Assembly (NCBI RefSeq): GCF_030412785.1
Contig: NZ_CP125295.1
Coordinates: 3,038,001 to 3,102,000, forward strand
Length of the DNA: 64,000 nucleotides
Source: Paraburkholderia sabiae
Lineage (GTDB): Bacteria > Pseudomonadota > Gammaproteobacteria > Burkholderiales > Burkholderiaceae
Reading direction: 5' to 3'
The notes under the pieces were generated by a model. The model searched no databases. It worked only from the letters and a program-made list of their open reading frames with translations, and had not been told where the DNA came from. The translations under genes and the position numbers were made by a program. This document shows, one piece after another, positions 1-64,000 of this stretch. Every line of letters begins with the position of its first letter. Position 1 is the stretch's first letter.

Positions 1-1972
1 CCTTGAGCCACGCGTCGACGCCCGTATCGAGCGCCTGCCGGTATGGCTGCACTTCCGATTCGAACAGCGCATGTTGATGCGCGCGCCCTTCCGCGATCAC
101 ATCGAACGCGTGATCGATGCGCCGGTGCACGGCGTCGGGCGGTGTGATCGACGGCGACGGACGGCCCAGCAAAAATCCCTGCGCAAAGTCGACGTTCGAT
201 TCGACGGCGAGAATCAGCTGTTCCGTCGTCTCGACACCTTCCACCACGACGAGCATGCCCGCCTGATGCAGCAGCGACACGAGCTTCGGCAGAATGGGCT
301 GGTCCGCGCCGGGACTTTTCGCTCGGATCAGTTCGCCGTCCAGCTTCACCAGATCGGGCCGGATGCGCAGCAGACGGTCGAGATTCGAGTGCCCGGCGCC
401 GAAGTCGTCGACGGCAATCAGAAAGCCGTGATCGCGATACTGGCCCGCTGCGCGCGACAGATCGTCGACGCTGCCGCCGTGCGATTCCAGCAGTTCGAGC
501 ACCACGCGGCCACAGGGAATGCCCGCCGAGCGGGCGATCTGCGCGAGCTGATTGGGATAGCCGTCGGCGACGAACGTCGACGGCAGAATGTTGAGGAACA
601 CCCAGGCGTCGTCGGGAATCAGGCGGCGCGCGTTGCCGAGATGCAGCGCGTGGCTCACGCGGTCGAGTTCTCCTTGATCGCTGAACGGCTTCGGCGAAAA
701 CAGCACGGCGGGCGGCACCTGCGCGCCATCCTCGCGCTCGCCGCGCAACAGCGCCTCGAAGCCAACCTGCTTCTGATGCGAAAGGCTATAAAGCGGCTGG
801 AAATGCGAAGTGAGCCAGAAATCGTCCCATTGCTGACGGATCGGTTCCGCCGCTGCGCCGTCCGCGGGATCGTGCGTCCACGTGAGCCGCACGGGATCGA
901 CGAGCTTTGCGCGTTCCGCGCACACGCGGTTGCGCCCCGAATATTTGGCGCGCAGGAGCGCTTCGTCCGCACGGTCGAGCAGCGCCATCACGCTTTCGCC
1001 AGGCCGGTATTCCGCGACGCCGAAGCTCGCGCTCAACTGTCCATCGGGACGCGCAATGCGCCCGATCGCCGCGCGCAGCGTTTCCGCGAGCTGCGCAGCG
1101 GGCCGCAGCGCCGCGTCGTGCAGCAGCGCGAATTCCTCGCCGCCGATGCGGCTCACGATGTCGCCCGCCGACGTCAATTCCTTCAGCGCGCGCGCCACGT
1201 CCGAGAGCGCCTGATCGCCGACGGCATGCCCGAACTGGTCGTTGAGCGACTTGAAATAGTCGATGTCGAGAAAGATCGCGCTGACCTTCGCGCCATCGTC
1301 CAGCGACGACAGCCGCAGCGCCGCCTGCTCGAGAAACGCGCGGCGGTTTTGCAGGCCCGTCAATGGATCGGTAGCAGCAAGGCGCGCCAACCGGTCTTCG
1401 AGCAAAAAGTGATTGCGCCGGAACCAGTAAAAGCCGAAGTGGAATACGGCCGCCGTCGGCACCGCGATCAGCACCCACATCCAGCACACGACGCTCACGT
1501 CGCCATGCGGATGCGGCAGGCTCAACAGGAACGGCGTGCCCGCCGCATAGAAGAGCGCGGTGCCGATGCAGAAGTGCGCGGGCGTCAGCCAAAGCGGCGC
1601 CGCGCAGACGGAAATCACGACGATCGCGGGCAGCGCCCATAACAGCGGCTCGTCGAGTCCCGCGACGTTCAGCGCGAGCCCCGCCAGCAGCACGAGCGTG
1701 TACGCGACGCCGATGCTGCCGAAGACGGAGATACTCCGTGTCCGCGGGATCGCAGCGACGAGCAGCGCGAGCACGAGCGCGCACGCGAGCCGCCACACGA
1801 GCGGCACAGCCGGTCCTGCGACCAGGCTGCGTGCGCCCACGAAAATGATGAAGGCGACGACGGTAAACGCCATCGTCACGGTAGAAAGGGGCCGCTGATG
1901 TTCCAGCGAACGTCGGTGAAACCGGCTTCGAAATCCGGCGTCGGACGTCTGTTCCGTCGGGGAGAAAAGCAT
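1..1972 (-). CDS. Membrane-bound GGDEF-EAL cyclic-di-GMP protein (3' end cut by window)
   Basis: The frame is open from the ATG at 1972 down to position 1, so the C-terminus lies outside the window. About six hydrophobic segments occupy residues 30-150. A GGDEF domain follows, with an intact GGEEF motif at residues 277-281, and then an EAL domain with FEALLRGE near residue 405 and an intact VDDFGAGHSNL-type loop. The family makes (GGDEF) or breaks (EAL) cyclic di-GMP at the inner membrane. The residues before GGEEF read T-S-A-G-D, so the Arg of the RxxD inhibitory site is missing. Which activity dominates cannot be decided from sequence. A two-tier inverted repeat sits just upstream of the ATG. 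Confidence 0.9.
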   Translation of the reverse strand, partial: MLFSPTEQTSDAGFRSRFHRRSLEHQRPLSTVTMAFTVVAFIIFVGARSLVAGPAVPLVWRLACALVLALLVAAIPRTRSISVFGSIGVAYTLVLLAGLALNVAGLDEPLLWALPAIVVISVCAAPLWLTPAHFCIGTALFYAAGTPFLLSLPHPHGDVSVVCWMWVLIAVPTAAVFHFGFYWFRRNHFLLEDRLARLAATDPLTGLQNRRAFLEQAALRLSSLDDGAKVSAIFLDIDYFKSLNDQFGHAVGDQALSDVARALKELTSAGDIVSRIGGEEFALLHDAALRPAAQLAETLRAAIGRIARPDGQLSASFGVAEYRPGESVMALLDRADEALLRAKYSGRNRVCAERAKLVDPVRLTWTHDPADGAAAEPIRQQWDDFWLTSHFQPLYSLSHQKQVGFEALLRGEREDGAQVPPAVLFSPKPFSDQGELDRVSHALHLGNARRLIPDDAWVFLNILPSTFVADGYPNQLAQIARSAGIPCGRVVLELLESHGGSVDDLSRAAGQYRDHGFLIAVDDFGAGHSNLDRLLRIRPDLVKLDGELIRAKSPGADQPILPKLVSLLHQAGMLVVVEGVETTEQLILAVESNVDFAQGFLLGRPSPSITPPDAVHRRIDHAFDVIAEGRAHQHALFESEVQPYRQALDTGVDAWLK

Positions 1973-1979
1973 TGTCTAC

Positions 1980-2030
1980 TCAGGCCAGTTCCGATCACTC
2001 TGCCGTTGTATAACGGCAGTAAAGGCCTGA
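1980..2030 (-). promoter_or_regulatory. Nested inverted repeat in the leader of the GGDEF-EAL gene
   Basis: Outer arms TCAGGCC (1980-1986) and GGCCTGA (2024-2030) enclose inner arms CTGCCGTT (2000-2007) and AACGGCAG (2012-2019) with a 4-nt loop. Both stems are perfect. The outer arm ends 7 nt before the ATG. It could be an RNA structure hiding the ribosome site or a pair of protein-binding dyads. No known riboswitch consensus was recognised. Confidence 0.5.
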
Positions 2031-2210
2031 GGTTAATACTTCAGATCAATTCGCACCCACAGAGAGTCAATTCGAGAGCCAATTCGGATGCATCGATTCA
2101 TTTGACATTTGACGCTTTGCGCCCGATGGCATTGCATCCGATGCGAATTGCGTTGCGGATGCAACCATCTATTCCCTTTATGTGGGACATATAGCGTCAA
2201 TGTTTGCGTT

Positions 2211-2846
2211 TCATAGCGGCGGCCGCTGCAATTCGAGCCAGCGCTGCGCCGACGGCCTCTGCCATTGACGCCGCGCGTAATCGGCCAGATGCGAGGGCAC
2301 ATCGTCGCCGTGCAACGCGAGCCGGTTGAGCATCAACGCAAGATCCACGTCCGCGATGCACCATTCGTCGAAGAGATGCGGCGCGCCCTGTGCGATCCAT
2401 GCGTCGCAGGCCGCGAAGAGTTTGCCGGCAGCACTTCGCGCCGACGCAGACAGCGCGCCGCCACGCGCGCCGAAGAACACCACTTCCGTCGAACGCTCGC
2501 TGCGAACCGGCATCAGGTCGCTGCGCAGCCAGGCCTGAATCTGGCGAGCGCGGGCGCGCTGTTGCCGATCCTTCGGATAAAGCGCAGTGCCTTCGAACGC
2601 TTCGTCGATGTACTCCGTGATCGCCGACGACTCCGACAGTGTAAAGCCGTCATGAACCAGCGCGGGCACACGTTGCGTGATCGAAGTCGCCGCGTAGTCG
2701 CGCTCGTTGTTCGCATGCTGGTTGAGATCGACAGTGCGCATGTCGAATGTCAAATGCTTTTCGTGCAGCGCGACGAATACCGACATCGCATACGGACTCG
2801 CAAATTGCGTATCGACGTAGAGAAGCAAAGCGTTGGTTGACGGCAT
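2211..2846 (-). CDS. Glutathione S-transferase, YfcF-like
   Basis: The protein has 211 residues, the usual length for a cytosolic GST. Residues 5-85 form a thioredoxin-like domain with FASPYAMSV near the start (the usual place of the catalytic Ser/Tyr), QRVPALVHDG with the cis-proline, and ESSAITEY, which binds the gamma-glutamyl group of glutathione. The rest is the helical C-terminal domain. The family conjugates or reduces substrates with glutathione; the physiological substrate is unknown. AAGGA lies a few bases before the ATG. It stands alone, tail towards the GGDEF-EAL leader. Confidence 0.88.
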   Translation of the reverse strand: MPSTNALLLYVDTQFASPYAMSVFVALHEKHLTFDMRTVDLNQHANNERDYAATSITQRVPALVHDGFTLSESSAITEYIDEAFEGTALYPKDRQQRARARQIQAWLRSDLMPVRSERSTEVVFFGARGGALSASARSAAGKLFAACDAWIAQGAPHLFDEWCIADVDLALMLNRLALHGDDVPSHLADYARRQWQRPSAQRWLELQRPPL

Positions 2847-2885
2847 GGGTTCCTTGCACGCGAAGTTTATCGAACGCCCTTCCCT

Positions 2886-3398
2886 TCACAACACGAGTTC
2901 GAGAAAGCGCGTTCCCGGCACGGGATTCGCATAGTACGGCGCGGTTTCGGTAAAGCCCATCCGCTCGTAAAGCTTTTGCGCGAATGCCGTTTGAGGTACC
3001 GAATCTAACACGAGCTTTGCAAAGCCCAACGACTTCGCCTTGTCGATCACGCGCGTCATGATCTTCTCGCCAAGTGCAAGTCCGCGATACGCGGGCCGCA
3101 CATAAACGCGTTTGACTTCAGCGACGTCATCCGAATGACGCAGCAGGCCGCCGCAGCCCGCCACTTCGCCGTTCACTTCGGCGATGAAGAACATGCCGGA
3201 AGGCAACGTGTAGGTCTGCTCGAACGATTGCATTTCCTCTTCGAAGCCGCGATACGACAGGTCCATGTCGAGCCAGCGCACGTACTCGCGAACGATCGCG
3301 ACGAGAGCCTCCGTATCGCCGGGAAACGCCGCCTCGCGGATTTGAGGCACAACCTGAGGCCTGAGTGGAGTGAGTGAAGTGGTCAATGAAGTGGTCAT
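2886..3398 (-). CDS. GNAT family N-acetyltransferase
   Basis: This 170-residue protein carries the GNAT acetyl-CoA motif A as VKRVYVRPAYRGLALGEKI (pyrophosphate-loop type R-G-x-x-x-G) and a C-terminal motif B region with LYERMGF, which is typical of small-molecule or protein acetyltransferases. It would transfer acetyl from acetyl-CoA to an amine; the acceptor cannot be predicted. GAGGA precedes the ATG at a suitable distance. It lies 39 bp upstream of the GST gene on the same strand, so the two may be co-transcribed, although no functional link is evident. Confidence 0.88.
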   Translation of the reverse strand: MTTSLTTSLTPLRPQVVPQIREAAFPGDTEALVAIVREYVRWLDMDLSYRGFEEEMQSFEQTYTLPSGMFFIAEVNGEVAGCGGLLRHSDDVAEVKRVYVRPAYRGLALGEKIMTRVIDKAKSLGFAKLVLDSVPQTAFAQKLYERMGFTETAPYYANPVPGTRFLELVL

Positions 3399-3627
3399 AT
3401 CGTCCTCGCATCGGATACCGGTTCAACCGTATGGCATGCAGCGTAGCGGGCGCGCATGCGGTGCGTCTTGAACGTTTGTGCAAGGCTCGCGGCAGCGCCA
3501 TATCTTCCATATCCTGACGCACGGCAACTTCTCGTAAGCAACCGGCTTTATCGGCCGTTGCTCGCGCGAATGCGCGCGCACGCGCCACCTATGCTTGCAG
3601 GTCGAGACTATCTGCATCGAGGGGCCA

Positions 3628-3774
3628 ATGCGCTTTACCACCGTTTCCATCCTGCTGGCGGCCGTGCTGTGCCTGCAGGGATGCGCGACATCGCTTCAGA
3701 CATTCATGCTCGGCGGGCTGGTCGGCGCGGCTGCCGGCATCAGCGCCGTCACGTGCGTCGTCGTGTGTCACTAG
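3628..3774 (+). CDS. Small lipoprotein (48 aa), unknown function
   Basis: A 48-codon frame beginning MRFTTVSILLAAVLCLQGC has a classic lipoprotein signal: a short charged N-terminus, a hydrophobic stretch and the lipobox L-Q-G-C, so mature lipidation would be at Cys19. The mature peptide is only about 30 residues, glycine/alanine-rich and hydrophobic (GGLVGAAAG), with two more cysteines near the end. It stops 13 bp before the LprI-like gene, which suggests one transcript. No family was recognised. Confidence 0.6.
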   Translation: MRFTTVSILLAAVLCLQGCATSLQTFMLGGLVGAAAGISAVTCVVVCH

Positions 3775-3787
3775 CGAGGCGCGATCC

Positions 3788-4405
3788 ATGAAGCTCAACC
3801 GAACCACCCTCGCCGCGCTCGGCCTGCTCGCGATGTCGAATGCGCACGCCACCAGCTTCAATTGCGCGATCGCGCATTCGACGGCCGAGACGCTGATCTG
3901 CCATGACGCCGGTCTCTCCAGAGCCGACGACGAACTCGGCAAGCTGTTCAAACTCGCGCAGAAACAGGCGGCCGACCGCCGCGCGTATCGACGCGACAGC
4001 GACAGCAAATGGGCGTGGCGCGAAGAGAATTGCAAGGACATTGCGTGCCTCGCCGACTGGTACTCGACGCGTATCGACGAAATCCGCGCGCAGTTGCACA
4101 AGCCCGCGCCGGACGACGAACAACGCGCGCGTCCCGTCGATGCCGATCTTGCCGCCGTGAGCAAACCCGTCGAGAAACTCGTCGACAAGCCCGCCGACAA
4201 ACCCAAAACACTCGACACGCAAACGTTCGCCCGCGACGTCCAGCAATGCACGGCGACGACGCACGACCTCGTGCCGCCCGTGCAATGCAGCAACGTGATC
4301 GGCAAGCGCGCCGATTGGCGCACGCGCGAACCTGCGTCGGATAGCTGGTTTTGCGGCGTCGCGATGATTGCGCCGCCTTCACCGGACGGCAGCGCTGCGC
4401 AATAA
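3788..4405 (+). CDS. LprI/DUF1311-like secreted protein
   Basis: A signal peptide (about residues 1-22, ending NAHA) is followed by a segment with the DUF1311 pattern: C-x-I-A-x-S-x-x-E-x-x-I-C, then L-S-x-A-D-D-E-L, then a W and a C-x-x-x-x-C-L pair near residue 80. The founding member, mycobacterial LprI, inhibits lysozyme, but the family is mostly uncharacterised. Residues 105-205 are proline-rich and not recognisable. GAGG precedes the ATG. It follows the small lipoprotein gene at once and ends in a strong shared terminator. Confidence 0.75.
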   Translation: MKLNRTTLAALGLLAMSNAHATSFNCAIAHSTAETLICHDAGLSRADDELGKLFKLAQKQAADRRAYRRDSDSKWAWREENCKDIACLADWYSTRIDEIRAQLHKPAPDDEQRARPVDADLAAVSKPVEKLVDKPADKPKTLDTQTFARDVQQCTATTHDLVPPVQCSNVIGKRADWRTREPASDSWFCGVAMIAPPSPDGSAAQ

Positions 4406-4426
4406 ACAGCGACGCGATAGAAATAG

Positions 4427-4461
4427 AAAAAGCTCGAACGCCAAAACGTTCGAGCTTTTTT
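4427..4461. terminator. Bidirectional intrinsic terminator
   Basis: The stem AAAAAGCTCGAACG (4427-4440), loop CCAAAA and return arm (4447-4460) pair perfectly, with A and T tracts on either side. It lies between two genes that face each other (LprI-like and TonB receptor) and can stop both. Confidence 0.9.
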
Positions 4462-4481
4462 GTTGCCCCTGAAAAACAGGA

Positions 4482-6764
4482 TCAGAACTGCAGCGTCGCG
4501 CTCGCCACGGCCGTGCGCGTCGCGCCCGGCAGCGCGTAATAGCCGTATGCGGACGTCCAGTAACGACGGTTGAAGAGATTGTTGATGCCCGCGCGGAACG
4601 TCACGTCCTTACCCGCGATGCGCGTCTCATACTTGCCGCTCACGTCGTACAGCGTATAGGCGGGCGTGAACTGCGTATTCGCTGCATCGACGGCCATATT
4701 GCCGACGTACTTGCCGCCGAACGCGAGCGTCAGCTGGCGCATATACGACGGGTTGTATTCGATGCGGCCCGTCGCGGTGAAACGCGGTGTCGCATAGACG
4801 CGCTTGCCTTCGATCGTCGTATCGTCGACATCGACGGCCTTTGCATTAAGCCACATCACGCCGCCAAGGAAACGCCAGTCGTTCGCGAGCTGCACCCAGC
4901 CGCTTGCATCGACACCCGTGTAGCGCTTCTTGCCGCTCTGCACGTAGACGTTCTGCGAATTCGTGTACTCGTAGCCCTGATCGACACGGAACACCGCGAG
5001 ATTGGCGCCCCACTTCTGATGGTCCGTCTTGAAGCCGACTTCATACTGCTTGCTCTTGAGCGGCCCGAACGTCTCGCCGTAGTTCACGTTCGTGTTGCCC
5101 GCCGCGCCGCCCTGCTGCAGCGATTCGACATAGCTCGCGTACACGGTCGAATACGGATCGGTCTTGTACATCACGGCAACGGTCGGCGTGACGGGGCTCG
5201 CGCTGTAACCCGCGCTGACCGTGTAATCCGTGTTGTACGAAGTCTCCCGGAACTGCGTGTAGCGCAGGCCGAGCAGCACCGACAGACGCGACGTGATGTC
5301 GACGGTATCGCTCGCGTACAGTGCGGCTTGCGTCGTGTACGACTGGCGATACATGTTTTCGCCGATATGCACTTCATCGTTCGTCAGCAGCGTGCTGCTG
5401 TACAGATTGCCGATGCCGAGGCTGTAGCCGTCGTTCCAGCCCGTGCTGTTGTCGTACACGCTCGTCTGCGTCTGATAGCCCGCGCCCAGCACGACGTCAT
5501 GCTTGACGCTGCCCGTGTTGAACTTGCCTTCCACCATCGCGTCGACGTTCGAATAGAAGTAGCGCGTCAGTGCGGCATACAGCGTGTTCGAGTAGTCGCC
5601 CGCGTTGTCGTAGACGTACAGCAGGCTGTCCGAGTTGTAGCGGTTTTCTTTCGCGAAGCGGTACTTCAGGCTTGCGTGCCAGTTGTCGTTGATCCGGTAA
5701 TCGAGGCCCGTGCCGAACGACGCCATCTCCGTTTCGTAGTAGTTCTGCGGCTGCGTGAGATTGCGGCTGATCGAGCTCGCATCCGGAATGCCGACGCCCG
5801 AGCCGAAGTACATCGCGAACAACGTGCCCGTCGTTTTGCGCTTCTGATAGAACGCATCCATGCTCCACGTGAGATCCGGCGTGATGCGGAAGTCCAGCGC
5901 CACCGACGCGACCTGACGGCGCAGATGTCCGTTCGCTTCGGCCGTATTGCCCTCTTCGTTCACGAGATTGAAGCGATAGCCGAAACGGTCGTCGTTACCG
6001 AAGCGACCGCCCACGTCGAGCTTCTCGCTGAACACGCCCGCCGACTGATAACCGACCGACACGCTGCGATACGGCGTATCCGTCGGACGCTTGACCACAT
6101 AGTTGACGATGCCGCCCGGCGAGCCGAAGCCGTACATGAAGCCCGACAGCCCTTTGAGCAACTGAACCTGCTCGAACGGTTCGAGGGGAAGATCCGTGTC
6201 CCACGACGGAAAACTCTGACCGTCGACCTTCACGCCGTTGAGCATGTCGATCTGCAGGCCCCGCACGCTGAACACGGAGTTCTCGGCCGTCGCGTTGTCG
6301 CCGACCACGGTCACGGCGGGGTCGTACTTGAAGAGATCGTTGGCCGTGTTGGCCATCAGGTCCTTCGCGTCCTCACTCGTCTTCACGTTGGTCGAGAACG
6401 GCGTGTCGACCTGCGCGCGCGTGCCCAATGCGCCAGCGCTGATGGTTTCGTTGTCGGTCGACAGATCGCGTTTGGCAGCCACTTTCACGGACGGCAGCGT
6501 CTTGTCCTGCTGCTGGGTCTGCGTTGTCGATGTCGTCGTGGCGGAATCGGCAGACGTGGTTTGCGCCCAGGCCGTCGTCGTCACCGACGACAGCACGACG
6601 CCCGCGCTGACGAGAAGCGCCGCGCCGAGCGGCAGGCGCGTCGCGCCCGGCAGGCGGGCGGCGCGGCGGACTGAAACACGCGCGCCGGCGGCGCGCCCCG
6701 TGAAAGGCGTGTGGTCTGTCATGTCGTCGTGTTTTGTGGACTCGCCCAAATCAGGCGCAGTCAA
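4482..6764 (-). CDS. TonB-dependent siderophore receptor
   Basis: The predicted 760-residue protein has a signal peptide, a TonB-box-like LPSVKVAA segment, a plug domain (with FSVRGLQID and GFGSPGGIVNYVVKRPT) and a long beta-barrel ending in the terminal Phe typical of outer-membrane proteins. It should import a ferric siderophore using TonB energy. No siderophore biosynthesis or TonB genes are near, so it may use a foreign siderophore. The first ATG is at 6764; the in-frame ATG at 6722 (MTDHTPF) gives a more normal signal peptide and is a credible alternative. A Fur-box-like sequence lies just upstream. Confidence 0.93.
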   Translation of the reverse strand: MTAPDLGESTKHDDMTDHTPFTGRAAGARVSVRRAARLPGATRLPLGAALLVSAGVVLSSVTTTAWAQTTSADSATTTSTTQTQQQDKTLPSVKVAAKRDLSTDNETISAGALGTRAQVDTPFSTNVKTSEDAKDLMANTANDLFKYDPAVTVVGDNATAENSVFSVRGLQIDMLNGVKVDGQSFPSWDTDLPLEPFEQVQLLKGLSGFMYGFGSPGGIVNYVVKRPTDTPYRSVSVGYQSAGVFSEKLDVGGRFGNDDRFGYRFNLVNEEGNTAEANGHLRRQVASVALDFRITPDLTWSMDAFYQKRKTTGTLFAMYFGSGVGIPDASSISRNLTQPQNYYETEMASFGTGLDYRINDNWHASLKYRFAKENRYNSDSLLYVYDNAGDYSNTLYAALTRYFYSNVDAMVEGKFNTGSVKHDVVLGAGYQTQTSVYDNSTGWNDGYSLGIGNLYSSTLLTNDEVHIGENMYRQSYTTQAALYASDTVDITSRLSVLLGLRYTQFRETSYNTDYTVSAGYSASPVTPTVAVMYKTDPYSTVYASYVESLQQGGAAGNTNVNYGETFGPLKSKQYEVGFKTDHQKWGANLAVFRVDQGYEYTNSQNVYVQSGKKRYTGVDASGWVQLANDWRFLGGVMWLNAKAVDVDDTTIEGKRVYATPRFTATGRIEYNPSYMRQLTLAFGGKYVGNMAVDAANTQFTPAYTLYDVSGKYETRIAGKDVTFRAGINNLFNRRYWTSAYGYYALPGATRTAVASATLQF

Positions 6765-6787
6765 CTGGATGGAAAGCGCGTCAGCTT

Positions 6788-6812
6788 ATTAAGAGTTATT
6801 CTCATTTGCAAT
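6788..6812 (-). promoter_or_regulatory. Probable Fur box
   Basis: On the minus strand this reads ATTGCAAATGAGAATAACTC and continues into TTAAT. The AATGAGAAT core matches the usual Fur-box core and the site lies about 25 bp upstream of the receptor start, as expected for iron repression. Confidence 0.7.
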
Positions 6813-6928
6813 AAGCGAGCGAGATTGCTGCTTTCCGAATCTTTCCGCGCGGAACCGCGACGCGTGACAGCGCGCGAAAAGCGGCGACGGTAGACTGGCC
6901 GCTTCGTCCGATTTTGTTCGATCCGGTC

Positions 6929-6955
6929 GTCCCGTTCGTCCCGTTCGTCCCGTTC
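6929..6955. repeat. Three perfect 9-bp tandem repeats
   Basis: GTCCCGTTC is repeated three times without mismatch (6929-6937, 6938-6946, 6947-6955). It lies between the Fur-controlled receptor and the cyclotransferase gene, just before the likely TTG start of the latter. Confidence 0.85.
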
Positions 6956-6973
6956 GATTCCAGGAGCACGCAC

Positions 6974-7336
6974 TTGAACACGCCCCAAACGCCCGACACG
7001 TCCGTCGTCTATCTCTTCTCGTACGGCACGCTGCAGGATCGCAACGTGCAGATTTCCAGCTTCGGCCGCGAACTCGTGGGCCGTGCGGACGCGCTGCCCG
7101 GCTATGCACAGACACTGCTCGCGATCGCCGATCCGAAAGTCGTCGAGATCAGCGGCAAGACGCATCATCCCGTGGTGCGGCCGAGCGGCAATCCCGCCGA
7201 CGAAGTCGCAGGCACCGTCTTCGAGATCACCGCGCAGGAACTCGCTGCCGCCGACGAATACGAAGTCGACGACTACAAGCGCGTGCTCGTCACGCTGAAG
7301 TCGGGCCTCGAAGCATGGGTGTACATCGCCGCGTGA
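6974..7336 (+). CDS. Gamma-glutamylcyclotransferase/AIG2-like protein
   Basis: This 120-residue protein has the family signature FSYGTL near the N-terminus and the acidic stretch ADEYEVDDYKRV, whose Glu is the expected catalytic residue. The fold forms 5-oxoproline from gamma-glutamyl amines in some members. I place the start at TTG 6974 because AGGAG lies 7 nt before it. The upstream in-frame ATG at 6914 would add 20 residues encoded mostly by a 9-bp tandem repeat (VPFVPFVPF), which looks non-coding. It stands alone, divergent from the TonB receptor. Confidence 0.8.
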   Translation: MNTPQTPDTSVVYLFSYGTLQDRNVQISSFGRELVGRADALPGYAQTLLAIADPKVVEISGKTHHPVVRPSGNPADEVAGTVFEITAQELAAADEYEVDDYKRVLVTLKSGLEAWVYIAA

Positions 7337-7465
7337 TGTACGCGAGGGCACGCGGACGCACGCGCCCGGTTTGCTTACCGGGCCTTACGAGCCCTCAAGT
7401 TGTGCACGCCAGCAGACGTTAGCGCCATCAGTGCAACTGGAATTCGCAACTGAAGGAGGCGTGCA

Positions 7466-8005
7466 ATGGTGAGCAGTGTCGGATATGGGACGGCGACTAC
7501 GCCGTCGACGCATCGCGCTTCCGTGTCCGGCGACGCATCGGCTGAAGCCGCGCAAAATGCGGCAGGTAGCGCGCTCGGCAGCGTGCAGAAGGAAGCGAAG
7601 CAGGACGCAGCGGCCAAAGCCGCTCAGCCGGGCGTCACGGTCAGCATTTCGCCCGCAGGCGCGGCAGCGGCGTCCCGTGTACAGCGAGCGGACGGCGTGG
7701 ATAGCGCGAATAGCGTCGAGCCGAAGAGCAACACGTCCGCGAACGCATCGCTGGCCGCCGATGATGCGGACATGGACGCCGACACAGATACGGATACCGA
7801 CGCCGACACGGCGGACATCGACGTAACCGACAACGCCGACGACACAACGCCATCCGACGTCTCGCCGATGAAAGCGTTCGCGTATGGCGCGCTGGGACTG
7901 GAACGGCCCGACCAGCCGAAGGACGACCGCAACAGCTTCTACTCGGCGGGCAAGTGGCTCGCGGCAGGGCTGACGATCGGCGGGATCATTTCGCTGCTCG
8001 TGTGA
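7466..8005 (+). CDS. Unknown acidic protein with C-terminal hydrophobic segment
   Basis: An ideal AAGGAGG lies 6 nt before the ATG of this 179-residue frame. The first 95 residues are Ala/Ser-rich and of low complexity. Residues 95-125 are dominated by alternating aspartates (DADMDADTDTDTDADTAD). After a short conserved-looking part (MKAFAYGALGLERP) the protein ends in a hydrophobic stretch (WLAAGLTIGGIISLLV) that could be a tail anchor. No signal peptide or known domain was found. The start, RBS and biased composition support a real gene; its function is unknown. Confidence 0.7.
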   Translation: MVSSVGYGTATTPSTHRASVSGDASAEAAQNAAGSALGSVQKEAKQDAAAKAAQPGVTVSISPAGAAAASRVQRADGVDSANSVEPKSNTSANASLAADDADMDADTDTDTDADTADIDVTDNADDTTPSDVSPMKAFAYGALGLERPDQPKDDRNSFYSAGKWLAAGLTIGGIISLLV

Positions 8006-8033
8006 TGCGAGCAGCGGTCTTTAGCGCAAACGT

Positions 8034-8435
8034 TTAGCGCTTGACAGGCTGTGCGGGGTGCTTGTCGAGCGCTTCGATATCTTCGTCGAGGCTCTTGCGA
8101 ATCGTGTCGATTGCCTGATCGACATTAGCGGGCTTCAGCTGATTGCGCGCCAGCGCGACATACACGTAATGCCGGAGCGCGGGATCGTGCGTTTTCGACA
8201 GCACGTCGTGATAGACCGCGTTCATCTCCGCATCGCGCCCGCTCATGTCATAGAGACGTTGCAGGTGTTCGAGATCGTTGACGGCCGCGAAGCCCGGACC
8301 ATGCGGCGGCGGACCATCGTGCGCGGGACCGTCGTGCGGCGGCGGAAGATCGGACGACGGCGGCACTTGCGCCTGAGCAGCAAAGGACAACGCGACGAGC
8401 GCGGCGAGAAGGGAAATTCGTTTCAGCGAGATCAT
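8034..8435 (-). CDS. Secreted unknown protein with Pro/His/Gly-rich segment
   Basis: Starting at the ATG at 8435 gives 133 residues with a clean signal peptide (MISLKRISLLAALVALSFAA, cleavage near AQA). A short Pro/Gly/His/Asp-rich run follows (PPPHDGPAHDGPPPHGPG), which could bind metal. The remainder is helical (YHDVLSKTHDPALRHYVYVALARNQ). The upstream ATG at 8549 would place 38 extra residues in front of the signal peptide and is unlikely. It converges with the preceding acidic-protein gene. No family was recognised. Confidence 0.65.
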   Translation of the reverse strand: MISLKRISLLAALVALSFAAQAQVPPSSDLPPPHDGPAHDGPPPHGPGFAAVNDLEHLQRLYDMSGRDAEMNAVYHDVLSKTHDPALRHYVYVALARNQLKPANVDQAIDTIRKSLDEDIEALDKHPAQPVKR

Positions 8436-8652
8436 GGCGGTCGGCAGATATTGCGCTGCCGTTGCAGTAATGAAGATGCCGAAACGATAGCAACGCGTCC
8501 CACACGATGGGAGAGCCGTTGCGCGGCGCTCGCTTACGCACGCTTTCACGTATCACATGCGTGCTGGATCGATATCGCGTGGCAACGCGCGCCGTGGTCC
8601 GTGTGATCGATGAATACGCCCACGATGACCCGCTAATACCAGACAGAAAAAG

Positions 8653-8680
8653 AAAGGCGGTGAAAGGCGAACCGCCTTTT
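8653..8680 (-). terminator. Intrinsic terminator after the aldehyde dehydrogenase gene
   Basis: Arms AAAGGCGGT (8653-8661) and ACCGCCTTT (8671-8679) form a 9-bp stem. Read on the minus strand it is followed by a T-rich run, and it lies about 40 bp beyond the dehydrogenase stop codon. Confidence 0.7.
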
Positions 8681-8721
8681 ACCGCCACTGTCGCCGCCAG
8701 TGTCATCACATCGCGATACGC

Positions 8722-10143
8722 TTACAGCACGCCGAGCACTGCCTTCGGTTCGAGAAACGCTTCGATCCCGTACGTGCCGTACTCGCGCCCGATGCCCGAC
8801 TGCTTGAATCCGCCGAACGGCGCGGCCGGCTCATGCGCCAGCGTGTTGACGAGCACGCGCCCCGCCTCGATGCGCGACGCCACTTCATGCGCGCGCGTTA
8901 TGTCCTGCGAGAGCACGTAAGCTTGCAAGCCGTAGTTCGTATCGTTGGCAATCGCGATCGCTTCTTCGACGTCGCCGTACCCGATGATCGACAGCACCGG
9001 GCCGAAGATTTCTTCGCGCGCGATCGTCATATCGTTGGTCACGTCGCTGAAGACGGTCGGCTTGATGAACCAGCCCGCGTCGAGACCATCGGGACGTCCT
9101 TCGCCACCCGCAATCAGACGTGCGCCTTCGTCGATGCCGATGCGGATATAGCGCTGCACGCGCTCCCACTGCTTCTGGCTGACCATCGGACCGACCGTCG
9201 TGAGCGGATCGCGCGGATCACCCGATTGCACGCGCGCCACTTCGTTTCGCACGAGCGCTTCGAACTCGGAAAGACGCTCGCGCGGCACCAGAATGCGCGT
9301 GCCCGCGATGCACGCCTGGCCGCTGTTCATGAAGCCCGCCTGAATCGCGAGCGGCACGGCCTGTGCGAAGTCGGCATCGTCGAGCACGACGACGGGCGAC
9401 TTGCCGCCCAGCTCCAGCGTCACGCGCTTGAGCGTATCGGCGCCCGTTCGCAGAATCGTCTTGCCGACAGCCGTCGAACCCGTGAACGAAATCTTCGCGA
9501 CATCCGGATGCGAACTGATCTGCGCACCGACGGAATCGCCGCGCCCCGTCACGATGTTGAACACGCCGGGCGGCAAATCTGCCTCGTGCAGCGCCTGCGT
9601 GACGATCCGCGTCTGCAGCGCGCTCATCTCGCTCGGCTTGATGACGGTCGTGCAGCCCGCCGCCAGCGCCGCCGCGAGCTTGCCGCAGATGAAGCCCGCG
9701 TTGCTGTTCCAGGGCGTGATCAATCCCGCGACGCCGAGCGGCTGCATCACCACTTCGGCCGTGCCCGCCTGGCGCCTGAATTCGTAGTGCTCCAGCACCT
9801 TGGCCGCTTCGCTGAGCACGTTGCTCGCGTGCTGCGCCATCCAGCGTCCGCGCGACACGGGCGCGCCGTATTCCTCGACGATCGCCTCGTACAGCTCGTC
9901 CTCTTTCGCGACGACGGCAGCATGCATGCGCCTGAGCATGTCGATGCGCGCGCGTTTGCTGGTACGCGAAAACGCCGGAAACGCGCGCTTCGCGGCAGCA
10001 ATCGCGTCGCGTGCGTCTTTCGCGTCGGCGAGGCGCACGCGGCCGATCACGCGTTCCGTCGCGGGATTGAAGAGGTCGAACCACTCTTCGCCATGCGGCG
10101 TGACGAACGCGCCGTCAATATAGATTGTGTCGATTGTGTGCAT
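8722..10143 (-). CDS. NAD(P)-dependent aldehyde dehydrogenase
   Basis: This is a 473-residue ALDH-superfamily enzyme. It has the nucleotide-binding TPWNSN and FTGSTAVGK segments, the general-base Glu in LELGGKSPVVV and the catalytic Cys in SGQACIAGTRILVP, followed by EEIFGPVLSI. It oxidises an aldehyde to the acid; the substrate cannot be told. The frame opens far upstream into the divergent LysR gene. I choose ATG 10143 because GAGG lies 7 nt before it; ATG 10149 is two codons upstream. It is divergent from a LysR regulator across a strong dyad, so that regulator probably controls it. Confidence 0.92.
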   Translation of the reverse strand: MHTIDTIYIDGAFVTPHGEEWFDLFNPATERVIGRVRLADAKDARDAIAAAKRAFPAFSRTSKRARIDMLRRMHAAVVAKEDELYEAIVEEYGAPVSRGRWMAQHASNVLSEAAKVLEHYEFRRQAGTAEVVMQPLGVAGLITPWNSNAGFICGKLAAALAAGCTTVIKPSEMSALQTRIVTQALHEADLPPGVFNIVTGRGDSVGAQISSHPDVAKISFTGSTAVGKTILRTGADTLKRVTLELGGKSPVVVLDDADFAQAVPLAIQAGFMNSGQACIAGTRILVPRERLSEFEALVRNEVARVQSGDPRDPLTTVGPMVSQKQWERVQRYIRIGIDEGARLIAGGEGRPDGLDAGWFIKPTVFSDVTNDMTIAREEIFGPVLSIIGYGDVEEAIAIANDTNYGLQAYVLSQDITRAHEVASRIEAGRVLVNTLAHEPAAPFGGFKQSGIGREYGTYGIEAFLEPKAVLGVL

Positions 10144-10190
10144 CTGCATACCTCGTAACGTGCTTCCAGTGACGTAAAGATAGCGGCGCA

Positions 10191-10217
10191 CGATTGAATC
10201 GACTAGTCGTACAATCG
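10191..10217. promoter_or_regulatory. Candidate LysR operator between dehydrogenase and regulator
   Basis: Outer arms CGATTG (10191-10196) and CAATCG (10212-10217) are perfect and surround a near-concentric 10-bp palindrome CGACTAGTCG (10200-10209). The dyad sits in the 102-bp divergent intergenic region, where LysR-type regulators usually bind. Confidence 0.6.
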
Positions 10218-10245
10218 GACATGACCTATTGAGCAAAACAGGACA

Positions 10246-11205
10246 ATGAAAACGACGGGCATGGCGGAACTGGAAGCGGTACTGGCGGTTGCGCGTCATC
10301 GCAGCTTTCGCGCCGCCGCCAACGAACTGAGCGTGTCGACTTCCGCGTTGAGTCACGCCGTGGCGGCGCTCGAAGCGCGCATCGGCGTGCGTCTGTTCAA
10401 CCGGACGACGCGCAGCGTGTCACTGTCGGAGGCGGGCGCGCAATTCGTCGACAGCGTGGCGCCCGCGCTGTCGAGCATCCGCGTCGCGCTCGAACAGGCG
10501 GGCAGCTTTCGCGACACGCCGAGCGGCACACTGCGCATCAACACGTCGGTGGGCGCGGCGCATCAGGCGATGCCCGTGTTCATCGCGTTTCTGGAGCGCT
10601 ATCCGGAGATGAAACTCGATATCGTCACGGAAGGCCGGCTGATCGATATCGTCGTCGAGGGCTTCGATGCGGGCATCCGTCTCGCGGAAACGGTGCCCCA
10701 GGACATGATCGCCGTGCCGTTCGGCGACCGGCAGCGTTTCGCGGTGGTGGGGAGCCCCGCGTATTTCGCGCAGCACGCGCCGCCGCGCACGCCTCACGAT
10801 CTCAACCAGCATCGCTGCATCCGCACGCGCATGCCGAGCGGCTCGATCTGGCAGTGGGAATTCGAGCGGCACGGCGAAACGGTGCGGATCGACGGCAAGG
10901 GCGCGATGACGCTCGACGAAGCCGGCCTGATGCTCGACGCCGCGCGCGCCGGCGTCGGCCTGACGTATCTGAGCGAATGGACCGTCGCCGCCGATCTCGA
11001 AGCGGGCACACTGGTCCGCGTGCTGGAAGACTGGACGCCGCCGCTCGACGGCTTATGTCTGTACTATCCGGGCCGCCGGCACGCGCCGGCTGGCTTGCGC
11101 GCGCTGGTTGCGATGATCCGCGAATGGGCGGATACGCAGCGGGCTGATGCTGCGGCGAAACGCAAGCCGTCGCCGAAAACCGCTACACGTCGCAAGAAAA
11201 AATAA
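10246..11205 (+). CDS. LysR family transcriptional regulator
   Basis: This 319-residue protein has a winged helix-turn-helix at residues 6-64 (AANELSVSTSALSHAVAALEARIGVRLFNRTTR) and a LysR substrate-binding domain from about residue 90 to 295. The C-terminus is a basic tail. It resembles the large subgroup of LysR proteins that act on a divergently transcribed enzyme gene, and here the neighbour is the aldehyde dehydrogenase. The effector is unknown. The start is the first ATG in frame. Confidence 0.92.
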   Translation: MKTTGMAELEAVLAVARHRSFRAAANELSVSTSALSHAVAALEARIGVRLFNRTTRSVSLSEAGAQFVDSVAPALSSIRVALEQAGSFRDTPSGTLRINTSVGAAHQAMPVFIAFLERYPEMKLDIVTEGRLIDIVVEGFDAGIRLAETVPQDMIAVPFGDRQRFAVVGSPAYFAQHAPPRTPHDLNQHRCIRTRMPSGSIWQWEFERHGETVRIDGKGAMTLDEAGLMLDAARAGVGLTYLSEWTVAADLEAGTLVRVLEDWTPPLDGLCLYYPGRRHAPAGLRALVAMIREWADTQRADAAAKRKPSPKTATRRKKK

Positions 11206-11301
11206 ACTCGTCGGGCGTTGTCGATTCAGGCCGCGCTCGAACGTCGTCATCATGAAGGCGCGATTTCGCGCAGGTTCGACAACCCGACCAGGAGACAAAC
11301 G

Positions 11302-11739
11302 ATGCGAGTCATGGTGATCGTAAAAGCAACCGCCGATTCCGAAGCGTACAAAATGCCCAGCACCGAACTGCTGGCGGCGATGGGCCAGTTCAACGAAGAA
11401 CTCGTGAAGGCGGGCATCATGCAGGCGGGCGAAGGCCTGCATCCGAGTTCGCGCGGCAAGCGCGTGCGCTTTTCGGGCGCGAACCGCACGGTGATCGACG
11501 GGCCGTTCGCAGAGACCAAGGAACTGATCGCCGGATTCTGGCTGTGGCAGGTGAAGTCGATGGAAGAAGCCGTCGAATGGGTGCGGCGTTGTCCGAATCC
11601 GATGGAAGGCGAATCGGAAATCGAAATTCGTCAGGTATTCGAAGCCGAGGATTTCGGCGATGAATTCACGCCCGAGTTGCGCGAGCAGGAAGACCGGCTG
11701 CGCGCGGAGATCGAGCGGCAGGCGCACAAGACGACCTGA
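11302..11739 (+). CDS. YciI/DGPF-domain protein
   Basis: AGGAG precedes the ATG at 11302, giving 145 residues; an upstream in-frame ATG at 11218 lacks a ribosome site. The sequence has the YCII-like dimeric alpha/beta pattern with MRVMVIVKA at the start, the DGPF hallmark (TVIDGPFAETKELIAGFWLWQV) and the VRRCPNP segment seen in the family. Members are often encoded beside ECF sigma factors, but none is present here. The biochemical role is not established. It converges with the ABC operon at a 27-bp gap. Confidence 0.85.
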   Translation: MRVMVIVKATADSEAYKMPSTELLAAMGQFNEELVKAGIMQAGEGLHPSSRGKRVRFSGANRTVIDGPFAETKELIAGFWLWQVKSMEEAVEWVRRCPNPMEGESEIEIRQVFEAEDFGDEFTPELREQEDRLRAEIERQAHKTT

Positions 11740-11766
11740 TCGCAACGGCGTGAGCGCGGCGCGGGT

Positions 11767-12933
11767 TCACCGCGCTCGCAACGCATCGACGATATTCATC
11801 CGCGCCGCGCGCATCGCGGGCAAAAACCCGCCGACGAGCCCCATCGTCATCGAAAACAGCAGCGTCTTCACGACGATCGACGGCGTGAGGATGAAGCGGA
11901 ACGACAGGTCCGCGAAGGTCTGGAAGTTCGTGGTCGAAAACGACGCGAACTGCATGAACGCCGCGCAGCCCAGACCCGCCAGCCCGCCCACCAGCCCCAG
12001 CAGCATCGCCTCGATCAGAAACGCGGCCAGCACATTTGCGCGCTGAAAACCAAGCGCGCGCAGCGTGCCGATCTCCGCGACGCGATTCGCGACCGACGCA
12101 TACATCGTGATCATCGCGCCGATCATCGCGGCAATCGAAAAGATCGACGACAGCGTGATGCCGAGAATGTTGAGGAACGTGGAGAGCGCCTTCGACTGGT
12201 CGCTGTAGAACGTCTGCTCGCGCTTCGCTTCTTCCGCGAGACGCGGATCGACGTCGATATCGGCGCGGAATTGCTCGAACTGATCGGATTGCGCGAGCCG
12301 CACCACCATCGACGAATAACTGGTGCGCCGGAACGACTGCATCAGCTGATCGACGTCGCCCCAGATTTCCGAATCGAAGCCGCTGCCGCCTGCATCGAAG
12401 GTGCCGACCACGGTCCAGTCGCGCTGCGCGAAATGCAGATGCTCGCCCAGTTGCGTGTTGCTGAAACCCTTCGCGATGCTGCTGCCGACCACGATCTCCG
12501 ACGAACCCGGACTGAACATGCGTCCCGACGCGAGCTTCACCTGCGGCCGCAAGCTCATGCCCGCGGGCGAGACGCCGCGAATCACCACATTCGACGGCTT
12601 GCCCGTGCCGAGCTTGCGCAGCGAGATCAGCACGACGGATTCCTTCGACGCCATCCGCATCCCATCGCCGCCCATCGCCACGGCGGGATGCATTTCGATC
12701 ACGTTGGCCTGCCCGCGATCGATCGCGCTCTGCACTTCCGTTTCCGCGCCCTTGCGGATCACGACGACGTTGTCCTGTTCGCCCGTCGAGACGAGCGTCT
12801 TCTTGAGACCCGCGTCGAGCATCAGCACCGTCGAGAAGACGAACACCACGAGCGCGAGTCCGCCCGCCGTCAACGCGGTGGTCAGACGGCGCGTCCACAG
12901 ATTGCGTGCGATGTACGAAAGCGGAATGGCCAC
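11767..12933 (-). CDS. ABC transporter permease (FtsX/MacB type), second permease
   Basis: This 388-residue protein has an N-terminal transmembrane segment after LSYIARNLWTRR, a large periplasmic domain (about residues 45-260) and three C-terminal membrane helices with the FtsX-type coupling region (RVAEIGTLRALGF). It ends DALRAR. Together with the preceding permease it would form a heterodimer. It is the last gene of a four-gene operon (adaptor, ATPase, permease, permease), 12 bp after the first permease. The operon probably drives a mechanotransmission-type exporter for a lipid, peptide or drug; the substrate is unknown. Confidence 0.88.
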   Translation of the reverse strand: MAIPLSYIARNLWTRRLTTALTAGGLALVVFVFSTVLMLDAGLKKTLVSTGEQDNVVVIRKGAETEVQSAIDRGQANVIEMHPAVAMGGDGMRMASKESVVLISLRKLGTGKPSNVVIRGVSPAGMSLRPQVKLASGRMFSPGSSEIVVGSSIAKGFSNTQLGEHLHFAQRDWTVVGTFDAGGSGFDSEIWGDVDQLMQSFRRTSYSSMVVRLAQSDQFEQFRADIDVDPRLAEEAKREQTFYSDQSKALSTFLNILGITLSSIFSIAAMIGAMITMYASVANRVAEIGTLRALGFQRANVLAAFLIEAMLLGLVGGLAGLGCAAFMQFASFSTTNFQTFADLSFRFILTPSIVVKTLLFSMTMGLVGGFLPAMRAARMNIVDALRAR

Positions 12934-12945
12934 GTGACTGTTCCC

Positions 12946-14100
12946 TTAACCGATGGCCCGCAAGCCTTCGACGATCCGCACGCGCGCCGCCTGAATCGCC
13001 GGAATCACAGCGGCGGCCAGCCCGACGACGAGCGCGCACGCCGCCTGTTGCAGCATCGTGTCGCGCGATACGGCGAACACCGGAAACACGCCGCCCGTCG
13101 CCTGCTTGAAGAAGCTCGCGGCGGGCGGCGTCGCGAGCATGCCGAGGCCGGCGCCGACCGTGCAGATCGTCAGCGATTCGCCGAACATCAAGAGCGCGAG
13201 AAAGCCCGGGCCGAAGCCGAGCGCCTTGAGCGTCGCGTATTCGGTGGTGCGCTCGCGCGCGCTCATCGCCATCGCGTTCGCCATCACGGCCATGATGATC
13301 ACGATCACCACATACGACACGAGCTGGATCGCCGCGATGATCTGATTCGACATCGCGACGAAGCCGAGCTGGAACGCCTGCTCCGTTTCCGTCAGCGTTT
13401 CGGCGAGCGAGTTCTTGAACACGGCGTCGACGCGCTGCGAGATTTCAGCGGCGTTATCCGGATTGTCGATGCCCAGCACGTACACGCCGACCTGATCCGG
13501 CTTGCGGCCCGGCATCTTGCGCACGCTTTCGTTCAGATAGTCCCAGTGAAAAATCATCTGGCGCGTGATCGTCGATTCGTCGCGGCCGTCCAGAATGCCG
13601 CGCACGACGAATTCCCACGTGCCCGGATAGATCGTGCCCTTGATGGGAATCACATCGCCGATCTTGAAGCCGTATGCCGTCGCAAGTTGCCTGCCGATCA
13701 GACAGCCTTTGCGGTCGCGCTCGTAGTCCGAGCGCTGCTGCGCGGGCAGGATGAATTCCGGGTAAAGATCGAGATAGTTGTCCGACACCGCGAACTGCGC
13801 GAAGAAGTTCTTCGGCTCGCGATAGATGCCGCCGAACCAGCTCGAACGCGCGACCATCGTCACGCCGTCCACGCCGCGAATGCGGTTCTCGTAGCTCAAC
13901 GGCAGCGGAAACGCGAGCGAGATCGCGTTGCGCGTCACGAGCCGCGCATTCGATGCCGCCGCCGCGCCCGCGTACCACGCATCGACGACGGTATGCAGCA
14001 GCCCGAAGGCGAGCACGGCGATCGTCAGGCCGAGCACGGTCAGCGTCGTGCGCAGCTTGTGACGCAGCGCGTTGCGCGTGATCAGCTTCAGCAGGAACAT
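12946..14100 (-). CDS. ABC transporter permease (FtsX/MacB type), first permease
   Basis: This 384-residue permease has the same layout as its neighbour: MFLLKLITRNALRHK followed by one membrane helix, a periplasmic domain with GGIYREPKNFFAQF-type segments, and three C-terminal helices around RERTTEYATLKALGFGPGF, the cytoplasmic coupling motif of the FtsX domain. It starts about 20 bp after the ATPase gene. The two permeases are clearly different proteins, so the transporter is a heterodimer, unlike canonical MacB, which fuses ATPase and permease. Confidence 0.88.
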   Translation of the reverse strand: MFLLKLITRNALRHKLRTTLTVLGLTIAVLAFGLLHTVVDAWYAGAAAASNARLVTRNAISLAFPLPLSYENRIRGVDGVTMVARSSWFGGIYREPKNFFAQFAVSDNYLDLYPEFILPAQQRSDYERDRKGCLIGRQLATAYGFKIGDVIPIKGTIYPGTWEFVVRGILDGRDESTITRQMIFHWDYLNESVRKMPGRKPDQVGVYVLGIDNPDNAAEISQRVDAVFKNSLAETLTETEQAFQLGFVAMSNQIIAAIQLVSYVVIVIIMAVMANAMAMSARERTTEYATLKALGFGPGFLALLMFGESLTICTVGAGLGMLATPPAASFFKQATGGVFPVFAVSRDTMLQQAACALVVGLAAAVIPAIQAARVRIVEGLRAIG

Positions 14101-14121
14101 GATCGCGCGCCAGCGCCAGAT

Positions 14122-14850
14122 TTAGCGAGCCGTGCCATCGATCAGCTCTCCCTTCTCCAGATGCACGAGCGCATTCGCCGCGCCCGCCGCGTGCGCGTCG
14201 TGCGTGACCATGATGATCGTTTTGCCCAGTTCGCGGTTCAGGCGCTGCATCATCGCGAGCACTTCTTCGGCGGACGCGCGATCGAGGTCGCCTGTCGGTT
14301 CGTCGGCGACGATCAACGTCGGATCGGTGATCAACGCGCGCGCAATCGCGACGCGCTGCTGCTGTCCGCCCGACAGCTCCGACGGATAATGATGCGCGCG
14401 ATTGCCGAGATTCACCATGTCGAGCACGAGGCCGACGCGCTCGTGGCGCTCCTTGCGCGACAGACGCGTGAGCATCAACGGCAATTCGATGTTTTCGAAC
14501 GCCGTCAGTACGGGCATCAGGTTGTAGAACTGGAAGATGAAGCCGACATGCGCCGCGCGCCATTGCGCGAGCGCCGACTCCGACAGCCGCGTGATATCCA
14601 GCCCGCCGACGCGCAGTTCGCCGCCGTCCGGCCGGTCGATGCCCGCAATCAGATTGAGCAGCGTGCTCTTGCCCGAACCCGACGGCCCCATCAGCGCGAT
14701 GAAATCGCCTTCGCCGATCGCTAGCGTGATGTCGGACAGCACGGGCACCGTTTGCACGCCGCGCCGGTACGACTTCACGAGCTGCCGGATGTCGACGAGC
14801 GGCGGCGTGGCGTTGGCGTTCGCGTTGGCGTTGTTAGGAGGCGCACTCAC
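14122..14850 (-). CDS. ABC transporter ATP-binding protein (MacB/LolD type)
   Basis: This 242-residue ATPase shows Walker [10 protein letters not shown], the signature LSGGQQQR, Walker [13 protein letters not shown] and a switch His in MVTHD. The sequence after Walker A ([15 protein letters not shown]) is typical of the MacB/LolD/FtsE group, which powers movement of FtsX-like permeases rather than direct translocation. An Asn/Ala repeat ([12 protein letters not shown]) precedes the domain. Its ATG overlaps the stop of the adaptor gene by 4 bp (ATGA), so translation is probably coupled. Confidence 0.93.
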
Positions 14851-16088
14851 TGTTTCTTCGCCACGGTGACCTTGGCGCCGTCCTTGACATGTTCGTTCGG
14901 CGCGCGCACCAGCACATCGCCAGGACGCACGCCTTCGACTGCGACCAGTTCGCCGAGCGCAGCGCCCGTCGTAACAGGCACTGCGTGTACGATGTCGTCC
15001 TTGACGACGAACACGACCTTGCGGCCATCTCGCTCGACGATCGCATTGGGTTGCACCGCGACCACCGGCTTGCGATCTTCAGGCGGCACCGGCTTCGACA
15101 GAAACGCGATCTTCGCGCTCATATCGGGCAGCACGCGCTCGTCGTGATCGACGAAGCGCACCTTGACGAGCACGGTCGCCTTCGACCGGTCCACAGTCGG
15201 CACGATGCGTGACACGCTGCCCGCGAGCCGCACGTTCGGCAGCGCGTCGAGTTGAATCTCGCACGGCGCATTCACGGTGATCTTTGCGATGTTCGATTCG
15301 GCGACGTCGGCTTCGACTTCGAGCGTCGCCATGTCGGCGATCGTGACGACAGCGCCCTTGCTGTCCGAAGCTTGCGAAAACGGCGTGATGTTGTCGCCGA
15401 CATTCGCGTGCTTTTCGATCACGACGCCGTCGAACGGCGCGCGGATCACGGTCTGATCGACGGCGACCTGCGCAGCCTGTGCATTCGCCTGTGCGGACAC
15501 GATCGCGGCGCGGCTGTTGTCGATGGAAGCGACGGCCTTGTCGTAGCGCGCGACATCGGCGTCGTACTGCGTCGCGGGAATCGCGCCGTTCGGCGCGAGA
15601 ATTTTCGAGCGACGCAGGTTGATTTCCGCGTTCTTCAATTCGGCCTGCTGAAGCGCAAGGTTCGCCTCTGCGACCTTGATCTGCGCCTTCGCCTGCGCGA
15701 GCGATGCCGCGACGTCGTTGCTCTCGATCCGCGCGATCACTTCGTCTTTCTTGACGCGCGTGCCTTCGAGCACGCCGAGCCATTCGAGCCGCCCTTGCGC
15801 CTTCGACGCCACGGCCGCCTTACGTTGCGGCACGACATAGCCCGTCGCGTTGAGCAGCGTGTAGCTTTGCGAGGGAAAAGCCGAGACCACGGTCGTGGTT
15901 TCGACGGTCTGCGGCCCGGCGAGCCGGAGCCCGACGACGAGCGCCAGAATGAGGATCAGCACAACGGCCCCGTAGCCGATCCAGTTGCGCCGGCGGCCGC
16001 CCGTAGCGAGCGCAGGCCGGTCGATTTTCAGCCGCTTCAGATCGTGATCTGCCAATTTGTTATGTCGTCGCGGGATGTGGACGGGCAC
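14847..16088 (-). CDS. HlyD/MacA-type periplasmic adaptor
   Basis: This 413-residue protein has one N-terminal membrane helix (about residues 38-57), a lipoyl/barrel-sandwich region split by a coiled-coil hairpin (around residues 100-190, rich in AQAKAQIKVAEANLALQQAE) and a C-terminal beta-barrel and membrane-proximal domain. It bridges the inner-membrane ABC unit to an outer-membrane channel that is not encoded here. The open frame begins with GTG at 16088, which has no clear ribosome site; TTG at 16055 (before ADHDLKRLKID) is an alternative. It is the first gene of the operon. Confidence 0.88.
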   Translation of the reverse strand: MPVHIPRRHNKLADHDLKRLKIDRPALATGGRRRNWIGYGAVVLILILALVVGLRLAGPQTVETTTVVSAFPSQSYTLLNATGYVVPQRKAAVASKAQGRLEWLGVLEGTRVKKDEVIARIESNDVAASLAQAKAQIKVAEANLALQQAELKNAEINLRRSKILAPNGAIPATQYDADVARYDKAVASIDNSRAAIVSAQANAQAAQVAVDQTVIRAPFDGVVIEKHANVGDNITPFSQASDSKGAVVTIADMATLEVEADVAESNIAKITVNAPCEIQLDALPNVRLAGSVSRIVPTVDRSKATVLVKVRFVDHDERVLPDMSAKIAFLSKPVPPEDRKPVVAVQPNAIVERDGRKVVFVVKDDIVHAVPVTTGAALGELVAVEGVRPGDVLVRAPNEHVKDGAKVTVAKKQ

Positions 16089-16259
16089 ACAGTATAGCGC
16101 TGCGGTTCGCTGGCGCTTGCGTCAGTCGGGCATTACGTTTGCGCCGCGACAGGGTCGCCTCGCATTGGCATATGCGTCCGGCATGTGCACGAGTTGACAA
16201 ACGCCCGTGTCACCGTTTTAGATTCACGCCGTCGACGTTCGAATTTCAAGGAGAACAAC

Positions 16260-17117
16260 ATGCAGGACGATCAGACTGCTGCGCCCGACAGCACCGCCGT
16301 ACGCGTCGCGTTGTGGCGCGCGATGCATGTGCAGGTCGATGCCGCGCCGCATGTGCTCGACGATGAAATCGGCCTGCGTCTCGCCGCACCCGACGAAGGC
16401 TGGCGTAATCGCCCCGACATGGATGCGCAAGGGACGCGCGGTTATCGCGCGTCGATCGTGGGCCGCGCGCGTTTCATCGAGGATCTGGTCTCGCGCGAAC
16501 TCGAGCGTGGCGTCGGGCAATACGTGATTCTCGGCGCGGGACTCGATACGTTCGCGCAGCGCAAGCCTGAAACGGCATCGCGTCTGAAAATCTTCGAGGT
16601 GGACCGCCCCGGTGCGACGGCGTGGAAACGCAATCGCCTGATTGAACTCGGCTACGGCCTGCCCGACTGGCTTCGTCTCGTGCCCGTCGATTTCGAAGCA
16701 GGCCAGTCGTGGTGGGAACAGATCGTTAACGCGGGCTTCGATACGAGCGCGCCGGCCGTGATCGCATCGACGGGCGTGTCGATGTACCTGACGCGCGAAG
16801 CGAATCTCGCGACGCTGCGTCAGATCGCGCAACTCGCGCCCGGCTCGACGCTCGCGATGACCTTTCTGCTGCCGCTCGATCTGATCGATCCCGCCGAGCG
16901 CGCGCAGCACGAGTTCGTGTACGAGCGCGCGCGTGCAGCGGGCACGCCGTTCGTCAGTTTCTTCACGCCGGACGACATGCTGGCGCTCGCGCGCGAAGCG
17001 GGTTTCAAACGCGCGGAGTATGTATCGACAGCCGATATGGTCGAACGCTACTTCGCCCGTCGATCCGATGGTCTGCAACCGTCGACGGGCGAAGCATTTC
17101 TCGTCGCGACTACCTGA
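16260..17117 (+). CDS. Class I SAM-dependent methyltransferase (leucine carboxyl methyltransferase-like)
   Basis: AAGGAG lies just before ATG 16260, giving 285 residues; the ATG 75 bp upstream is unlikely. The hallmark of the LCM/TIGR00027 family is present as YVILGAGLDTFAQR (SAM-binding loop), followed by FEVDRPGATAWKRNRL, the FEAGQSWWEQI segment and STGVSMYLTREA. Actinobacterial and Burkholderia members are annotated as putative methyltransferases with unknown substrate. It stands alone, divergent from the ABC export operon and convergent with the tannase-family gene. Confidence 0.88.
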   Translation: MQDDQTAAPDSTAVRVALWRAMHVQVDAAPHVLDDEIGLRLAAPDEGWRNRPDMDAQGTRGYRASIVGRARFIEDLVSRELERGVGQYVILGAGLDTFAQRKPETASRLKIFEVDRPGATAWKRNRLIELGYGLPDWLRLVPVDFEAGQSWWEQIVNAGFDTSAPAVIASTGVSMYLTREANLATLRQIAQLAPGSTLAMTFLLPLDLIDPAERAQHEFVYERARAAGTPFVSFFTPDDMLALAREAGFKRAEYVSTADMVERYFARRSDGLQPSTGEAFLVATT

Positions 17118-17129
17118 AGCCGGAAGGCG

Positions 17130-18938
17130 TCAGTTCTTGCGGTAGCGGCTCCAGTTGTTGCCGCCCGTGCAGTCCAGTTGCGAGCCTTGCGCCTTGCACC
17201 ATGCCTCGTAGCTCGGCGAGTACAGCCACTCGCCGATCCAGTTCAGATCGATGCGCGTGTCGTCCTGCACCGACGCGAAGTTCGCTGCGTCGTCGGTGCT
17301 GCCCGAACCCGTGTAGCGCGCGACGGCGGGATAAGGGAACACGGGGCGCGTGCGCGTCGTCTGCCCCGTCGAGTCGACGATCGATGCGACGATCTTGCCC
17401 GGCTTCGCACCCGATTCCGTCCACGACATCAGCGGCGTCAGGATATCGAACGTGTTCGGACCGTCGCCGCCGCCGCAATGCGCGACGCCCGGAAACAGAT
17501 AGAGCTTCGCGAAGCTGTCGACCCGCTCGCTGCCCATCACGTTCTTCATCTGCGTGTAGTACTCGATCGTCGAACGCGGCGAGATGTGCTGGTCTTCGAG
17601 TCCGTGCCACAGCAGCAGTTTGCCGCCGCGTCGCTGGAACGGCTGCAGATCGGGATCGGTGGCCGCGAGATATTTCGAAACGGGCACGGTCTTCAGGAAG
17701 TTGTCGATCGTGAACTTCAGGTCGCCGAACGTCGCAGCCGTATTCGAGCCGTTGAAGTAATCGAGGTACTGCAGGAACGGCATCACGAAGTTGATGCTGC
17801 CGCTCGGGCCGGCATCCGTAGCGGGCACGAAGAGGCTCCAGTTCAGCTCCGAACCCCATTCGCGCGACACATACGGCTCAAGGCGCGCGCCACTCGCGTC
17901 CGTCGCGCCGTCGTGAATCTTGCGCACGACAGCCGCTTCCGAAGCGGACAGACACGTCGCCGCTGCCTGCCCTTTCGCGCACAGCAGCGTCGCGGGATCG
18001 AAGCGGCAGGCTTGCGGCCGGTCGACGATGCCATCCGTCACGCCGTCGATGCTGTCGCACGCCTTCAGCACGGCGGCATGGATCAGCGGCAGCTTGCCCG
18101 CGAGCAGAATGTACTTGCCCGTTTTCGGATCGATATTCGCGGCGGCGGCCCAGCCGTGATGGAACGTGTTCTGCACGATCAGATCGTTCGCGGGCGCGCC
18201 GGCCGCGATGCCGTCGAAGTCGTCGGGAAAGCGCTGCGCTTCCATCAACGCTTCGCGGCCGCCGTCGGAACAGCCGTCGAAATACGCGTACTTCGCGGGC
18301 CGCGCGTAAAACTTGTTGATGATCGCCTTCGACACTTGCGCTGTCGCGTGCTCCGCGCGATACGCAAAGTCGAGCTTCGCCTTCGGATCGAGCGCCCACG
18401 AACCGTCGTTGCCGCCTTCGTGGCCCATGTCGGTCGCGGACATTGCGATCTGGCCGTTGGTGACGGGCACGCAGGTCGAGGCCATCGGCGCGTTGATCGA
18501 CAGGTTGCCGCACAGGCCGCCGCAGCCCGTCTGCAGATAACGCTGTGTCCAGCCCTGTGTTGGCAGTTGCAGTTCGAACAGCGACGCGCCCGGCCCGATC
18601 GTGCCCTTCACGTCGCACATCGCGGCGGGCAGCGTGCGATTGCCGACCACCGTTCCCGCCGGCAGCACGACGGCCGATGTGATCGTGACCGTGCCGTCCG
18701 TCACGCCCGTCAGGTCGAGACTCGCGACGGCCGCGCAGTTCATCGCGGGCATCACGGCGGGCAGGCTGGCGAGACCCGAAGCAGCGTGCGCGCCCGGTGG
18801 AAATGCGAGCGTCGTCAGTAACGAAACCAGTACGGCGAACGTGGTCAATAGATGTTTCGTGAGGCTCGCCAGGCACCCGGCGCGGGCCGTCGCTGGCAAG
18901 GAAGGCGCAAGCGGTCCTGCGTTGCAGATCGCACGCAT
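17130..18938 (-). CDS. Secreted tannase/feruloyl esterase family protein
   Basis: This 602-residue protein has an N-terminal signal region (residues 1-52, with LLTTFAVLVSLLTTLAFPPGAHA). The tannase-family fold shows the nucleophile in FDGCSDGGREA (Ser about 224), an Asp in LLWHGLEDQH and a His in FPGVAHCGGGDG. The Cys before the Ser and the Cys after the His form the conserved disulfide that joins the catalytic residues. Members hydrolyse gallate, ferulate or other aromatic esters outside the cytoplasm, which fits a plant-associated bacterium. AGGAG precedes the ATG. It stands alone. Confidence 0.9.
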   Translation of the reverse strand: MRAICNAGPLAPSLPATARAGCLASLTKHLLTTFAVLVSLLTTLAFPPGAHAASGLASLPAVMPAMNCAAVASLDLTGVTDGTVTITSAVVLPAGTVVGNRTLPAAMCDVKGTIGPGASLFELQLPTQGWTQRYLQTGCGGLCGNLSINAPMASTCVPVTNGQIAMSATDMGHEGGNDGSWALDPKAKLDFAYRAEHATAQVSKAIINKFYARPAKYAYFDGCSDGGREALMEAQRFPDDFDGIAAGAPANDLIVQNTFHHGWAAAANIDPKTGKYILLAGKLPLIHAAVLKACDSIDGVTDGIVDRPQACRFDPATLLCAKGQAAATCLSASEAAVVRKIHDGATDASGARLEPYVSREWGSELNWSLFVPATDAGPSGSINFVMPFLQYLDYFNGSNTAATFGDLKFTIDNFLKTVPVSKYLAATDPDLQPFQRRGGKLLLWHGLEDQHISPRSTIEYYTQMKNVMGSERVDSFAKLYLFPGVAHCGGGDGPNTFDILTPLMSWTESGAKPGKIVASIVDSTGQTTRTRPVFPYPAVARYTGSGSTDDAANFASVQDDTRIDLNWIGEWLYSPSYEAWCKAQGSQLDCTGGNNWSRYRKN

Positions 18939-19381
18939 CTGTCTGTCTCCTGTCTGTCGTTGTCCTCGAATGGCCGCGATGCGGCGCGCTTATCAGCGGC
19001 TCGCAGCGGGAAAGGTCGGGCTGAACGGAGCGCTCGCGCTGCACCGCTTCGGCGTCTCGCACAGCCCAGCCGTATGCTCAGGATAGCGAACGTAAGGGAC
19101 GGTGATCATTGCAAATATCGTGCGATTCAATCTGTTTTTCTTATCAGCCTGCGGATGTTCCGGGCGCTGAGGCAACGCCATTTCCGTTCCGGCAGAAATT
19201 TCCGCACGCTTGAAAACACAGCTGGAAAAAGGTCAATTCGACATACGCCACGCTGAACAGGCAATCCGTCTGCTGATTTCCGCAAGCGGTGATAAGGTGG
19301 CGCCCTCTTGTCGATGCGTGACGTGCAATTGCATCGGACGTTGCGCACCGCTCACTCCTTCATCGATCCAGCGATACAGAT
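18939..19381. other. Divergent intergenic region, no gene seen
   Basis: This 443-bp stretch separates the tannase-family and MFS genes and must hold both promoters. I found no convincing gene, terminator or strong dyad in it; the small open frames have no ribosome site. Confidence 0.5.
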
Positions 19382-20638
19382 ATGAACTTCGAGAACTCTC
19401 CTTCGAGCAACCTGCAAGACGCCGCCGATGGCGCGTCTTCGCCGTTGCGCGCATGGCTCGCGGTGGCGTCGGTAACGGTTGGCGCATTCGCTTTCGTGAC
19501 GACGGAATTCCTGCCCGTGGGCTTGCTGCCGCAAGTCGCGCAAACCTTCGACGTGCTGCCCGGCACAGCGGGTCTGATGGTGACGATCCCCGGCATCATG
19601 GCAGCGATTTCCGCGCCGGGGATGATGCTCGCCGCCGGCCGCGTGAACCGGCGGCTGATTCTGATCCTGCTGTCCGTGATGCTGCTCGCGTCGAACCTGC
19701 TGTCGGCGTTCGCGCCGTCGTTCCCAGTGATGCTGGTGGGCCGCGCGATGCTCGGCGGCGCGCTCGGCGGCTTCTGGACGCTCGCGCTCGCCGCGGCGGG
19801 CCGGCTCGTGAAGGCGCACGAAGCGCCGCGCGCGACGGCCATGATTCTTGCCGGCGTGACCTGCGCGACCGTGATCGGCGTGCCGCTCGGCACGTTCATC
19901 GCGGGCTTCGCTTCGTGGCGCATGTCGTTCATCGCGACAGCCGTGCTCGTGGCCGTCGCGCTCATCGCGCAGTTCGCGCTGCTGCCGTCGCTGCCGTCAA
20001 AAGCGGCGTTGCGTTTCGCCGATCTCGTCACGCTCGTGCGTCGCCCGTTTCCGCGCAAGAGCCTGCTGATGGTCGCGCTGATCTTCGGCGCGCATTTCTC
20101 GTCGTACACGTATATCGCGCCGTTCCTGCAGGACGCGCATTTCAGCGCATCGACGATCACCGCGGTGCTGCTCGGCTTCGGCATCATCGGCTTCGTGTCG
20201 AACTTCGCGGTGTCGACGTTCGTCGCGCGCAAGCTCAAGGGAACGCTTGCCGCGATGACGTTGCTGCTGCTGTTTGCATTGCTGACGATGCCGCTGCTCA
20301 AGGACATGGCGCCCGTCGTGACGGGTGTCGTGCTGATGTGGGGCGTCGCGTTCGGCGCGATTCCGCTATGCGTGAGCGTGTGGATGCAGGAAGCGGCGCC
20401 CGATCTGCCCGAAGCGGGTTCGGCGCTCTTCGTCGGCATCATTCAGGTGGCGATTGCCGTGGGTTCGTCGGCGGGCGGCACGATCGTCGATCACGCCGGC
20501 ATTCCCGTCGATTTCTGGTTCGGCAGCGTGCTCGCGATTCTCGGCCTTATCACGCTGGCGAGTTTCCGCACGGTCAGGCAGAACGCGCAAACGAATACGC
20601 CCGTGAAGGCGGGCGAGGTTCAGACCGAATGCGTGTGA
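19382..20638 (+). CDS. MFS transporter, DHA1 family (sugar/drug efflux type)
   Basis: This 418-residue protein has twelve predicted membrane helices. The start of the transport domain (FAFVTTEFLPVGLLPQVAQ) and the helix 2-3 loop resemble the AraJ/SotB/NepI group of the major facilitator superfamily. These carriers export sugars, purine ribonucleosides or drugs by proton antiport. It faces the HxlR gene tail to tail with only 15 bp between stops. No substrate-specific neighbour is evident. Confidence 0.88.
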   Translation: MNFENSPSSNLQDAADGASSPLRAWLAVASVTVGAFAFVTTEFLPVGLLPQVAQTFDVLPGTAGLMVTIPGIMAAISAPGMMLAAGRVNRRLILILLSVMLLASNLLSAFAPSFPVMLVGRAMLGGALGGFWTLALAAAGRLVKAHEAPRATAMILAGVTCATVIGVPLGTFIAGFASWRMSFIATAVLVAVALIAQFALLPSLPSKAALRFADLVTLVRRPFPRKSLLMVALIFGAHFSSYTYIAPFLQDAHFSASTITAVLLGFGIIGFVSNFAVSTFVARKLKGTLAAMTLLLLFALLTMPLLKDMAPVVTGVVLMWGVAFGAIPLCVSVWMQEAAPDLPEAGSALFVGIIQVAIAVGSSAGGTIVDHAGIPVDFWFGSVLAILGLITLASFRTVRQNAQTNTPVKAGEVQTECV

Positions 20639-20653
20639 CGCGGGAAACGCAAT

Positions 20654-21151
20654 TTACTTTCGCTTGAACGCAGCGCGCCGCCCGGCGCGCTCGTTCGCAA
20701 ACTGCTGGCTCAAGGTCGCGTCGAGGTCTTTGCGTTCGACGGGCACGCCGCAGTGCGGGCACACATTGCTCAGCCCGACATCGTGGCCGCATTCGCGGTG
20801 CACGAAGCTCACCGCGAGCTCTTCGCTCTCGTCCTTGCACCAGGTTTCGCCCCACGCGCGCAACGCGTGAATCACGGGGTAAAACGCACGCCCCTTCTCC
20901 GTCAGCCGATATTCGTGGCGCAGCGGCTTCTCGCTGTACGGATGACGCTCGATCATACCGTCGGCTTCGAGCGCCTTCAGACGCGTCGCGAGCATTTGCG
21001 GCGTCGCTTCCGTCTGGATCTGGATTTCCTCGAAACGCGCTGCGCCCATGTACAGTTCTCGCAGCACGAGAACCGACCAGCGATCGCCGACCACGTCCAG
21101 CGACCGGGACACCGGACACACCGTATTTGCCTTCTCCGCGCCACGCGCCAC
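20654..21151 (-). CDS. HxlR family regulator with zinc-ribbon-like tail
   Basis: Residues 10-105 form the HxlR winged helix, with CPVSRSLDVVGDRWSVLVLRE (the conserved Cys), MLATRLKALEADGMIERHPYSEKPLRHEYRLTEKGRA. At 165 residues it is longer than the usual 110-130 because of a tail with C-G-H plus C-P-H-C spacing (HRECGHDVGLSNVCPHCG), likely a zinc site. HxlR proteins commonly sense aldehydes or oxidants through their cysteine. It is divergent from a hydrolase/aldehyde-dehydrogenase operon, and the same 17-bp dyad occurs near both starts, so it probably controls that operon and itself. Confidence 0.88.
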   Translation of the reverse strand: MARGAEKANTVCPVSRSLDVVGDRWSVLVLRELYMGAARFEEIQIQTEATPQMLATRLKALEADGMIERHPYSEKPLRHEYRLTEKGRAFYPVIHALRAWGETWCKDESEELAVSFVHRECGHDVGLSNVCPHCGVPVERKDLDATLSQQFANERAGRRAAFKRK

Positions 21152-21168
21152 GCTGCTCTCCCGTCGAA

Positions 21169-21185
21169 ACTCTAAATTTCATAGT
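21169..21185. promoter_or_regulatory. Candidate HxlR operator, own promoter side
   Basis: ACTCTAAATTTCATAGT lies 18 bp before the HxlR start. Its right arm TCATAGT is identical to that of the perfect dyad at 21302 and its left arm matches 5 of 7 bases with the same 3-bp spacing. Confidence 0.6.
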
Positions 21186-21301
21186 AACACAAACGCGGCG
21201 TGACGTGCATACGCACACGGCCGCCGGGCGACTGTTCACGCGCCGTTCGCACTCGCCCATCATTGACGCCGCACACCCCGCCAAGCGTCTCAGCACTTGA
21301 C

Positions 21302-21318
21302 ACTATGATTTTCATAGT
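21302..21318. promoter_or_regulatory. Candidate HxlR operator, operon side
   Basis: ACTATGATTTTCATAGT is a perfect 7-3-7 palindrome about 115 bp upstream of the cysteine hydrolase start. It is AT-rich in a GC-rich region, as is typical of operators overlapping promoters. Confidence 0.7.
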
Positions 21319-21432
21319 AATATCCTGCTCACACATTAGCGGTGCGCGAGACGTCACGCGCCGTCCGATCAACGCAGTCCGGCGCCAACTGCGACATGCG
21401 ATCCGATCGCATTTTTCGAATGGAGAACTGAA

Positions 21433-22083
21433 ATGCCCAACACCGTGTATCGCGCGGAGCGCACTGGCCTGTTGCTGGTCGATCCGTATAACGACTTTCT
21501 GTCCGAAGGCGGCAAGCTCTTTCCGATGATCAAGGAGATCGCCACCAACGTCCGGCTGCTCGACAATCTCCGCGCGACCGTCGCTGCCGCGCGCAAGGCG
21601 GATATCCAGATCTTCTACGTACCGCACCGCCGCTGGCAGCCGGGCGATTACGACAACTGGGATCATCCGAATCCCACGCAGCGCCTCGTTCAGAAGCGCC
21701 AGTCGTTCGCGAAGGGAACCTGGGGCGGCGAATGGCATCCCGATTTCGTGCCGCAGGAAGGCGACATCGTTGTGCAGGAACACTGGGCTCAAAGCGGCTT
21801 CGCGAACACCGATCTCGACTTCCAGCTGAAGCAGCAAGGCATCACGCATGTGATCGCCGTCGGTCTGCTCGCGAATACGTGCATCGAATCGACCAGCCGT
21901 TTCGCGATGGAACTCGGCTATCACGTGACGCTCGTGCGCGACGGCACGGCCGCGTTCACGGCCGAGATGATGCGCGCGTCCCACGAACTGAACGGCCCGA
22001 CCTTCGCGCATGAAATCTTCACGACGGCCGAACTGCTCGCCGCTCTTCCCAATGCACAAAACACGCAAGGAGAAGCGGCATGA
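21433..22083 (+). CDS. Isochorismatase-fold cysteine hydrolase
   Basis: This 216-residue protein has the isochorismatase fold: catalytic Asp in LLLVDPYNDF and nucleophile Cys in GLLANTCIESTSRFAMELGY. Where most members have the catalytic Lys (pattern K-x-x-x-S-A-F) this one reads VVQEHWAQSGFANTDLD, so the Lys is replaced. Related proteins hydrolyse C-N or vinyl-ether bonds of small molecules. The stop overlaps the ATG of the dehydrogenase gene by 4 bp, so the two enzymes probably act in one pathway. It is likely controlled by the divergent HxlR protein. Confidence 0.87.
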   Translation: MPNTVYRAERTGLLLVDPYNDFLSEGGKLFPMIKEIATNVRLLDNLRATVAAARKADIQIFYVPHRRWQPGDYDNWDHPNPTQRLVQKRQSFAKGTWGGEWHPDFVPQEGDIVVQEHWAQSGFANTDLDFQLKQQGITHVIAVGLLANTCIESTSRFAMELGYHVTLVRDGTAAFTAEMMRASHELNGPTFAHEIFTTAELLAALPNAQNTQGEAA

Positions 22084-23657
22084 AGCTCACCGGCAACCTG
22101 CTGATCGGCGCGCATGAAGTCGCCGCGACGTCCGGCACCATGAAAGCGCTGAACCCCGCGACGAGCGCTGAGATCGAACCGGACTTCGCATTCGGCACGT
22201 CGGCGGAAGTGGATCGCGCGGCGGAACTCGCCGACGATGCGTTCGACAGCTACAACAACACATCGCTCGACGAACGCGCCGCGTTTCTCGAACGCATCGC
22301 CGACGGACTCGACGCCGTCGCGCCCGAACTCGCGCAACGCGCATCGCTCGAAACGGGCCTGCCCGCCGCGCAGCTCGAAGCGGAAACGGCCAAGGCGGCG
22401 ACGCAGTTCCGTCAGTTCGCGAGCGTCGTGCGTCAGGGACGCTTCCGTCAGGCCACCATCGATCCCGCGCAGCCCGAGCGTCAGCCGCGTGCGCGCATGG
22501 ATCACCGGATGCAGAAAATCGCGCTCGGCCCTGTCGCGATCTTCGGCGCAAGCAACTTCCCGATTTCGTATTCGGTGGCAGGCGGCGATACGGCGTCGGC
22601 GCTGGCGGCCGGCTGCCCCGTGATTTTGAAAGCGCACAACGCACATCCGGGCGCATCCGAGATCATGGGCCGCGTGATCCAGCAGGCCGTCGAAGCATCG
22701 GGCCTGCACGAAGGCGTGTTCTCGATGGTGCGCGGCGGCGGCAATGCAATCGGCGAAGCGCTCGTCGATCATCCGCTTATCAAGGGCGTGACCTTCACGG
22801 GCTCCGAGGCGGGCGGCATGGCGCTGTTCCGCCGCGCGCAGCAGCGTCCCGATCCGATTCCCGCCTTCACCGAAATGACGAGCGTCAATCCGACGTTCGT
22901 GCTGCCGTCCGCGCTCGCTGCGCGCGGCGCGGCGATCGGCGACGGCTTCGGCGAACGCATGCTCGTCAACGTCGGACAAGCGTGCCTGAAACCCGCGATC
23001 CTGCTGGCGATCGACGGCACCGGTTATGACGAACTGCGGCAGGCATTGATCGCGCGCGTCGAAGCGATGCATGCGCGCACGATGCTCACGCCCGGCATCT
23101 GGAAGTCGTACAGCGAAAACGTCGAACGTCAGCGCAACGCGGGCGCGGAACGCATCGCCGCGGGCGGCAAGCCGCAAGGCGCGTGGGACGGTCAGGCGCT
23201 GCTGCTCGAAGTCGACGGTGAGCGCATGCTCAACGAGGCGTCGCTGTCGGAGGAAGCGTTCGGCCCGGCTGCGCTGCTCGTGCGCGTCAAGGATGTCGAA
23301 CAACTGGTCGCGCTCGCGAAACAGTTCCGCGGCCAGCTGTCGGCGACACTGCAACTCGATGCCGCCGATCACGCGCTCGCGTCGCGCCTGCTGCCGATAC
23401 TCGAACGGCGCACAGGCCGCATCGTGATCAACGCGTTCGCGCATCCGCAGGAAGTGTCGTATGCGTCGATTCACGGCGGCCCGTTCCCCGCGACGTCCGA
23501 TAGCCGCTTCACTTCCGTCGGCATGACGGCGATCGAACGCTTTTTGCGGCCGGTGTGCTATCAGGGCTTTCCGGACGATCTGCTGCCGGAAGCGCTGAAG
23601 CACGACAATCCGCGCGGCCTCTGGCGTCTGACGGACGGCGAACTGTCGAAAGCCTGA
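22080..23657 (+). CDS. Aldehyde dehydrogenase, alpha-ketoglutaric semialdehyde dehydrogenase type
   Basis: This 525-residue enzyme resembles the NADP-dependent KGSADH branch of the ALDH superfamily: AIFGASNFPISYSVAGGDTASALAAGCPV, FTGSEAGGMALF, the general base in TEMTSVNPTFVLP and a catalytic Cys in VNVGQACLKPAILL. The C-terminus has the family's FPATSDSRFTSVG segment. It oxidises a semialdehyde to an acid, usually at the end of sugar-acid or hydroxyproline breakdown. Coupling to the cysteine hydrolase by an ATGA overlap suggests that the hydrolase produces the aldehyde. A terminator follows at once. Confidence 0.9.
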   Translation: MKLTGNLLIGAHEVAATSGTMKALNPATSAEIEPDFAFGTSAEVDRAAELADDAFDSYNNTSLDERAAFLERIADGLDAVAPELAQRASLETGLPAAQLEAETAKAATQFRQFASVVRQGRFRQATIDPAQPERQPRARMDHRMQKIALGPVAIFGASNFPISYSVAGGDTASALAAGCPVILKAHNAHPGASEIMGRVIQQAVEASGLHEGVFSMVRGGGNAIGEALVDHPLIKGVTFTGSEAGGMALFRRAQQRPDPIPAFTEMTSVNPTFVLPSALAARGAAIGDGFGERMLVNVGQACLKPAILLAIDGTGYDELRQALIARVEAMHARTMLTPGIWKSYSENVERQRNAGAERIAAGGKPQGAWDGQALLLEVDGERMLNEASLSEEAFGPAALLVRVKDVEQLVALAKQFRGQLSATLQLDAADHALASRLLPILERRTGRIVINAFAHPQEVSYASIHGGPFPATSDSRFTSVGMTAIERFLRPVCYQGFPDDLLPEALKHDNPRGLWRLTDGELSKA

Positions 23658-23680
23658 CCCGGCCTTTCCCACGCGACAAA

Positions 23681-23714
23681 GCCCGCACACGAACCATCGT
23701 GCGCGGGCTTTTTT
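23681..23714 (+). terminator. Intrinsic terminator of the hydrolase-dehydrogenase operon
   Basis: GCCCGCACACGA, loop ACCA and TCGTGCGCGGGC form a 12-bp stem with one mismatch, followed by TTTTTT. It lies 24 bp beyond the dehydrogenase stop. Confidence 0.9.
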
Positions 23715-23843
23715 CATGGTGGCGGCGGCGCTAATTTTTCCCTCATTCGCGCGACGCATCATGTCGTCACACCCAGCCACGACAGCCTGTCAGCACTGGA
23801 ATCAACGACACCTTGCATCATCGTCGACCATCAGGAGCCCGTC

Positions 23844-24023
23844 ATGCCTTTTCATCCGCCCTTCTTCGTCTTCTGCGCACTCGGCGCGAGCGTCATGATC
23901 GTGTCGGCTATGCTGGCCGTCGTCGCCGAGAAAATCGACGAGTGGCTCACGCACCAGACGAAGCTTCTGTCGGCGCGCCGCCCGCTCGCGCAGCGCCATA
24001 TGGAAGTCACGCATCTGCTGTAA
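23844..24023 (+). CDS. Small membrane protein (59 aa), unknown function
   Basis: CAGGAG lies a few bases before the ATG of a 59-codon frame. The product starts MPFHPPFFVFCALGASVMIV, has one clear membrane helix (residues 6-28) and a charged, helical C-terminal half (EKIDEWLTHQTKLLSARRPLAQRH). It sits between a strong terminator and the alpha/beta hydrolase gene, 40 bp before the latter. No family was recognised. Confidence 0.5.
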   Translation: MPFHPPFFVFCALGASVMIVSAMLAVVAEKIDEWLTHQTKLLSARRPLAQRHMEVTHLL

Positions 24024-24063
24024 CACACGAGCAACGCTCAACTGCCGCGCAAGGATCATCGTC

Positions 24064-25050
24064 ATGAAACGACTGCATGCCATCGTCCCGCTCGTTGCGC
24101 TGCTCGCGGGCATCGCCGCTGCGCCCGTCGACGCGAAGACGGTCGGCTATCCGCCCGAAAACGCCTGCCCTGTCGTCGCACACCGGCCGGATCAACAGCC
24201 GATGCTTCGCGAGCAGATTGCACATACCTCGCAAGGCGACATCGCGTATTACCGCTTCGGGCATGGCAGTCCGATCGTGCTGCAAACGGGTTATCGCGCG
24301 ACGCTGTCCGAATGGGACGCCGCCTTTCTCGCCGATCTCGCGAAACGGCATGAGGTGATCGTGTTCGACAATCGCGGCATCGGCCGGTCGTTGCCGGATG
24401 CGTCGACGTTCACCGTGCAGGACATGGCGAAAGATCTCTCCGCGCTGATCGACACGCTGAAGCTGCGCGACGTGACGGTGCTCGGCTGGTCGATGGGCGG
24501 AGCCGTCGCGACGCAACTCGCAATCGATCATCCCGCGAACGTGCAGCGCGTCGTGCTGATGAGCGCGCCCGCGCCGGGGCCGCTCGGCGTGCCCGTCGCA
24601 CCGGATGTCGAAGCGACGCTCGCGGGCAAGCCGGGCACGACGTTCGACGACGTGATGAAGGTTCTGTTTCCGCCGTCCGCCGTGAACGCAGCGGGCAGAT
24701 GCTTCCGCAAGAACATGTTCACGCCCGCCGACTACGCATCGCCGGCCATTTCCGCTGCCGTGACGAACGGCCAGTCGGCGCTGCTGCACGCATGGGAACA
24801 GGACGATGCCGCCGCGCACGCCTTGCACGACATGCACACCCGCACGCTGGTCCTGACGGGCAACGACGACACGATCCTGCCGAAGCAGAACGCCGAAGCG
24901 CTCGCGCGCACGCTGCCCGATGCGCAATTGCTGGTCGTGCGTTCGGCGGGTCACGCGATGATGTATCAGTATCCGCATGCGCTCGCATCGGCTATTGATG
25001 CATTCATCGCGCGGTCGCCTTCGCATGAAATGACGAGCGCCGCGCAATGA
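24064..25050 (+). CDS. Exported alpha/beta hydrolase
   Basis: This 328-residue protein has a signal peptide (MKRLHAIVPLVALLAGIAAA) and a complete alpha/beta-hydrolase triad: nucleophile elbow GWSMGGA, Asp in GNDDTILP and His in SAGHAMMYQYP. The core VFDNRGIGRS is typical of lactonases, haloperoxidase-like proteins and esterases. It would work in the periplasm. An additional N-terminal region (residues 25-60) carries one Cys and precedes the hydrolase domain. The substrate is unknown. Confidence 0.88.
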   Translation: MKRLHAIVPLVALLAGIAAAPVDAKTVGYPPENACPVVAHRPDQQPMLREQIAHTSQGDIAYYRFGHGSPIVLQTGYRATLSEWDAAFLADLAKRHEVIVFDNRGIGRSLPDASTFTVQDMAKDLSALIDTLKLRDVTVLGWSMGGAVATQLAIDHPANVQRVVLMSAPAPGPLGVPVAPDVEATLAGKPGTTFDDVMKVLFPPSAVNAAGRCFRKNMFTPADYASPAISAAVTNGQSALLHAWEQDDAAAHALHDMHTRTLVLTGNDDTILPKQNAEALARTLPDAQLLVVRSAGHAMMYQYPHALASAIDAFIARSPSHEMTSAAQ

Positions 25051-25133
25051 CATTGCTGCACAGGCTGGCGTAAGATCGAAAGCCGTCTTCGAGCACGAAG
25101 GCCCGTTATGCTGCAACCGATGCGGAGGTGGCG

Positions 25134-25415
25134 ATGACGAACGAATCCTGTCCTGTGCGGCGTCTGCAGCTTCTGCTGCGCGAACCATGCCGCAGCGACG
25201 CCGCACGCGAAGCGGCCAAACGTGCCGCCGAGCAGCTCGGTATGCAGATCAGCGGCGAAGGCCACGCGTCGCTATCGGCGCGTATGCCGGATGATGCATT
25301 CCGCCAGCTTTTTTCCTCTTCTTCCAACACGAGCGGAACCCTTGCCGTGCCGGACAGTCTCGAACCCTACGTCTCGTCGATCAGCGAAGCGCCGCAGCAT
25401 CTTTCATTCGATTAA
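25134..25415 (+). CDS. Stand-alone protease prodomain-like protein (93 aa)
   Basis: GGAGG lies 5 nt before the ATG at 25134. Residues 22-60 read like residues 55-94 of the S8 protease encoded next: LGMQISGEGHASLSARM and AFRQLF here against RGFTLTGRGSLSASM and QFEALF there. After that, both have an L-x-x-P-D segment and a later P-H pair. This is the core of a subtilisin/sedolisin-type prodomain. With no signal peptide and no catalytic domain it could be an inhibitor or folding helper of the protease. The assignment rests on my visual alignment only. Confidence 0.6.
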   Translation: MTNESCPVRRLQLLLREPCRSDAAREAAKRAAEQLGMQISGEGHASLSARMPDDAFRQLFSSSSNTSGTLAVPDSLEPYVSSISEAPQHLSFD

Positions 25416-25495
25416 CCTGCATTCGTCTTGCATCTGACGGCGCACGCGCTCTTGTTCTCTTTGCGCCCACCGCCGTCGACACAGGAGAAGAAACG

Positions 25496-27064
25496 ATGAA
25501 GGCCTACGATCCGCATGATGCAACGACCCGCCCTTCCCGCAGCGACACGGGCGAAGAACTCCGCGTCGCCGTCACCTTCAACCGGCCGGGCCAGGACTTC
25601 GGGCCCACCCGGTTCGGCGCGCGCATGTCGACGGACACGGTGTCGTCGTTCATCCCCGATCCCGCGCAAGCCGATCTCGCGCTCGCCGAACTCTCGCGGC
25701 GCGGCTTCACGCTGACGGGCCGCGGCTCGCTGTCGGCGTCGATGCGCTGCTCGCGCGAGCAGTTCGAAGCGCTGTTCCAGACGAAGCTCAAACGCATGAA
25801 GGCTCCGTGCGCGTCGGCGGCACAGTTCGGCTCGGTGCTCTATCCGCCCGACAACGCGCCGTGGAATCCCGATCCCGCGATCCAGTCGCTGCTCGACGAC
25901 GTGTATATCCAGTGGCCGCATATCTACATGGCGAGGGCCGCGAAGGCAGCAAAGAGCGCGAAGTCGAAAAAGACCTCGACGACAGCGGCGAAAAAACGCG
26001 CCGCACCGAAGCCGCGCGAAGCCGGCACGCCGTCCGCGACGCCGCCCAACGTGCCCTACTTCCATCTCGCCGCGCCCGCCGACATCGCGCTCAAGCTCAA
26101 CGCGACGCCCGTGCATCAGCAGGGCATCACGGGCAAAGGCGTGCGGATCGCGATGATCGACAGCGGCTTCGCGCACGGCCATCCGTATTTCAAGGCGCAC
26201 GGCTATGCGTCGTCGGTCGTGCTCGCTCCGGGCGCCACCGACCGTCGCACCGACGGCAACGGCCACGGCACGGGCGAATCCGCGAACATCTTCGCGATCG
26301 CGCCGGGCGCGACGTTCATCGGCGTGAAGCTCGACAACGAAGCGGATCCGTCGAGCGGCGCGTCGGTGCTCGAAGGTTTGCAGGAGGCGCTCAAGCACGA
26401 CCCGCAGGTGATTTCCGTGAGTCTCGGCTACGACCTGCGCGGTCCCGGCGACACGCCGCTGAAGACGCTGCCCAATGGACTCGTCGCGCTGGAGGCGGAA
26501 ATCCAGGCCGCCGTGAAGCGCGGCGTCGTGATCGTGTTCTCGGCGGGCAACGGCCACTACTCGTTCCCCGGCCAGATGCCCGAGATCATTTCTGCGGGCG
26601 GCGTGTACGTCGATCAGAACGGCGCGATGCGTGCGTCCGACTACGCGAGCGCGTTCACGAGCCTGATCTATTCGGGCCGCAGCGTGCCCGACGTCTGCGG
26701 GCTCGTCGGCCTGTTGCCGCACGCGACGTATATCTCGCTGCCCGTCTCGCCCGGCTGCGAGATCGACCGCGAGAACGCGGCCTTCGACGGCACCACGCCC
26801 ACCGACGGCTGGGGTGTGTTCAGCGGCACGTCGGCCGCCGCGCCGCAGCTGGCGGGCCTGTGCGCGCTGCTGTTGCAGGCCGATCCGCACCTTTCGCCAG
26901 GCGATATCAAGGCGATCCTGCGCCGCACCGCGCGCGACGTGACGAAAGGGCACGCGAATCCCGCGAGCGATCCGAAAGGCGCGGGCGTGCCGGCGGGCGT
27001 CGGCGAAGACGGCGCGACGGGCGCGGGTCTCGTCGATGCGCTCGCGGCTGTGAAGCAGGTTTGA
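25496..27064 (+). CDS. S8 family subtilisin-like serine protease with N-terminal prodomain
   Basis: This 522-residue protein has a prodomain-like region (about residues 20-145), a Lys/Ala-rich linker (residues 147-180) and a subtilase domain with Asp222 (RIAMIDSG), His257 (GNGHGTGES) and Ser446 (SGTSAAAPQLAG). The oxyanion-type Asn lies in VFSAGNGHYS. No signal peptide is visible, so it is cytoplasmic or exported by another route. It follows a 93-residue protein related to its own prodomain by 80 bp. The substrate is unknown. Confidence 0.9.
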   Translation: MKAYDPHDATTRPSRSDTGEELRVAVTFNRPGQDFGPTRFGARMSTDTVSSFIPDPAQADLALAELSRRGFTLTGRGSLSASMRCSREQFEALFQTKLKRMKAPCASAAQFGSVLYPPDNAPWNPDPAIQSLLDDVYIQWPHIYMARAAKAAKSAKSKKTSTTAAKKRAAPKPREAGTPSATPPNVPYFHLAAPADIALKLNATPVHQQGITGKGVRIAMIDSGFAHGHPYFKAHGYASSVVLAPGATDRRTDGNGHGTGESANIFAIAPGATFIGVKLDNEADPSSGASVLEGLQEALKHDPQVISVSLGYDLRGPGDTPLKTLPNGLVALEAEIQAAVKRGVVIVFSAGNGHYSFPGQMPEIISAGGVYVDQNGAMRASDYASAFTSLIYSGRSVPDVCGLVGLLPHATYISLPVSPGCEIDRENAAFDGTTPTDGWGVFSGTSAAAPQLAGLCALLLQADPHLSPGDIKAILRRTARDVTKGHANPASDPKGAGVPAGVGEDGATGAGLVDALAAVKQV

Positions 27065-27139
27065 CGGCATCGTCCCTGCCAGCGCCGGCCGGGACACCGT
27101 GCCATACTTGCGGATCGTCCCGGCCCATATTCCAACCTG

Positions 27140-28099
27140 ATGATCGTCCCTTCCGCTTCCATCGGCTTCAACCTCAATCACCTCGACCGCCGCTCCGAGA
27201 AGCGCGACGACGAAGACTTCATCGCGAAGCTGCGCAACGATTCCGCCGCGCGTTTTCTCGTCTTCGACGGCGACGTGCCTTTGCTCAGGCGCGGCGAAAA
27301 GCATGACGCATGGATCACCGCGAGCGAAGCGCTCACGTTCGGCCAGCCGCTGCAAAGCGTGTTTCTCGGCGAAGAGCGCGACGGCAGCGGGCGTTTTGCA
27401 CTCGGCTTCACGGCCGGTCTCGTGCAAACCGAAGGAAAAGACGAAGCGCACGCGCGCGACCTGCCGTACGACCGCATCGATCTGCGTTCGATCGCGCTAC
27501 AGGGTCTCGTACCGCAGGAACTGCTCGGTGCGCTCGGCGAGGCCAAATCGATGCTCGACTGGCACCGCCGCCACCGCTTTTGCGCGAACTGCGGCGCGCG
27601 CAGCCGTTCGACAGCGGCCGGCTGGCAGCGTCTGTGCGACGCGTGCGGCGCGCGTCACTTTCCGCGCGTGGATCCCGTCGTCATCATGCTGACCATCGAC
27701 GGCGAACGTTGTCTGCTCGGACGCCAGCGCCAGTTCGCGCCGGGCATGTATTCGGCGCTCGCGGGCTTCGTCGAACCGGGCGAAACCGTTGAAGACGCCG
27801 TGCGCCGCGAAGTGCACGAAGAAGCGCATGTGACTTGCGCGGAAGTCGTCTATTTCGCGTCGCAGCCGTGGCCGTTTCCGTCGTCGCTGATGATCGGCTG
27901 CTTCGCACAGGCCAACGATACCGACATCGTCATCGACACCACCGAACTCGAAGACGCACGCTGGTTCACGCGCGCGGAAGTCGCGGCGATGCTCGAAGGC
28001 ACGCATGCGGACGGGCTGTCGGCGCCGAAGCCGTTCGCGATCGCACATCATCTGCTGCGCGCCTACGTCGAACACGGCGCGGCGGTTCTGCGCGGCTAG
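27140..28099 (+). CDS. nudC: NAD(H) pyrophosphatase NudC
   Basis: This 319-residue protein has the three expected parts: an N-terminal NudC-type domain, a zinc ribbon with two CxxC pairs (FCANCGARS and LCDACGARHFPR) and a Nudix domain with the full box GFVEPGETVEDAVRREVHEEAHV-type spacing (G-x5-E-x7-R-E-x2-E-E). The motif SQPWPFPSSLM after the box is the NADH-specificity SQPWPFPxS signature. It splits NAD(H) into NMN(H) and AMP and can remove the NAD cap from RNA. It has the usual length for the family. Confidence 0.95.
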   Translation: MIVPSASIGFNLNHLDRRSEKRDDEDFIAKLRNDSAARFLVFDGDVPLLRRGEKHDAWITASEALTFGQPLQSVFLGEERDGSGRFALGFTAGLVQTEGKDEAHARDLPYDRIDLRSIALQGLVPQELLGALGEAKSMLDWHRRHRFCANCGARSRSTAAGWQRLCDACGARHFPRVDPVVIMLTIDGERCLLGRQRQFAPGMYSALAGFVEPGETVEDAVRREVHEEAHVTCAEVVYFASQPWPFPSSLMIGCFAQANDTDIVIDTTELEDARWFTRAEVAAMLEGTHADGLSAPKPFAIAHHLLRAYVEHGAAVLRG

Positions 28100-28106
28100 G
28101 CTCACA

Positions 28107-28130
28107 CGCACCACGGAAAATCGTGGTGCG
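28107..28130. other. Perfect 9-bp hairpin after nudC
   Basis: CGCACCACG, loop GAAAAT and CGTGGTGCG lie 8 bp beyond the nudC stop. No T-tract follows on the plus strand, so it is either a poor terminator or an RNA-stabilising hairpin. Confidence 0.5.
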
Positions 28131-28138
28131 CGCCAACC

Positions 28139-28168
28139 TGTACGCGCACGTACACGTTGATGTAAAAT
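28139..28168 (+). promoter_or_regulatory. Palindromic operator and likely promoter of the MFS gene
   Basis: TGTACGCGCACGTACA (28139-28154) is a perfect 6-4-6 palindrome. A TAAAAT -10-like box follows at 28163-28168 with TG just before it. The palindrome covers the expected -35 region, the usual place for a repressor of a drug-export gene. Confidence 0.5.
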
Positions 28169-28198
28169 GCGGCGTATCCCGAGTTGCATGGCAGTCGC

Positions 28199-29824
28199 AT
28201 GTCGAGCATGTCCACCGAAGATTCATCCCTCGCCGTCGTTTCAACGGCCTCCGTTGTCGCCAGCGCGTCGCCGCGCGCACGGCCGTCCGGCCAGATGTTC
28301 ACAGCAAACAGGCTGCGCGATGACCTCTTCCCCTGGGCGATCGCGCTCGCCACCGGCCTCGAGTATTTCGACAACACGATCTTCTCGTTCTTCACCAGCT
28401 ATATCGCGGGCGGCATCAACGCGTCGGCGGACGAACTCGTGTGGTCGTCGAGCGCGTACGCGGTGGCGTCCGTGCTCGGCATACTCCAGCAGCAATGGTG
28501 GGTCGAACGGCTCGGCTACCGGCGCTATATCGGCGGATGCCTGCTGCTGTTCGCGACGGGCTCGATGGCGGCGGCGCTGAGCGAATCGTCGATCGAACTC
28601 GCCTTCGCGCGCGGCGCGCAGGGCTATTTCATCGGCCCGATGATGAGCGCGTGCCGCATCCTCATTCAGACGAACTTCAAGCCGCAGCGGCGACCGATGG
28701 CGGTGCGCGCGTTCCTGTGCATGATCCTGCTGGCGAGCGCGCTCGCGCCGCTGATCGGCGGCTATCTGCTCGCGGACTTCGACTGGCGCGCGCTGTTCAT
28801 CTGCACGATGCTCGGCGGCATCGTGCTCGCGCTGTTCGTGCTGCTCGTCGTGCCGCCCTTGGGCAAACTGCATCCGGAAGCACGCGGCGACGCGCATTTC
28901 TGGCCGTATATCGTGTTTGCGTTTGCACAGGGCGCGCTGCAGATCGTGATGCAGCAGGTGCGCTTCGAACTGTTCGCCAGTTCGCCGCTGCTGGTGGCTC
29001 TGACGGTAGTGGGACTGGTGGCGCTCGGCTGGTTCGCATGGCAGCAGTGGCATCATCCGAACCCGCTCGTGCGGCTTCACGCATTGCGCGAACGCACCTT
29101 CCAGACGGGCATCGTGCTGTACGTGTTTTTCTATTACATCAGCAACGCGTTCAGCTATCTGGTGTCGCGCTTTCTCGAAGGCGGGCTTCGCTATCCCGTC
29201 GAAAACGCGGGGCGGCTGGTAGGTCTCACGTCGCTGGCTTCGCTTGCGATCGCGTTCGCCTATTTCCGCGTGTCGCCTCTCGTGAAGCACAAGCGGTGGC
29301 TGATCGTTCCGGGCTTCATGATGGCCGCGCTGCTCGGCGGCTGGATGGTCTGCATGCCGCCCGACGTCAGCATGCCGTGGCTGCTGCCGCCGCTTCTGCT
29401 GCGCGGCATGCTACTCGTGTTCATCGTGCTGCCCGTCGCGAATCTGGCGTTCCGCATCTTCTCCGCCGATGAGTTCAATCACGGCTACCGCTTCAAGAAC
29501 ATGGTCAAGCAGCTGACGTATTCGTTCTCGACGGCGACGATGATCATTCTCGAACAGCATCGCGAGGCGCTGCACGAAACGCGTCTGACGGAATTCGTGA
29601 ATCCGTTCAACCCTGCGTTCCAGCATTCGCTCGCGAGCCTCACACAGTCATTCGAAGGACTCGGCCATACAGCAGGCGATGCCAAAAGCCTCGCGCTCGT
29701 CGAGATCGGCCGCACCGTCACGCAGCAGGCGAGCTTCCTGAGCGCGCTGGACGGCTTTTACTTTCTGATCGGCGTCGCGATATGCGGCGGCCTCTTCGCG
29801 CTCTGGCAGCGGCAAATCGATTGA
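28199..29824 (+). CDS. MFS transporter, DHA2/EmrB-like
   Basis: The product has about 540 residues and up to fourteen membrane helices, fitting the DHA2 multidrug branch. It begins with a Ser-rich cytoplasmic tail and then LFPWAIALATGLEYFDNTIF, the helix-1 region. The GxxxGPxxxA-like segment on helix 5 is modified (ASALAPLIGGYLL). The C-terminal part resembles EmrB-like proteins with an extended last loop. Starts at TTG 28184, ATG 28199 or ATG 28208 are all possible; none has a strong ribosome site. No membrane-fusion partner is adjacent, but a LysR gene follows on the same strand. Confidence 0.82.
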   Translation: MSSMSTEDSSLAVVSTASVVASASPRARPSGQMFTANRLRDDLFPWAIALATGLEYFDNTIFSFFTSYIAGGINASADELVWSSSAYAVASVLGILQQQWWVERLGYRRYIGGCLLLFATGSMAAALSESSIELAFARGAQGYFIGPMMSACRILIQTNFKPQRRPMAVRAFLCMILLASALAPLIGGYLLADFDWRALFICTMLGGIVLALFVLLVVPPLGKLHPEARGDAHFWPYIVFAFAQGALQIVMQQVRFELFASSPLLVALTVVGLVALGWFAWQQWHHPNPLVRLHALRERTFQTGIVLYVFFYYISNAFSYLVSRFLEGGLRYPVENAGRLVGLTSLASLAIAFAYFRVSPLVKHKRWLIVPGFMMAALLGGWMVCMPPDVSMPWLLPPLLLRGMLLVFIVLPVANLAFRIFSADEFNHGYRFKNMVKQLTYSFSTATMIILEQHREALHETRLTEFVNPFNPAFQHSLASLTQSFEGLGHTAGDAKSLALVEIGRTVTQQASFLSALDGFYFLIGVAICGGLFALWQRQID

Positions 29825-29909
29825 TCGCGTATTCTTCGCTGCGAAGCGGCATCGACGGCCGATAAGGTTTGAAGGACGTGCGCGACGCGCACTGTGGAGC
29901 GTTTGACGA

Positions 29910-30857
29910 TTGGATACTCTCACCAACATGCGGATCTTCGCTCGCGTAGCGGAGGAAGGCAGCTTTACGAGCGCGGCGCAGCGCATGAACATCACGGTCC
30001 CCGCCGTGTCGCGCGCGGTCTCCGCGCTCGAAGCGTATCTGCAAGCGCGTCTGTTGAATCGCAGCACGCGCCGCGTCGTACTGACGGAAGCGGGACATCG
30101 CTATCTGCAGCGCTGCGAGCAGATTCTTGCATTCGTCGATCAGGCGGAAGCCGAAGCCGCCGATGCCCAGGTGCGTCCCACCGGCCAGTTGCGCGTGCAT
30201 GCCACGTCGAGTTTCGGCCAGACTTACGTGACGCCCGCCATCGTGCGCTACCGGCAGCGCTATCCGTGTGTTTCCGTCGAACTGACGCTGTCGCAGCATA
30301 TGCCCGACATCATCGACGAAGGCTATGACGTGAGCGTCCAGTTGAGCGTCGACGAATTGCCCGATTCGAGCCTCGTCGCGCAGCGGCTCGGCACGCTGCA
30401 TAGCGTGCTGTGCGCGGCGCCTTCGTATCTGCGCGAACATGGCGCACCGCGCGACGTGCGCGATCTGTCGGAGCATGCGTGCTTCCAGTTCGTGTCGTCC
30501 GTGTATCCGACCGACCGCTGGCTGCTCGAAGGCCCCGACGGCAACGAGACCGTGCATCTGCGCGCACCGGGTTTCCGCGTCAACTCGGCGGACGCGCTGG
30601 CCGTGGCATTGAAAGAGGGCATCGGCATCGGCGCGGTGCCGATGGCGGCGGCCGTGGCGGCGCTGCGCGACGGGTCGCTGACGCGTGTGCTGCCTGCCTA
30701 TCGTCTGCAGCCGCTCACGGCGTATGCGCTGTACACGTCGCGGCGTTATCTCGACGCGAAGATCAAGACCTTCGTCGAGTTCCTGAGAGACGAGATTCCG
30801 CAGATTCTTCGCGCCTATGAGGCGAATCTGTGCGAGATGAATCGGGCGAACGTCTGA
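29910..30857 (+). CDS. LysR family transcriptional regulator (TTG start)
   Basis: This 315-residue regulator begins MDTLTNMRIFARVAEEGSFTSAAQRM, the standard LysR start, at a TTG codon. The helix-turn-helix spans residues 4-62 and the effector-binding domain residues 90-295. It belongs to the DsdC/CrgA-like group that often governs a neighbouring gene. It lies 85 bp downstream of the MFS gene on the same strand, so it may be co-transcribed with it or separately promoted. The effector is unknown. Confidence 0.9.
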   Translation: MDTLTNMRIFARVAEEGSFTSAAQRMNITVPAVSRAVSALEAYLQARLLNRSTRRVVLTEAGHRYLQRCEQILAFVDQAEAEAADAQVRPTGQLRVHATSSFGQTYVTPAIVRYRQRYPCVSVELTLSQHMPDIIDEGYDVSVQLSVDELPDSSLVAQRLGTLHSVLCAAPSYLREHGAPRDVRDLSEHACFQFVSSVYPTDRWLLEGPDGNETVHLRAPGFRVNSADALAVALKEGIGIGAVPMAAAVAALRDGSLTRVLPAYRLQPLTAYALYTSRRYLDAKIKTFVEFLRDEIPQILRAYEANLCEMNRANV

Positions 30858-31070
30858 CGATTGGCGTCGCGCGAATCGCGCCTGCACCCAGCAAGTCTCC
30901 TGCCAGAAACGCTCCCAGCCGCTCCATGCTATGTGCGGCAGCGCACAGAGCCATCACGCCCCGCATCATATTCTCCCGTTGATCTCCGCAAAGCCGCGCC
31001 CGCTCTCACCAGCGGCGTTCCGGCGAAGTGTTCTGGCGCGCCGCCCAACCCGCCATCACGGACGTCACCT

Positions 31071-31535
31071 ATGCGCAAACAAGCCATCCAGTGTGCAGTG
31101 GTTCTCGCCTGCGGGTGCGCGCCTGTCGTCGACGCCTGCGCGGCGGACTCGATCGGCGTCGTCAAGACGGTCAAGGGCGCGGTGCATATCGAGCGCGCCA
31201 CGCAAAGCGTCGACGCCAACATCGGCAGCGAGGTCTACAGCAGCGACCGGATCGTGACTGGTCCCGCCTCGTCCGTCGGCATCACGCTGCGCGACAACAC
31301 GCTGCTGTCCGAAGGCTCCAGTTCCGTGCTCGAACTCAACCAGTTCGCCTTCAACACGACCACCCACGACGGCGCACTCGACGCCACCATCCGGCGCGGA
31401 TCGCTGGCCGTCGTCGACGGCAAACTGGCGAAAGCGCACCCCGAAGCCGTGCGCTTCAGCACGCCCACCACGACGCTCGGCGTGCGCGGCACCGAATTCA
31501 TCATCGAGGTCGGCGACGGGGAGAATGCGCGTTGA
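31071..31535 (+). CDS. FecR-domain periplasmic protein
   Basis: Starting at ATG 31071 this is a 154-residue protein with a signal peptide (ending near DACAAD) and a FecR domain: GVVKTVKGAVHIERA, VYSSDRIVTGPASSVGITLRDNT, LELNQFAFN and the closing TPTTTLGVRGTEFIIEV. Such short FecR proteins differ from iron-citrate FecR: they have no N-terminal anti-sigma part and occur next to OmpA-like and CHASE2 genes. The stop TGA overlaps the TTG start of the OmpA gene by 3 bp. The role is probably a cell-envelope or glycan-binding sensor. Confidence 0.88.
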   Translation: MRKQAIQCAVVLACGCAPVVDACAADSIGVVKTVKGAVHIERATQSVDANIGSEVYSSDRIVTGPASSVGITLRDNTLLSEGSSSVLELNQFAFNTTTHDGALDATIRRGSLAVVDGKLAKAHPEAVRFSTPTTTLGVRGTEFIIEVGDGENAR

Positions 31536-32158
31536 AGGCCGCTGCATCGGCTGCACGGCGCACGCACTTCGCGTGGAGCGCGCTCGGCGCAGCGCTCGCC
31601 TTCTGCGTATCCGGCTGCTCGACGCCCGACAAGATCACGCTGCTGCCGAATTCCGACGGCACCGTCGGCTCCGTCGTCGTGCGCAGCGGCGACAAGACCC
31701 AGGTGCTGGATCACGCCTACGCGACAGCCGAAGTCGCGAAGAGCGGCAAGATCGAGCAGACCGTCGACACCCCCGCGAATGTCGAAACGCGCTACGGCCC
31801 GCTGCTCGCCGCTCAGCCGCCGCGTCCCACCACGTTCACGATCAACTTCCTGTTCGACTCCGCGACGGAACTGGCGCCGCAATCGGCCGCCACGGTGCGG
31901 GAAATGAAGGCCGTGCTCGCCACCTGGCCTGCGCCGCATCTGACCGTGGTCGGTCATACGGATCTCGCGGGCTCGCAGGAATACGACGACAAGCTCTCGA
32001 TGCAGCGCGCGCAGACCGTCGCGAAGTTCCTCGTCAAGGCAGGCATTCCGGCGAAAGAAATCGAAACGGCCGCACGCGGCAAGCGCGAACCGCTCGTGCA
32101 CACGGCGGATGGCGTCCCTAATCAGATGAACCGGCGCGTCGTCATTACAATTCAATGA
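31532..32158 (+). CDS. OmpA-family lipoprotein (TTG start)
   Basis: I start this gene at TTG 31532, which overlaps the FecR stop; it gives 208 residues with a lipoprotein signal (ALAFCVSGC, lipidated Cys). The C-terminal 110 residues form an OmpA peptidoglycan-binding domain: FLFDSATELAPQSAATVREMK, LTVVGHTDLAGSQEYDDKLSMQRAQTVAKFLV and NRRVVITI. It should be an outer-membrane lipoprotein that holds to the cell wall. It lies between FecR and CHASE2 genes in one operon. Confidence 0.88.
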   Translation: MKAAASAARRTHFAWSALGAALAFCVSGCSTPDKITLLPNSDGTVGSVVVRSGDKTQVLDHAYATAEVAKSGKIEQTVDTPANVETRYGPLLAAQPPRPTTFTINFLFDSATELAPQSAATVREMKAVLATWPAPHLTVVGHTDLAGSQEYDDKLSMQRAQTVAKFLVKAGIPAKEIETAARGKREPLVHTADGVPNQMNRRVVITIQ

Positions 32159-32211
32159 TCCGGGTGATCTCTCACCGCGTCCGTGGCCGGCACTGACGTG
32201 CCGTAGATCCG

Positions 32212-33777
32212 ATGAAACGCTTGAGCGCTGCATGGGTGACGTTTTTCCGCAAGCTGCTGAAGGCGGGACAAGGTCGCCCCGTGGCGCTCGCGGTGTTGTT
32301 CGGACTGAGCCTGCTCAACCTGTACAGCGAATGGCCCGGCGGCATTGCGCGTCCGCAGTTCTTCGACAGGTTCGATGACTTCGTGCCCGATCCGTTCAAC
32401 TCGGCGCGGCAGCTGCTGTTCGATCACTATCAGCGACGCTTTCCACGTGTGCCCACTTCGCAGCCCGTGCTCATCGTCGCGATCGACGACAAGACGCTGG
32501 CGGCGGTCGGGCAATGGCCGTGGCCGCGCAACAAGCTCGCGAACCTCGTCGATGCGATCGCCGCGCAGAAGCCGCTCGCGATCGGCCTCGACATCTACAT
32601 GCCGGAAGCCGATCAGACCTCGCCCGACAAGGTGGCCGACAACCTGCCCGCTTCCGCCGCCGAACTTGCCGCCGGTTTGCGCGCGCTGCCGAGCCACGAG
32701 ACCATCCTCGCGGACGCATTGCGCGCAGCGCCTTCCGTACTCGGCGCGGCCGCCGTCGATCACGCCGCATTCGATACCAGCACCGACCTGCGCAGCGCGC
32801 CCATCCTCGTGCATGGCGTCGATCCCATCAACATGGTGAAGCGCTATAACTACGTGCTCGCGAGCCTGCCTGAATTGCAGGCGGCGGCGCACGGCCAGGC
32901 GATGCTGAACGTCGCGCTCGAACAGGGCACGGTGCGGCGTATTCCGCTGGTTCTAGGTCTCGGCGAAAAACTGGTGCCGTGTATGCCGATCGAAATGCTG
33001 CGTGTCGTCACGCAGTCCGCGGCCGTCGATGTGTATGCCGACGCCGCGGGCATGCAGTCCGTCGGTGTCGCCGATGTGCAGGTGCCGACGCAGCCCGACG
33101 GCGACATCTGGCTGCATTTCGCGTCGATACGTTCGACGCAGCTTCGCTACGTGTCGGCGCGCGACGTCCTGCAAGGACAGGTCGATCCCGCGCGCTTTCG
33201 CAACAAGCTCGTGCTGGTCGGGCTGACGGGCACGGGTCTCACCGACATGCGCACGACTGCGTTGGGCGAACTGGTGCCGGGCATCGAAATCCAGGCGCAG
33301 ATCATCGAGACGATTTTCGAAGGACGTTTCCTGCGCCGCCCCGTGTGGCTCAAGTGGGCGGAGTCTGTGTTCGTGCTCGCGTTCGGGCTTCTGATCATCT
33401 GGTATATCCCGCATACCGATTCGCGACTCGCGGCGCTCGTGCGGGCCGTGCCGCAGGCGACTGCGATGCTCGGCGTCGTACTCAATCTGCTGCTGCTCGC
33501 GGCCTGTCTGCTGCTGTTCAAGTTCGTCGGCCTGCTCGTCGATGCGGCGTCGATCTTCATTATCCTGTCGGCCGTGACGGGCTGCTTCTTCACGACGGCG
33601 TTGCTGGACACCGCGCAAACCCTGCGCGATGCGCTGCGCTCGCGCCCGACGAAAAGACCCGCGCCGGAAGTGCCACCGCCGGCTCAACCTGTCCGCCAAC
33701 CCGAGCCGCCGACAGCAGCGATCGCGAAGCGCCAGCCAACGGCGCCTCGCGATGGCGCGGATCAGCTGCCGCGATAG
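32212..33777 (+). CDS. CHASE2-domain membrane protein without an output domain
   Basis: This 521-residue protein has an N-terminal membrane helix (about residues 24-42), a large periplasmic CHASE2 sensor (residues 60-390, with VLIVAIDDKTLAAVGQWPWPR and AIGLDIYMPE) and then three membrane helices (residues 385-480). It ends in a cytoplasmic Pro/Arg-rich tail of about 45 residues. The usual kinase, cyclase or GGDEF output is absent. With the FecR and OmpA-lipoprotein genes it forms an envelope-sensing operon. The gene overlaps the convergent small gene by 16 bp. Confidence 0.88.
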   Translation: MKRLSAAWVTFFRKLLKAGQGRPVALAVLFGLSLLNLYSEWPGGIARPQFFDRFDDFVPDPFNSARQLLFDHYQRRFPRVPTSQPVLIVAIDDKTLAAVGQWPWPRNKLANLVDAIAAQKPLAIGLDIYMPEADQTSPDKVADNLPASAAELAAGLRALPSHETILADALRAAPSVLGAAAVDHAAFDTSTDLRSAPILVHGVDPINMVKRYNYVLASLPELQAAAHGQAMLNVALEQGTVRRIPLVLGLGEKLVPCMPIEMLRVVTQSAAVDVYADAAGMQSVGVADVQVPTQPDGDIWLHFASIRSTQLRYVSARDVLQGQVDPARFRNKLVLVGLTGTGLTDMRTTALGELVPGIEIQAQIIETIFEGRFLRRPVWLKWAESVFVLAFGLLIIWYIPHTDSRLAALVRAVPQATAMLGVVLNLLLLAACLLLFKFVGLLVDAASIFIILSAVTGCFFTTALLDTAQTLRDALRSRPTKRPAPEVPPPAQPVRQPEPPTAAIAKRQPTAPRDGADQLPR

Positions 33778-34043
33778 ACCTGCTCCTGGCGATCGACGGG
33801 TGCGCGGCGGCCCGACTGCGTGTTCATCGCCTGGTCGCCGCCGACGCTCGCGCGGCTCTCTTCCGCTGCCTTGGCCTGGGCGGCTTCGGCAGCGAGCACT
33901 TGCGCGGTTTGCCCCGCTTGCGAAGCAGGCGCACCGACTTCCGGCGAATAGTAAGGCGCAGGACCGTAACCGCTCGCGAAAGCAGGTGCAGCCAGCGACG
34001 CGGTGCTTGCAACGAAAACAGCAACGATGATCTTCACTTTCAT
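33762..34043 (-). CDS. Small secreted protein, unknown function
   Basis: This 93-residue protein has a clear signal peptide (MKVKIIVAVFVASTASLAAP, cleavage near AFA), followed by a Tyr/Pro-containing segment (SGYGPAPYYSPEVG) and a charged, Ala/Gln-rich stretch (AEAAQAKAAEESR). It resembles the many small periplasmic proteins of Burkholderia without a known role. Its last 16 bp overlap the end of the CHASE2 gene on the other strand. AGGA precedes the ATG. Confidence 0.7.
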   Translation of the reverse strand: MKVKIIVAVFVASTASLAAPAFASGYGPAPYYSPEVGAPASQAGQTAQVLAAEAAQAKAAEESRASVGGDQAMNTQSGRRAPVDRQEQVYRGS

Positions 34044-34515
34044 AAGGACTCCGATTAAATAAAAGAACGCCTTGACGCGTTGCGCTAAGGCTGCGCGTCA
34101 ATGTTTGGCGTCGATGGAACGATGTGTACGGCCGTCGAGCGGCACGCTGACAAAAAGGCTCAAACGGACAACACTTTCTCGAACTCTTTCGAACTCTGAT
34201 CGATGCTGCCGACGCCGTGGCAAAGTTGCCGGAGCGGTCGTCGTTGCGCCCGCCGCTATCCATGCACGGCGTATGCCAGGCGAGTGCGGCCTGGCGCACT
34301 AACGCTGCAAGGTGCCTGAAAACAAAGGAAATATGCGCTCTTATGCGATCGTTCTGATACTTCTTTTGCGCAGCGCGTTGTTGGGTACACGCCAACGGAT
34401 CAGCGGCAGCTGTCCGTCATCGCCCAACAAAGACTTCGGCCGCGAGTGCCGCGCATTGCGCGCGGACACATCGAGGCCGATTTTCAGGTAAGTACTGACA
34501 ACCTGTCAGCGTGAT
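34044..34515. other. Intergenic region with one inverted repeat
   Basis: The region holds the promoter side of the small secreted gene. Arms TTGACGCG (34072-34079) and CGCGTCAA (34094-34101) form a perfect 8-bp inverted repeat with a 14-nt gap, about 30 bp upstream of that gene. I saw no gene in the remainder. Confidence 0.5.
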
Positions 34516-35679
34516 TTATTGCGGCTCGTACCAGTTGTAGGTTGCGAGCGTACTCACCGGCGTGCCGACCTGCAATGTGATGTCGCGGTGCGAGGTCAGC
34601 GGGATATCGCGCAGTTCGCCCTCGTAACGACGCACGTCGCCGTTGTCGTTGATGTACGCGACCACCGTTCCCGTCACGCCCGCCACATTGGTTCTCGACA
34701 GCGTTTGGCCCCAGATGTCGAAGAACTGTCCCAGCGTGAAGTTCTTCACGCTCGGCGTTTCGATGTGGATGATGCCCGTCTGGTCATGCGTGTGCATCTC
34801 GTAGTTGCACTGCGAGAGAATGCCGACGTTCTTCGGCAGCGCAAGCCATTGCCCGTTGTTGATGATGGCCAGATGCGCATGCACGTGATACGCCTCGCTC
34901 ATGCCTGACGCGCAGACGAGGCCGTCGACGTCGGCGCCCGTGCCGCCCGTCGATGTATTGCCGTCGGCCCAATGCGCAGTGCCGACCACACCGCCGAATG
35001 TGAGGACCGTCTGGTTCGGATCGAAGGAAGGCGGATCGGTCCACTTGAAAGTGGGAATCTGTCCGAGCGACGAGCCGATCTGTATCGACACCTCGCCGTG
35101 CGGAGGCAATACGAGGCTCGCCGGATCGCCCGTGTATTTGGACAGCTGGCCGCCGTTGTTCACGTAGATGGTGATCGGCATGCCCGTCAGCCCCGCGACG
35201 TTCGAGGACGTGAGCGTCTGCCCCCAGACCGCAAAGAACTGCCCGAGCGTATAGGACGCGCCCGTGCTGGCATCCATGCGGATCTTGCCCGATTCGTCGT
35301 CCGTATGCACAGGGTACGCACAGCCCGTTTGCGCGGCCATCGTCGGACCGACGGTGCCGATGTTCGTCGGCAATGCCAGCGGCCTGCCGTTCAGATAGAT
35401 CGAGAGATGCGAATACGTGTAGAGGTTGCCGCGCGTGCCGCAATTGAGGCCGCTGACGGGCGCGCCCGTTCCACCCGTTTGGGTCGAGCCTGCGGGCCAA
35501 TAGTCGTCGCCGACCTTGCTGCCGTCGACGAGCGCCGTGGCGTTTGCAAGCACTGGCTCGCCACTGCTTGCACTCGGCGAACCGGGCGACGTACTCGAAC
35601 CGCCGCCGCCTCCTCCGCAACTCGCCAATAACAGAATGGCGCCAAACGTGACGATCCGTGAAACGATGCCGTACGACAT
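34516..35679 (-). CDS. Lipoprotein with duplicated HxH/HTHD domain
   Basis: ATG 35679 has GGAG 6 nt before it; the product has 387 residues, a lipobox (LLLASC) and a Gly/Ser linker. Two copies of a ~150-residue domain follow. Copy 2 keeps a full putative metal site: YHVHAHLAI, YEMHTHDQTGIIHIE and then FTLGQFFDIWGQTL. Copy 1 has the same frame (YTYSHLSIYLNG, YPVHTDDESGKIRMD, YTLGQFFAVWGQTL) but has lost most of the histidines. The domain is found as an uncharacterised family in many bacteria. It lies just beyond the end of the polysaccharide region, and a role there is only a guess. Confidence 0.75.
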   Translation of the reverse strand: MSYGIVSRIVTFGAILLLASCGGGGGGSSTSPGSPSASSGEPVLANATALVDGSKVGDDYWPAGSTQTGGTGAPVSGLNCGTRGNLYTYSHLSIYLNGRPLALPTNIGTVGPTMAAQTGCAYPVHTDDESGKIRMDASTGASYTLGQFFAVWGQTLTSSNVAGLTGMPITIYVNNGGQLSKYTGDPASLVLPPHGEVSIQIGSSLGQIPTFKWTDPPSFDPNQTVLTFGGVVGTAHWADGNTSTGGTGADVDGLVCASGMSEAYHVHAHLAIINNGQWLALPKNVGILSQCNYEMHTHDQTGIIHIETPSVKNFTLGQFFDIWGQTLSRTNVAGVTGTVVAYINDNGDVRRYEGELRDIPLTSHRDITLQVGTPVSTLATYNWYEPQ

Positions 35680-35789
35680 ATCGAACTCCGCGTGATTGAA
35701 TTGGGCGACACCCCGCACCGATGCCCGGCATGGAAGCCGGGCGAATGCGCGTGAATGCTTTGGCGGGTCAACCCGCGTTCAGCACGCGT

Positions 35790-36233
35790 TTAGCCTTTAT
35801 GGCCGGCGCTTCTGACGAGCGCCTTCATCCATCGCAACACGAACGACAACGTGTCTCCATGGGGATTCTGTTTAACCTGACGATGCGGCATCCGCTGCAG
35901 ATCCTCCCAATCCGTTTCCAGCGAACGCGCATGTCCCTCGGGCGTATAGGGCCACACGGCCGCCGACGCTCTCACCATGCGCGTCGGCGACCGCTCTTCC
36001 CTCGTGTGCTTCGAACTGTCCAGATAAGCGTTGATTGCAGAAGCCTCCTGCTCGGCCGCTTCTCGCGACACGGTTGCAACGAAGTCGTCCAGCCCTTCGA
36101 TATGAACGCACCAAAGCTCTTCGCTCAAGGCGCGCTCCTGATGAACGGCTGCCCAATCTTCGCTCCGCGCCTTGTTCCGCTCACTGCGCGGCGCTCGAAC
36201 CGGAGACTTTTCGAATCTGATTGCATGAGTCAT
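35790..36233 (-). CDS. Unknown protein (147 aa)
   Basis: This hydrophilic protein has no signal peptide. It contains a stretch EELWCVHIEGLDDFVATVSREAAEQEASAINAYLDS that is predicted helical, and a C-terminal basic end. Frame choice is supported by codon use and by its place between two genes on the same strand, 38 bp after the initiating sugar transferase. AGGTG precedes the ATG weakly. No domain was recognised. Confidence 0.55.
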   Translation of the reverse strand: MTHAIRFEKSPVRAPRSERNKARSEDWAAVHQERALSEELWCVHIEGLDDFVATVSREAAEQEASAINAYLDSSKHTREERSPTRMVRASAAVWPYTPEGHARSLETDWEDLQRMPHRQVKQNPHGDTLSFVLRWMKALVRSAGHKG

Positions 36234-36271
36234 GTCTGGCGCACCTGCGTTTCTCTGTTCTCAATACGCGA

Positions 36272-37648
36272 TCAGTACGCGTTCTGATGAGAAATGCCCT
36301 TGAAAATGGTTGCGAGGATGATCCTCACGTCCAGTGCAAAGGACCAGTTGCGCAGATAGTAGAGATCGTGCTCGACCCGCCCTTCCATCTTTTCGAGCCG
36401 GTCGGTTTCACCGCGATATCCGTTGATCTGCGCCCAGCCCGTAATGCCCGGCTTGATCCGGTAACGATGGATATAACCCGACACGACGTGCTGATAGAGA
36501 TCGTCGTGTTCGAGCGCATGCGGACGCGGCCCGACCACCGACATATCGCCGCACAGCACGTTAAAGAACTGCGGCAGTTCGTCTAGACTCGTGCGTCGCA
36601 GGAAGCCGCCGACGCGCGTAATCCGCGGGTCATTTCGCTTGGCCTGCTCGAGCACACCGGCCTTTTTCACATGCATGCGCATCGTGCGAAACTTGTAGAT
36701 CGTGAAGACACGGCCGTCCGCGCCCTTGCGCTGCTGCTTGAAGAACACCGGTCCCTTCGAACTCAGCTTCACGGCGATCGCACAGCCCAGCAGAATCGGC
36801 GAGATCGCGATCAATGCGGCCAGCGCGAACAGACGGTCGAACAGATCCTTCTTGACCATCGCGTTTGGCGGCAGCGGCGAAGCAGCGAGATTGATCGTCG
36901 GCTGATCCAGCAGGTTCGTCACGCTGCCTTCGAACAATGCGAGCGCGCGCACGTCGGGCATGAAGCGGATGTTGATCAGGTCATTGCGAAACTCGTCGAC
37001 GAGCTTCAGGATCGCGCGTTCTTCTGTAAGTGGCAGCGCCAGCCAGACTTCGCCGATGTTCTGTTCGCGCACGTACTTCGCGAATGCCTTGTGCTCGGTG
37101 AAACTGGGCACGCGCGTCGTCGTCTCCGAATCCGGCGCGAGGTTGTAGACCGCCCACGGCCGGAAACCGGATTCAGCCGCACCTTCCATCTTGTGAATGA
37201 TGTCGTTGCAATGGTCTCCGCACGCCGCGATGGCGACAGGCTGCAAATCGATTCCCGCATGACGCATGCGGCCGATCAGACTGTGAATCACGAGGCGGCT
37301 CACGATGAGTCCGCTGCCCGAAAGCGCCGTCCAGTAGACGAACCACAGACGCGACACGAAGTCGATCCGGTGCAGCGAGAACATCAAGGCCATCGCGCAG
37401 CCTTGCACAATGAGCCAACCCAATGCCACCTGTCCCGTGAGCAGCCGTTTGGAACGGCCGCGCCACGATTGATACACGCCGAGCGCGGGAAATATCGCGA
37501 GTGAGAATGCCGCGGCAAATGCGACAAACGCCAGGTAAAAGCCGCGCTGGGAAGCGTCGTCGAAACGGATTTGCGACGCCACGAGCGCACCCGCCACGAT
37601 CAGCGCGACGTCGAATAGCCTCGCTAGCAGACCTGTCAATGCACGCAT
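36272..37648 (-). CDS. Undecaprenyl-phosphate sugar phosphotransferase (WcaJ-like)
   Basis: This 458-residue protein has four or five N-terminal membrane helices, a central cytoplasmic CoA-binding-like domain and a C-terminal bacterial sugar transferase domain ([75 protein letters not shown]). It starts the polysaccharide by moving sugar-1-phosphate, probably glucose, onto undecaprenyl phosphate at the inner membrane. ATG 37648 is chosen over 37672 because GAGGGG lies before it. It is 41 bp downstream of manC, in one operon. Confidence 0.92.
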
Positions 37649-37689
37649 CACTACCCCTCTTTCACTACACACATGTTCACGACAGCCGC

Positions 37690-39204
37690 TCAGTTACAGC
37701 GACCGTACTTGTCATCGAAGCGGACGATGTCGTCTTCACCCAGATACGCGCCCGATTGAACCTCGATGATTTGCAGCGGAACATGGCCGGGGTTCTCGAG
37801 ACGGTGCTGCACGCCGATCGGGATGTAGGTCGACTGATTCTCAGTGAGCAAGAACTGTTCATCGCCACGCGTCACGAGTGCAGTACCGCACACGACGACC
37901 CAATGCTCAGCGCGATGGTGATGCATCTGCAGCGACAGCCGTCCACCTGGGCTCACGACAATCCGCTTGACCTGAAAGCGGTCGCCGTGATCGATGGAAT
38001 CGTAAAAGCCCCATGGGCGACGTACTTTCCGATGATTCTCGGCTTCCGGCGATTTCGTCTGACGGATGCGCGATACGAGTCCCTTCACGTCCTGCACATG
38101 CGATCGGTCCGCAACAAGCACGGCATCGTCCGTTTCGACGACGACGAGATCACTCGTACCCACGCATGCGACGAGCCTGCCGCCCTGCGAACGCGCGTAC
38201 GTCGTGGTCGCGCCTTCCATCAGCACGCGGCCGTTCGCCACGTTGCCGAATTCGTCTTTCTCCATTGCCTCCCACACGGCGTCCCACGAGCCGAGATCGG
38301 ACCAGCCCGCTTCGAGCGGCACGACGACGCCCGTGAATGGCGAGTCGGGCTTGCCGAGCTGCTCCATCACCGCATAGTCGATCGAATCGGAAGGCGATTG
38401 CGCGAAGGCATCGGCACCCGGCGCAACGTAGTTGTCATCGCGCTTGGCGTTCTCGTAGGCCTGCATGCACGCGGTGTACATGTCGGGCTGAAAAACTTTC
38501 AATGCCGCGAGCCATACTGACGCGCGCATGACGAACATGCCGCTATTCCACCAGTAGCCGCCCGACGCAACGTATTGCGCTGCCAGTTCGGCTGCGGGCT
38601 TTTCGACGAAGCGATCGATGTGATGCGAGCCATCGGCCAGTTGCGCGCCGAGGCGGATATAACCGAAGCCGGTGTCGGCGCGCGTCGGCGGAACACCGAG
38701 CGTGGCGATCTCTCCAGCCTGTGCATGAAGTGCGGCGACTTCGATCGCCTGGTGCAACGCGGGCAAGTCTGCGATGGCGTGATCGGCAGGCATCACGACG
38801 AGAATGGGGTCATCGCCGTCGCTCGATGCAGCCAACGCTGCGAGCGTCAACGCAGGTGCGGTATCGCGCCGTGCAGGCTCGACGACGACACGCGGCTTCA
38901 CGCCACAATCGCGCGCCTGCTCGGACGTCACATAGAAATGCTCGACGCCGCATACGATCACCGGCTCAGCGGCTACGTCCCACGTTTTCGTGAAGCCATC
39001 CATACGCTGCATCGTGGCTTGCAGCAGCGATTGATCGCCGACGACATCGATCAGCTGTTTCGGATACTGCTCACGCGATACCGGCCAGAGTCGCGTACCG
39101 GACCCGCCAGCGAGAATGACCTGCACGAGCCGCCGTGAATCGATTGCCGTTTCTGCCGCGATAGCGACGTTTTGCTGTTCGGCATGAGTGGTCTTTTTGT
39201 CCAC
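37690..39204 (-). CDS. manC: Mannose-1-phosphate guanylyltransferase/mannose-6-phosphate isomerase
   Basis: This 504-residue bifunctional enzyme starts at GTG 39204 with GGGAG 7 nt before it. The N-terminal nucleotidyltransferase shows LAGGSGTRLWPVSREQYPKQ and FVEKP; the C-terminal type-II phosphomannose isomerase cupin shows PWGFYDSIDHGDRFQVKRI and LQMHHHRAEHWVVV. It provides GDP-mannose, so the polysaccharide probably contains mannose or a GDP-mannose-derived sugar. It shares an operon with the WcaJ-like gene. A 730-bp gap separates it from the divergent polymerase gene. Confidence 0.93.
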   Translation of the reverse strand: MDKKTTHAEQQNVAIAAETAIDSRRLVQVILAGGSGTRLWPVSREQYPKQLIDVVGDQSLLQATMQRMDGFTKTWDVAAEPVIVCGVEHFYVTSEQARDCGVKPRVVVEPARRDTAPALTLAALAASSDGDDPILVVMPADHAIADLPALHQAIEVAALHAQAGEIATLGVPPTRADTGFGYIRLGAQLADGSHHIDRFVEKPAAELAAQYVASGGYWWNSGMFVMRASVWLAALKVFQPDMYTACMQAYENAKRDDNYVAPGADAFAQSPSDSIDYAVMEQLGKPDSPFTGVVVPLEAGWSDLGSWDAVWEAMEKDEFGNVANGRVLMEGATTTYARSQGGRLVACVGTSDLVVVETDDAVLVADRSHVQDVKGLVSRIRQTKSPEAENHRKVRRPWGFYDSIDHGDRFQVKRIVVSPGGRLSLQMHHHRAEHWVVVCGTALVTRGDEQFLLTENQSTYIPIGVQHRLENPGHVPLQIIEVQSGAYLGEDDIVRFDDKYGRCN

Positions 39205-39934
39205 TTCAATCTCCCTGGTATTGAAGTCTGATCCTCATCGTCCGTTACGGTCTGGACGAAGCTCATTGGATCCAACCAACGTTTTTGGTCTGCACATCTT
39301 CCGCGTGGATTGTTGAATATCGACGCGGGAGTGAGTTGATTGCGGACCGCACAGGCCGCGAATGGCGGATGACTCACATTGATCTGCGAGCATCCGGTAC
39401 GCGTCGTGCTCGCGCAACCATTGCAGATGAATTGAAAGATCGAAGTCGGTGCAGAGGCTTGAAACAACGTGGTTTTAAACGCCCCAGTGCGACCTTATTC
39501 GACTCGACCTGAGATAGATGATAGACACCTCACGCTGCGCTACAGCATCTCTGGCGCGAACGGTTGATGTTATGGCTTGTCACGCTGAGTCTTTCGGATA
39601 AAGCCTATCATTTGGCGAATCTATCTTTTTTGAAAATCGATTTGAGCTTGGAAATACAGGGGTTTTCGTGATACGTTGCGACTAGAAGGTGTTCGCTTCT
39701 TCTCAGCGAAGCAGCTGCAGGCAGGCCCATCCCGGCTTTATTGGCCGCTTGCAGATGCCACTCTCCCAGATGTGGGAACACCACACGTCACAGCAGGTCA
39801 CAACTCTGTTCTGGCCAGTCAATCGAACACTCGATGACTCGCTACGCGTCATGTCGGATCCATGCGGTATCCATCATTGACACGCGCCGCTTTCCACCAG
39901 TGGATGTGCACAACCATTCTTCACGAGAGTCGAA
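39205..39934. other. 730-bp regulatory gap between manC and the Wzy-like gene
   Basis: The region has lower GC content than its surroundings and divides two divergent polysaccharide units. No credible gene is present: the open frames there lack ribosome sites. I checked both strands for sigma-54 (GG-N10-GC) elements and found none convincing. Confidence 0.5.
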
Positions 39935-41245
39935 ATGGCTTATATATCGGTATTGGCGCTATTCCTGACGGTTACCAACCTGATACCTGTTAGCGCAGTG
40001 GGATTTTTGCCGATCGTCCTCTGCGCGTGGCGCTTTTTCGGAAGAAGCTACCCTTCTTTTATCGGCCCGTTGACAGCGCTCACACTCTACATAATCGTCT
40101 CGACGCTGCTTTACGATCCGCATTCTCTCGTCGAGTTCGAGTTCTACCGGCGCGATGGTAACTATTTCATTTCCTATGCGCCGATCTTCGCAGGCTGCCT
40201 GTATGCCCATCGTTGGGACATGAACAAGCTGCTGCGCGCGTTCTTCGTGTTCGCGGTGCTGATCAATATTCCGCCGTATCTGCTGTATTTCGCGCAGAAC
40301 GGCCTGCTCGCCATTTTCAAGCATCCCGACGACAGCTTCGGCAGTTTCTTCATCGCACGTAATGCGGCAGGCGGCTTTCTCGCGATGCTGTTCTGTCTTG
40401 GCGTCGCATGCTATCTCCAGCAGCGCAGCAGGATCATGGTCGCGCTGATCGCGCTCAACGGGCTCATGCTCTTTTCGACGTATAGCCGTGGCTCGCTGCT
40501 GGGCGCACTGGCCGTGCTTCCCTATCTGTATTTCGGCCGCAAGCGCCTGATTCTCGCGTCGCTGATGAGCGTTCTCGTGGTGGCGTCGCTTGCCATGGCG
40601 AGCTATCACACGCTGCCCAACGTCAACTATATGGGCTACACGTTCTCGATCCAGAACGCGGACGCGAAGCTCGCGAACCTCAACATTCGTTACGAATGGC
40701 TGTGGCCGAGAGCGCTGGCGTACTTCGTCCAGAGCCCAATAGTCGGGATGGGATTCGGTTCGTTCGACGATACGATCCGCAATGTCACGTCGTATTTCGG
40801 CGTGCTCGCCGTGCCGTCCGATATCGTTGTCGAACATAGCGACTCGCACGCTCACAATTCCTATCTGAACTTCCTGGCCGAGACGGGCGTGGTCGGCCTG
40901 ACGCTGCTGCTGGCTTTCTACTGGAAGCTCATCAAGTGGAGTCAGAACGGCGCTGCGCGCAGCGCGCTCGTCGAACACGGACAGAACTTCGCGGCTTACC
41001 GCTTCGTCGAGATCTCTTCCGTGTGTCTGCTCGTGATGGCGGCGACGGAACACCGGCTGGTGTCGCCGTCGAACGTGCTGATTCTGTCTCTCGTGATCTC
41101 GCTGCTGCTGGCGTCGCGCCCCTTGCGCGTGATGAAGCCCGTAAGCGACCCGCGGCGCGCGCTGCATCCGCAGCCGCCGCCTTATCGCGAGCGCGGGCAA
41201 GCTGCTTATCCTGCTGCGACGGGACGCAGCGTGCCCGGCTCGTAA
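39935..41245 (+). CDS. Wzy-like O-antigen ligase/polymerase family membrane protein
   Basis: This 436-residue protein has ten or more membrane helices and a large periplasmic loop (around residues 225-320) carrying the Wzy_C-type segment: NLNIRYEWLWPRALAYFVQSPIVGMGFGSF and HSDSHAHNSYLNFLAETGVVG. Such proteins join lipid-linked repeat units into chains or onto lipid A; in this setting polymerisation is more likely. The C-terminal 50 residues are a basic, Pro-rich tail. It is divergent from manC and followed by a PAP2 phosphatase gene. Confidence 0.88.
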   Translation: MAYISVLALFLTVTNLIPVSAVGFLPIVLCAWRFFGRSYPSFIGPLTALTLYIIVSTLLYDPHSLVEFEFYRRDGNYFISYAPIFAGCLYAHRWDMNKLLRAFFVFAVLINIPPYLLYFAQNGLLAIFKHPDDSFGSFFIARNAAGGFLAMLFCLGVACYLQQRSRIMVALIALNGLMLFSTYSRGSLLGALAVLPYLYFGRKRLILASLMSVLVVASLAMASYHTLPNVNYMGYTFSIQNADAKLANLNIRYEWLWPRALAYFVQSPIVGMGFGSFDDTIRNVTSYFGVLAVPSDIVVEHSDSHAHNSYLNFLAETGVVGLTLLLAFYWKLIKWSQNGAARSALVEHGQNFAAYRFVEISSVCLLVMAATEHRLVSPSNVLILSLVISLLLASRPLRVMKPVSDPRRALHPQPPPYRERGQAAYPAATGRSVPGS

Positions 41246-41270
41246 ATCTTAAGGAACCGAACAAAACCGT

Positions 41271-41900
41271 ATGTGGAAAATCGATCCGTGGACCGTCTAT
41301 TCCAACGTTGGCGATGCCGCCGTCACGCTGCCCGTGGCGGTCGTATGCGCTATCTGGCTTGCCAGGACCGATCTGCGCCTTGCCTTGCGCTGGGCGCTGA
41401 CGTTGAGCTGCGCAATGCTGCCCGTCGGCGTCAGCAAGATCCTGTATTACGCATGGGACATTTCATTGCCGCTGGCTGACTTTCGCGTGATCAGCGGGCA
41501 CACGATGCTATCGACGGCCGTGTGGGCCGTCGCACTCGCACTGCAATTGAAATGGTGGCGCCTGCCTGCGTTTCCGGGCATTGCAGCAGGTCTGCTGTTA
41601 GGCGCGTTGACGGGTGCTTCGCGCGTACACGGGCATTCGCACTCGGTCGCGGAAGTTCTCGTGGGTTGGGTGATCGGTACGATCGCGGCGACGGTGTTTC
41701 TGCACACCGCGCTTCGCGTCGACTACAAGCCGTTTCGGGCCGTGTGGTCGACGCTTTGCCTGCTGGCGGTGTCGACACTGGCTTATGGCCACACCGCGCC
41801 GTTTCAGGATCTCATCGAGGAACACTCCGCGGCGCTTAAAGAGAACACGCCCGGAGTAGTCTGCGCGCTGTCACGCGCGCGTTCGAAGGACCACAGCTAA
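41271..41900 (+). CDS. PAP2-family membrane phosphatase
   Basis: This 209-residue membrane protein has the three PAP2 signatures, though degenerate in part: the first near KILYYAWDI, then ISGHTMLS (the SGH motif) and SRVHGHSHSVAEVL (the SR-x5-H motif with HSH). It probably dephosphorylates undecaprenyl pyrophosphate left after polymerisation, so that the carrier lipid returns. It follows the polymerase gene by 25 bp on the same strand, and ends convergent with a glycosyltransferase gene. Confidence 0.85.
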   Translation: MWKIDPWTVYSNVGDAAVTLPVAVVCAIWLARTDLRLALRWALTLSCAMLPVGVSKILYYAWDISLPLADFRVISGHTMLSTAVWAVALALQLKWWRLPAFPGIAAGLLLGALTGASRVHGHSHSVAEVLVGWVIGTIAATVFLHTALRVDYKPFRAVWSTLCLLAVSTLAYGHTAPFQDLIEEHSAALKENTPGVVCALSRARSKDHS

Positions 41901-41909
41901 AAACCAGAC

Positions 41910-43112
41910 TCAAACGAGCAGATGTCGCTCGCGTTCTTCGTCCTTGATGGACTTCACTGACACTTCTTCATCGACGGGATACGGCAGCGTCGGATCGACG
42001 AAACTGTCCGGCATCCGTGCGTCGATGAAGGACGTCAACGCCGTCTTGAACTTCTCCGACGAGAACCGTTCTGCATTCCTGCGGCACTGACGCGCATCGA
42101 ACAGGCCCGAGTACTTCTCGAAACGCTCGACCGCTTCGAGCAGCGACTCGGTCGTTTGCTCCTTGAAGAACACGCCTGTGGGCCGTTCGCGCGGCAAGCC
42201 GAGCACCGACTCGAGCGCGCCGCCTCTACCGAACGCGACCACGGGTGTTCCGCACGCCTGCGCTTCCACGACCGAAATGCCGAAATCTTCTTCTGCCGCG
42301 AACACGAAAGCACGTGCGCGCTGAAGATGATCGACCAGCACGTCGAACGGCTGATGACCGAGGATCGTCACGTTATCGCCGGCGGCCGCCTTGACCTTCT
42401 TCATGTCCGGGCCGTCGCCGATCACTACCAGCTTGCGTTCCGGCGTCTGCGAAAAGGCCTTCACGATCAGATCGATTCGCTTGTACGGCACCATACGCGA
42501 AGCCGTCACATAGAAGTCGTCCTTCTTCTCGCGCATCGGCATATGACTCAGATCGACGGGCGGATAGATGACCGTCGCGTCGCGCTGATAAGCCTTCCTG
42601 ATCCGCCGTGCTATGAACTTCGAATTGGCGAGCAGATGATCGACACCGTTCGCGGAACGCGAATCCCAGCCTCGAATGTAGTGCAGCAGCACGCGCGCCA
42701 TCGCTGACTTCAGGCCTGAAGTCAGATGCGACTCGCGCAGGTACTGATGCTGCAAATCCCACGCATAGCGAATGGGCGAATGCACGTAGCTCACATGCAT
42801 CTGGTTCGGTCCCGTCAGCACGCCCTTGGCAACCGCATGCGAACTCGAAATGACGAGGTCGTATGCGGAGAGATCGAGCTGCTCGATCGCAATCGGCATC
42901 AAGGGCAGATAGGCCCGATAACGCTTGCGCGCGAACGGCAGCCGCTGAATGAACGAAGTCTGCACTGGCTTGCCTTTGATGCAAGCCCGGTCTTCCATGA
43001 AGTCGACCAGCGAAAACAGGTCCGCGTTCGGGAAGCATTCGATTATGTTCTGCAGCACTTTCTCAGCGCCGCCCGATACCACCAACCAGTCGTGAACAAT
43101 GGCAACTTTCAC
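41910..43112 (-). CDS. GT4-family glycosyltransferase
   Basis: I start this 400-residue enzyme at GTG 43112, with AGGGAGG 5 nt before it, giving the standard N-terminus VKVAIVHDWLVVSGGAEKV. The C-terminal GT-B domain shows the donor site: RMVPYKRIDLIVKAF, LVVIGDGPDMKKVK and EDFGISVVEAQACGTPVVAFGRGGALE. It adds a sugar to the lipid-linked repeat unit at the cytoplasmic face. It is the last gene of the large minus-strand operon that starts with wzc. Its sugar donor is unknown. Confidence 0.92.
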   Translation of the reverse strand: MKVAIVHDWLVVSGGAEKVLQNIIECFPNADLFSLVDFMEDRACIKGKPVQTSFIQRLPFARKRYRAYLPLMPIAIEQLDLSAYDLVISSSHAVAKGVLTGPNQMHVSYVHSPIRYAWDLQHQYLRESHLTSGLKSAMARVLLHYIRGWDSRSANGVDHLLANSKFIARRIRKAYQRDATVIYPPVDLSHMPMREKKDDFYVTASRMVPYKRIDLIVKAFSQTPERKLVVIGDGPDMKKVKAAAGDNVTILGHQPFDVLVDHLQRARAFVFAAEEDFGISVVEAQACGTPVVAFGRGGALESVLGLPRERPTGVFFKEQTTESLLEAVERFEKYSGLFDARQCRRNAERFSSEKFKTALTSFIDARMPDSFVDPTLPYPVDEEVSVKSIKDEERERHLLV

Positions 43113-43181
43113 CGCGACCTCCCTGTTCTCGTTCAATCCGTCCGTAGCCTGATGCATCTTTTCAACAGCATCGGAATTCAA

Positions 43182-44492
43182 TCAATCGTCCTTGCCTGCG
43201 CCACCTCGTGCGCCCCACGCAACGCGCGCCATTGCGATGGCACGCCCTGCGCCGGGCACCAGCGTGATCAGTTCCTGCCGGATCATGACGGTCAACAACA
43301 TCATGGAAAGCGACAGCTCGCCGATCACACGAGCGAACGCCATGCCTTCTGCTCCGTATCGCGGCGCGAGATACAGTGCCGCGACAAGATTCAGGACGCC
43401 GGAAGCGGCGCCCGCAATAGCAAGCAGGCGATCTTTCTTGCGCGGCACGAATACATAGAACGCTGCGAATTCGTTGAAAGCCGCAAACGGGAACATCCAT
43501 GCAAAGCACTGCAACACGTGACCGCTCGGCGTAAAGGCATTACCGAGAATCAGCGGCAAGACGAACGGCGACAACGTCAATGCGCCGCAAAACACAAGCA
43601 AACCGTAGCCCAGCATGAGCGTCGCGCCGCGTCTCGTGGTCGCGTGCGCGCCCGCCTTGTCGCCTTGAGCCAGTTGACGCGAAATGGTCGGAATGAACAC
43701 CTGCGACGCCGGGCCCATCAAGGCCAGACCAATCGTCGCGAACCGCTCGGCAGCGCCGAAATAGCCCACCTGCGCGGGCGTCGACAACAGCGTCAACAGA
43801 TACGTCGACGATGCCGTGAGCACGACCGAGCCTGACGAATAGCAGAAGAGCATCGTCGAGCCTTTCACGAGGTCCGTAATGCCCTCGAACGAAAGATGCG
43901 GCCGTCCAAGCTGGTAAGTCGCGAGCCCGTACGAAATGGCGAGAGACAGTACGCCCGCGGTCAACAGGCTCGCCACGACCCAGACGGAGTCCGCCGGCCC
44001 TTTTACAAGGCACAGCACGAGCCCGAGACTCACCGCGAAACCGAACACCTCGATCATGATCGGCGTGCGGAAATGGTGACGTCCCTGATACAGCCAGCCA
44101 AGGTTCAATGCCGACACGACCCCTAACGCCGTCGCGAGAAAGCCGATCAGCGGCCGCTCCGACAGCGTCGGCGAACAGTAGGTCGCAATCGCGCCGATGC
44201 AGCCGCCTAGCACGCCTAGCGCAAGCCGCGCGCTGACGTGCAACGAATAGATGGAGTTGCATTCGCTATTTGTCTGCGCCTTCGAAATCTCCCGCATGCC
44301 GACGAACGTGAAGCCATAGCTCGCCAGCATCCAGATGACATTCATGAGCGACATCGCCGCGAGCACCCGCCCGTATTCGGCGACGCCCAGCACGCGTCCA
44401 TAGAACGGCACGACGATGATGAGGTACACGTACCTCATCAGGTAGCCGCCGTAGACGAACACTATGACGTTTGCGCTCTTTTTACCGTCCAT
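43182..44492 (-). CDS. Wzx-type polysaccharide flippase
   Basis: This 436-residue protein has about twelve membrane helices and the polysaccharide-biosynthesis MOP-superfamily pattern (RVLGVAEYGRVLAAMSLMNVIWMLASYGF, FSSGSVVLTA-type helices). It flips the undecaprenyl-linked repeat unit to the periplasmic side. It lies between the GT2 and GT4 genes in the same operon, with 33 and 69 bp gaps. Together with the Wzy-like and Wzc genes it makes a Wzx/Wzy-dependent pathway. Confidence 0.9.
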   Translation of the reverse strand: MDGKKSANVIVFVYGGYLMRYVYLIIVVPFYGRVLGVAEYGRVLAAMSLMNVIWMLASYGFTFVGMREISKAQTNSECNSIYSLHVSARLALGVLGGCIGAIATYCSPTLSERPLIGFLATALGVVSALNLGWLYQGRHHFRTPIMIEVFGFAVSLGLVLCLVKGPADSVWVVASLLTAGVLSLAISYGLATYQLGRPHLSFEGITDLVKGSTMLFCYSSGSVVLTASSTYLLTLLSTPAQVGYFGAAERFATIGLALMGPASQVFIPTISRQLAQGDKAGAHATTRRGATLMLGYGLLVFCGALTLSPFVLPLILGNAFTPSGHVLQCFAWMFPFAAFNEFAAFYVFVPRKKDRLLAIAGAASGVLNLVAALYLAPRYGAEGMAFARVIGELSLSMMLLTVMIRQELITLVPGAGRAIAMARVAWGARGGAGKDD

Positions 44493-44525
44493 ACCAACCT
44501 CTCCTGTATCCGCGACGCTGCATGG

Positions 44526-45536
44526 CTAGTGCCCGGCCGTGCTACGACGCGCTAGCGGGTTGGTGATGTACCGCACCACGAAATCGGAAAGCGGCGAATA
44601 AGGCAGCAGACACAGACTCGAAAGAAACAGCGTGCCCACTTTCTTCTTCGTGCCCCAGAACGGGTTCGCGACGATCGAATGCAGATAGTCGCGCGAATCG
44701 TGCAGCATCCAGCGCCAGCGCTTACCCAGCGACGCGTGATAAAGGCTCGAACCGAAGTACGCCTTCTCATGCGCGAAGTCGTGAAATGAAGGCGGCAGAT
44801 CCAGACCCAGACGGTCTCTGGCGATCTCGCGAAGCGCGACCCATCGTTCCTTGAACGCTTTCGGCGCCTTGTTGATCTGCTCCGAGTTCGCAAACGACAC
44901 GCTCGGCGACGCCGTGTGATGAACGCGATACGCGCCGAGAGAATGCGTCAGCGTGGCAACGGGGCCAACCAGCGCCGCGCCATAAATCGCGTAGAAATCG
45001 GCCCCATAGCGGTTGATGCCGCCTTCGGGTACGGGAAACACCGCCTTCAGCGCACGCACGCTATAGGCATTGCCCGACGCCGGCGGCGACGGATACAGCC
45101 AGCCAGCCCGCAGCAGACTGCCGCAGTCCGCGGGCGGCTCGGTGTGCGGCACGTGCGCACCCGTCTGCTGGCCCGCTTCGTCGATCACGTCGAGACGGAA
45201 CTGCACCTTCGCGAGATCGGCCTCGTTGAACTTGCGCATCACCTCCGACACGACGCCGGGATACAGCACGTCATCCGAGTCGAGAAAAATCACATACTCC
45301 GTACCGGCGATTTCGACGCCAAGGTTGTAAGCGGACACCTGTCCGCCGTTTTCCTTGAATACAGCCTTCACGCGCGAGCCGTATTGCTCGATGATCGCTC
45401 GCGAGCCATCCGTCGATCCGTCGTCGATGACGATCACGCGCGTGCCGGGATAGTCCTGCGACAGTGCGGAATCGATCGCCTCGGCAAGGAAGCGTTCGTA
45501 GTTGTAGTTGCAAATGACGATGGCAATCTCTTTCAT
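44526..45536 (-). CDS. GT2-family glycosyltransferase
   Basis: ATG 45536 follows GAGG, giving 336 residues with MKEIAIVICNYNYERFLAEA at the start. The GT-A domain shows VIVIDDGSTDGSRAI and the DxD-type VIFLDSDDVL. The C-terminal 120 residues contain no membrane helix, though a hydrophobic stretch (LFLSSLCLLPYSPLSDF) could touch the membrane. It extends the lipid-linked repeat unit. Upstream is the GH gene, 49 bp away; downstream the flippase. Confidence 0.9.
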   Translation of the reverse strand: MKEIAIVICNYNYERFLAEAIDSALSQDYPGTRVIVIDDGSTDGSRAIIEQYGSRVKAVFKENGGQVSAYNLGVEIAGTEYVIFLDSDDVLYPGVVSEVMRKFNEADLAKVQFRLDVIDEAGQQTGAHVPHTEPPADCGSLLRAGWLYPSPPASGNAYSVRALKAVFPVPEGGINRYGADFYAIYGAALVGPVATLTHSLGAYRVHHTASPSVSFANSEQINKAPKAFKERWVALREIARDRLGLDLPPSFHDFAHEKAYFGSSLYHASLGKRWRWMLHDSRDYLHSIVANPFWGTKKKVGTLFLSSLCLLPYSPLSDFVVRYITNPLARRSTAGH

Positions 45537-45585
45537 AAAGCCTCGTAGCAATTAATAGGATCAGTCGGCAAAGTACGCGTCTCCC

Positions 45586-47034
45586 TCAAGCTGACTTCCC
45601 CTGACCGGCACGCACGACGAGATACGCGAGGTGTCTCGGCGGCTTCCTGTCGGCGCCATTGACGTTATCCGGCACGCGAAAACGTATGCTCATGCCGTCG
45701 TTATTCCAGTTCAGCGTGGCGTCATCCTTCGAAGCGGTCGTGCCCGTCAATGCGTCGACGAACAGCACCTGCGCGCCGCCCGACGGCGCCGCGATGCCCG
45801 CCGTCTGCACCGTGCGCCAGCCCGGCGGCGCGCTCACCTGGATCACCACATCCTTGTCGGACAGCAGGCCCGAACCCGCGACATCCGGACCGAAGTGCAG
45901 CGGCTGCGGCAACGGCGCCAGCGCACCGGGAGCCGTCTGGTTCAGCACGATCAGGCTTTTGCCCGACACGTTGTACGTGCGCTCCGGCGGTCCGCGATGA
46001 GTCAGTCGAAACGGCTCGTAGCCGTCCCAGTGGTAGATCATCGACACATACTTGTCCGGGTCGTCCCAGTTGCGCGCGAGCGCCCACACGGCAAACTCGA
46101 AGAAATAGCGCGGCAGGTAGTGCGGGTCGATCATGTACCTGTCGCCGATTTCCGTTTGCCACAAGCCGCGCGCGGGACCCTGCCTGACGTAGCGTTCATA
46201 CAGCCCGTCGAGATCGGATACGGACAGGTAGTGCGTATCGAGGTAATCGACCCAGTCGGCCATCCGCGCATTCAGATGCGGGCTTTTGAACGCGAGCCAC
46301 TTGTCGAGGTTGTCGAGCCCGCCCTGATCGGGCCATCCGCCATACACGACATACGCGCCGTAGCGGCGAATGATCCGTGCAGCCGGAATGTGAATCCGCT
46401 CGACATAGTCCTGCATCGCCTGTTCGTAAGGACCGGAGCGATGTTCATCCTTGTCGAACTTCGGGCCGTGCCAGAACGTCGCTTGCGGCAAGCCGCCCGA
46501 CAGCCGCCCTGCCGCTTCATTCCAGATCTGAAAGTGACGCACGCCATACGGGGCCGCCGAGTACTTTTTAACCACGGCATCCACGTACTTTTCCCACGCC
46601 GACACATCTTCCGGCGCCGATTTCGTATCGCCGGGCACACTCGCATTCCACTTCGGCGTATAGCCGAGGAACAGCAGCGAGCGGATCCCGTTCTGGTTGT
46701 CGCGCAACACGACCGACGGCAGATCGCTGTCGAAACGATTGCCCGTTCTGTCGACACTCATTGGTTGCGTCGACGCATCCGGTTGCCCCGGTCCGACCGA
46801 GCCGCGCCCCCAGCTGATGCCCATCTTCTTCCACATCGCGATGTCGGCAGCCGAGCTGGGCCAACCATTCGTTCCGATCAGGTCGGTCATTCTGCGCGGC
46901 GCGCGGCTACCCGCAGCGCCCGATGCAGCTGCGTTGGCGGCATGCGCGCGAAAGGGCGGCAAGCCTGCGCACGCCAATGCTGCGAGCGTCGTCAGCACGC
47001 GTCGTCGGGAGGGCTGGTACTTGATTCGATCCAT
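45586..47034 (-). CDS. Tat-exported glycoside hydrolase, GH-A clan (GH39-like)
   Basis: Starting at ATG 47034, the 482-residue protein has a twin-arginine-like signal (SRRRVLTTLAALACAGLPPF). The TIM-barrel part contains the acid/base motif HFQIWNEAAG and a nucleophile candidate in GLWQTEIGDRY, as in GH39/GH5 enzymes. A C-terminal beta domain follows residue 360. Within polysaccharide operons such enzymes usually trim or depolymerise the polymer in the periplasm. It is in the middle of the wzc-led operon, next to a GT gene (20 bp gap). Confidence 0.82.
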   Translation of the reverse strand: MDRIKYQPSRRRVLTTLAALACAGLPPFRAHAANAAASGAAGSRAPRRMTDLIGTNGWPSSAADIAMWKKMGISWGRGSVGPGQPDASTQPMSVDRTGNRFDSDLPSVVLRDNQNGIRSLLFLGYTPKWNASVPGDTKSAPEDVSAWEKYVDAVVKKYSAAPYGVRHFQIWNEAAGRLSGGLPQATFWHGPKFDKDEHRSGPYEQAMQDYVERIHIPAARIIRRYGAYVVYGGWPDQGGLDNLDKWLAFKSPHLNARMADWVDYLDTHYLSVSDLDGLYERYVRQGPARGLWQTEIGDRYMIDPHYLPRYFFEFAVWALARNWDDPDKYVSMIYHWDGYEPFRLTHRGPPERTYNVSGKSLIVLNQTAPGALAPLPQPLHFGPDVAGSGLLSDKDVVIQVSAPPGWRTVQTAGIAAPSGGAQVLFVDALTGTTASKDDATLNWNNDGMSIRFRVPDNVNGADRKPPRHLAYLVVRAGQGKSA

Positions 47035-47053
47035 AGGCTGCCCCGCTCGCCGC

Positions 47054-48169
47054 TCAGCCCGCCGACACACGTGCCGACATCTCCGAAACAGGCTCGCTCT
47101 CCTTGCCATACAGCACATCGAGCAGCCGCTTCGCCGAACGGTCCCAGCGAAACTCGCGCGCATGCGCCATACCTTTTGCCCGGTACTGTTGCCGGATTGC
47201 GCTGTGCGTCATCATCAGCGCGATCTTCTCCGTCATGTCCGCAACCGACATCGCATCGCAGTACATCGCGGCATCGCCGCATGCTTCAGGGATCGACGTG
47301 CGCGACGACGCGATCACGGGACATCCGCAATACATCGCCTCGAGCGGCGGCAATCCGAAGCCTTCATACAGCGAAGGAAACACCAGGCATCCCGCATGCT
47401 GATAAAGCGCCTTCAATTCGCCATCGGAGACGAAGCCGGCCCAGATGATCTGCTTCGAGCGCGACATCGCCTCCAGTCCATCATTGGCGAAGATCCGCTG
47501 ATTCTTGCCACCGACGATCACGAACCGCACGTCGCGCAAATGACTCAGGCCAGAGACCGCTTCGAGAACGCGCTGAAGGTTCTTGCGCGGATCGAGACTT
47601 CCGACGATCACGCAATACGTGTCGTCCTTCAATTGCAGACGATCGAGCACGCCTGGTTCAGGCACGACGCGATCGAGGTGATCCGCTCCCGGCTGGATCA
47701 CGGCGATGCGCGACTCGTCGATCTTCAGGTGATGACTGATGCGGCGCTTCGAAAACGTGGACACCGTCAACACGAGTGGCTCCATGCGCGGCAGGATCGA
47801 GAAGCACAGCCGGTACCACAGCAGAAACTTCTTCGAGAATCCATTCGGTACGTCGTACACGGCCATGTCGTGAACCATCACCACCTGCCGGCGCTTGAGA
47901 ATAGGATTTGTGTTGCACAGATTGACGAGCGTGCGTCCACGGGCCGCGATCGGCAGCGTGATCTGCTCCCACAGCGTGCCGCGCAGCCACGGAAAGCGCC
48001 GCTGCCGCTTGAGCGACGCGCCGGGTTCTCGCGCATCCTGCGGCACGAAGATTTCCAGATCGCTGCCTGGGGATTCGCGCATTTGCATTGCACGTGTGAG
48101 TTCATAAGCGACTCGCTGAACGCCTGTAACAGGCTGCGAAGTGAACTTGCCGTTGATCGCGAATGCCAT
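47054..48169 (-). CDS. GT4-family glycosyltransferase
   Basis: ATG 48169 has GGAGA 7-8 nt before it; the product has 371 residues. It starts [26 protein letters not shown], a common opening for this subfamily. The GT-B C-terminal domain shows [64 protein letters not shown]. It is the second gene after wzc in the operon. Its donor and acceptor sugars are unknown. Confidence 0.92.
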
Positions 48170-48227
48170 GGTGATTCTCCGCCTCACGAAGTTGTCTGGT
48201 TGCAGTGCTTGCGTAAAAACAGCCCTG

Positions 48228-50570
48228 TCAGGCGGTTGTCTCGACGTCCCCGAAATCGCTTGCGTAGTTCGTGGCGTAGCCGTAGTTCTTCGTGCTGCGG
48301 CGCAACGGAATGCCGTTGAAAACCGCACCCGCGACACGTCCGCCCGCGCGCTCGATCTTCTTGACCGTGTCGGCAATCTCTTCTTCCGATTGCATCCCCG
48401 AGCGCAGCACCAGCAGCGACGCACCGGCTTCGTTTGCGATGATGGAAGCGTCAGTCACGGCGAGGAACGGCGGCGTATCGACGATCACCATGTCGAAGTG
48501 ATTGCTCAGGCGCTGCAGCACTTCCCGGAAGCGAGGACGCGTCAGCAATGCAGCCGGGTTCTCGGGACGCGCGCCGCACGACATGAACGTCACGCCTTCG
48601 ATACCGACATGACGCAATGCGTCGCGCAGCGGCATACGTTCGGCGAGTACTTCCGAGAGACCGCCGCGATTGCTCTGGCTGAAGAACGCCGCAAGGTGTC
48701 CACGACGCATGTCGCCGTCGACCAGCGCGACACGTGCGCCCGCTTCCGCATGCAGCGTCGCGAGATTCGCCGCGACAAAGCTCTTGCCCGCCGACGTGGT
48801 CGGCCCCGTCACCATCACGATGTTGTTGCGGGTGTGGGCGAGATCGCGCGCCATCGCCGTGCGAACGGCGCGCAACGCCTCGACGGACGAATCGTGCGGG
48901 AAACGCTCGGCAAGAATCTTGTTGCCCGAGTAGCCGAACGACGGATCGATCTTCTCGTCGGCAGCCGCTTCGCCTCCGTCCACACCGCGCTGCACTGGCA
49001 CCACGTTGCGCGCAGGCGCACCCTGCAATGGTTTTCGCGCGGAGGCCGGCAAGCTGCGGTCAAGCAGCGACTGCTGATGACTGAACAGCACCTCGCCGAT
49101 CACCGGCACGCTCAGACGACGCTCGACGTAGCGCGGATCGGTCACGCCGACCAGCACATGGCGACGCATGAACACGAGGAACACGCCCGACACGAGACCG
49201 AGTACGAAGCCGCCCGGCAGCACGATCAGCGGATCCGGCTTGACGGGGCGATGAGGCCGCACAGCGCTGTCGAGAATGTGCGCGCCACCCGTTGTGCTCG
49301 CACGACGCACGGTCAGCTGTTCGGCCTTCTGCACCATGCCCATATAGACGGTTTCCGCGACCTTCTGCGAGCGGATCAGATCGACGCTCTCACGCTCGGA
49401 CGCCGGCATGCCCTGGAAGCGGCCGTCGAAGTCGGACTTCGTCTTCTTCAATTGCGCGAGCTGCGCGTCGATGCTCTGGATCCAGCGGCTTCCCGGCGCG
49501 TACTTGTCGAGCAATTGCGTACGTTGCAGTTCGAGGCTCGCGATCTGCTTGTCGAGATCGAGACCGCCCTGCAAGTACGATTGCGCTTCGGCCGTCGGCT
49601 GCATCGAATTGGCTTTCGCACGGAAAGTCTTCAATGCTTCTTCCGACTTGCGCAAATCGGCAAGCAGTCGAGGCAATTCGCCCTTGATGAACGTCAGCGT
49701 CTGCGTGTCGTTCGCCTGACGGCCGGCAATGGCGGACGCGAGATACTGCTGGCCAAGTGCATTCGCCACTTCCGCGGCCTTGGACGGGCTCTTGTCCGCG
49801 TACTCGATCTGGATGAGGCCGGAGTCCTTGACCTTGTCGGTGATCTTCACGACATCCATGAAGCGCTTCGTCGCATCCACCTGGTTCCAGCGAGTCACTT
49901 CGAAGCGCGTATCCGGGCGAGCGGCAAGCTGATTGATCATCACCGAAATGCCGTTGCTTTCGACAGGCTTGCCCACCGTGCCCTTGACGAGAAATTCGCC
50001 GGACGGGCCGAGCAGTTCGTATGCGCCGTTGCCGAGCGCGACGAGACTCAGCTTCTCTTCCTCGAGATTCTGCGGGACGTTGAGATAGCCGAACTTCACG
50101 ACCTCGCCACCCCATGCAAACGACTTGAGGCCCAGCCATGCGCCATTCGGTTCACCCGGCGTCGCGAACTTGTCCGCGATATCGCCGAGGATCGGAATGC
50201 GGCGCGGCTTCACGGAGATGTCGAAGCGGTACTTGTCGATCACGGGATCGAGCACCGCACGGCTGCGCATGACGCCCATTTCCGTACTCGGTGACGGCGC
50301 GGGCGGCGGCAGCTGCTCCTGGTTCTGAAGCGCGAGGCCGAGTGCATTGGCTTCGGGTGGATCGACGCGCACGAGCACATCGGCCGAATAGATCGGCGTG
50401 GCGATGAGTTGATACGCGACCGCAAGCAGGAACACCACGACAGTCGCCGCGACGATCTCCCAGATGTGGTCCCGCATCAGGTTGAGCATCTCTCGACCGG
50501 TGAGCTGCCCGCGCTCAACCTCAGGGGCAACAGGAAGCGAGTTCGAGGGGTAATAATCCACGGGAATCAT
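48228..50570 (-). CDS. Wzc-type polysaccharide co-polymerase and tyrosine autokinase
   Basis: This 780-residue protein has an N-terminal Wzz domain with a membrane helix at residues 37-57, a long periplasmic coiled region, a second helix near residue 455, and a BY-kinase domain: Walker A VTGPTTSAGKSF (about 585), Walker A' LVDGDMRRGH and Walker B VIVDTPPFLAV. Three tyrosines (NYGYATNY) near the C-terminus are the likely autophosphorylation cluster. It governs chain length and export. Its usual partners Wza and Wzb are not in the window. ATG 50570 has AAAGG directly against it; a GTG four codons later is an alternative. Confidence 0.92.
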   Translation of the reverse strand: MIPVDYYPSNSLPVAPEVERGQLTGREMLNLMRDHIWEIVAATVVVFLLAVAYQLIATPIYSADVLVRVDPPEANALGLALQNQEQLPPPAPSPSTEMGVMRSRAVLDPVIDKYRFDISVKPRRIPILGDIADKFATPGEPNGAWLGLKSFAWGGEVVKFGYLNVPQNLEEEKLSLVALGNGAYELLGPSGEFLVKGTVGKPVESNGISVMINQLAARPDTRFEVTRWNQVDATKRFMDVVKITDKVKDSGLIQIEYADKSPSKAAEVANALGQQYLASAIAGRQANDTQTLTFIKGELPRLLADLRKSEEALKTFRAKANSMQPTAEAQSYLQGGLDLDKQIASLELQRTQLLDKYAPGSRWIQSIDAQLAQLKKTKSDFDGRFQGMPASERESVDLIRSQKVAETVYMGMVQKAEQLTVRRASTTGGAHILDSAVRPHRPVKPDPLIVLPGGFVLGLVSGVFLVFMRRHVLVGVTDPRYVERRLSVPVIGEVLFSHQQSLLDRSLPASARKPLQGAPARNVVPVQRGVDGGEAAADEKIDPSFGYSGNKILAERFPHDSSVEALRAVRTAMARDLAHTRNNIVMVTGPTTSAGKSFVAANLATLHAEAGARVALVDGDMRRGHLAAFFSQSNRGGLSEVLAERMPLRDALRHVGIEGVTFMSCGARPENPAALLTRPRFREVLQRLSNHFDMVIVDTPPFLAVTDASIIANEAGASLLVLRSGMQSEEEIADTVKKIERAGGRVAGAVFNGIPLRRSTKNYGYATNYASDFGDVETTA

Positions 50571-50880
50571 CCTTTGATAACCGGTTGTCGAGCGAGCTGA
50601 AAAGCACGTGAATCCACGACCGGACGGCGACATGAAGCCGCCGGAAGGGACGCAACAGAAGCTCGATCAGCCGTGCTCGGGCCGATGATGAGTTACAGGG
50701 ACGGCTGACAGCAGCAACCGCAGGGCGTGATAACGCCGGGGTTGTTAGAGGCCGTTTCAGAACGTCAGGACGAGAAGAGCAAGATGCTTTGCGTGTTCAC
50801 TCATGCGCTATCCTTTTTATCGTCACTGGCGATTGCGAAGAGCCCGCCGTATCTCCGCTGATCTGGAGACCTGATCGAAT

Positions 50881-50938
50881 GTGCAAGACATGTTCCTAAA
50901 TTCATCTGACTTGCCGGAGCAAGTCGCATGTCATGCAC
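50881..50938. repeat. Nested inverted repeat upstream of wzc
   Basis: Outer arms GTGCAAGACATG (50881-50892) and CATGTCATGCAC (50927-50938) match 11 of 12. Inside lies a perfect stem GACTTGC-CGGA-GCAAGTC (50908-50925). The left outer arm overlaps the sigma-54 candidate. Confidence 0.7.
50883..50897 (-). promoter_or_regulatory. Candidate sigma-54 promoter of the wzc operon
   Basis: On the minus strand the sequence reads AGGAAC-ATGTC-TTGCA, with GG and GC exactly 10 bp apart, as required for sigma-54 (consensus TGGCAC-N5-TTGC). The -12 part is perfect and the -24 part matches 4 of 6. It predicts a leader of about 300 nt. Confidence 0.45.
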
Positions 50939-51357
50939 GTTCGCGACGTGAGCAATTCGCCTGGAGAAAGCTTCAGCAATTTCAAGAATTGGCTTCTGAT
51001 CCGGTAATCGCCTTTCCATTGATGTTGCGATGAAGCATAGACGCGCAGAATTCGAATTAGTACAAACCCGGCTTAAATTCGGGTACTAATGGCCGATATC
51101 GTGGAACACGTTACATCGCGCAACGGCCGCGGAAAGAGTTGTTGCGATCTGAAATTCGTGTAACAGAGTGATACGTATGGCGCGAAATGGCGTAACACAA
51201 CGGTAGTGACAGTACATCGGCCCGCATTTTCGTCCGCGAAAACCCTGACTCCTCTGCGACCCTTATATGGCAAGCTTCGCGGGGGATGTGACTCGCTTTT
51301 GAGTCAGCAAAATCGGACATTTTCTCCCAGAAATTCTTTCCGTGACCAGCAAAAAGA

Positions 51358-51379
51358 CCAGGACCTTAATTAAGGCTGG
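51358..51379. promoter_or_regulatory. Dyad upstream of the GlxA-like regulator
   Basis: The 12-bp palindrome CCTTAATTAAGG (51364-51375) is flanked by CCAG and CTGG with a 2-nt bulge on the left. It lies about 135 bp before the GTG start and may be an autoregulatory operator. Confidence 0.4.
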
Positions 51380-51512
51380 ACAGTAAAAATTTCCCACACC
51401 CGAACGATTTCGCCACATCGATCGCGCCAATCGGACAACGGTCGCATGCCCCTTTTCTCTACGGTATTCTGATTTGCGTCGAATTGTTGCGCATTAATTG
51501 GGAGAGCTAACG

Positions 51513-52550
51513 GTGAATGGGATTTATCAACCGCATCCGTTGCGTGCCGATGAACGGCCCGAAAAGTCGAAATTCGAAAAGCATATTGGTCTGCTCATCT
51601 CCCCGCATTGCTCTATGGCAGCGGCGGGAGCGATTGGCGATGCCTTTTGCCTCGCCAACAAGCTCGAAGAGCAGTTGGGCGCCGATGCGCCCTATCGCTT
51701 TTCGGTGTTGTCGGAGGCGGGTGGCTTCGTGACGGGTGGATCCAGCTTTCCGATCTGGACACAGAAACTCGACCGCTATCAGCTGTCGGACTTTCATGCA
51801 TTCTTCGTCGCGTGCAGTGGCGACCCTGTCACCGAATCGAGCGAGCAGCTCGTTTCGTGGCTGTCGCGTCAGGGGCCCGGTGCGCCCGCCTGCATGCGGC
51901 AGAAGACGGACCTTTCCAGTGGCCCCGTGCACGCCACGGTGCCCGTATTCGTTCTCGACGACGGTCTCTCGGAGACGCGCCCCGCAGGCGCGACGCCGAC
52001 TGAGATGGCGCTCGTGCAGATCGAGCGCGATGTGAGTGCAGATACTGTGCGCCGCATTGCGCATGCTCTGCAGCCGCAAGTGCGGCAGCGCATGCGGCCC
52101 GATGCCGACGATCTGAGCATCGCCACGACGACGGAGAAGATCCGCGAATCGGCACGCTGGATTAGAGAAAACTATAGCAAGACCATTTCCGTGAGTCAGG
52201 CCGCGGACTCGGCCGCCATGAGCAAGCGCAATTACCAGCGCCGCTTCAAGGTGGAATTTGGCATGACCCCACTTGAATACCTGCTTCGCACGCGCTTCGA
52301 GGTGGTCTGCTCGATGCTCATGGATACCGATCTGCCCATCGACAAGATCGCGCGACGGTGCGGTATGGGCGATGGCAATCGGCTCGGGCGGATCTTCAAG
52401 GTTCGCTATGGCATGTCCCCGACGAGCTTCCGCGCGTTGCGTCATCTCGGCAACGCGAATCACGGTGCTGTGATGCCGCCCGCAGCGGTCAGCAGCAATG
52501 CCGTACAACCCATTGCAGCGGCAGGTTCGCTAATGAAGTCTGCTTACTAG
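51513..52550 (+). CDS. GlxA-like AraC-family transcriptional regulator
   Basis: I start this 345-residue protein at GTG 51513, with GGGAG upstream; the frame opens earlier at a TTG. Residues 25-190 form a DJ-1/PfpI-like (class I glutamine amidotransferase) ligand domain (IGLLISPHCSMAAAGAIGDAF). The C-terminal 110 residues are an AraC double helix-turn-helix (TISVSQAADSAAMSKRNYQRRFKVEFGMTPLEYL, IDKIARRCGMGDGNRLGRIFKVRYGMSP). It stands opposite wzc across a long regulatory gap and next to a TupA-like gene, so it probably controls polysaccharide genes. The ligand is unknown. Confidence 0.88.
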   Translation: MNGIYQPHPLRADERPEKSKFEKHIGLLISPHCSMAAAGAIGDAFCLANKLEEQLGADAPYRFSVLSEAGGFVTGGSSFPIWTQKLDRYQLSDFHAFFVACSGDPVTESSEQLVSWLSRQGPGAPACMRQKTDLSSGPVHATVPVFVLDDGLSETRPAGATPTEMALVQIERDVSADTVRRIAHALQPQVRQRMRPDADDLSIATTTEKIRESARWIRENYSKTISVSQAADSAAMSKRNYQRRFKVEFGMTPLEYLLRTRFEVVCSMLMDTDLPIDKIARRCGMGDGNRLGRIFKVRYGMSPTSFRALRHLGNANHGAVMPPAAVSSNAVQPIAAAGSLMKSAY

Positions 52551-52571
52551 CGCAATGTCTGGAGCGCAACA

Positions 52572-53582
52572 ATGCCAACAACCGAATATGCGCAGGCTGA
52601 TGAAGAAGTGCGCGTCACCGCCCGACAGAAGGCGGGGCCGTCTGAAACGTTTGTTGCACGCGAATTGCCGGAGGAAGCCGTCTTGAGGGGGCCCGCCCCC
52701 TCGCAGTCCGCCGTGAGGAGAATGAAAGAGAAAGCAAAGCTGATGTTGCCGGACCCGCTTTTTCTGAGTCTTTTGCATCGCAAGTGCATCGGTCGTTATC
52801 CGCGGCTCATTCATCCCGCCACCTTCAACGAGAAGATTCTTCAACGCAATCTCCGTCCCGATCCCCGCTATGTACGATTGACCGATAAGCTCGCGGTCCG
52901 TGAATATGTTGCCGATAAACTCGGTGAAGAACATGTCGTGCCGCTAATCGCTGCACCCGAGACCTTTACGCGCGAGGTATTCGATAGCCTGCCCGATTCA
53001 TTCGTGATGAAGGCAAATCACGGCAGTACATTCGTCGAGATCGTGAGAAACAAGTCGGAGACGACGTTCGAGAAATTGCAGGAACTGGCTGACAGGTGGC
53101 TGTCGACTTCGTTCTATTGGGTTGCGCGCGAGCGCCACTATCGGCGAATCAAACCGCGCATCTTCTTCGAAGCGTTGCTATTGGACCGGCAGGGACATAT
53201 CCCCGCCGACTTCAAGATCCATTGCTTTGGCGGCCATACCGGGCATCCGCTGATGTACATTCTTTTGATCACGGACCGGTTCGGCAGTCACACGCATGGC
53301 GACGTGTTCGACGCGCAATGGCGACGTACGGATGTGATGATCGGACCCTACACGCGCAGTCCGATCCCGCCTCCGCGGCCCGAGAATCTCGATGCGGTGC
53401 TAAAGGCGGCGACCACACTGGCCGCAGATTTCGACTATGTACGTGTCGATCTCTACGCCTACGACAATCGCGTGTACTTCGGCGAATTGACCTTCACGCC
53501 AGGTGCGGGCGTGTTGCCTTTTACGCCCGATCGCATCGATTACGAATGGGGAGAGCTTCTGACTATGAAGGCCGGCCTCTGA
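52572..53582 (+). CDS. TupA-like ATP-grasp protein
   Basis: This 336-residue protein matches the TupA-like ATP-grasp family: IGRYPRLIHPATFNEKILQRN at the start of the domain, VRLTDKLAVREYVADKLG, PDSFVMKANHGSTFVEIV and the metal-binding end VRVDLYAYDNRVYFGELTFTPGAG. The family joins amino acids or acids to polysaccharides in some Gram-positive bacteria (TupA makes teichuronopeptide) and is common in LPS and capsule loci. The first 60 residues are low in homology and probably disordered. It follows the regulator by 21 bp and is probably co-transcribed with it. It ends in a perfect terminator palindrome. Confidence 0.87.
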   Translation: MPTTEYAQADEEVRVTARQKAGPSETFVARELPEEAVLRGPAPSQSAVRRMKEKAKLMLPDPLFLSLLHRKCIGRYPRLIHPATFNEKILQRNLRPDPRYVRLTDKLAVREYVADKLGEEHVVPLIAAPETFTREVFDSLPDSFVMKANHGSTFVEIVRNKSETTFEKLQELADRWLSTSFYWVARERHYRRIKPRIFFEALLLDRQGHIPADFKIHCFGGHTGHPLMYILLITDRFGSHTHGDVFDAQWRRTDVMIGPYTRSPIPPPRPENLDAVLKAATTLAADFDYVRVDLYAYDNRVYFGELTFTPGAGVLPFTPDRIDYEWGELLTMKAGL

Positions 53583-53594
53583 CGTACAAAAGCA

Positions 53595-53622
53595 AAAGCC
53601 CGCTCGAATTCGAGCGGGCTTT
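53595..53622. terminator. Bidirectional terminator, 28-bp perfect palindrome
   Basis: AAAGCCCGCTCGAA is followed directly by its exact reverse complement. It lies between the convergent TupA-like and GH lipoprotein genes. The missing loop makes it unusual, but four bases would open at the centre in RNA. Confidence 0.85.
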
Positions 53623-53657
53623 GTATACAGATGCGGCCTGAAGCAGAAGGCTACCGG

Positions 53658-55211
53658 TCAGATGTCGGCGTTGCCCTTCGTGAAGCCGGTGAACGCGGTG
53701 TACGGAGGATTGAGCGCCGTACCGTTCGTCATCACGCCATACGTGTTGTTGCCGCTGTCGAGCACGTAGTACATCACGGCCTGGATGTTGTGCGTTTTAC
53801 GCGCCTGATAGTACTTGCTGAGCGTGCTCGAGATGTAGCTTGCACGGTAAGCCTGCGTCTTCTCGGGGCCGGTGTTCCATTCGGTGATGATGAACGGAAC
53901 GCCATAGCGCGCCTTGCAGTACGTCGGCAGATCGAAGCCCGGACCCGAGCCGTCGGTACCGATGTTGAAGATATCGCCATACACTTCGTAGTTGTGCCAC
54001 GTCGTGATGTCCCAACGCACCTTCGGATGGCCGCCCGAACCGTCCGGCTGCATGCCGTCCCACAGCGCGTCCGCTGCACCGATATCGGCAACGCAGAAGT
54101 TGATACCGCACTTCGCGTTCGACTGCACAGCCTTCACGCCGTCGATCATGCCGCGCATCACGCCGCGCATCGCGGGCCAGTTCGCGTTGTTGAAGTCGAC
54201 TGCCTTGGTGCCGGCGTTGGTGAAGTCGAGCATCGTCGCGTTCTGTCGCGTCAATTCGTTACCGCACTCGTAAATCGTCACGCCGTATGCCTTGAGCGCA
54301 TTCGCAACCGCCATCGCAGCCTGTTGTCCGCGGGTGTAGGCGGCCGATTCGCTGGTGAAGACCTTGCCATTCGAGTCGTACACGCCCTGGTTGATCAGCA
54401 CGAGCAGCGTCAAACCAGCCGACTGGAATGCCTGCGCAATCTTGCTGACCGCGGCGATCTGCTTGGGATCGTCGGTACAGCCGATGCGGTAGCTCTTGCA
54501 GCCCATACCCTGCACGATCGACACGAGCTGCGCCGGCGTATACGTATAGTCGTAGTGGCCGTTGATGCCGTAGAACATGCCGGCCGTCGCTGCCGTCGCG
54601 ATACGCGGGTCGCTGCAAGGCAGCCAGCCGGCGACGTCGGTATTCACGTAGAACTGGCCGCCCGTACCCTTGTGCCAGATCTTGCCGCCGTACCACAGCA
54701 GCATCGACACGTTGTACGTGTTGCCCACCGTCTTGTTGTTGCGGTAGATAACACCGCCGACCACCGTCCACATCGCGCCCGTCTTGTCGATGATGTACGA
54801 CGCGGAAGGAATCGTCGTGCCGTCGGCCGAAGTGCCGCCGAGACGCGGGTCATTCGACGCGTTCCAGGCCGAGCCATTCCACGCGTAGAACTGGCTGCCC
54901 GTTCCCTGGTGATAGATCACGCCGCCGATGAACAGAACGAGCGATACGTTGTAGGTGTTGCCGGCTTTTGCGCCGTTGCGGTAGACCGATCCGCCCGACA
55001 GGGTCCACGTATTGCCCGAGTTGTCGACGATCGACGAGGCGGGCGGCATGGTCGTGCCGTTGGCCGATGTCGATGCGCGAGCGGTTGCCTTGGCGACTGC
55101 ATCGCCGGCGGCACCGGCGGCGAGGTCGGAACCGCCGCCACCGCAGGCGGTGAGGATGTAGCTGCCACCGAAAGCCGTGAGAGCACCTAGAAATTGACGT
55201 CGTTTGTTCAT
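53658..55211 (-). CDS. Secreted GH-A clan hydrolase-like lipoprotein with two N-terminal repeats (paralogue 1)
   Basis: This 517-residue protein starts MNKRRQFLGALTAFGGSYIL, a Tat-like signal, with a lipobox LTAC followed by Gly/Ser. Residues 55-205 hold two tandem ~75-residue repeats (WTLSGGSVYRNG and GNTYNVS; WTVVGGVIYRNN and GNTYNVS), each ending G-G/S-Q-F-Y. A TIM-barrel part follows, with the acid/base motif IYECGNELTR and the nucleophile FIITEWNTGPEK. It is about 65-70% similar by eye to the protein at 58916-60622. It probably hydrolyses or binds a polysaccharide on the cell surface; the repeats may be carbohydrate-binding beads. Confidence 0.8.
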   Translation of the reverse strand: MNKRRQFLGALTAFGGSYILTACGGGGSDLAAGAAGDAVAKATARASTSANGTTMPPASSIVDNSGNTWTLSGGSVYRNGAKAGNTYNVSLVLFIGGVIYHQGTGSQFYAWNGSAWNASNDPRLGGTSADGTTIPSASYIIDKTGAMWTVVGGVIYRNNKTVGNTYNVSMLLWYGGKIWHKGTGGQFYVNTDVAGWLPCSDPRIATAATAGMFYGINGHYDYTYTPAQLVSIVQGMGCKSYRIGCTDDPKQIAAVSKIAQAFQSAGLTLLVLINQGVYDSNGKVFTSESAAYTRGQQAAMAVANALKAYGVTIYECGNELTRQNATMLDFTNAGTKAVDFNNANWPAMRGVMRGMIDGVKAVQSNAKCGINFCVADIGAADALWDGMQPDGSGGHPKVRWDITTWHNYEVYGDIFNIGTDGSGPGFDLPTYCKARYGVPFIITEWNTGPEKTQAYRASYISSTLSKYYQARKTHNIQAVMYYVLDSGNNTYGVMTNGTALNPPYTAFTGFTKGNADI

Positions 55212-56051
55212 GGCGAAACGTATCCCTGTCGAGAAGTTCTCGAAAAAAAGTCCAAAAAATGACTGCTGGATTTCGAGGCAAAAGGCCGGCGCGAGCGCGT
55301 CCGCATTACTCAGTAATCCTTACTGGTAATGACACTTGACGACCCGGTTTGTAGACAGGGAGAAGTGAATGAACCGCCCGCTACGACATGTACTTCAGGC
55401 GGCGACGCTAGCGTCTAATGTCCCCTTGGCTTCAGGTGGATCACCAACCGAGCGCTGCCCTTGAATCAGCGGGTTATGCGATTTCCCTAACGTGTTGCCA
55501 CTACTTGCCAACCATCCTCTTGGATTACGCAAACGTTTCACCTTCAGCCGAAAGAGTCCGTAAGACACCCGGCAAAATGTTCGCGTAAGTCCGTTCGATC
55601 GGCGTAAATAATACCCAAGACACACGGCAAATTACATAGAAAATTAACTACATCGGACAATTAGCAGGATTCTTCCGACTAAAAGTTTCCGGAAAGGAAA
55701 TTCGCCTTTGCGCGTTCAGATGAGACGTTCCTACGCCCGCGCGACGGGCAATGTGACCCTATGAGGTATTTTTGTCGTCCTGATTGTTTCGCGCAGTACG
55801 GGTATTGCCGCATTGGAATTCGAGGAACGGAAAAGCGGTAATGCAGCTTTTACCGCAGGGGACATAATTACCGAGGACAAAATGCGTATCGAATGACGCA
55901 AATTTTGTCATGTTGAGAATATTATTTCGGTATCGACCCTGGAAGTATTGCCGAAAAGCGGGCCTGGAGGGGGTGAAGCGGTAATTAATGCGGCAGCGCA
56001 ATGAGTGCGCCGCCGTGATCTGATCTCTGTGAACGAGCGAAAAGCCCTGAA
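55212..56051. other. 840-bp AT-richer gap with a bulged inverted repeat
   Basis: No credible gene is present. About 95 bp before the GH lipoprotein start lie ATTACTCAGTAA (55305-55316) and TTACTGGTAAT (55320-55330), an inverted repeat with a 1-nt bulge and 3-bp centre. A weak sigma-54-like match (AGGTGA-AACGT-TTGCG, minus strand, about 55529-55543) lies farther up. Confidence 0.5.
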
Positions 56052-57107
56052 TTACGCGATTGCGGCTTTTTCCTCGTCGTAGGCGTCGTGTGCGAATTCC
56101 GGCTCAAGGACATTGGCGCTCGAATCGCTGCCTTGCTCCACCGCTTCTGTTTCCGGCGTGCCTCGCGTCCATGCACGGTATTCGGTTGGCGACTTGCCGA
56201 CGCACCGTCGAAACAGCTTCCCCAGGCGGTCGCCGTTGCTCAGTCCCACGCGCCGCGCGACCTTGTCGGCGGGCAGTGACGTCTCTGCCAGCAACTGACA
56301 CGCGCGCTCGAGGCGAACCCGCTGCAAATACTCGGAAGGCGACGCGCCGATATGCGTCTGGAAGTTGCGAAGCAGCGTGCGCTGGCTCATCGCACACGCT
56401 TCCGCAGCATCGGCAACGCTGACCGAGCGATGACAGTTCTCCTGAAGCCAGCGAGCCGCCGCGCGGATTCTGTCCACCGCCGTATTGGTCGCGTCGACAG
56501 AAGGGGAAAGCCATTCGCTCGAATCGACGAATGCGGTACGGCGCAATGCCTCGTGTGCAATCGGTTCGCCGAAATCCGCGCGGATCACTTCGAATGCCGC
56601 TTTGACTGCGCTGCCCAGCTGCGCCCTTCTCCTGCGCGCCTGCTCATATCCGCTCGCCACACCCGCACCGTTGTCCGACCCCATCACGGCGCCCATATTC
56701 GATGTATCGACGCCTGCCGCGAGGAACCTGACGGGTGTGCCATGCGCGCGCACGCGCTGCAGCCACGCGGCAAGAGGCGGCGCATCGCACGTTGCTCGCG
56801 CATTCACGCCGCCCGCGATAAACACGCGCGCGTAGCGTGTCTCGCTGCCCGTCGGCAACTCGTCCGTCGAGACGAACAGCGATCGATCGCATTTGATGTG
56901 TCCACCGCTTTCCGACAGAAACTGCAGTTCGTACTTTCGCGCCGCCGAGTTCGTTTCGAGCGAGCATGCGCATTCGAGCGCTTCGGCGATCGCGCCGATT
57001 CCGAGCAGATCACATGCGTCGGTAAGAACGAAAGCGATTCGTTGTGTAGACGAAGTCGCGCTGAAATGCTTGTGTGGTATCCATTGCAAGTTATTCTCGA
57101 CGAACAT
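56052..57107 (-). CDS. Second GlxA-like AraC-family regulator
   Basis: ATG 57107 follows GGGAG; the product has 351 residues. Its layout is the same as the regulator at 51513: an N-terminal PfpI/GATase-like domain (RIAFVLTDACDLLGIGAIAEALE) and a C-terminal AraC domain (VSVADAAEACAMSQRTLLRNFQTHIGASPSEYLQRVRLERACQLL, ADKVARRVGLSNGDRLGKLFRRCVGKSP). The two regulators differ clearly in their first half, so they are unlikely to be a recent duplication. It lies between the two GH lipoprotein genes and is likely to regulate them. The ligand is unknown. Confidence 0.88.
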   Translation of the reverse strand: MFVENNLQWIPHKHFSATSSTQRIAFVLTDACDLLGIGAIAEALECACSLETNSAARKYELQFLSESGGHIKCDRSLFVSTDELPTGSETRYARVFIAGGVNARATCDAPPLAAWLQRVRAHGTPVRFLAAGVDTSNMGAVMGSDNGAGVASGYEQARRRRAQLGSAVKAAFEVIRADFGEPIAHEALRRTAFVDSSEWLSPSVDATNTAVDRIRAAARWLQENCHRSVSVADAAEACAMSQRTLLRNFQTHIGASPSEYLQRVRLERACQLLAETSLPADKVARRVGLSNGDRLGKLFRRCVGKSPTEYRAWTRGTPETEAVEQGSDSSANVLEPEFAHDAYDEEKAAIA

Positions 57108-57237
57108 GGTCGCTCCCGCGTGTTTTGTAATGACATGCCTGCGCATGCAATGACTACTAAGACGATCGTTTAAGTCTTTCGCTTAAATGCCCCACTGAAT
57201 ACCAGCCCGGGGGGCGTTCTGCTTCTTTCAGCTTCTG

Positions 57238-58632
57238 TCAGCGCGCTCCCAGCGCCTGCGTGACGGCCCGCACGACATCGGATGGATCGGCTGAACGTGG
57301 GAACCATGTGTCCCAATGCGCCCAGTCGAGCCGCGCATCGTCGGTCGAGAAGGCGATCATCACAGGCCGATCCTGCACATCCAACGCTTCGAGCAGGTCG
57401 TCCGCAGCGACGACGCCGCGCGGGCTCGAACTCACGATCACACGTGGATTGAGCCGCCGCGCTTCGTTGCGCGCTTCTTCCGTCGTGAGCGCGGGCATCA
57501 CGTACATGCCCTTCGACGTCAGACGCGACACCAGTTGCGACAGACGTCCGGCATCGGGATCGAGCACCAGCACATCGATGCGTGCTGCCGACTGCGCTGC
57601 GCGTCGATGCAGACGCGGCCGCACGCGCGAGCGCACCCAGCGCCTGAGCGGCCACACGGTCCGGTTGAGTTCGTGCCTCAGCACGAGACTTCTCCACACG
57701 TGCGGCGCGCTGAACCCCGGACGACGCGCCTGACGTTCGAGCAAGCGCTTGCAGCCAGGCAGATGAAGTAGCGAACAGCCTTTGAACCAGCGCAGATCGC
57801 GATGCGTGTTCCCCGACCAGTGGCGTCCGACCATGCGATGTGCGCCGAGATCGATGATGGGATGGCCATCGTCGGCAAGCAGATTGAGTGCAGCGGAAAT
57901 AAATGCTTCGTCCCCGTTGTGATTCAGTTCGTGGATGAGATGCGTATAGCGCTCGAAGCACGCGTGCGCGCGCGGCACCAGCGCGCTGATGAATCCCGCC
58001 GATGCGACGAGAATCTCGCCGCCAAACCATCTCGGGTTCTGCAGCCGCGTGCCCGCCACGGATTCGAGATCCGCGATCACGCGCGCATCGCCATAAGCCG
58101 AGAACTCCTGATCGGAGATATCGAAAGCGCCGACGCCCGTCATCAGGCAGCGCGCCAGCAGTTCTCCATCAACCGTGTGAAGCGCGAGCATGTCGGTGTC
58201 GAGCACCATCAGCAGTTCGCCTTCTCGCAACGTCGCGCCTAACTGCTCCATCATGTCGAGCTTGAAATGCGCGCTATAGAAGCGCGTGATCTTCGGCAGC
58301 GTGAGTACCGAGGGAGCCAGCTGTATGACGTGCGGACGCGCGTCTGCGTCGACCTTCTCGAGATACTGCATGACCTGATCGGCAACATTCGTTGCCACGG
58401 TCAGTGTGGGCAGTCCCACTGCCTTGAGACTCCGGTTCAACGTGATGGCCTGCTCCACATAGCAGAAGGGATCGTCGCTCGTGCAGTTGGGGCTGCCTGC
58501 GCTATCCGTTTCGATGTAGACGAGCGCGCACGGCACCACGCCAACGGCGCAATGAAGCAAGCCGGACGGTAAAGGTGACGTCTGTCTGATTGTTGGTGCG
58601 AAGTCTTTGCGCAGGAGCGCTGCGTCGAACAT
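57238..58632 (-). CDS. Glycosyltransferase fused to a degenerate receiver domain
   Basis: ATG 58632 follows GGAGG, giving 464 residues. Residues 30-330 look like a nucleotide-sugar transferase: VLDTDMLAL provides a DxD, with NHNGDEAFISAALNLL and LGAHRMVGRHWSG later. The last 114 residues (about 351-464) follow the response-regulator pattern: IDVLVLDPDAGRLSQLVSRL with acidic Asp, then the strand VIVSSSP where the phosphorylated Asp should be, VMIAFSTDD, and FPRSADPSDVVRAV where Lys-Pro is expected. Phosphorylation is therefore unlikely. A sigma-54-like promoter lies 100 bp upstream. I know no family with this fusion. Confidence 0.75.
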   Translation of the reverse strand: MFDAALLRKDFAPTIRQTSPLPSGLLHCAVGVVPCALVYIETDSAGSPNCTSDDPFCYVEQAITLNRSLKAVGLPTLTVATNVADQVMQYLEKVDADARPHVIQLAPSVLTLPKITRFYSAHFKLDMMEQLGATLREGELLMVLDTDMLALHTVDGELLARCLMTGVGAFDISDQEFSAYGDARVIADLESVAGTRLQNPRWFGGEILVASAGFISALVPRAHACFERYTHLIHELNHNGDEAFISAALNLLADDGHPIIDLGAHRMVGRHWSGNTHRDLRWFKGCSLLHLPGCKRLLERQARRPGFSAPHVWRSLVLRHELNRTVWPLRRWVRSRVRPRLHRRAAQSAARIDVLVLDPDAGRLSQLVSRLTSKGMYVMPALTTEEARNEARRLNPRVIVSSSPRGVVAADDLLEALDVQDRPVMIAFSTDDARLDWAHWDTWFPRSADPSDVVRAVTQALGAR

Positions 58633-58742
58633 CGTCGCCTCCGGGTTGACAGGAAAGGTGAGGCGCGTCGTCCTCGACCGCTGCTCAGGCTGCATGTGAC
58701 ACGCTTTCGCAATGCGCATTCAATGCGTGGCGCATGGGAATA

Positions 58743-58757
58743 GCAGCATCCATGCCA
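58743..58757 (-). promoter_or_regulatory. Candidate sigma-54 promoter of the fusion gene
   Basis: On the minus strand the sequence reads TGGCAT-GGATG-CTGCT. GG and GC are exactly 10 bp apart; the -24 part matches 5 of 6 and the -12 part 3 of 4. It predicts a transcript start about 100 nt before the ATG. Confidence 0.55.
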
Positions 58758-58915
58758 CACGGATAAATGACATGGAGTCGGAGGCTGTGGAAATTACGCT
58801 AAACGTGTTTTGAAATTTTGTCGTGTAGCGTGTGCAAATTCGAGGAGCGGAATTTGCTGGGATCGGCAAGTTTTTCATTTTATGCGAATGCAATGCACTC
58901 GTCTGAAAGACTTGC

Positions 58916-60622
58916 TCAATTGTCAGGGTGGCTCGTAACGAAACTCACGAACGCGTTATAGGGAAGATTCAACGTCACGCCATCGATCATCACGCCATAC
59001 GTCGCGTCGCCGCTATCGAGCACGTAGTACATCACCGATTGAATGTTCTTTGTCTTTCTCGCCTGATAGTAAGTCGCGTATCGCGCGCTGATGTAATTCG
59101 CGCGATATGACTGGCTCTTCTCCGGCCCCGTGTTCCATTCGGTGAGCAGAAACGGCACGCCATAACGCGCCTTGCAGTACGTGGGCAGATCGAAGCCAGG
59201 ACCGGCGCCATCTGTGCCGAGATCGAAGATGTCGCCGTAGACCTCGTAGTTGTGCCACGTCGTCAGATCCCATCGCACTTGCGGATAGCCGCTCGTACCG
59301 TCGGGCTGTCGGCCGTCCCACAATGCGTCGGCGGCGCCGATATCGGCCACGCAGAAGTTGATGCCGCACTTCGCGCCCGGTTGCGCCGACTTCACGCCGT
59401 CGATCATCCCGCGCATCACGCCGCGCATGGCGGGCCAGTTGCCGTTGCTGAAGTCGGCGGCCTTCGTACCTGCGTTGGTCGAGTCGAGAATGATGGCGCT
59501 GTCGCGCGTCAGTTCGTTACCGCATTCGTACATCACGACACCGTACCGCGACAGCGCCGCAGCCACCGTCGCTCCGCATGCCTTGCCTCGCGCATACGCA
59601 GCCGATTCGCTCGTGAACACGACGCCGTTCGAGTCGCGCACGCCGATGTTGACGAGCACGAACAACGTCAACCCTGCCGCCTGAAATGCCTGCGCGAGAC
59701 GCGTTACAGCGCCGAGTTGCACGGGGTCGTCGGTGCAGCCGACACGGTATGTCGAGCAGCCCATGTTCTGCATGATCTGCACGACTTGCGCGGCCGTGTA
59801 GCGGTAATCGTAGTGTCCGTTGATACCGTGAAATGTGCCGCTCGTTGCCGCGACTGCGATACGCGGATCGCTGCATGGCAGCCACTGGTCGAGATCGGTG
59901 CACACGTAGAACTGGCCGCCCGTCGAGCGATACCAGACCTTTCCGCCGTACCACAGCAGCAGCGCGACATTCGACGTCACGCCGACATACGCGTTGTTGC
60001 GCAGAACCATGCCGTTGGACACGGTCCATAGCGCGCCCATCTTGTCGATGATGTATGGGGCCGACGGAATGGTGGTGCCGTCGGCGGACGTGCCGCCCAG
60101 ACGCGGGTCGTTGCACGCGAGCCAGGTCGTGCCGTTCCATCCATAGAACTGTCCGCCCGTGCCCTTGTGATACACGCCATTGCCGTACCACAGCAGCAGC
60201 GACACGTTATACGTGTTGCCCGCGGCGACACCGTTGCGATACACGGACCCGTTGACGAGCGTCCAGAGCGCGCCCTGGTTGTCGGTGATCGACGCAGCGG
60301 GCGGCACTTCCGTGCCACTGGGCGATCCGACCGTGCCACTGTTCGAACCAGCGTTGGGATCGGTCGACGAACCCGACGTAGCGCCGTTCGACGTGTTCGT
60401 CGTCCCTCCGTTGACGGCCGACGACGTCTTGCCGTTCTGCGTCGTCGACGTGTTCGATGTGGTCGCGGTCGTGGCGCCCGTCGTCGCGCTGCTGCCCGTT
60501 GCGCTGGCGCTGCTCGCGTTGCCCTCGCCGCCCGCGCTGCCGCCACCGCCACCGCATGCGGTCAGCACGAAACCGCCGCCCATCGCGGTGACCAAACCAA
60601 GAAACTGACGACGTTTAACCAT
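58916..60622 (-). CDS. Secreted GH-A clan hydrolase-like lipoprotein with two N-terminal repeats (paralogue 2)
   Basis: This 568-residue paralogue of the protein at 53658-55211 starts MVKRRQFLGLVTAMGGGFVL with the lipobox LTAC and a Gly-rich run. A Ser/Thr/Asn/Gly-rich linker of about 80 residues (absent in paralogue 1) separates the anchor from two repeats (WTLVNGSVYRNG, GNTYNVSLLLWYG; WTVSNGMVLRNN, SNVALLLWYG). The hydrolase part keeps MYECGNELTRDS and FLLTEWNTGPEK. The long linker suggests that the enzyme is held away from the membrane. It sits downstream of the fusion-gene promoter region and divergent from the ferredoxin reductase gene. Confidence 0.8.
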   Translation of the reverse strand: MVKRRQFLGLVTAMGGGFVLTACGGGGGSAGGEGNASSASATGSSATTGATTATTSNTSTTQNGKTSSAVNGGTTNTSNGATSGSSTDPNAGSNSGTVGSPSGTEVPPAASITDNQGALWTLVNGSVYRNGVAAGNTYNVSLLLWYGNGVYHKGTGGQFYGWNGTTWLACNDPRLGGTSADGTTIPSAPYIIDKMGALWTVSNGMVLRNNAYVGVTSNVALLLWYGGKVWYRSTGGQFYVCTDLDQWLPCSDPRIAVAATSGTFHGINGHYDYRYTAAQVVQIMQNMGCSTYRVGCTDDPVQLGAVTRLAQAFQAAGLTLFVLVNIGVRDSNGVVFTSESAAYARGKACGATVAAALSRYGVVMYECGNELTRDSAIILDSTNAGTKAADFSNGNWPAMRGVMRGMIDGVKSAQPGAKCGINFCVADIGAADALWDGRQPDGTSGYPQVRWDLTTWHNYEVYGDIFDLGTDGAGPGFDLPTYCKARYGVPFLLTEWNTGPEKSQSYRANYISARYATYYQARKTKNIQSVMYYVLDSGDATYGVMIDGVTLNLPYNAFVSFVTSHPDN

Positions 60623-61255
60623 GACAAATCAATCCACTGCGCGCAAATACGCGCGACGAACAAAGCGAGAGGAACTGGCGGCAAGCGCGACAGCGAAAGA
60701 CATTGCGTCTCTCACATTCGATTCGCGATCCTTATCAACTGATGCTGTGTGCCGCTAACTGGCCGATCGGCAAGCGTCCCGGTTCAAGCGTTCGCTATCG
60801 GGGCGTCAGAAGATTGCGGTAAATATTCCCGCCGTTGATCCGAGTCGTACAGTTAGTGTCTGGATGTCGGCACGCAGAATCCACATGCGCAGGGCAATCG
60901 CCAAATAACACGATTTTTGCGAAATTCCGCAAAGCACGGGAATGAACTACTTGGGTCTACGGGAATGGCCTTCGCCGATTTACCTGTTAATTCCCTTTTA
61001 ATCGGCTCACTGGAATTTATTGGTGTCGCTTTACGATTTCCGCAATTCGGAAAGCGGCATTTTTTTCCACGCCATCTCCACGTCATCTATATGCGGGCGA
61101 AAGAGCGCGTCTTCGTGCTCGATAAAAACCAGCCGCACGCGAGCGATCCCCTTATCCCTGCCCGTCCTGGTGCCTTCATTGCCCGCGTCAGCGCCTGTCT
61201 GTATCGTGAAACCGTGCATCAACACGACATCCCGCGACTCGCACAAGGATCATCC
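60623..61255. other. 633-bp intergenic region, no gene seen
   Basis: An open frame runs into the ferredoxin reductase gene from 60917, but it lacks a ribosome site, is AT-rich and encodes no recognisable sequence, so I treat it as untranslated. A moderate sigma-54-like match for the GH paralogue (TGGCGA-TTGCC-CTGCG, minus strand, about 60889-60903) is present. Confidence 0.5.
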
Positions 61256-62311
61256 ATGACAACCGCGTCAAACACTCAGCCCGCTTCACCGATCAGCACC
61301 GACGTGCTGATCATCGGCGCGGGGCCCGTGGGTCTGTTCGCCGCGTTCGAAGCCGGTGTAATCGGGCTTTCGAGCGTAATCGTCGACAACATCGAGCGCG
61401 TGGGCGGCCAGTGCATCGAGCTGTATCCGGACAAGCCGATCTACGACATTCCGGCGATTCCCTCCTGCACCGCGCGCGAACTGGTCGACCGGCTGCTCGA
61501 ACAATGCCGGCCGTTCGAACCGCCGCTGCATCTCGGCCATCGCGTGGAAACGGTTGAGCGGCAGGACAGCGGGCGCTGGCTCGCGCGCACGGACAAAGGC
61601 CTGACATTCGACGCCGCGTCCATTCTGATCGCGGCGGGCAACGGCTCGTTTGTTCCGCAACGCTTGCAGCTCGACGACGCAGCGCCGCTCGAAGGCCGTC
61701 ATGTGCACTACAGCGTGCGCAGTCTCGACGACTTCGCCGGCAAGAAAGTGGTGGTGGCGGGCGGCGGCGACTCCGCACTCGACTGGACATTGGCGCTGCT
61801 CAGCGTCGCAGAGCGCGTCACGCTCGTACATCGGCGCAACGGCTTCAGCGCGACGGATTCGAGCGTCGCGAACATGCGCCGCGCCGTCGAAGCGGGCGAA
61901 ATGGACTTCGCGGTCGGCACGATCACGAACCTGAACGCACCGGGCGGACGGCTCGAATCGATCGACATTCGCCAGGCCGAAGGCTCCGTGCAGCATGCCG
62001 CCGATCATCTGCTCGTGCTGTTCGGTCTCGTCGCCGATCTCGGTCCGATTGCGAACTGGGGCATCGAAGTGCAAGGCGGACGCATCACCGTCGACACGTC
62101 GAACTACGAGAGTTCGTGTCCCGGCATCTTCGCGGCAGGCGATATCGCGGGCTATCCGAACAAGCAGAAGCTGATTCTGTCGGGATTTCACGAGGCTTCG
62201 CTCGCGCTTCGTAAAGCGTACAGCTACGCATTTCCCGAGAAGAAGCGCGTGCATATCCATTCGAGCTACGACGCGAAACTTGCGGAACGCGTCGCCGCGT
62301 CGCACGCTTGA
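61256..62311 (+). CDS. Ferredoxin/flavodoxin-NADP reductase, thioredoxin-reductase-like type
   Basis: This 351-residue flavoprotein starts at ATG 61256. It has an FAD-binding GAGPVGLFAAFEAG, an NADPH-binding VVVAGGGDSALDW and an FAD-binding FAAGDIAGYPNKQKL near the end. The CxxC pair of true thioredoxin reductase is missing, which defines the TrxR-like FNR group known from Bacillus YumC. It reduces ferredoxin or flavodoxin with NADPH. The sequence RVGGQCIELYPDKPIYDIP is typical of the group. It stands alone before the LRR gene. Confidence 0.9.
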   Translation: MTTASNTQPASPISTDVLIIGAGPVGLFAAFEAGVIGLSSVIVDNIERVGGQCIELYPDKPIYDIPAIPSCTARELVDRLLEQCRPFEPPLHLGHRVETVERQDSGRWLARTDKGLTFDAASILIAAGNGSFVPQRLQLDDAAPLEGRHVHYSVRSLDDFAGKKVVVAGGGDSALDWTLALLSVAERVTLVHRRNGFSATDSSVANMRRAVEAGEMDFAVGTITNLNAPGGRLESIDIRQAEGSVQHAADHLLVLFGLVADLGPIANWGIEVQGGRITVDTSNYESSCPGIFAAGDIAGYPNKQKLILSGFHEASLALRKAYSYAFPEKKRVHIHSSYDAKLAERVAASHA

Positions 62312-62376
62312 CGCAACGCGCTCCGTGTATTGCGCTTCGTGTATAAAGGAGGAAGCCAGAATCCACGGAGCCCGAC

Positions 62377-63642
62377 GTGTCCGAAACGCCGCCGTCAAGC
62401 ACGAACCCAGCCGCCGAAGATCTCCAACCTTCCACGTGGCGTCGTTATGCGCCGTGGGCCATCGGCGGCGTGGTCGTGCTGCTGCTCGTCATTCTGTTCG
62501 TTGCGTTCGGCTCGTCGCGCAAGAGTCCGGATGAACGCGCGCTGAGCGAACTGGGTTTCATCAAGGGCACCTGCAGCGACAGCGATACCACCGGCGCGAA
62601 AGCCGATTCGGCTTGTCTCGCGCTGCGCGCGCAGCCAACCTTGACGGCGTCTCAAGTCGCGGCCGCGGTGCCGCATCTGAAAGACTCCGATCGCAAGATC
62701 GAACTGAATCTCGCGAACACGCAGATCGACAACCTCGACGCGCTGAAAGATCTCGACACACTGGAGTCGCTCGATCTGACGGGAACACCTATCTGGAACA
62801 TCGACGCGCTCAAGGACATGCATTCGCTGAAGCGTCTCGTGCTTCATCGCACGGAAGTCGAGAACATCGCGGCGCTTAAAGGACTGACCGGTCTACAATC
62901 GTTGACGCTCTGGGACACGCGCGTTTCGAATCTCGACGCGCTGAAGAGCCTGACCGATTTGCAGCAACTCGACTTGCGCGACACGCAGGTCCGCGACCTC
63001 GATCCGCTCGAAGATCTGCCTCATCTGGAAACGCTGAAACTCGGCGGCGCGAGAAACGTGCGCGACATCGACGCACTCGGTGCGCTCACGTCGCTGAAAA
63101 CACTCGACCTGAACGAGACGCAGGTGGACAGCATCGCGCCGCTGAGAAAGCTGCGCGACATGCAGGCGCTCTACCTCGCCAACACGCCGCTGCGCGACAT
63201 CGACGCGATCAAGAACATGCCCGCGCTGAAAACGCTCGTGCTGGACGGCTCGAAAGTGGACGATATCGACGGTGCGCGCGGGCTGTCGCAAATGGACACG
63301 CTCGTCCTCGCGCGCACGCAGATCACGAACATCGACGCACTCAAGGGAATGACGAACCTGCAAAGACTGAATCTCGCCGATACGCGCGTCGACAATATCG
63401 ATGCGCTCAAAGACCTGAGAAACCTTCGCATGCTCAACCTTTTCCGCACGAGAGTTCGCAACATCGATGCCCTAAAAGGTTTGACTAATCTGCAAGAGCT
63501 TTATCTCGCGAACACGCCCGTCGAAGACGTCGATGTGCTCAAGGGTCTCACCGGGTTGCGCGAACTTGTGCTCTACGGCACCAAGGCGAGGAACGTCGAC
63601 GACCTCAAGACGGCGCTGCCGAAAACACGGATCGTCTGGTAA
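62377..63642 (+). CDS. Membrane-anchored leucine-rich repeat protein
   Basis: This 421-residue protein starts at GTG 62377 with GGAG upstream. It has a short cytoplasmic N-terminus, one membrane helix (about residues 27-46, AIGGVVVLLLVILFVAFG) and a Cys-containing spacer. Fourteen SDS22-like leucine-rich repeats of 22 residues (one of 23) follow, pattern LxLxxTxVxNIDALKxLxxL, ending in a short cap. Such arrays bind proteins or glycans. The helix orientation would place the repeats in the periplasm. There is no signal cleavage site and no catalytic domain. Confidence 0.85.
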   Translation: MSETPPSSTNPAAEDLQPSTWRRYAPWAIGGVVVLLLVILFVAFGSSRKSPDERALSELGFIKGTCSDSDTTGAKADSACLALRAQPTLTASQVAAAVPHLKDSDRKIELNLANTQIDNLDALKDLDTLESLDLTGTPIWNIDALKDMHSLKRLVLHRTEVENIAALKGLTGLQSLTLWDTRVSNLDALKSLTDLQQLDLRDTQVRDLDPLEDLPHLETLKLGGARNVRDIDALGALTSLKTLDLNETQVDSIAPLRKLRDMQALYLANTPLRDIDAIKNMPALKTLVLDGSKVDDIDGARGLSQMDTLVLARTQITNIDALKGMTNLQRLNLADTRVDNIDALKDLRNLRMLNLFRTRVRNIDALKGLTNLQELYLANTPVEDVDVLKGLTGLRELVLYGTKARNVDDLKTALPKTRIVW

Positions 63643-63780
63643 GCCTTCGACATTTTTGCAACAGGTGCGCAAGGTCACACAGCATCGGCCTGGATTTTGA
63701 TAGTCTGTATCTGCCGACACGCGATGCATGGCGACGGCAAAGAAATTCGACCAGGTGTCTGAGTACCGGAGGGTACGCTC

Positions 63781-64000
63781 ATGCTTAACTGGCTTGCAAA
63801 CCTCATCTCCCATCACGCTCCCACCCCCGAAAAACAGGCCGAACGGGCCTTGAGTGATCTTCGAATGGGCCTCTTCCAGGCTGAGCAGCGCGTTCTGGAT
63901 GCGCAGTTGCAGGCCGATTATTACCGGTCGCGCATCGCGTTTTGCGAGCAGGTGGCAAAAACGGGCATCGAACAGGTATTCGATCGTCGCAAGAACCCGC
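63781..64000 (+). CDS. Unknown protein, 3' end cut by the window
   Basis: From ATG 63781 the frame is open to the window edge (73 codons). GGAGGG lies 4-9 nt before the ATG. The product starts MLNWLANLISHHAP and is predicted to be a long charged helix (QAERALSDLRMGLFQAEQRVLDAQLQADYYRSRIAF). Probably a small soluble coiled-coil protein. No family was recognised. Confidence 0.6.
   Translation, partial: MLNWLANLISHHAPTPEKQAERALSDLRMGLFQAEQRVLDAQLQADYYRSRIAFCEQVAKTGIEQVFDRRKNP

Follow-up and report, generated by a model that had tools for sequence, protein, structure and literature searches.

A predicted GT-A glycosyltransferase fused to a degenerate receiver domain near an exopolysaccharide cluster of Paraburkholderia sabiae

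Fusions of receiver domains to glycosyltransferases are known from Methanobacteriaceae, where one or two receiver domains are attached to a BcsA-like glycosyltransferase domain (PF13641); in the portion of the source covered, these MTH_548-type proteins are limited to three genera of that one family (PMC5847659). Pseudo-receivers keep the receiver fold without the phosphotransfer residues (PMC12632262), and the sections covered of three papers describe members that act by docking (FrzS-SgmX), by binding ligands (c-di-GMP in ShkA; CikA and KaiA) or as constitutive dimers (PMC12632262, PMC7010744, PMC1974792). The pseudo-receiver of FrzS from Myxococcus xanthus (PDB 2GKG), for instance, is without the phospho-acceptor aspartate (PMC1974792, text covered), and the FrzS protein is described as controlling exopolysaccharide production (title of PMC3158785). 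How bacterial pseudo-receivers are activated and inactivated is called a mystery in the covered part of a 2025 review (PMC12632262).

Here we analyzed a 64,000-nucleotide stretch of DNA from the soil bacterium Paraburkholderia sabiae (the window), in which one gene encodes a GT-A glycosyltransferase followed by a pseudo-receiver, an architecture about which we have very little doubt. The first-pass annotation of this DNA knew of no described family with such a fusion, a statement that stands only in part: the Methanobacteriaceae proteins likewise combine a receiver with a glycosyltransferase, but the present fusion differs from them in enzyme type, in its degenerate receiver and in lineage. 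As described in the text covered, the methanobacterial proteins are archaeal, carry a PF13641 transferase and are reported as having REC domains (PMC5847659), while PF13641 was not found in the window protein or in its 47-member alignment. Judged from titles and the opening lines of abstracts, no paper listed in literature searches concerned a GT8-like enzyme joined to a receiver. The word "glycosyl" is absent from the main text, as covered, of a survey of aspartate-less receivers whose architectures sit in its supplement (PMC4395418), and the covered text of PMC10333796 and PMC7824862 describes no such fusion.

Compared with pseudo-receivers generally, the domain studied here has only DD1 left, lies C-terminal to an enzyme and, in the window protein, is silent in Pfam. 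FrzS, which acts in cell polarity, is predicted to end in a coiled coil and to our knowledge contains no enzyme domain, whereas the window protein carries one; in the alignment, positions K and K+1 are Lys-Pro in FrzS, while the window-type domain shows Arg or Gly followed by Ser. On the transferase side, LgtC, LARGE1 and glycogenin, which we take to be GT8 enzymes, are among the closest known systems. WbbM (PDB 6U4B) is also among them.

The first-pass annotation had placed the open reading frame correctly and had given no strand; it lies on the minus strand, with an ATG at 58632 and a stop codon at 57238-57240 (Table 1). An alternative in-frame ATG further upstream, at 58719, would yield a protein of 493 residues. 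A scan for promoters and terminators found nothing above shuffled sequences, and Pfam and NCBIfam searches with the window protein returned no family match. The same two-domain layout was sought in other Burkholderiaceae and was found in 11 further intact genes, whose full-length products are 49-90% identical to the window protein in an alignment of the 12. A frame artefact, which the first-pass annotation had named as a possible refutation, is therefore rejected.

Table 1. Coordinates, in window numbering, of the fused gene, its parts and its neighbours.
Feature	Position	Strand	Basis
Fused GT-A glycosyltransferase and pseudo-receiver, 464 aa	57238..58632 (stop codon included)	minus	ORF, translation, intact relatives
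Glycosyltransferase domain, residues 28-308, GT-A fold, GT8-like	57709..58551	minus	
DxD, D145-T146-D147	58192..58200	minus	both Asp invariant in alignment of 47 sequences
Long basic helix, residues 309-347, net charge +10, amphipathic stretch 318-335	57592..57708	minus	AF2
Pseudo-receiver domain, residues 351-464	57241..57582	minus	AF2, Foldseek/VIA, profile searches, residue table
S402 at phospho-Asp position	57427..57429	minus	alignment to FrzS and 28 own-genome receivers
Residues 430-449, shortened alpha4, beta5 and beta5-alpha5 loop	57286..57345	minus	conservation
GGAGG, putative Shine-Dalgarno-like element, 5 bases ahead of ATG 58632	58638..58642	minus	sequence
AraC-type regulator, downstream of fused gene	56052..57146	minus	Pfam, neighbours
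Protein with lipobox-like CGGGGG at its N-terminus, upstream of fused gene, putatively glycosidase-like	58916..60622	minus	by eye
Core exopolysaccharide cluster: WcaJ-like initiator, ManC-like, Wzy_C, PAP2, two GT4-type transferases, flippase, GT2	36272..48424		
Wzc-type polysaccharide co-polymerase/tyrosine autokinase of the exopolysaccharide cluster	48228..50633	minus	

The glycosyltransferase call of the first-pass annotation, made from the motif VLDTDMLAL (which holds D145 and D147), is upheld by the AF2 model, fold comparison and an alignment of 47 sequences, all of which agree on a GT-A fold with a DxD. This alignment comprises the window protein and 46 further loci, and excludes duplicates, fragments, broken genes and some matches from the genus-wide search. 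While the predicted model thus has the GT-A fold and DxD of GT8 (CAZy)/PF01501, searches of the window protein and the 47 members matched no glycosyltransferase family by name; one of the 47 aligned relatives gave a weak match to DUF6492 (0.12) and one a weak match to PF00072 (see below), the other matches being at noise level. Membership in a known Pfam or NCBIfam glycosyltransferase family is accordingly rejected and, as no GT8/PF01501 profile matched, we class the transferase as GT8-like and not as GT8. A sequence search of the PDB with the 47-sequence profile found nothing relevant, so that this placement comes from fold comparison. The domain is followed by the long basic helix, whose amphipathic stretch has a hydrophobic moment of 0.46, a value equalled by a helix within the glycosyltransferase domain; it is possible that this helix serves as a membrane-associating linker.

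The C-terminal part is predicted by AF2 and Foldseek/VIA to adopt the (beta/alpha)5 receiver fold of PF00072, as the first-pass annotation had suggested. Its best sequence match in the PDB is the FrzS pseudo-receiver 2GKG (E 3e-6). Weaker hits of the same profile include designed proteins of Rossmann type (best 0.0066) and, above 0.01, a few unrelated chains. hhalign covered 79 of 118 columns, with beta5-alpha5 outside the alignment, and gave 44-93% for single sequences (45% for the window protein). Taken together, the profile searches and the fold comparison lead us to reject a chance resemblance to receivers. Pfam itself assigns no family to the window protein, and one of the 47 relatives weakly matches PF00072 (E 0.036). 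The incomplete hhalign match and the silence of Pfam and NCBIfam on the window protein count against the explanation that we favour below.

The DD, D, T and K active-site residues of PF00072 are not retained as a set. Consistent with the first-pass reading of VIVSSSP as lacking the acceptor aspartate, and with its report of a missing lysine, none of the 17 sequences of the residue table has the Asp that accepts the phosphoryl group, the Thr/Ser or the Lys; this is the table in which the window domain was also compared with 28 of the 30 receiver loci of its own genome. The second acidic residue (DD2) is acidic in none of the 16 sequences with a letter there, and DD1, acidic in all 15 that have a letter there, is the sole survivor of the set. 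The domain thus combines the two marks of a pseudo-receiver, a relationship to receivers by profile or fold and the absence of key phosphotransfer residues, and because these residues are absent, aspartyl phosphorylation is not expected as its working mode. Residues 430-449 hold conserved D436, D441, W443, F444 and S447 in one conservation analysis, which covered 10 of the 17 rows, and an aromatic residue at K-3 is retained in all 17 (16 Trp, 1 Phe).

The retained aromatic would suit a ligand sensor, in which a small molecule bound at beta5-alpha5 switches the transferase on or off; candidates would include c-di-GMP, by analogy with REC1 of ShkA, and an intermediate of the pathway. Exopolysaccharide enzymes are common c-di-GMP targets, which also speaks for such a sensor, but the Arg near K+3 that we presume to form part of the ShkA site is an Asp here (D449), and we regard this reading as unlikely. 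The covered sections of PMC12632262 and PMC7010744 describe pseudo-receivers whose ligands are c-di-GMP, quinones or end products.

The evolutionary record of the domain is one of both constraint and loss. A tree built from the transferase domain (51 rows, rooted at the midpoint) places the 15 fused rows, 3 of which are broken genes (L028, L029, L074), within one 25-row branch (support 100/100) that also contains 6 transferase-only and 4 truncated genes; three long branches (L002, L031, L034) are placed with uncertainty. The tree requires at least four changes between the fused and unfused states and does not by itself decide their direction. However, since the receivers can be recognised as a single family (its distant members being 30-41% identical to the window copy), a single gain in a Paraburkholderia branch followed by several losses is most likely, and such a history implies that the receiver tunes rather than enables the enzyme. 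In four genomes (G335, G371, G315, G395) the orthologue, with an identity of about 80-81%, is only 344 residues long and is followed by the same AraC gene, with no trace of a receiver at E 0.05 in these loci; wider gene order was examined for one of the four (L107). Elsewhere, a short decayed receiver remnant lies behind the transferase in another frame (L003/L032), the reading frame is broken where the two domains meet or close to that point (L028, L029), or, at one exopolysaccharide locus (L113), only a remnant detected within the receiver is left. The receiver is therefore dispensable over evolutionary time, and its repeated loss and decay count against the explanation that we favour below.

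The same losses would fit a passenger domain, the fossil of a fusion now under loss and without a present role. Omega values for the receiver (Nei-Gojobori) do rise in the most distant pairs (0.60 against L047, 0.44 against L031), for which synonymous changes approach saturation; for the three nearest orthologues (L024, L035, L036), however, they are 0.10, 0.22 and 0.18, compared with 0.10, 0.08 and 0.10 for the transferase, and 12 open frames are intact. We consider a passenger very improbable. Across the other eight pairs, several of them near synonymous saturation, omega is 0.13-0.60 for the receiver and 0.07-0.22 for the transferase, and for residues 1-29 it reaches 1.05-1.30 in the comparisons with L024, L035 and L036. 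Purifying selection would also fit a structural role, the domain acting as a constitutive dimer holder or stabiliser that carries no signal, and repeated loss a dispensable one; in the covered text of PMC12632262, fifteen of the available pseudo-receiver structures are dimeric without phosphorylation. On the other hand, receiver-less relatives keep frames long enough for the whole enzyme, so the domain is not needed for folding in general, and a dimer holder seems to us improbable.

The polysaccharide setting proposed in the first-pass annotation is confirmed by Pfam and NCBIfam matches in the window. The core cluster including Wzc spans 36272-50633, and beyond Wzc lie an AraC gene, a TupA-like ATP-grasp gene, a putatively secreted, glycosidase-like protein, a second AraC gene, the fused gene and a second putatively secreted protein. 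The order from upstream secreted protein through fused gene to Wzc is conserved in L024, L025, L028 and L107 and, minus the second secreted protein, in L026; it is partly kept in L027 and L029, where neither the AraC neighbour nor the secreted protein upstream is present. Around five further fused copies (L111, L112, L118, L108, L031), the 15-21 kb examined held no matches to the exopolysaccharide cluster, which counts against the explanation favoured below; the first three adjoin an AraC gene and the last two have neither. Overall, an AraC-type gene adjoins 9 of the 12 intact fused genes, these three included, and is absent beside L027, L047/L108 and L031. Since it stays in L043-L046, which lost the receiver, and is absent beside some fused copies, the AraC regulator is a weak candidate for the receiver's partner.

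Several features of this neighbourhood were recorded in passing. The AraC/FtrA-like regulators at 51498-52550 (plus strand) and 56052-57146 (minus strand) flank the accessory end of the cluster and cross-match at about 30-32% in relatives. The secreted proteins at 58916-60622 and 53658-55211 (both minus strand) have no Pfam or NCBIfam family match and are paralogues, with full-length cross-matches of about 62-72% in relatives; both have a KRRQFLG Tat-like start and a CGGGG lipobox-like motif, are kept beside the gene in relatives and, judged by eye, look like secreted clan GH-A glycosidases. Reminiscent of them, a frame that starts with a CSGGGG lipobox-like motif follows the fused gene of Paraburkholderia sp. 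Tr-20389 (L031, 11673-13367). A leucine-rich-repeat protein with ten LRR_4 stretches (62377-63642, plus strand) adjoins the cluster in L024, L025, L026, L028 and L107.

The two predicted folds, the loss of phosphotransfer residues, the orthology, the selection and the gene setting are established computationally. As an explanation of the whole, we somewhat favour a membrane-held GT-A enzyme with a pseudo-receiver for docking or control that works independently of phosphorylation. The enzyme would be a metal-dependent, GT8-like glycosyltransferase that its basic amphipathic helix keeps at the inner membrane. It would probably add or decorate a sugar, either on the exopolysaccharide made by the Wzx/Wzy/Wzc cluster nearby or on the lipid-linked precursor of this polymer. 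As a possible role of the tail, the first-pass annotation had proposed tethering to a partner or sensing a signal independently of phosphorylation. The receiver would most likely offer, through its conserved alpha4-beta5-alpha5 region, a surface that places the enzyme or gates its activity; for this mechanism taken alone we put the chances as even. More specifically, and tentatively, the fused domain may directly switch or position the enzyme without phosphorylation, via a partner or ligand at the Trp/Asp-rich alpha4-beta5, which we hold to be somewhat short of an even chance. If true, it would be a new coupling of signalling to exopolysaccharide assembly within one polypeptide.

Natural orthologues with the domain (the window copy, L024, L035, L036, L025, L026) and without it (L043-L046) lie between the same neighbours, so that its effect is testable by comparing enzymes. 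Pseudo-receivers are signalling domains that are still poorly understood, and the predicted sugar-transferring enzyme would attach one of them to a measurable reaction, so that enzyme activity could serve as its direct readout.

The fused genes come from the window's genus, Paraburkholderia, apart from two isolates deposited as Burkholderia sp.; the copy on a plasmid of Paraburkholderia sp. FT54 carries the annotation "response regulator receiver protein". The transferase alone is more widespread, occurring in at least 18 of 299 genomes and 4 of 25 genera of the family and in at least 52 of 144 genomes of the genus, with at least 1 of 369 in the class sample (the window's own) and at least 3 of 349 in the phylum sample (all from this family); these counts are lower bounds because only some candidates per genome (5, 11 or 14) were scored. 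The window genome itself holds a second transferase without a receiver, 60% identical over residues 30-349 (L002, L106; G000:C1:4192840-4193790). In the 20 kb around it, a GT2 relative (57%) and an AraC relative (36%), 7-9 kb away, are the only other matches to genes of the window.

Of the 144 genomes of the genus, 13 have a match to the receiver part; one of these (G347, L071/L115) has a canonical receiver and is rejected as a lone pseudo-receiver. Two loci, L068 and L070, retain the receiver without the transferase, the latter (L070/L114) being broken near its end. At the former (L068/L110, G374 C21), a 165-residue frame joins a family-like leader in frame to the pseudo-receiver, the transferase being missing, and is possibly a stand-alone pseudo-receiver gene.
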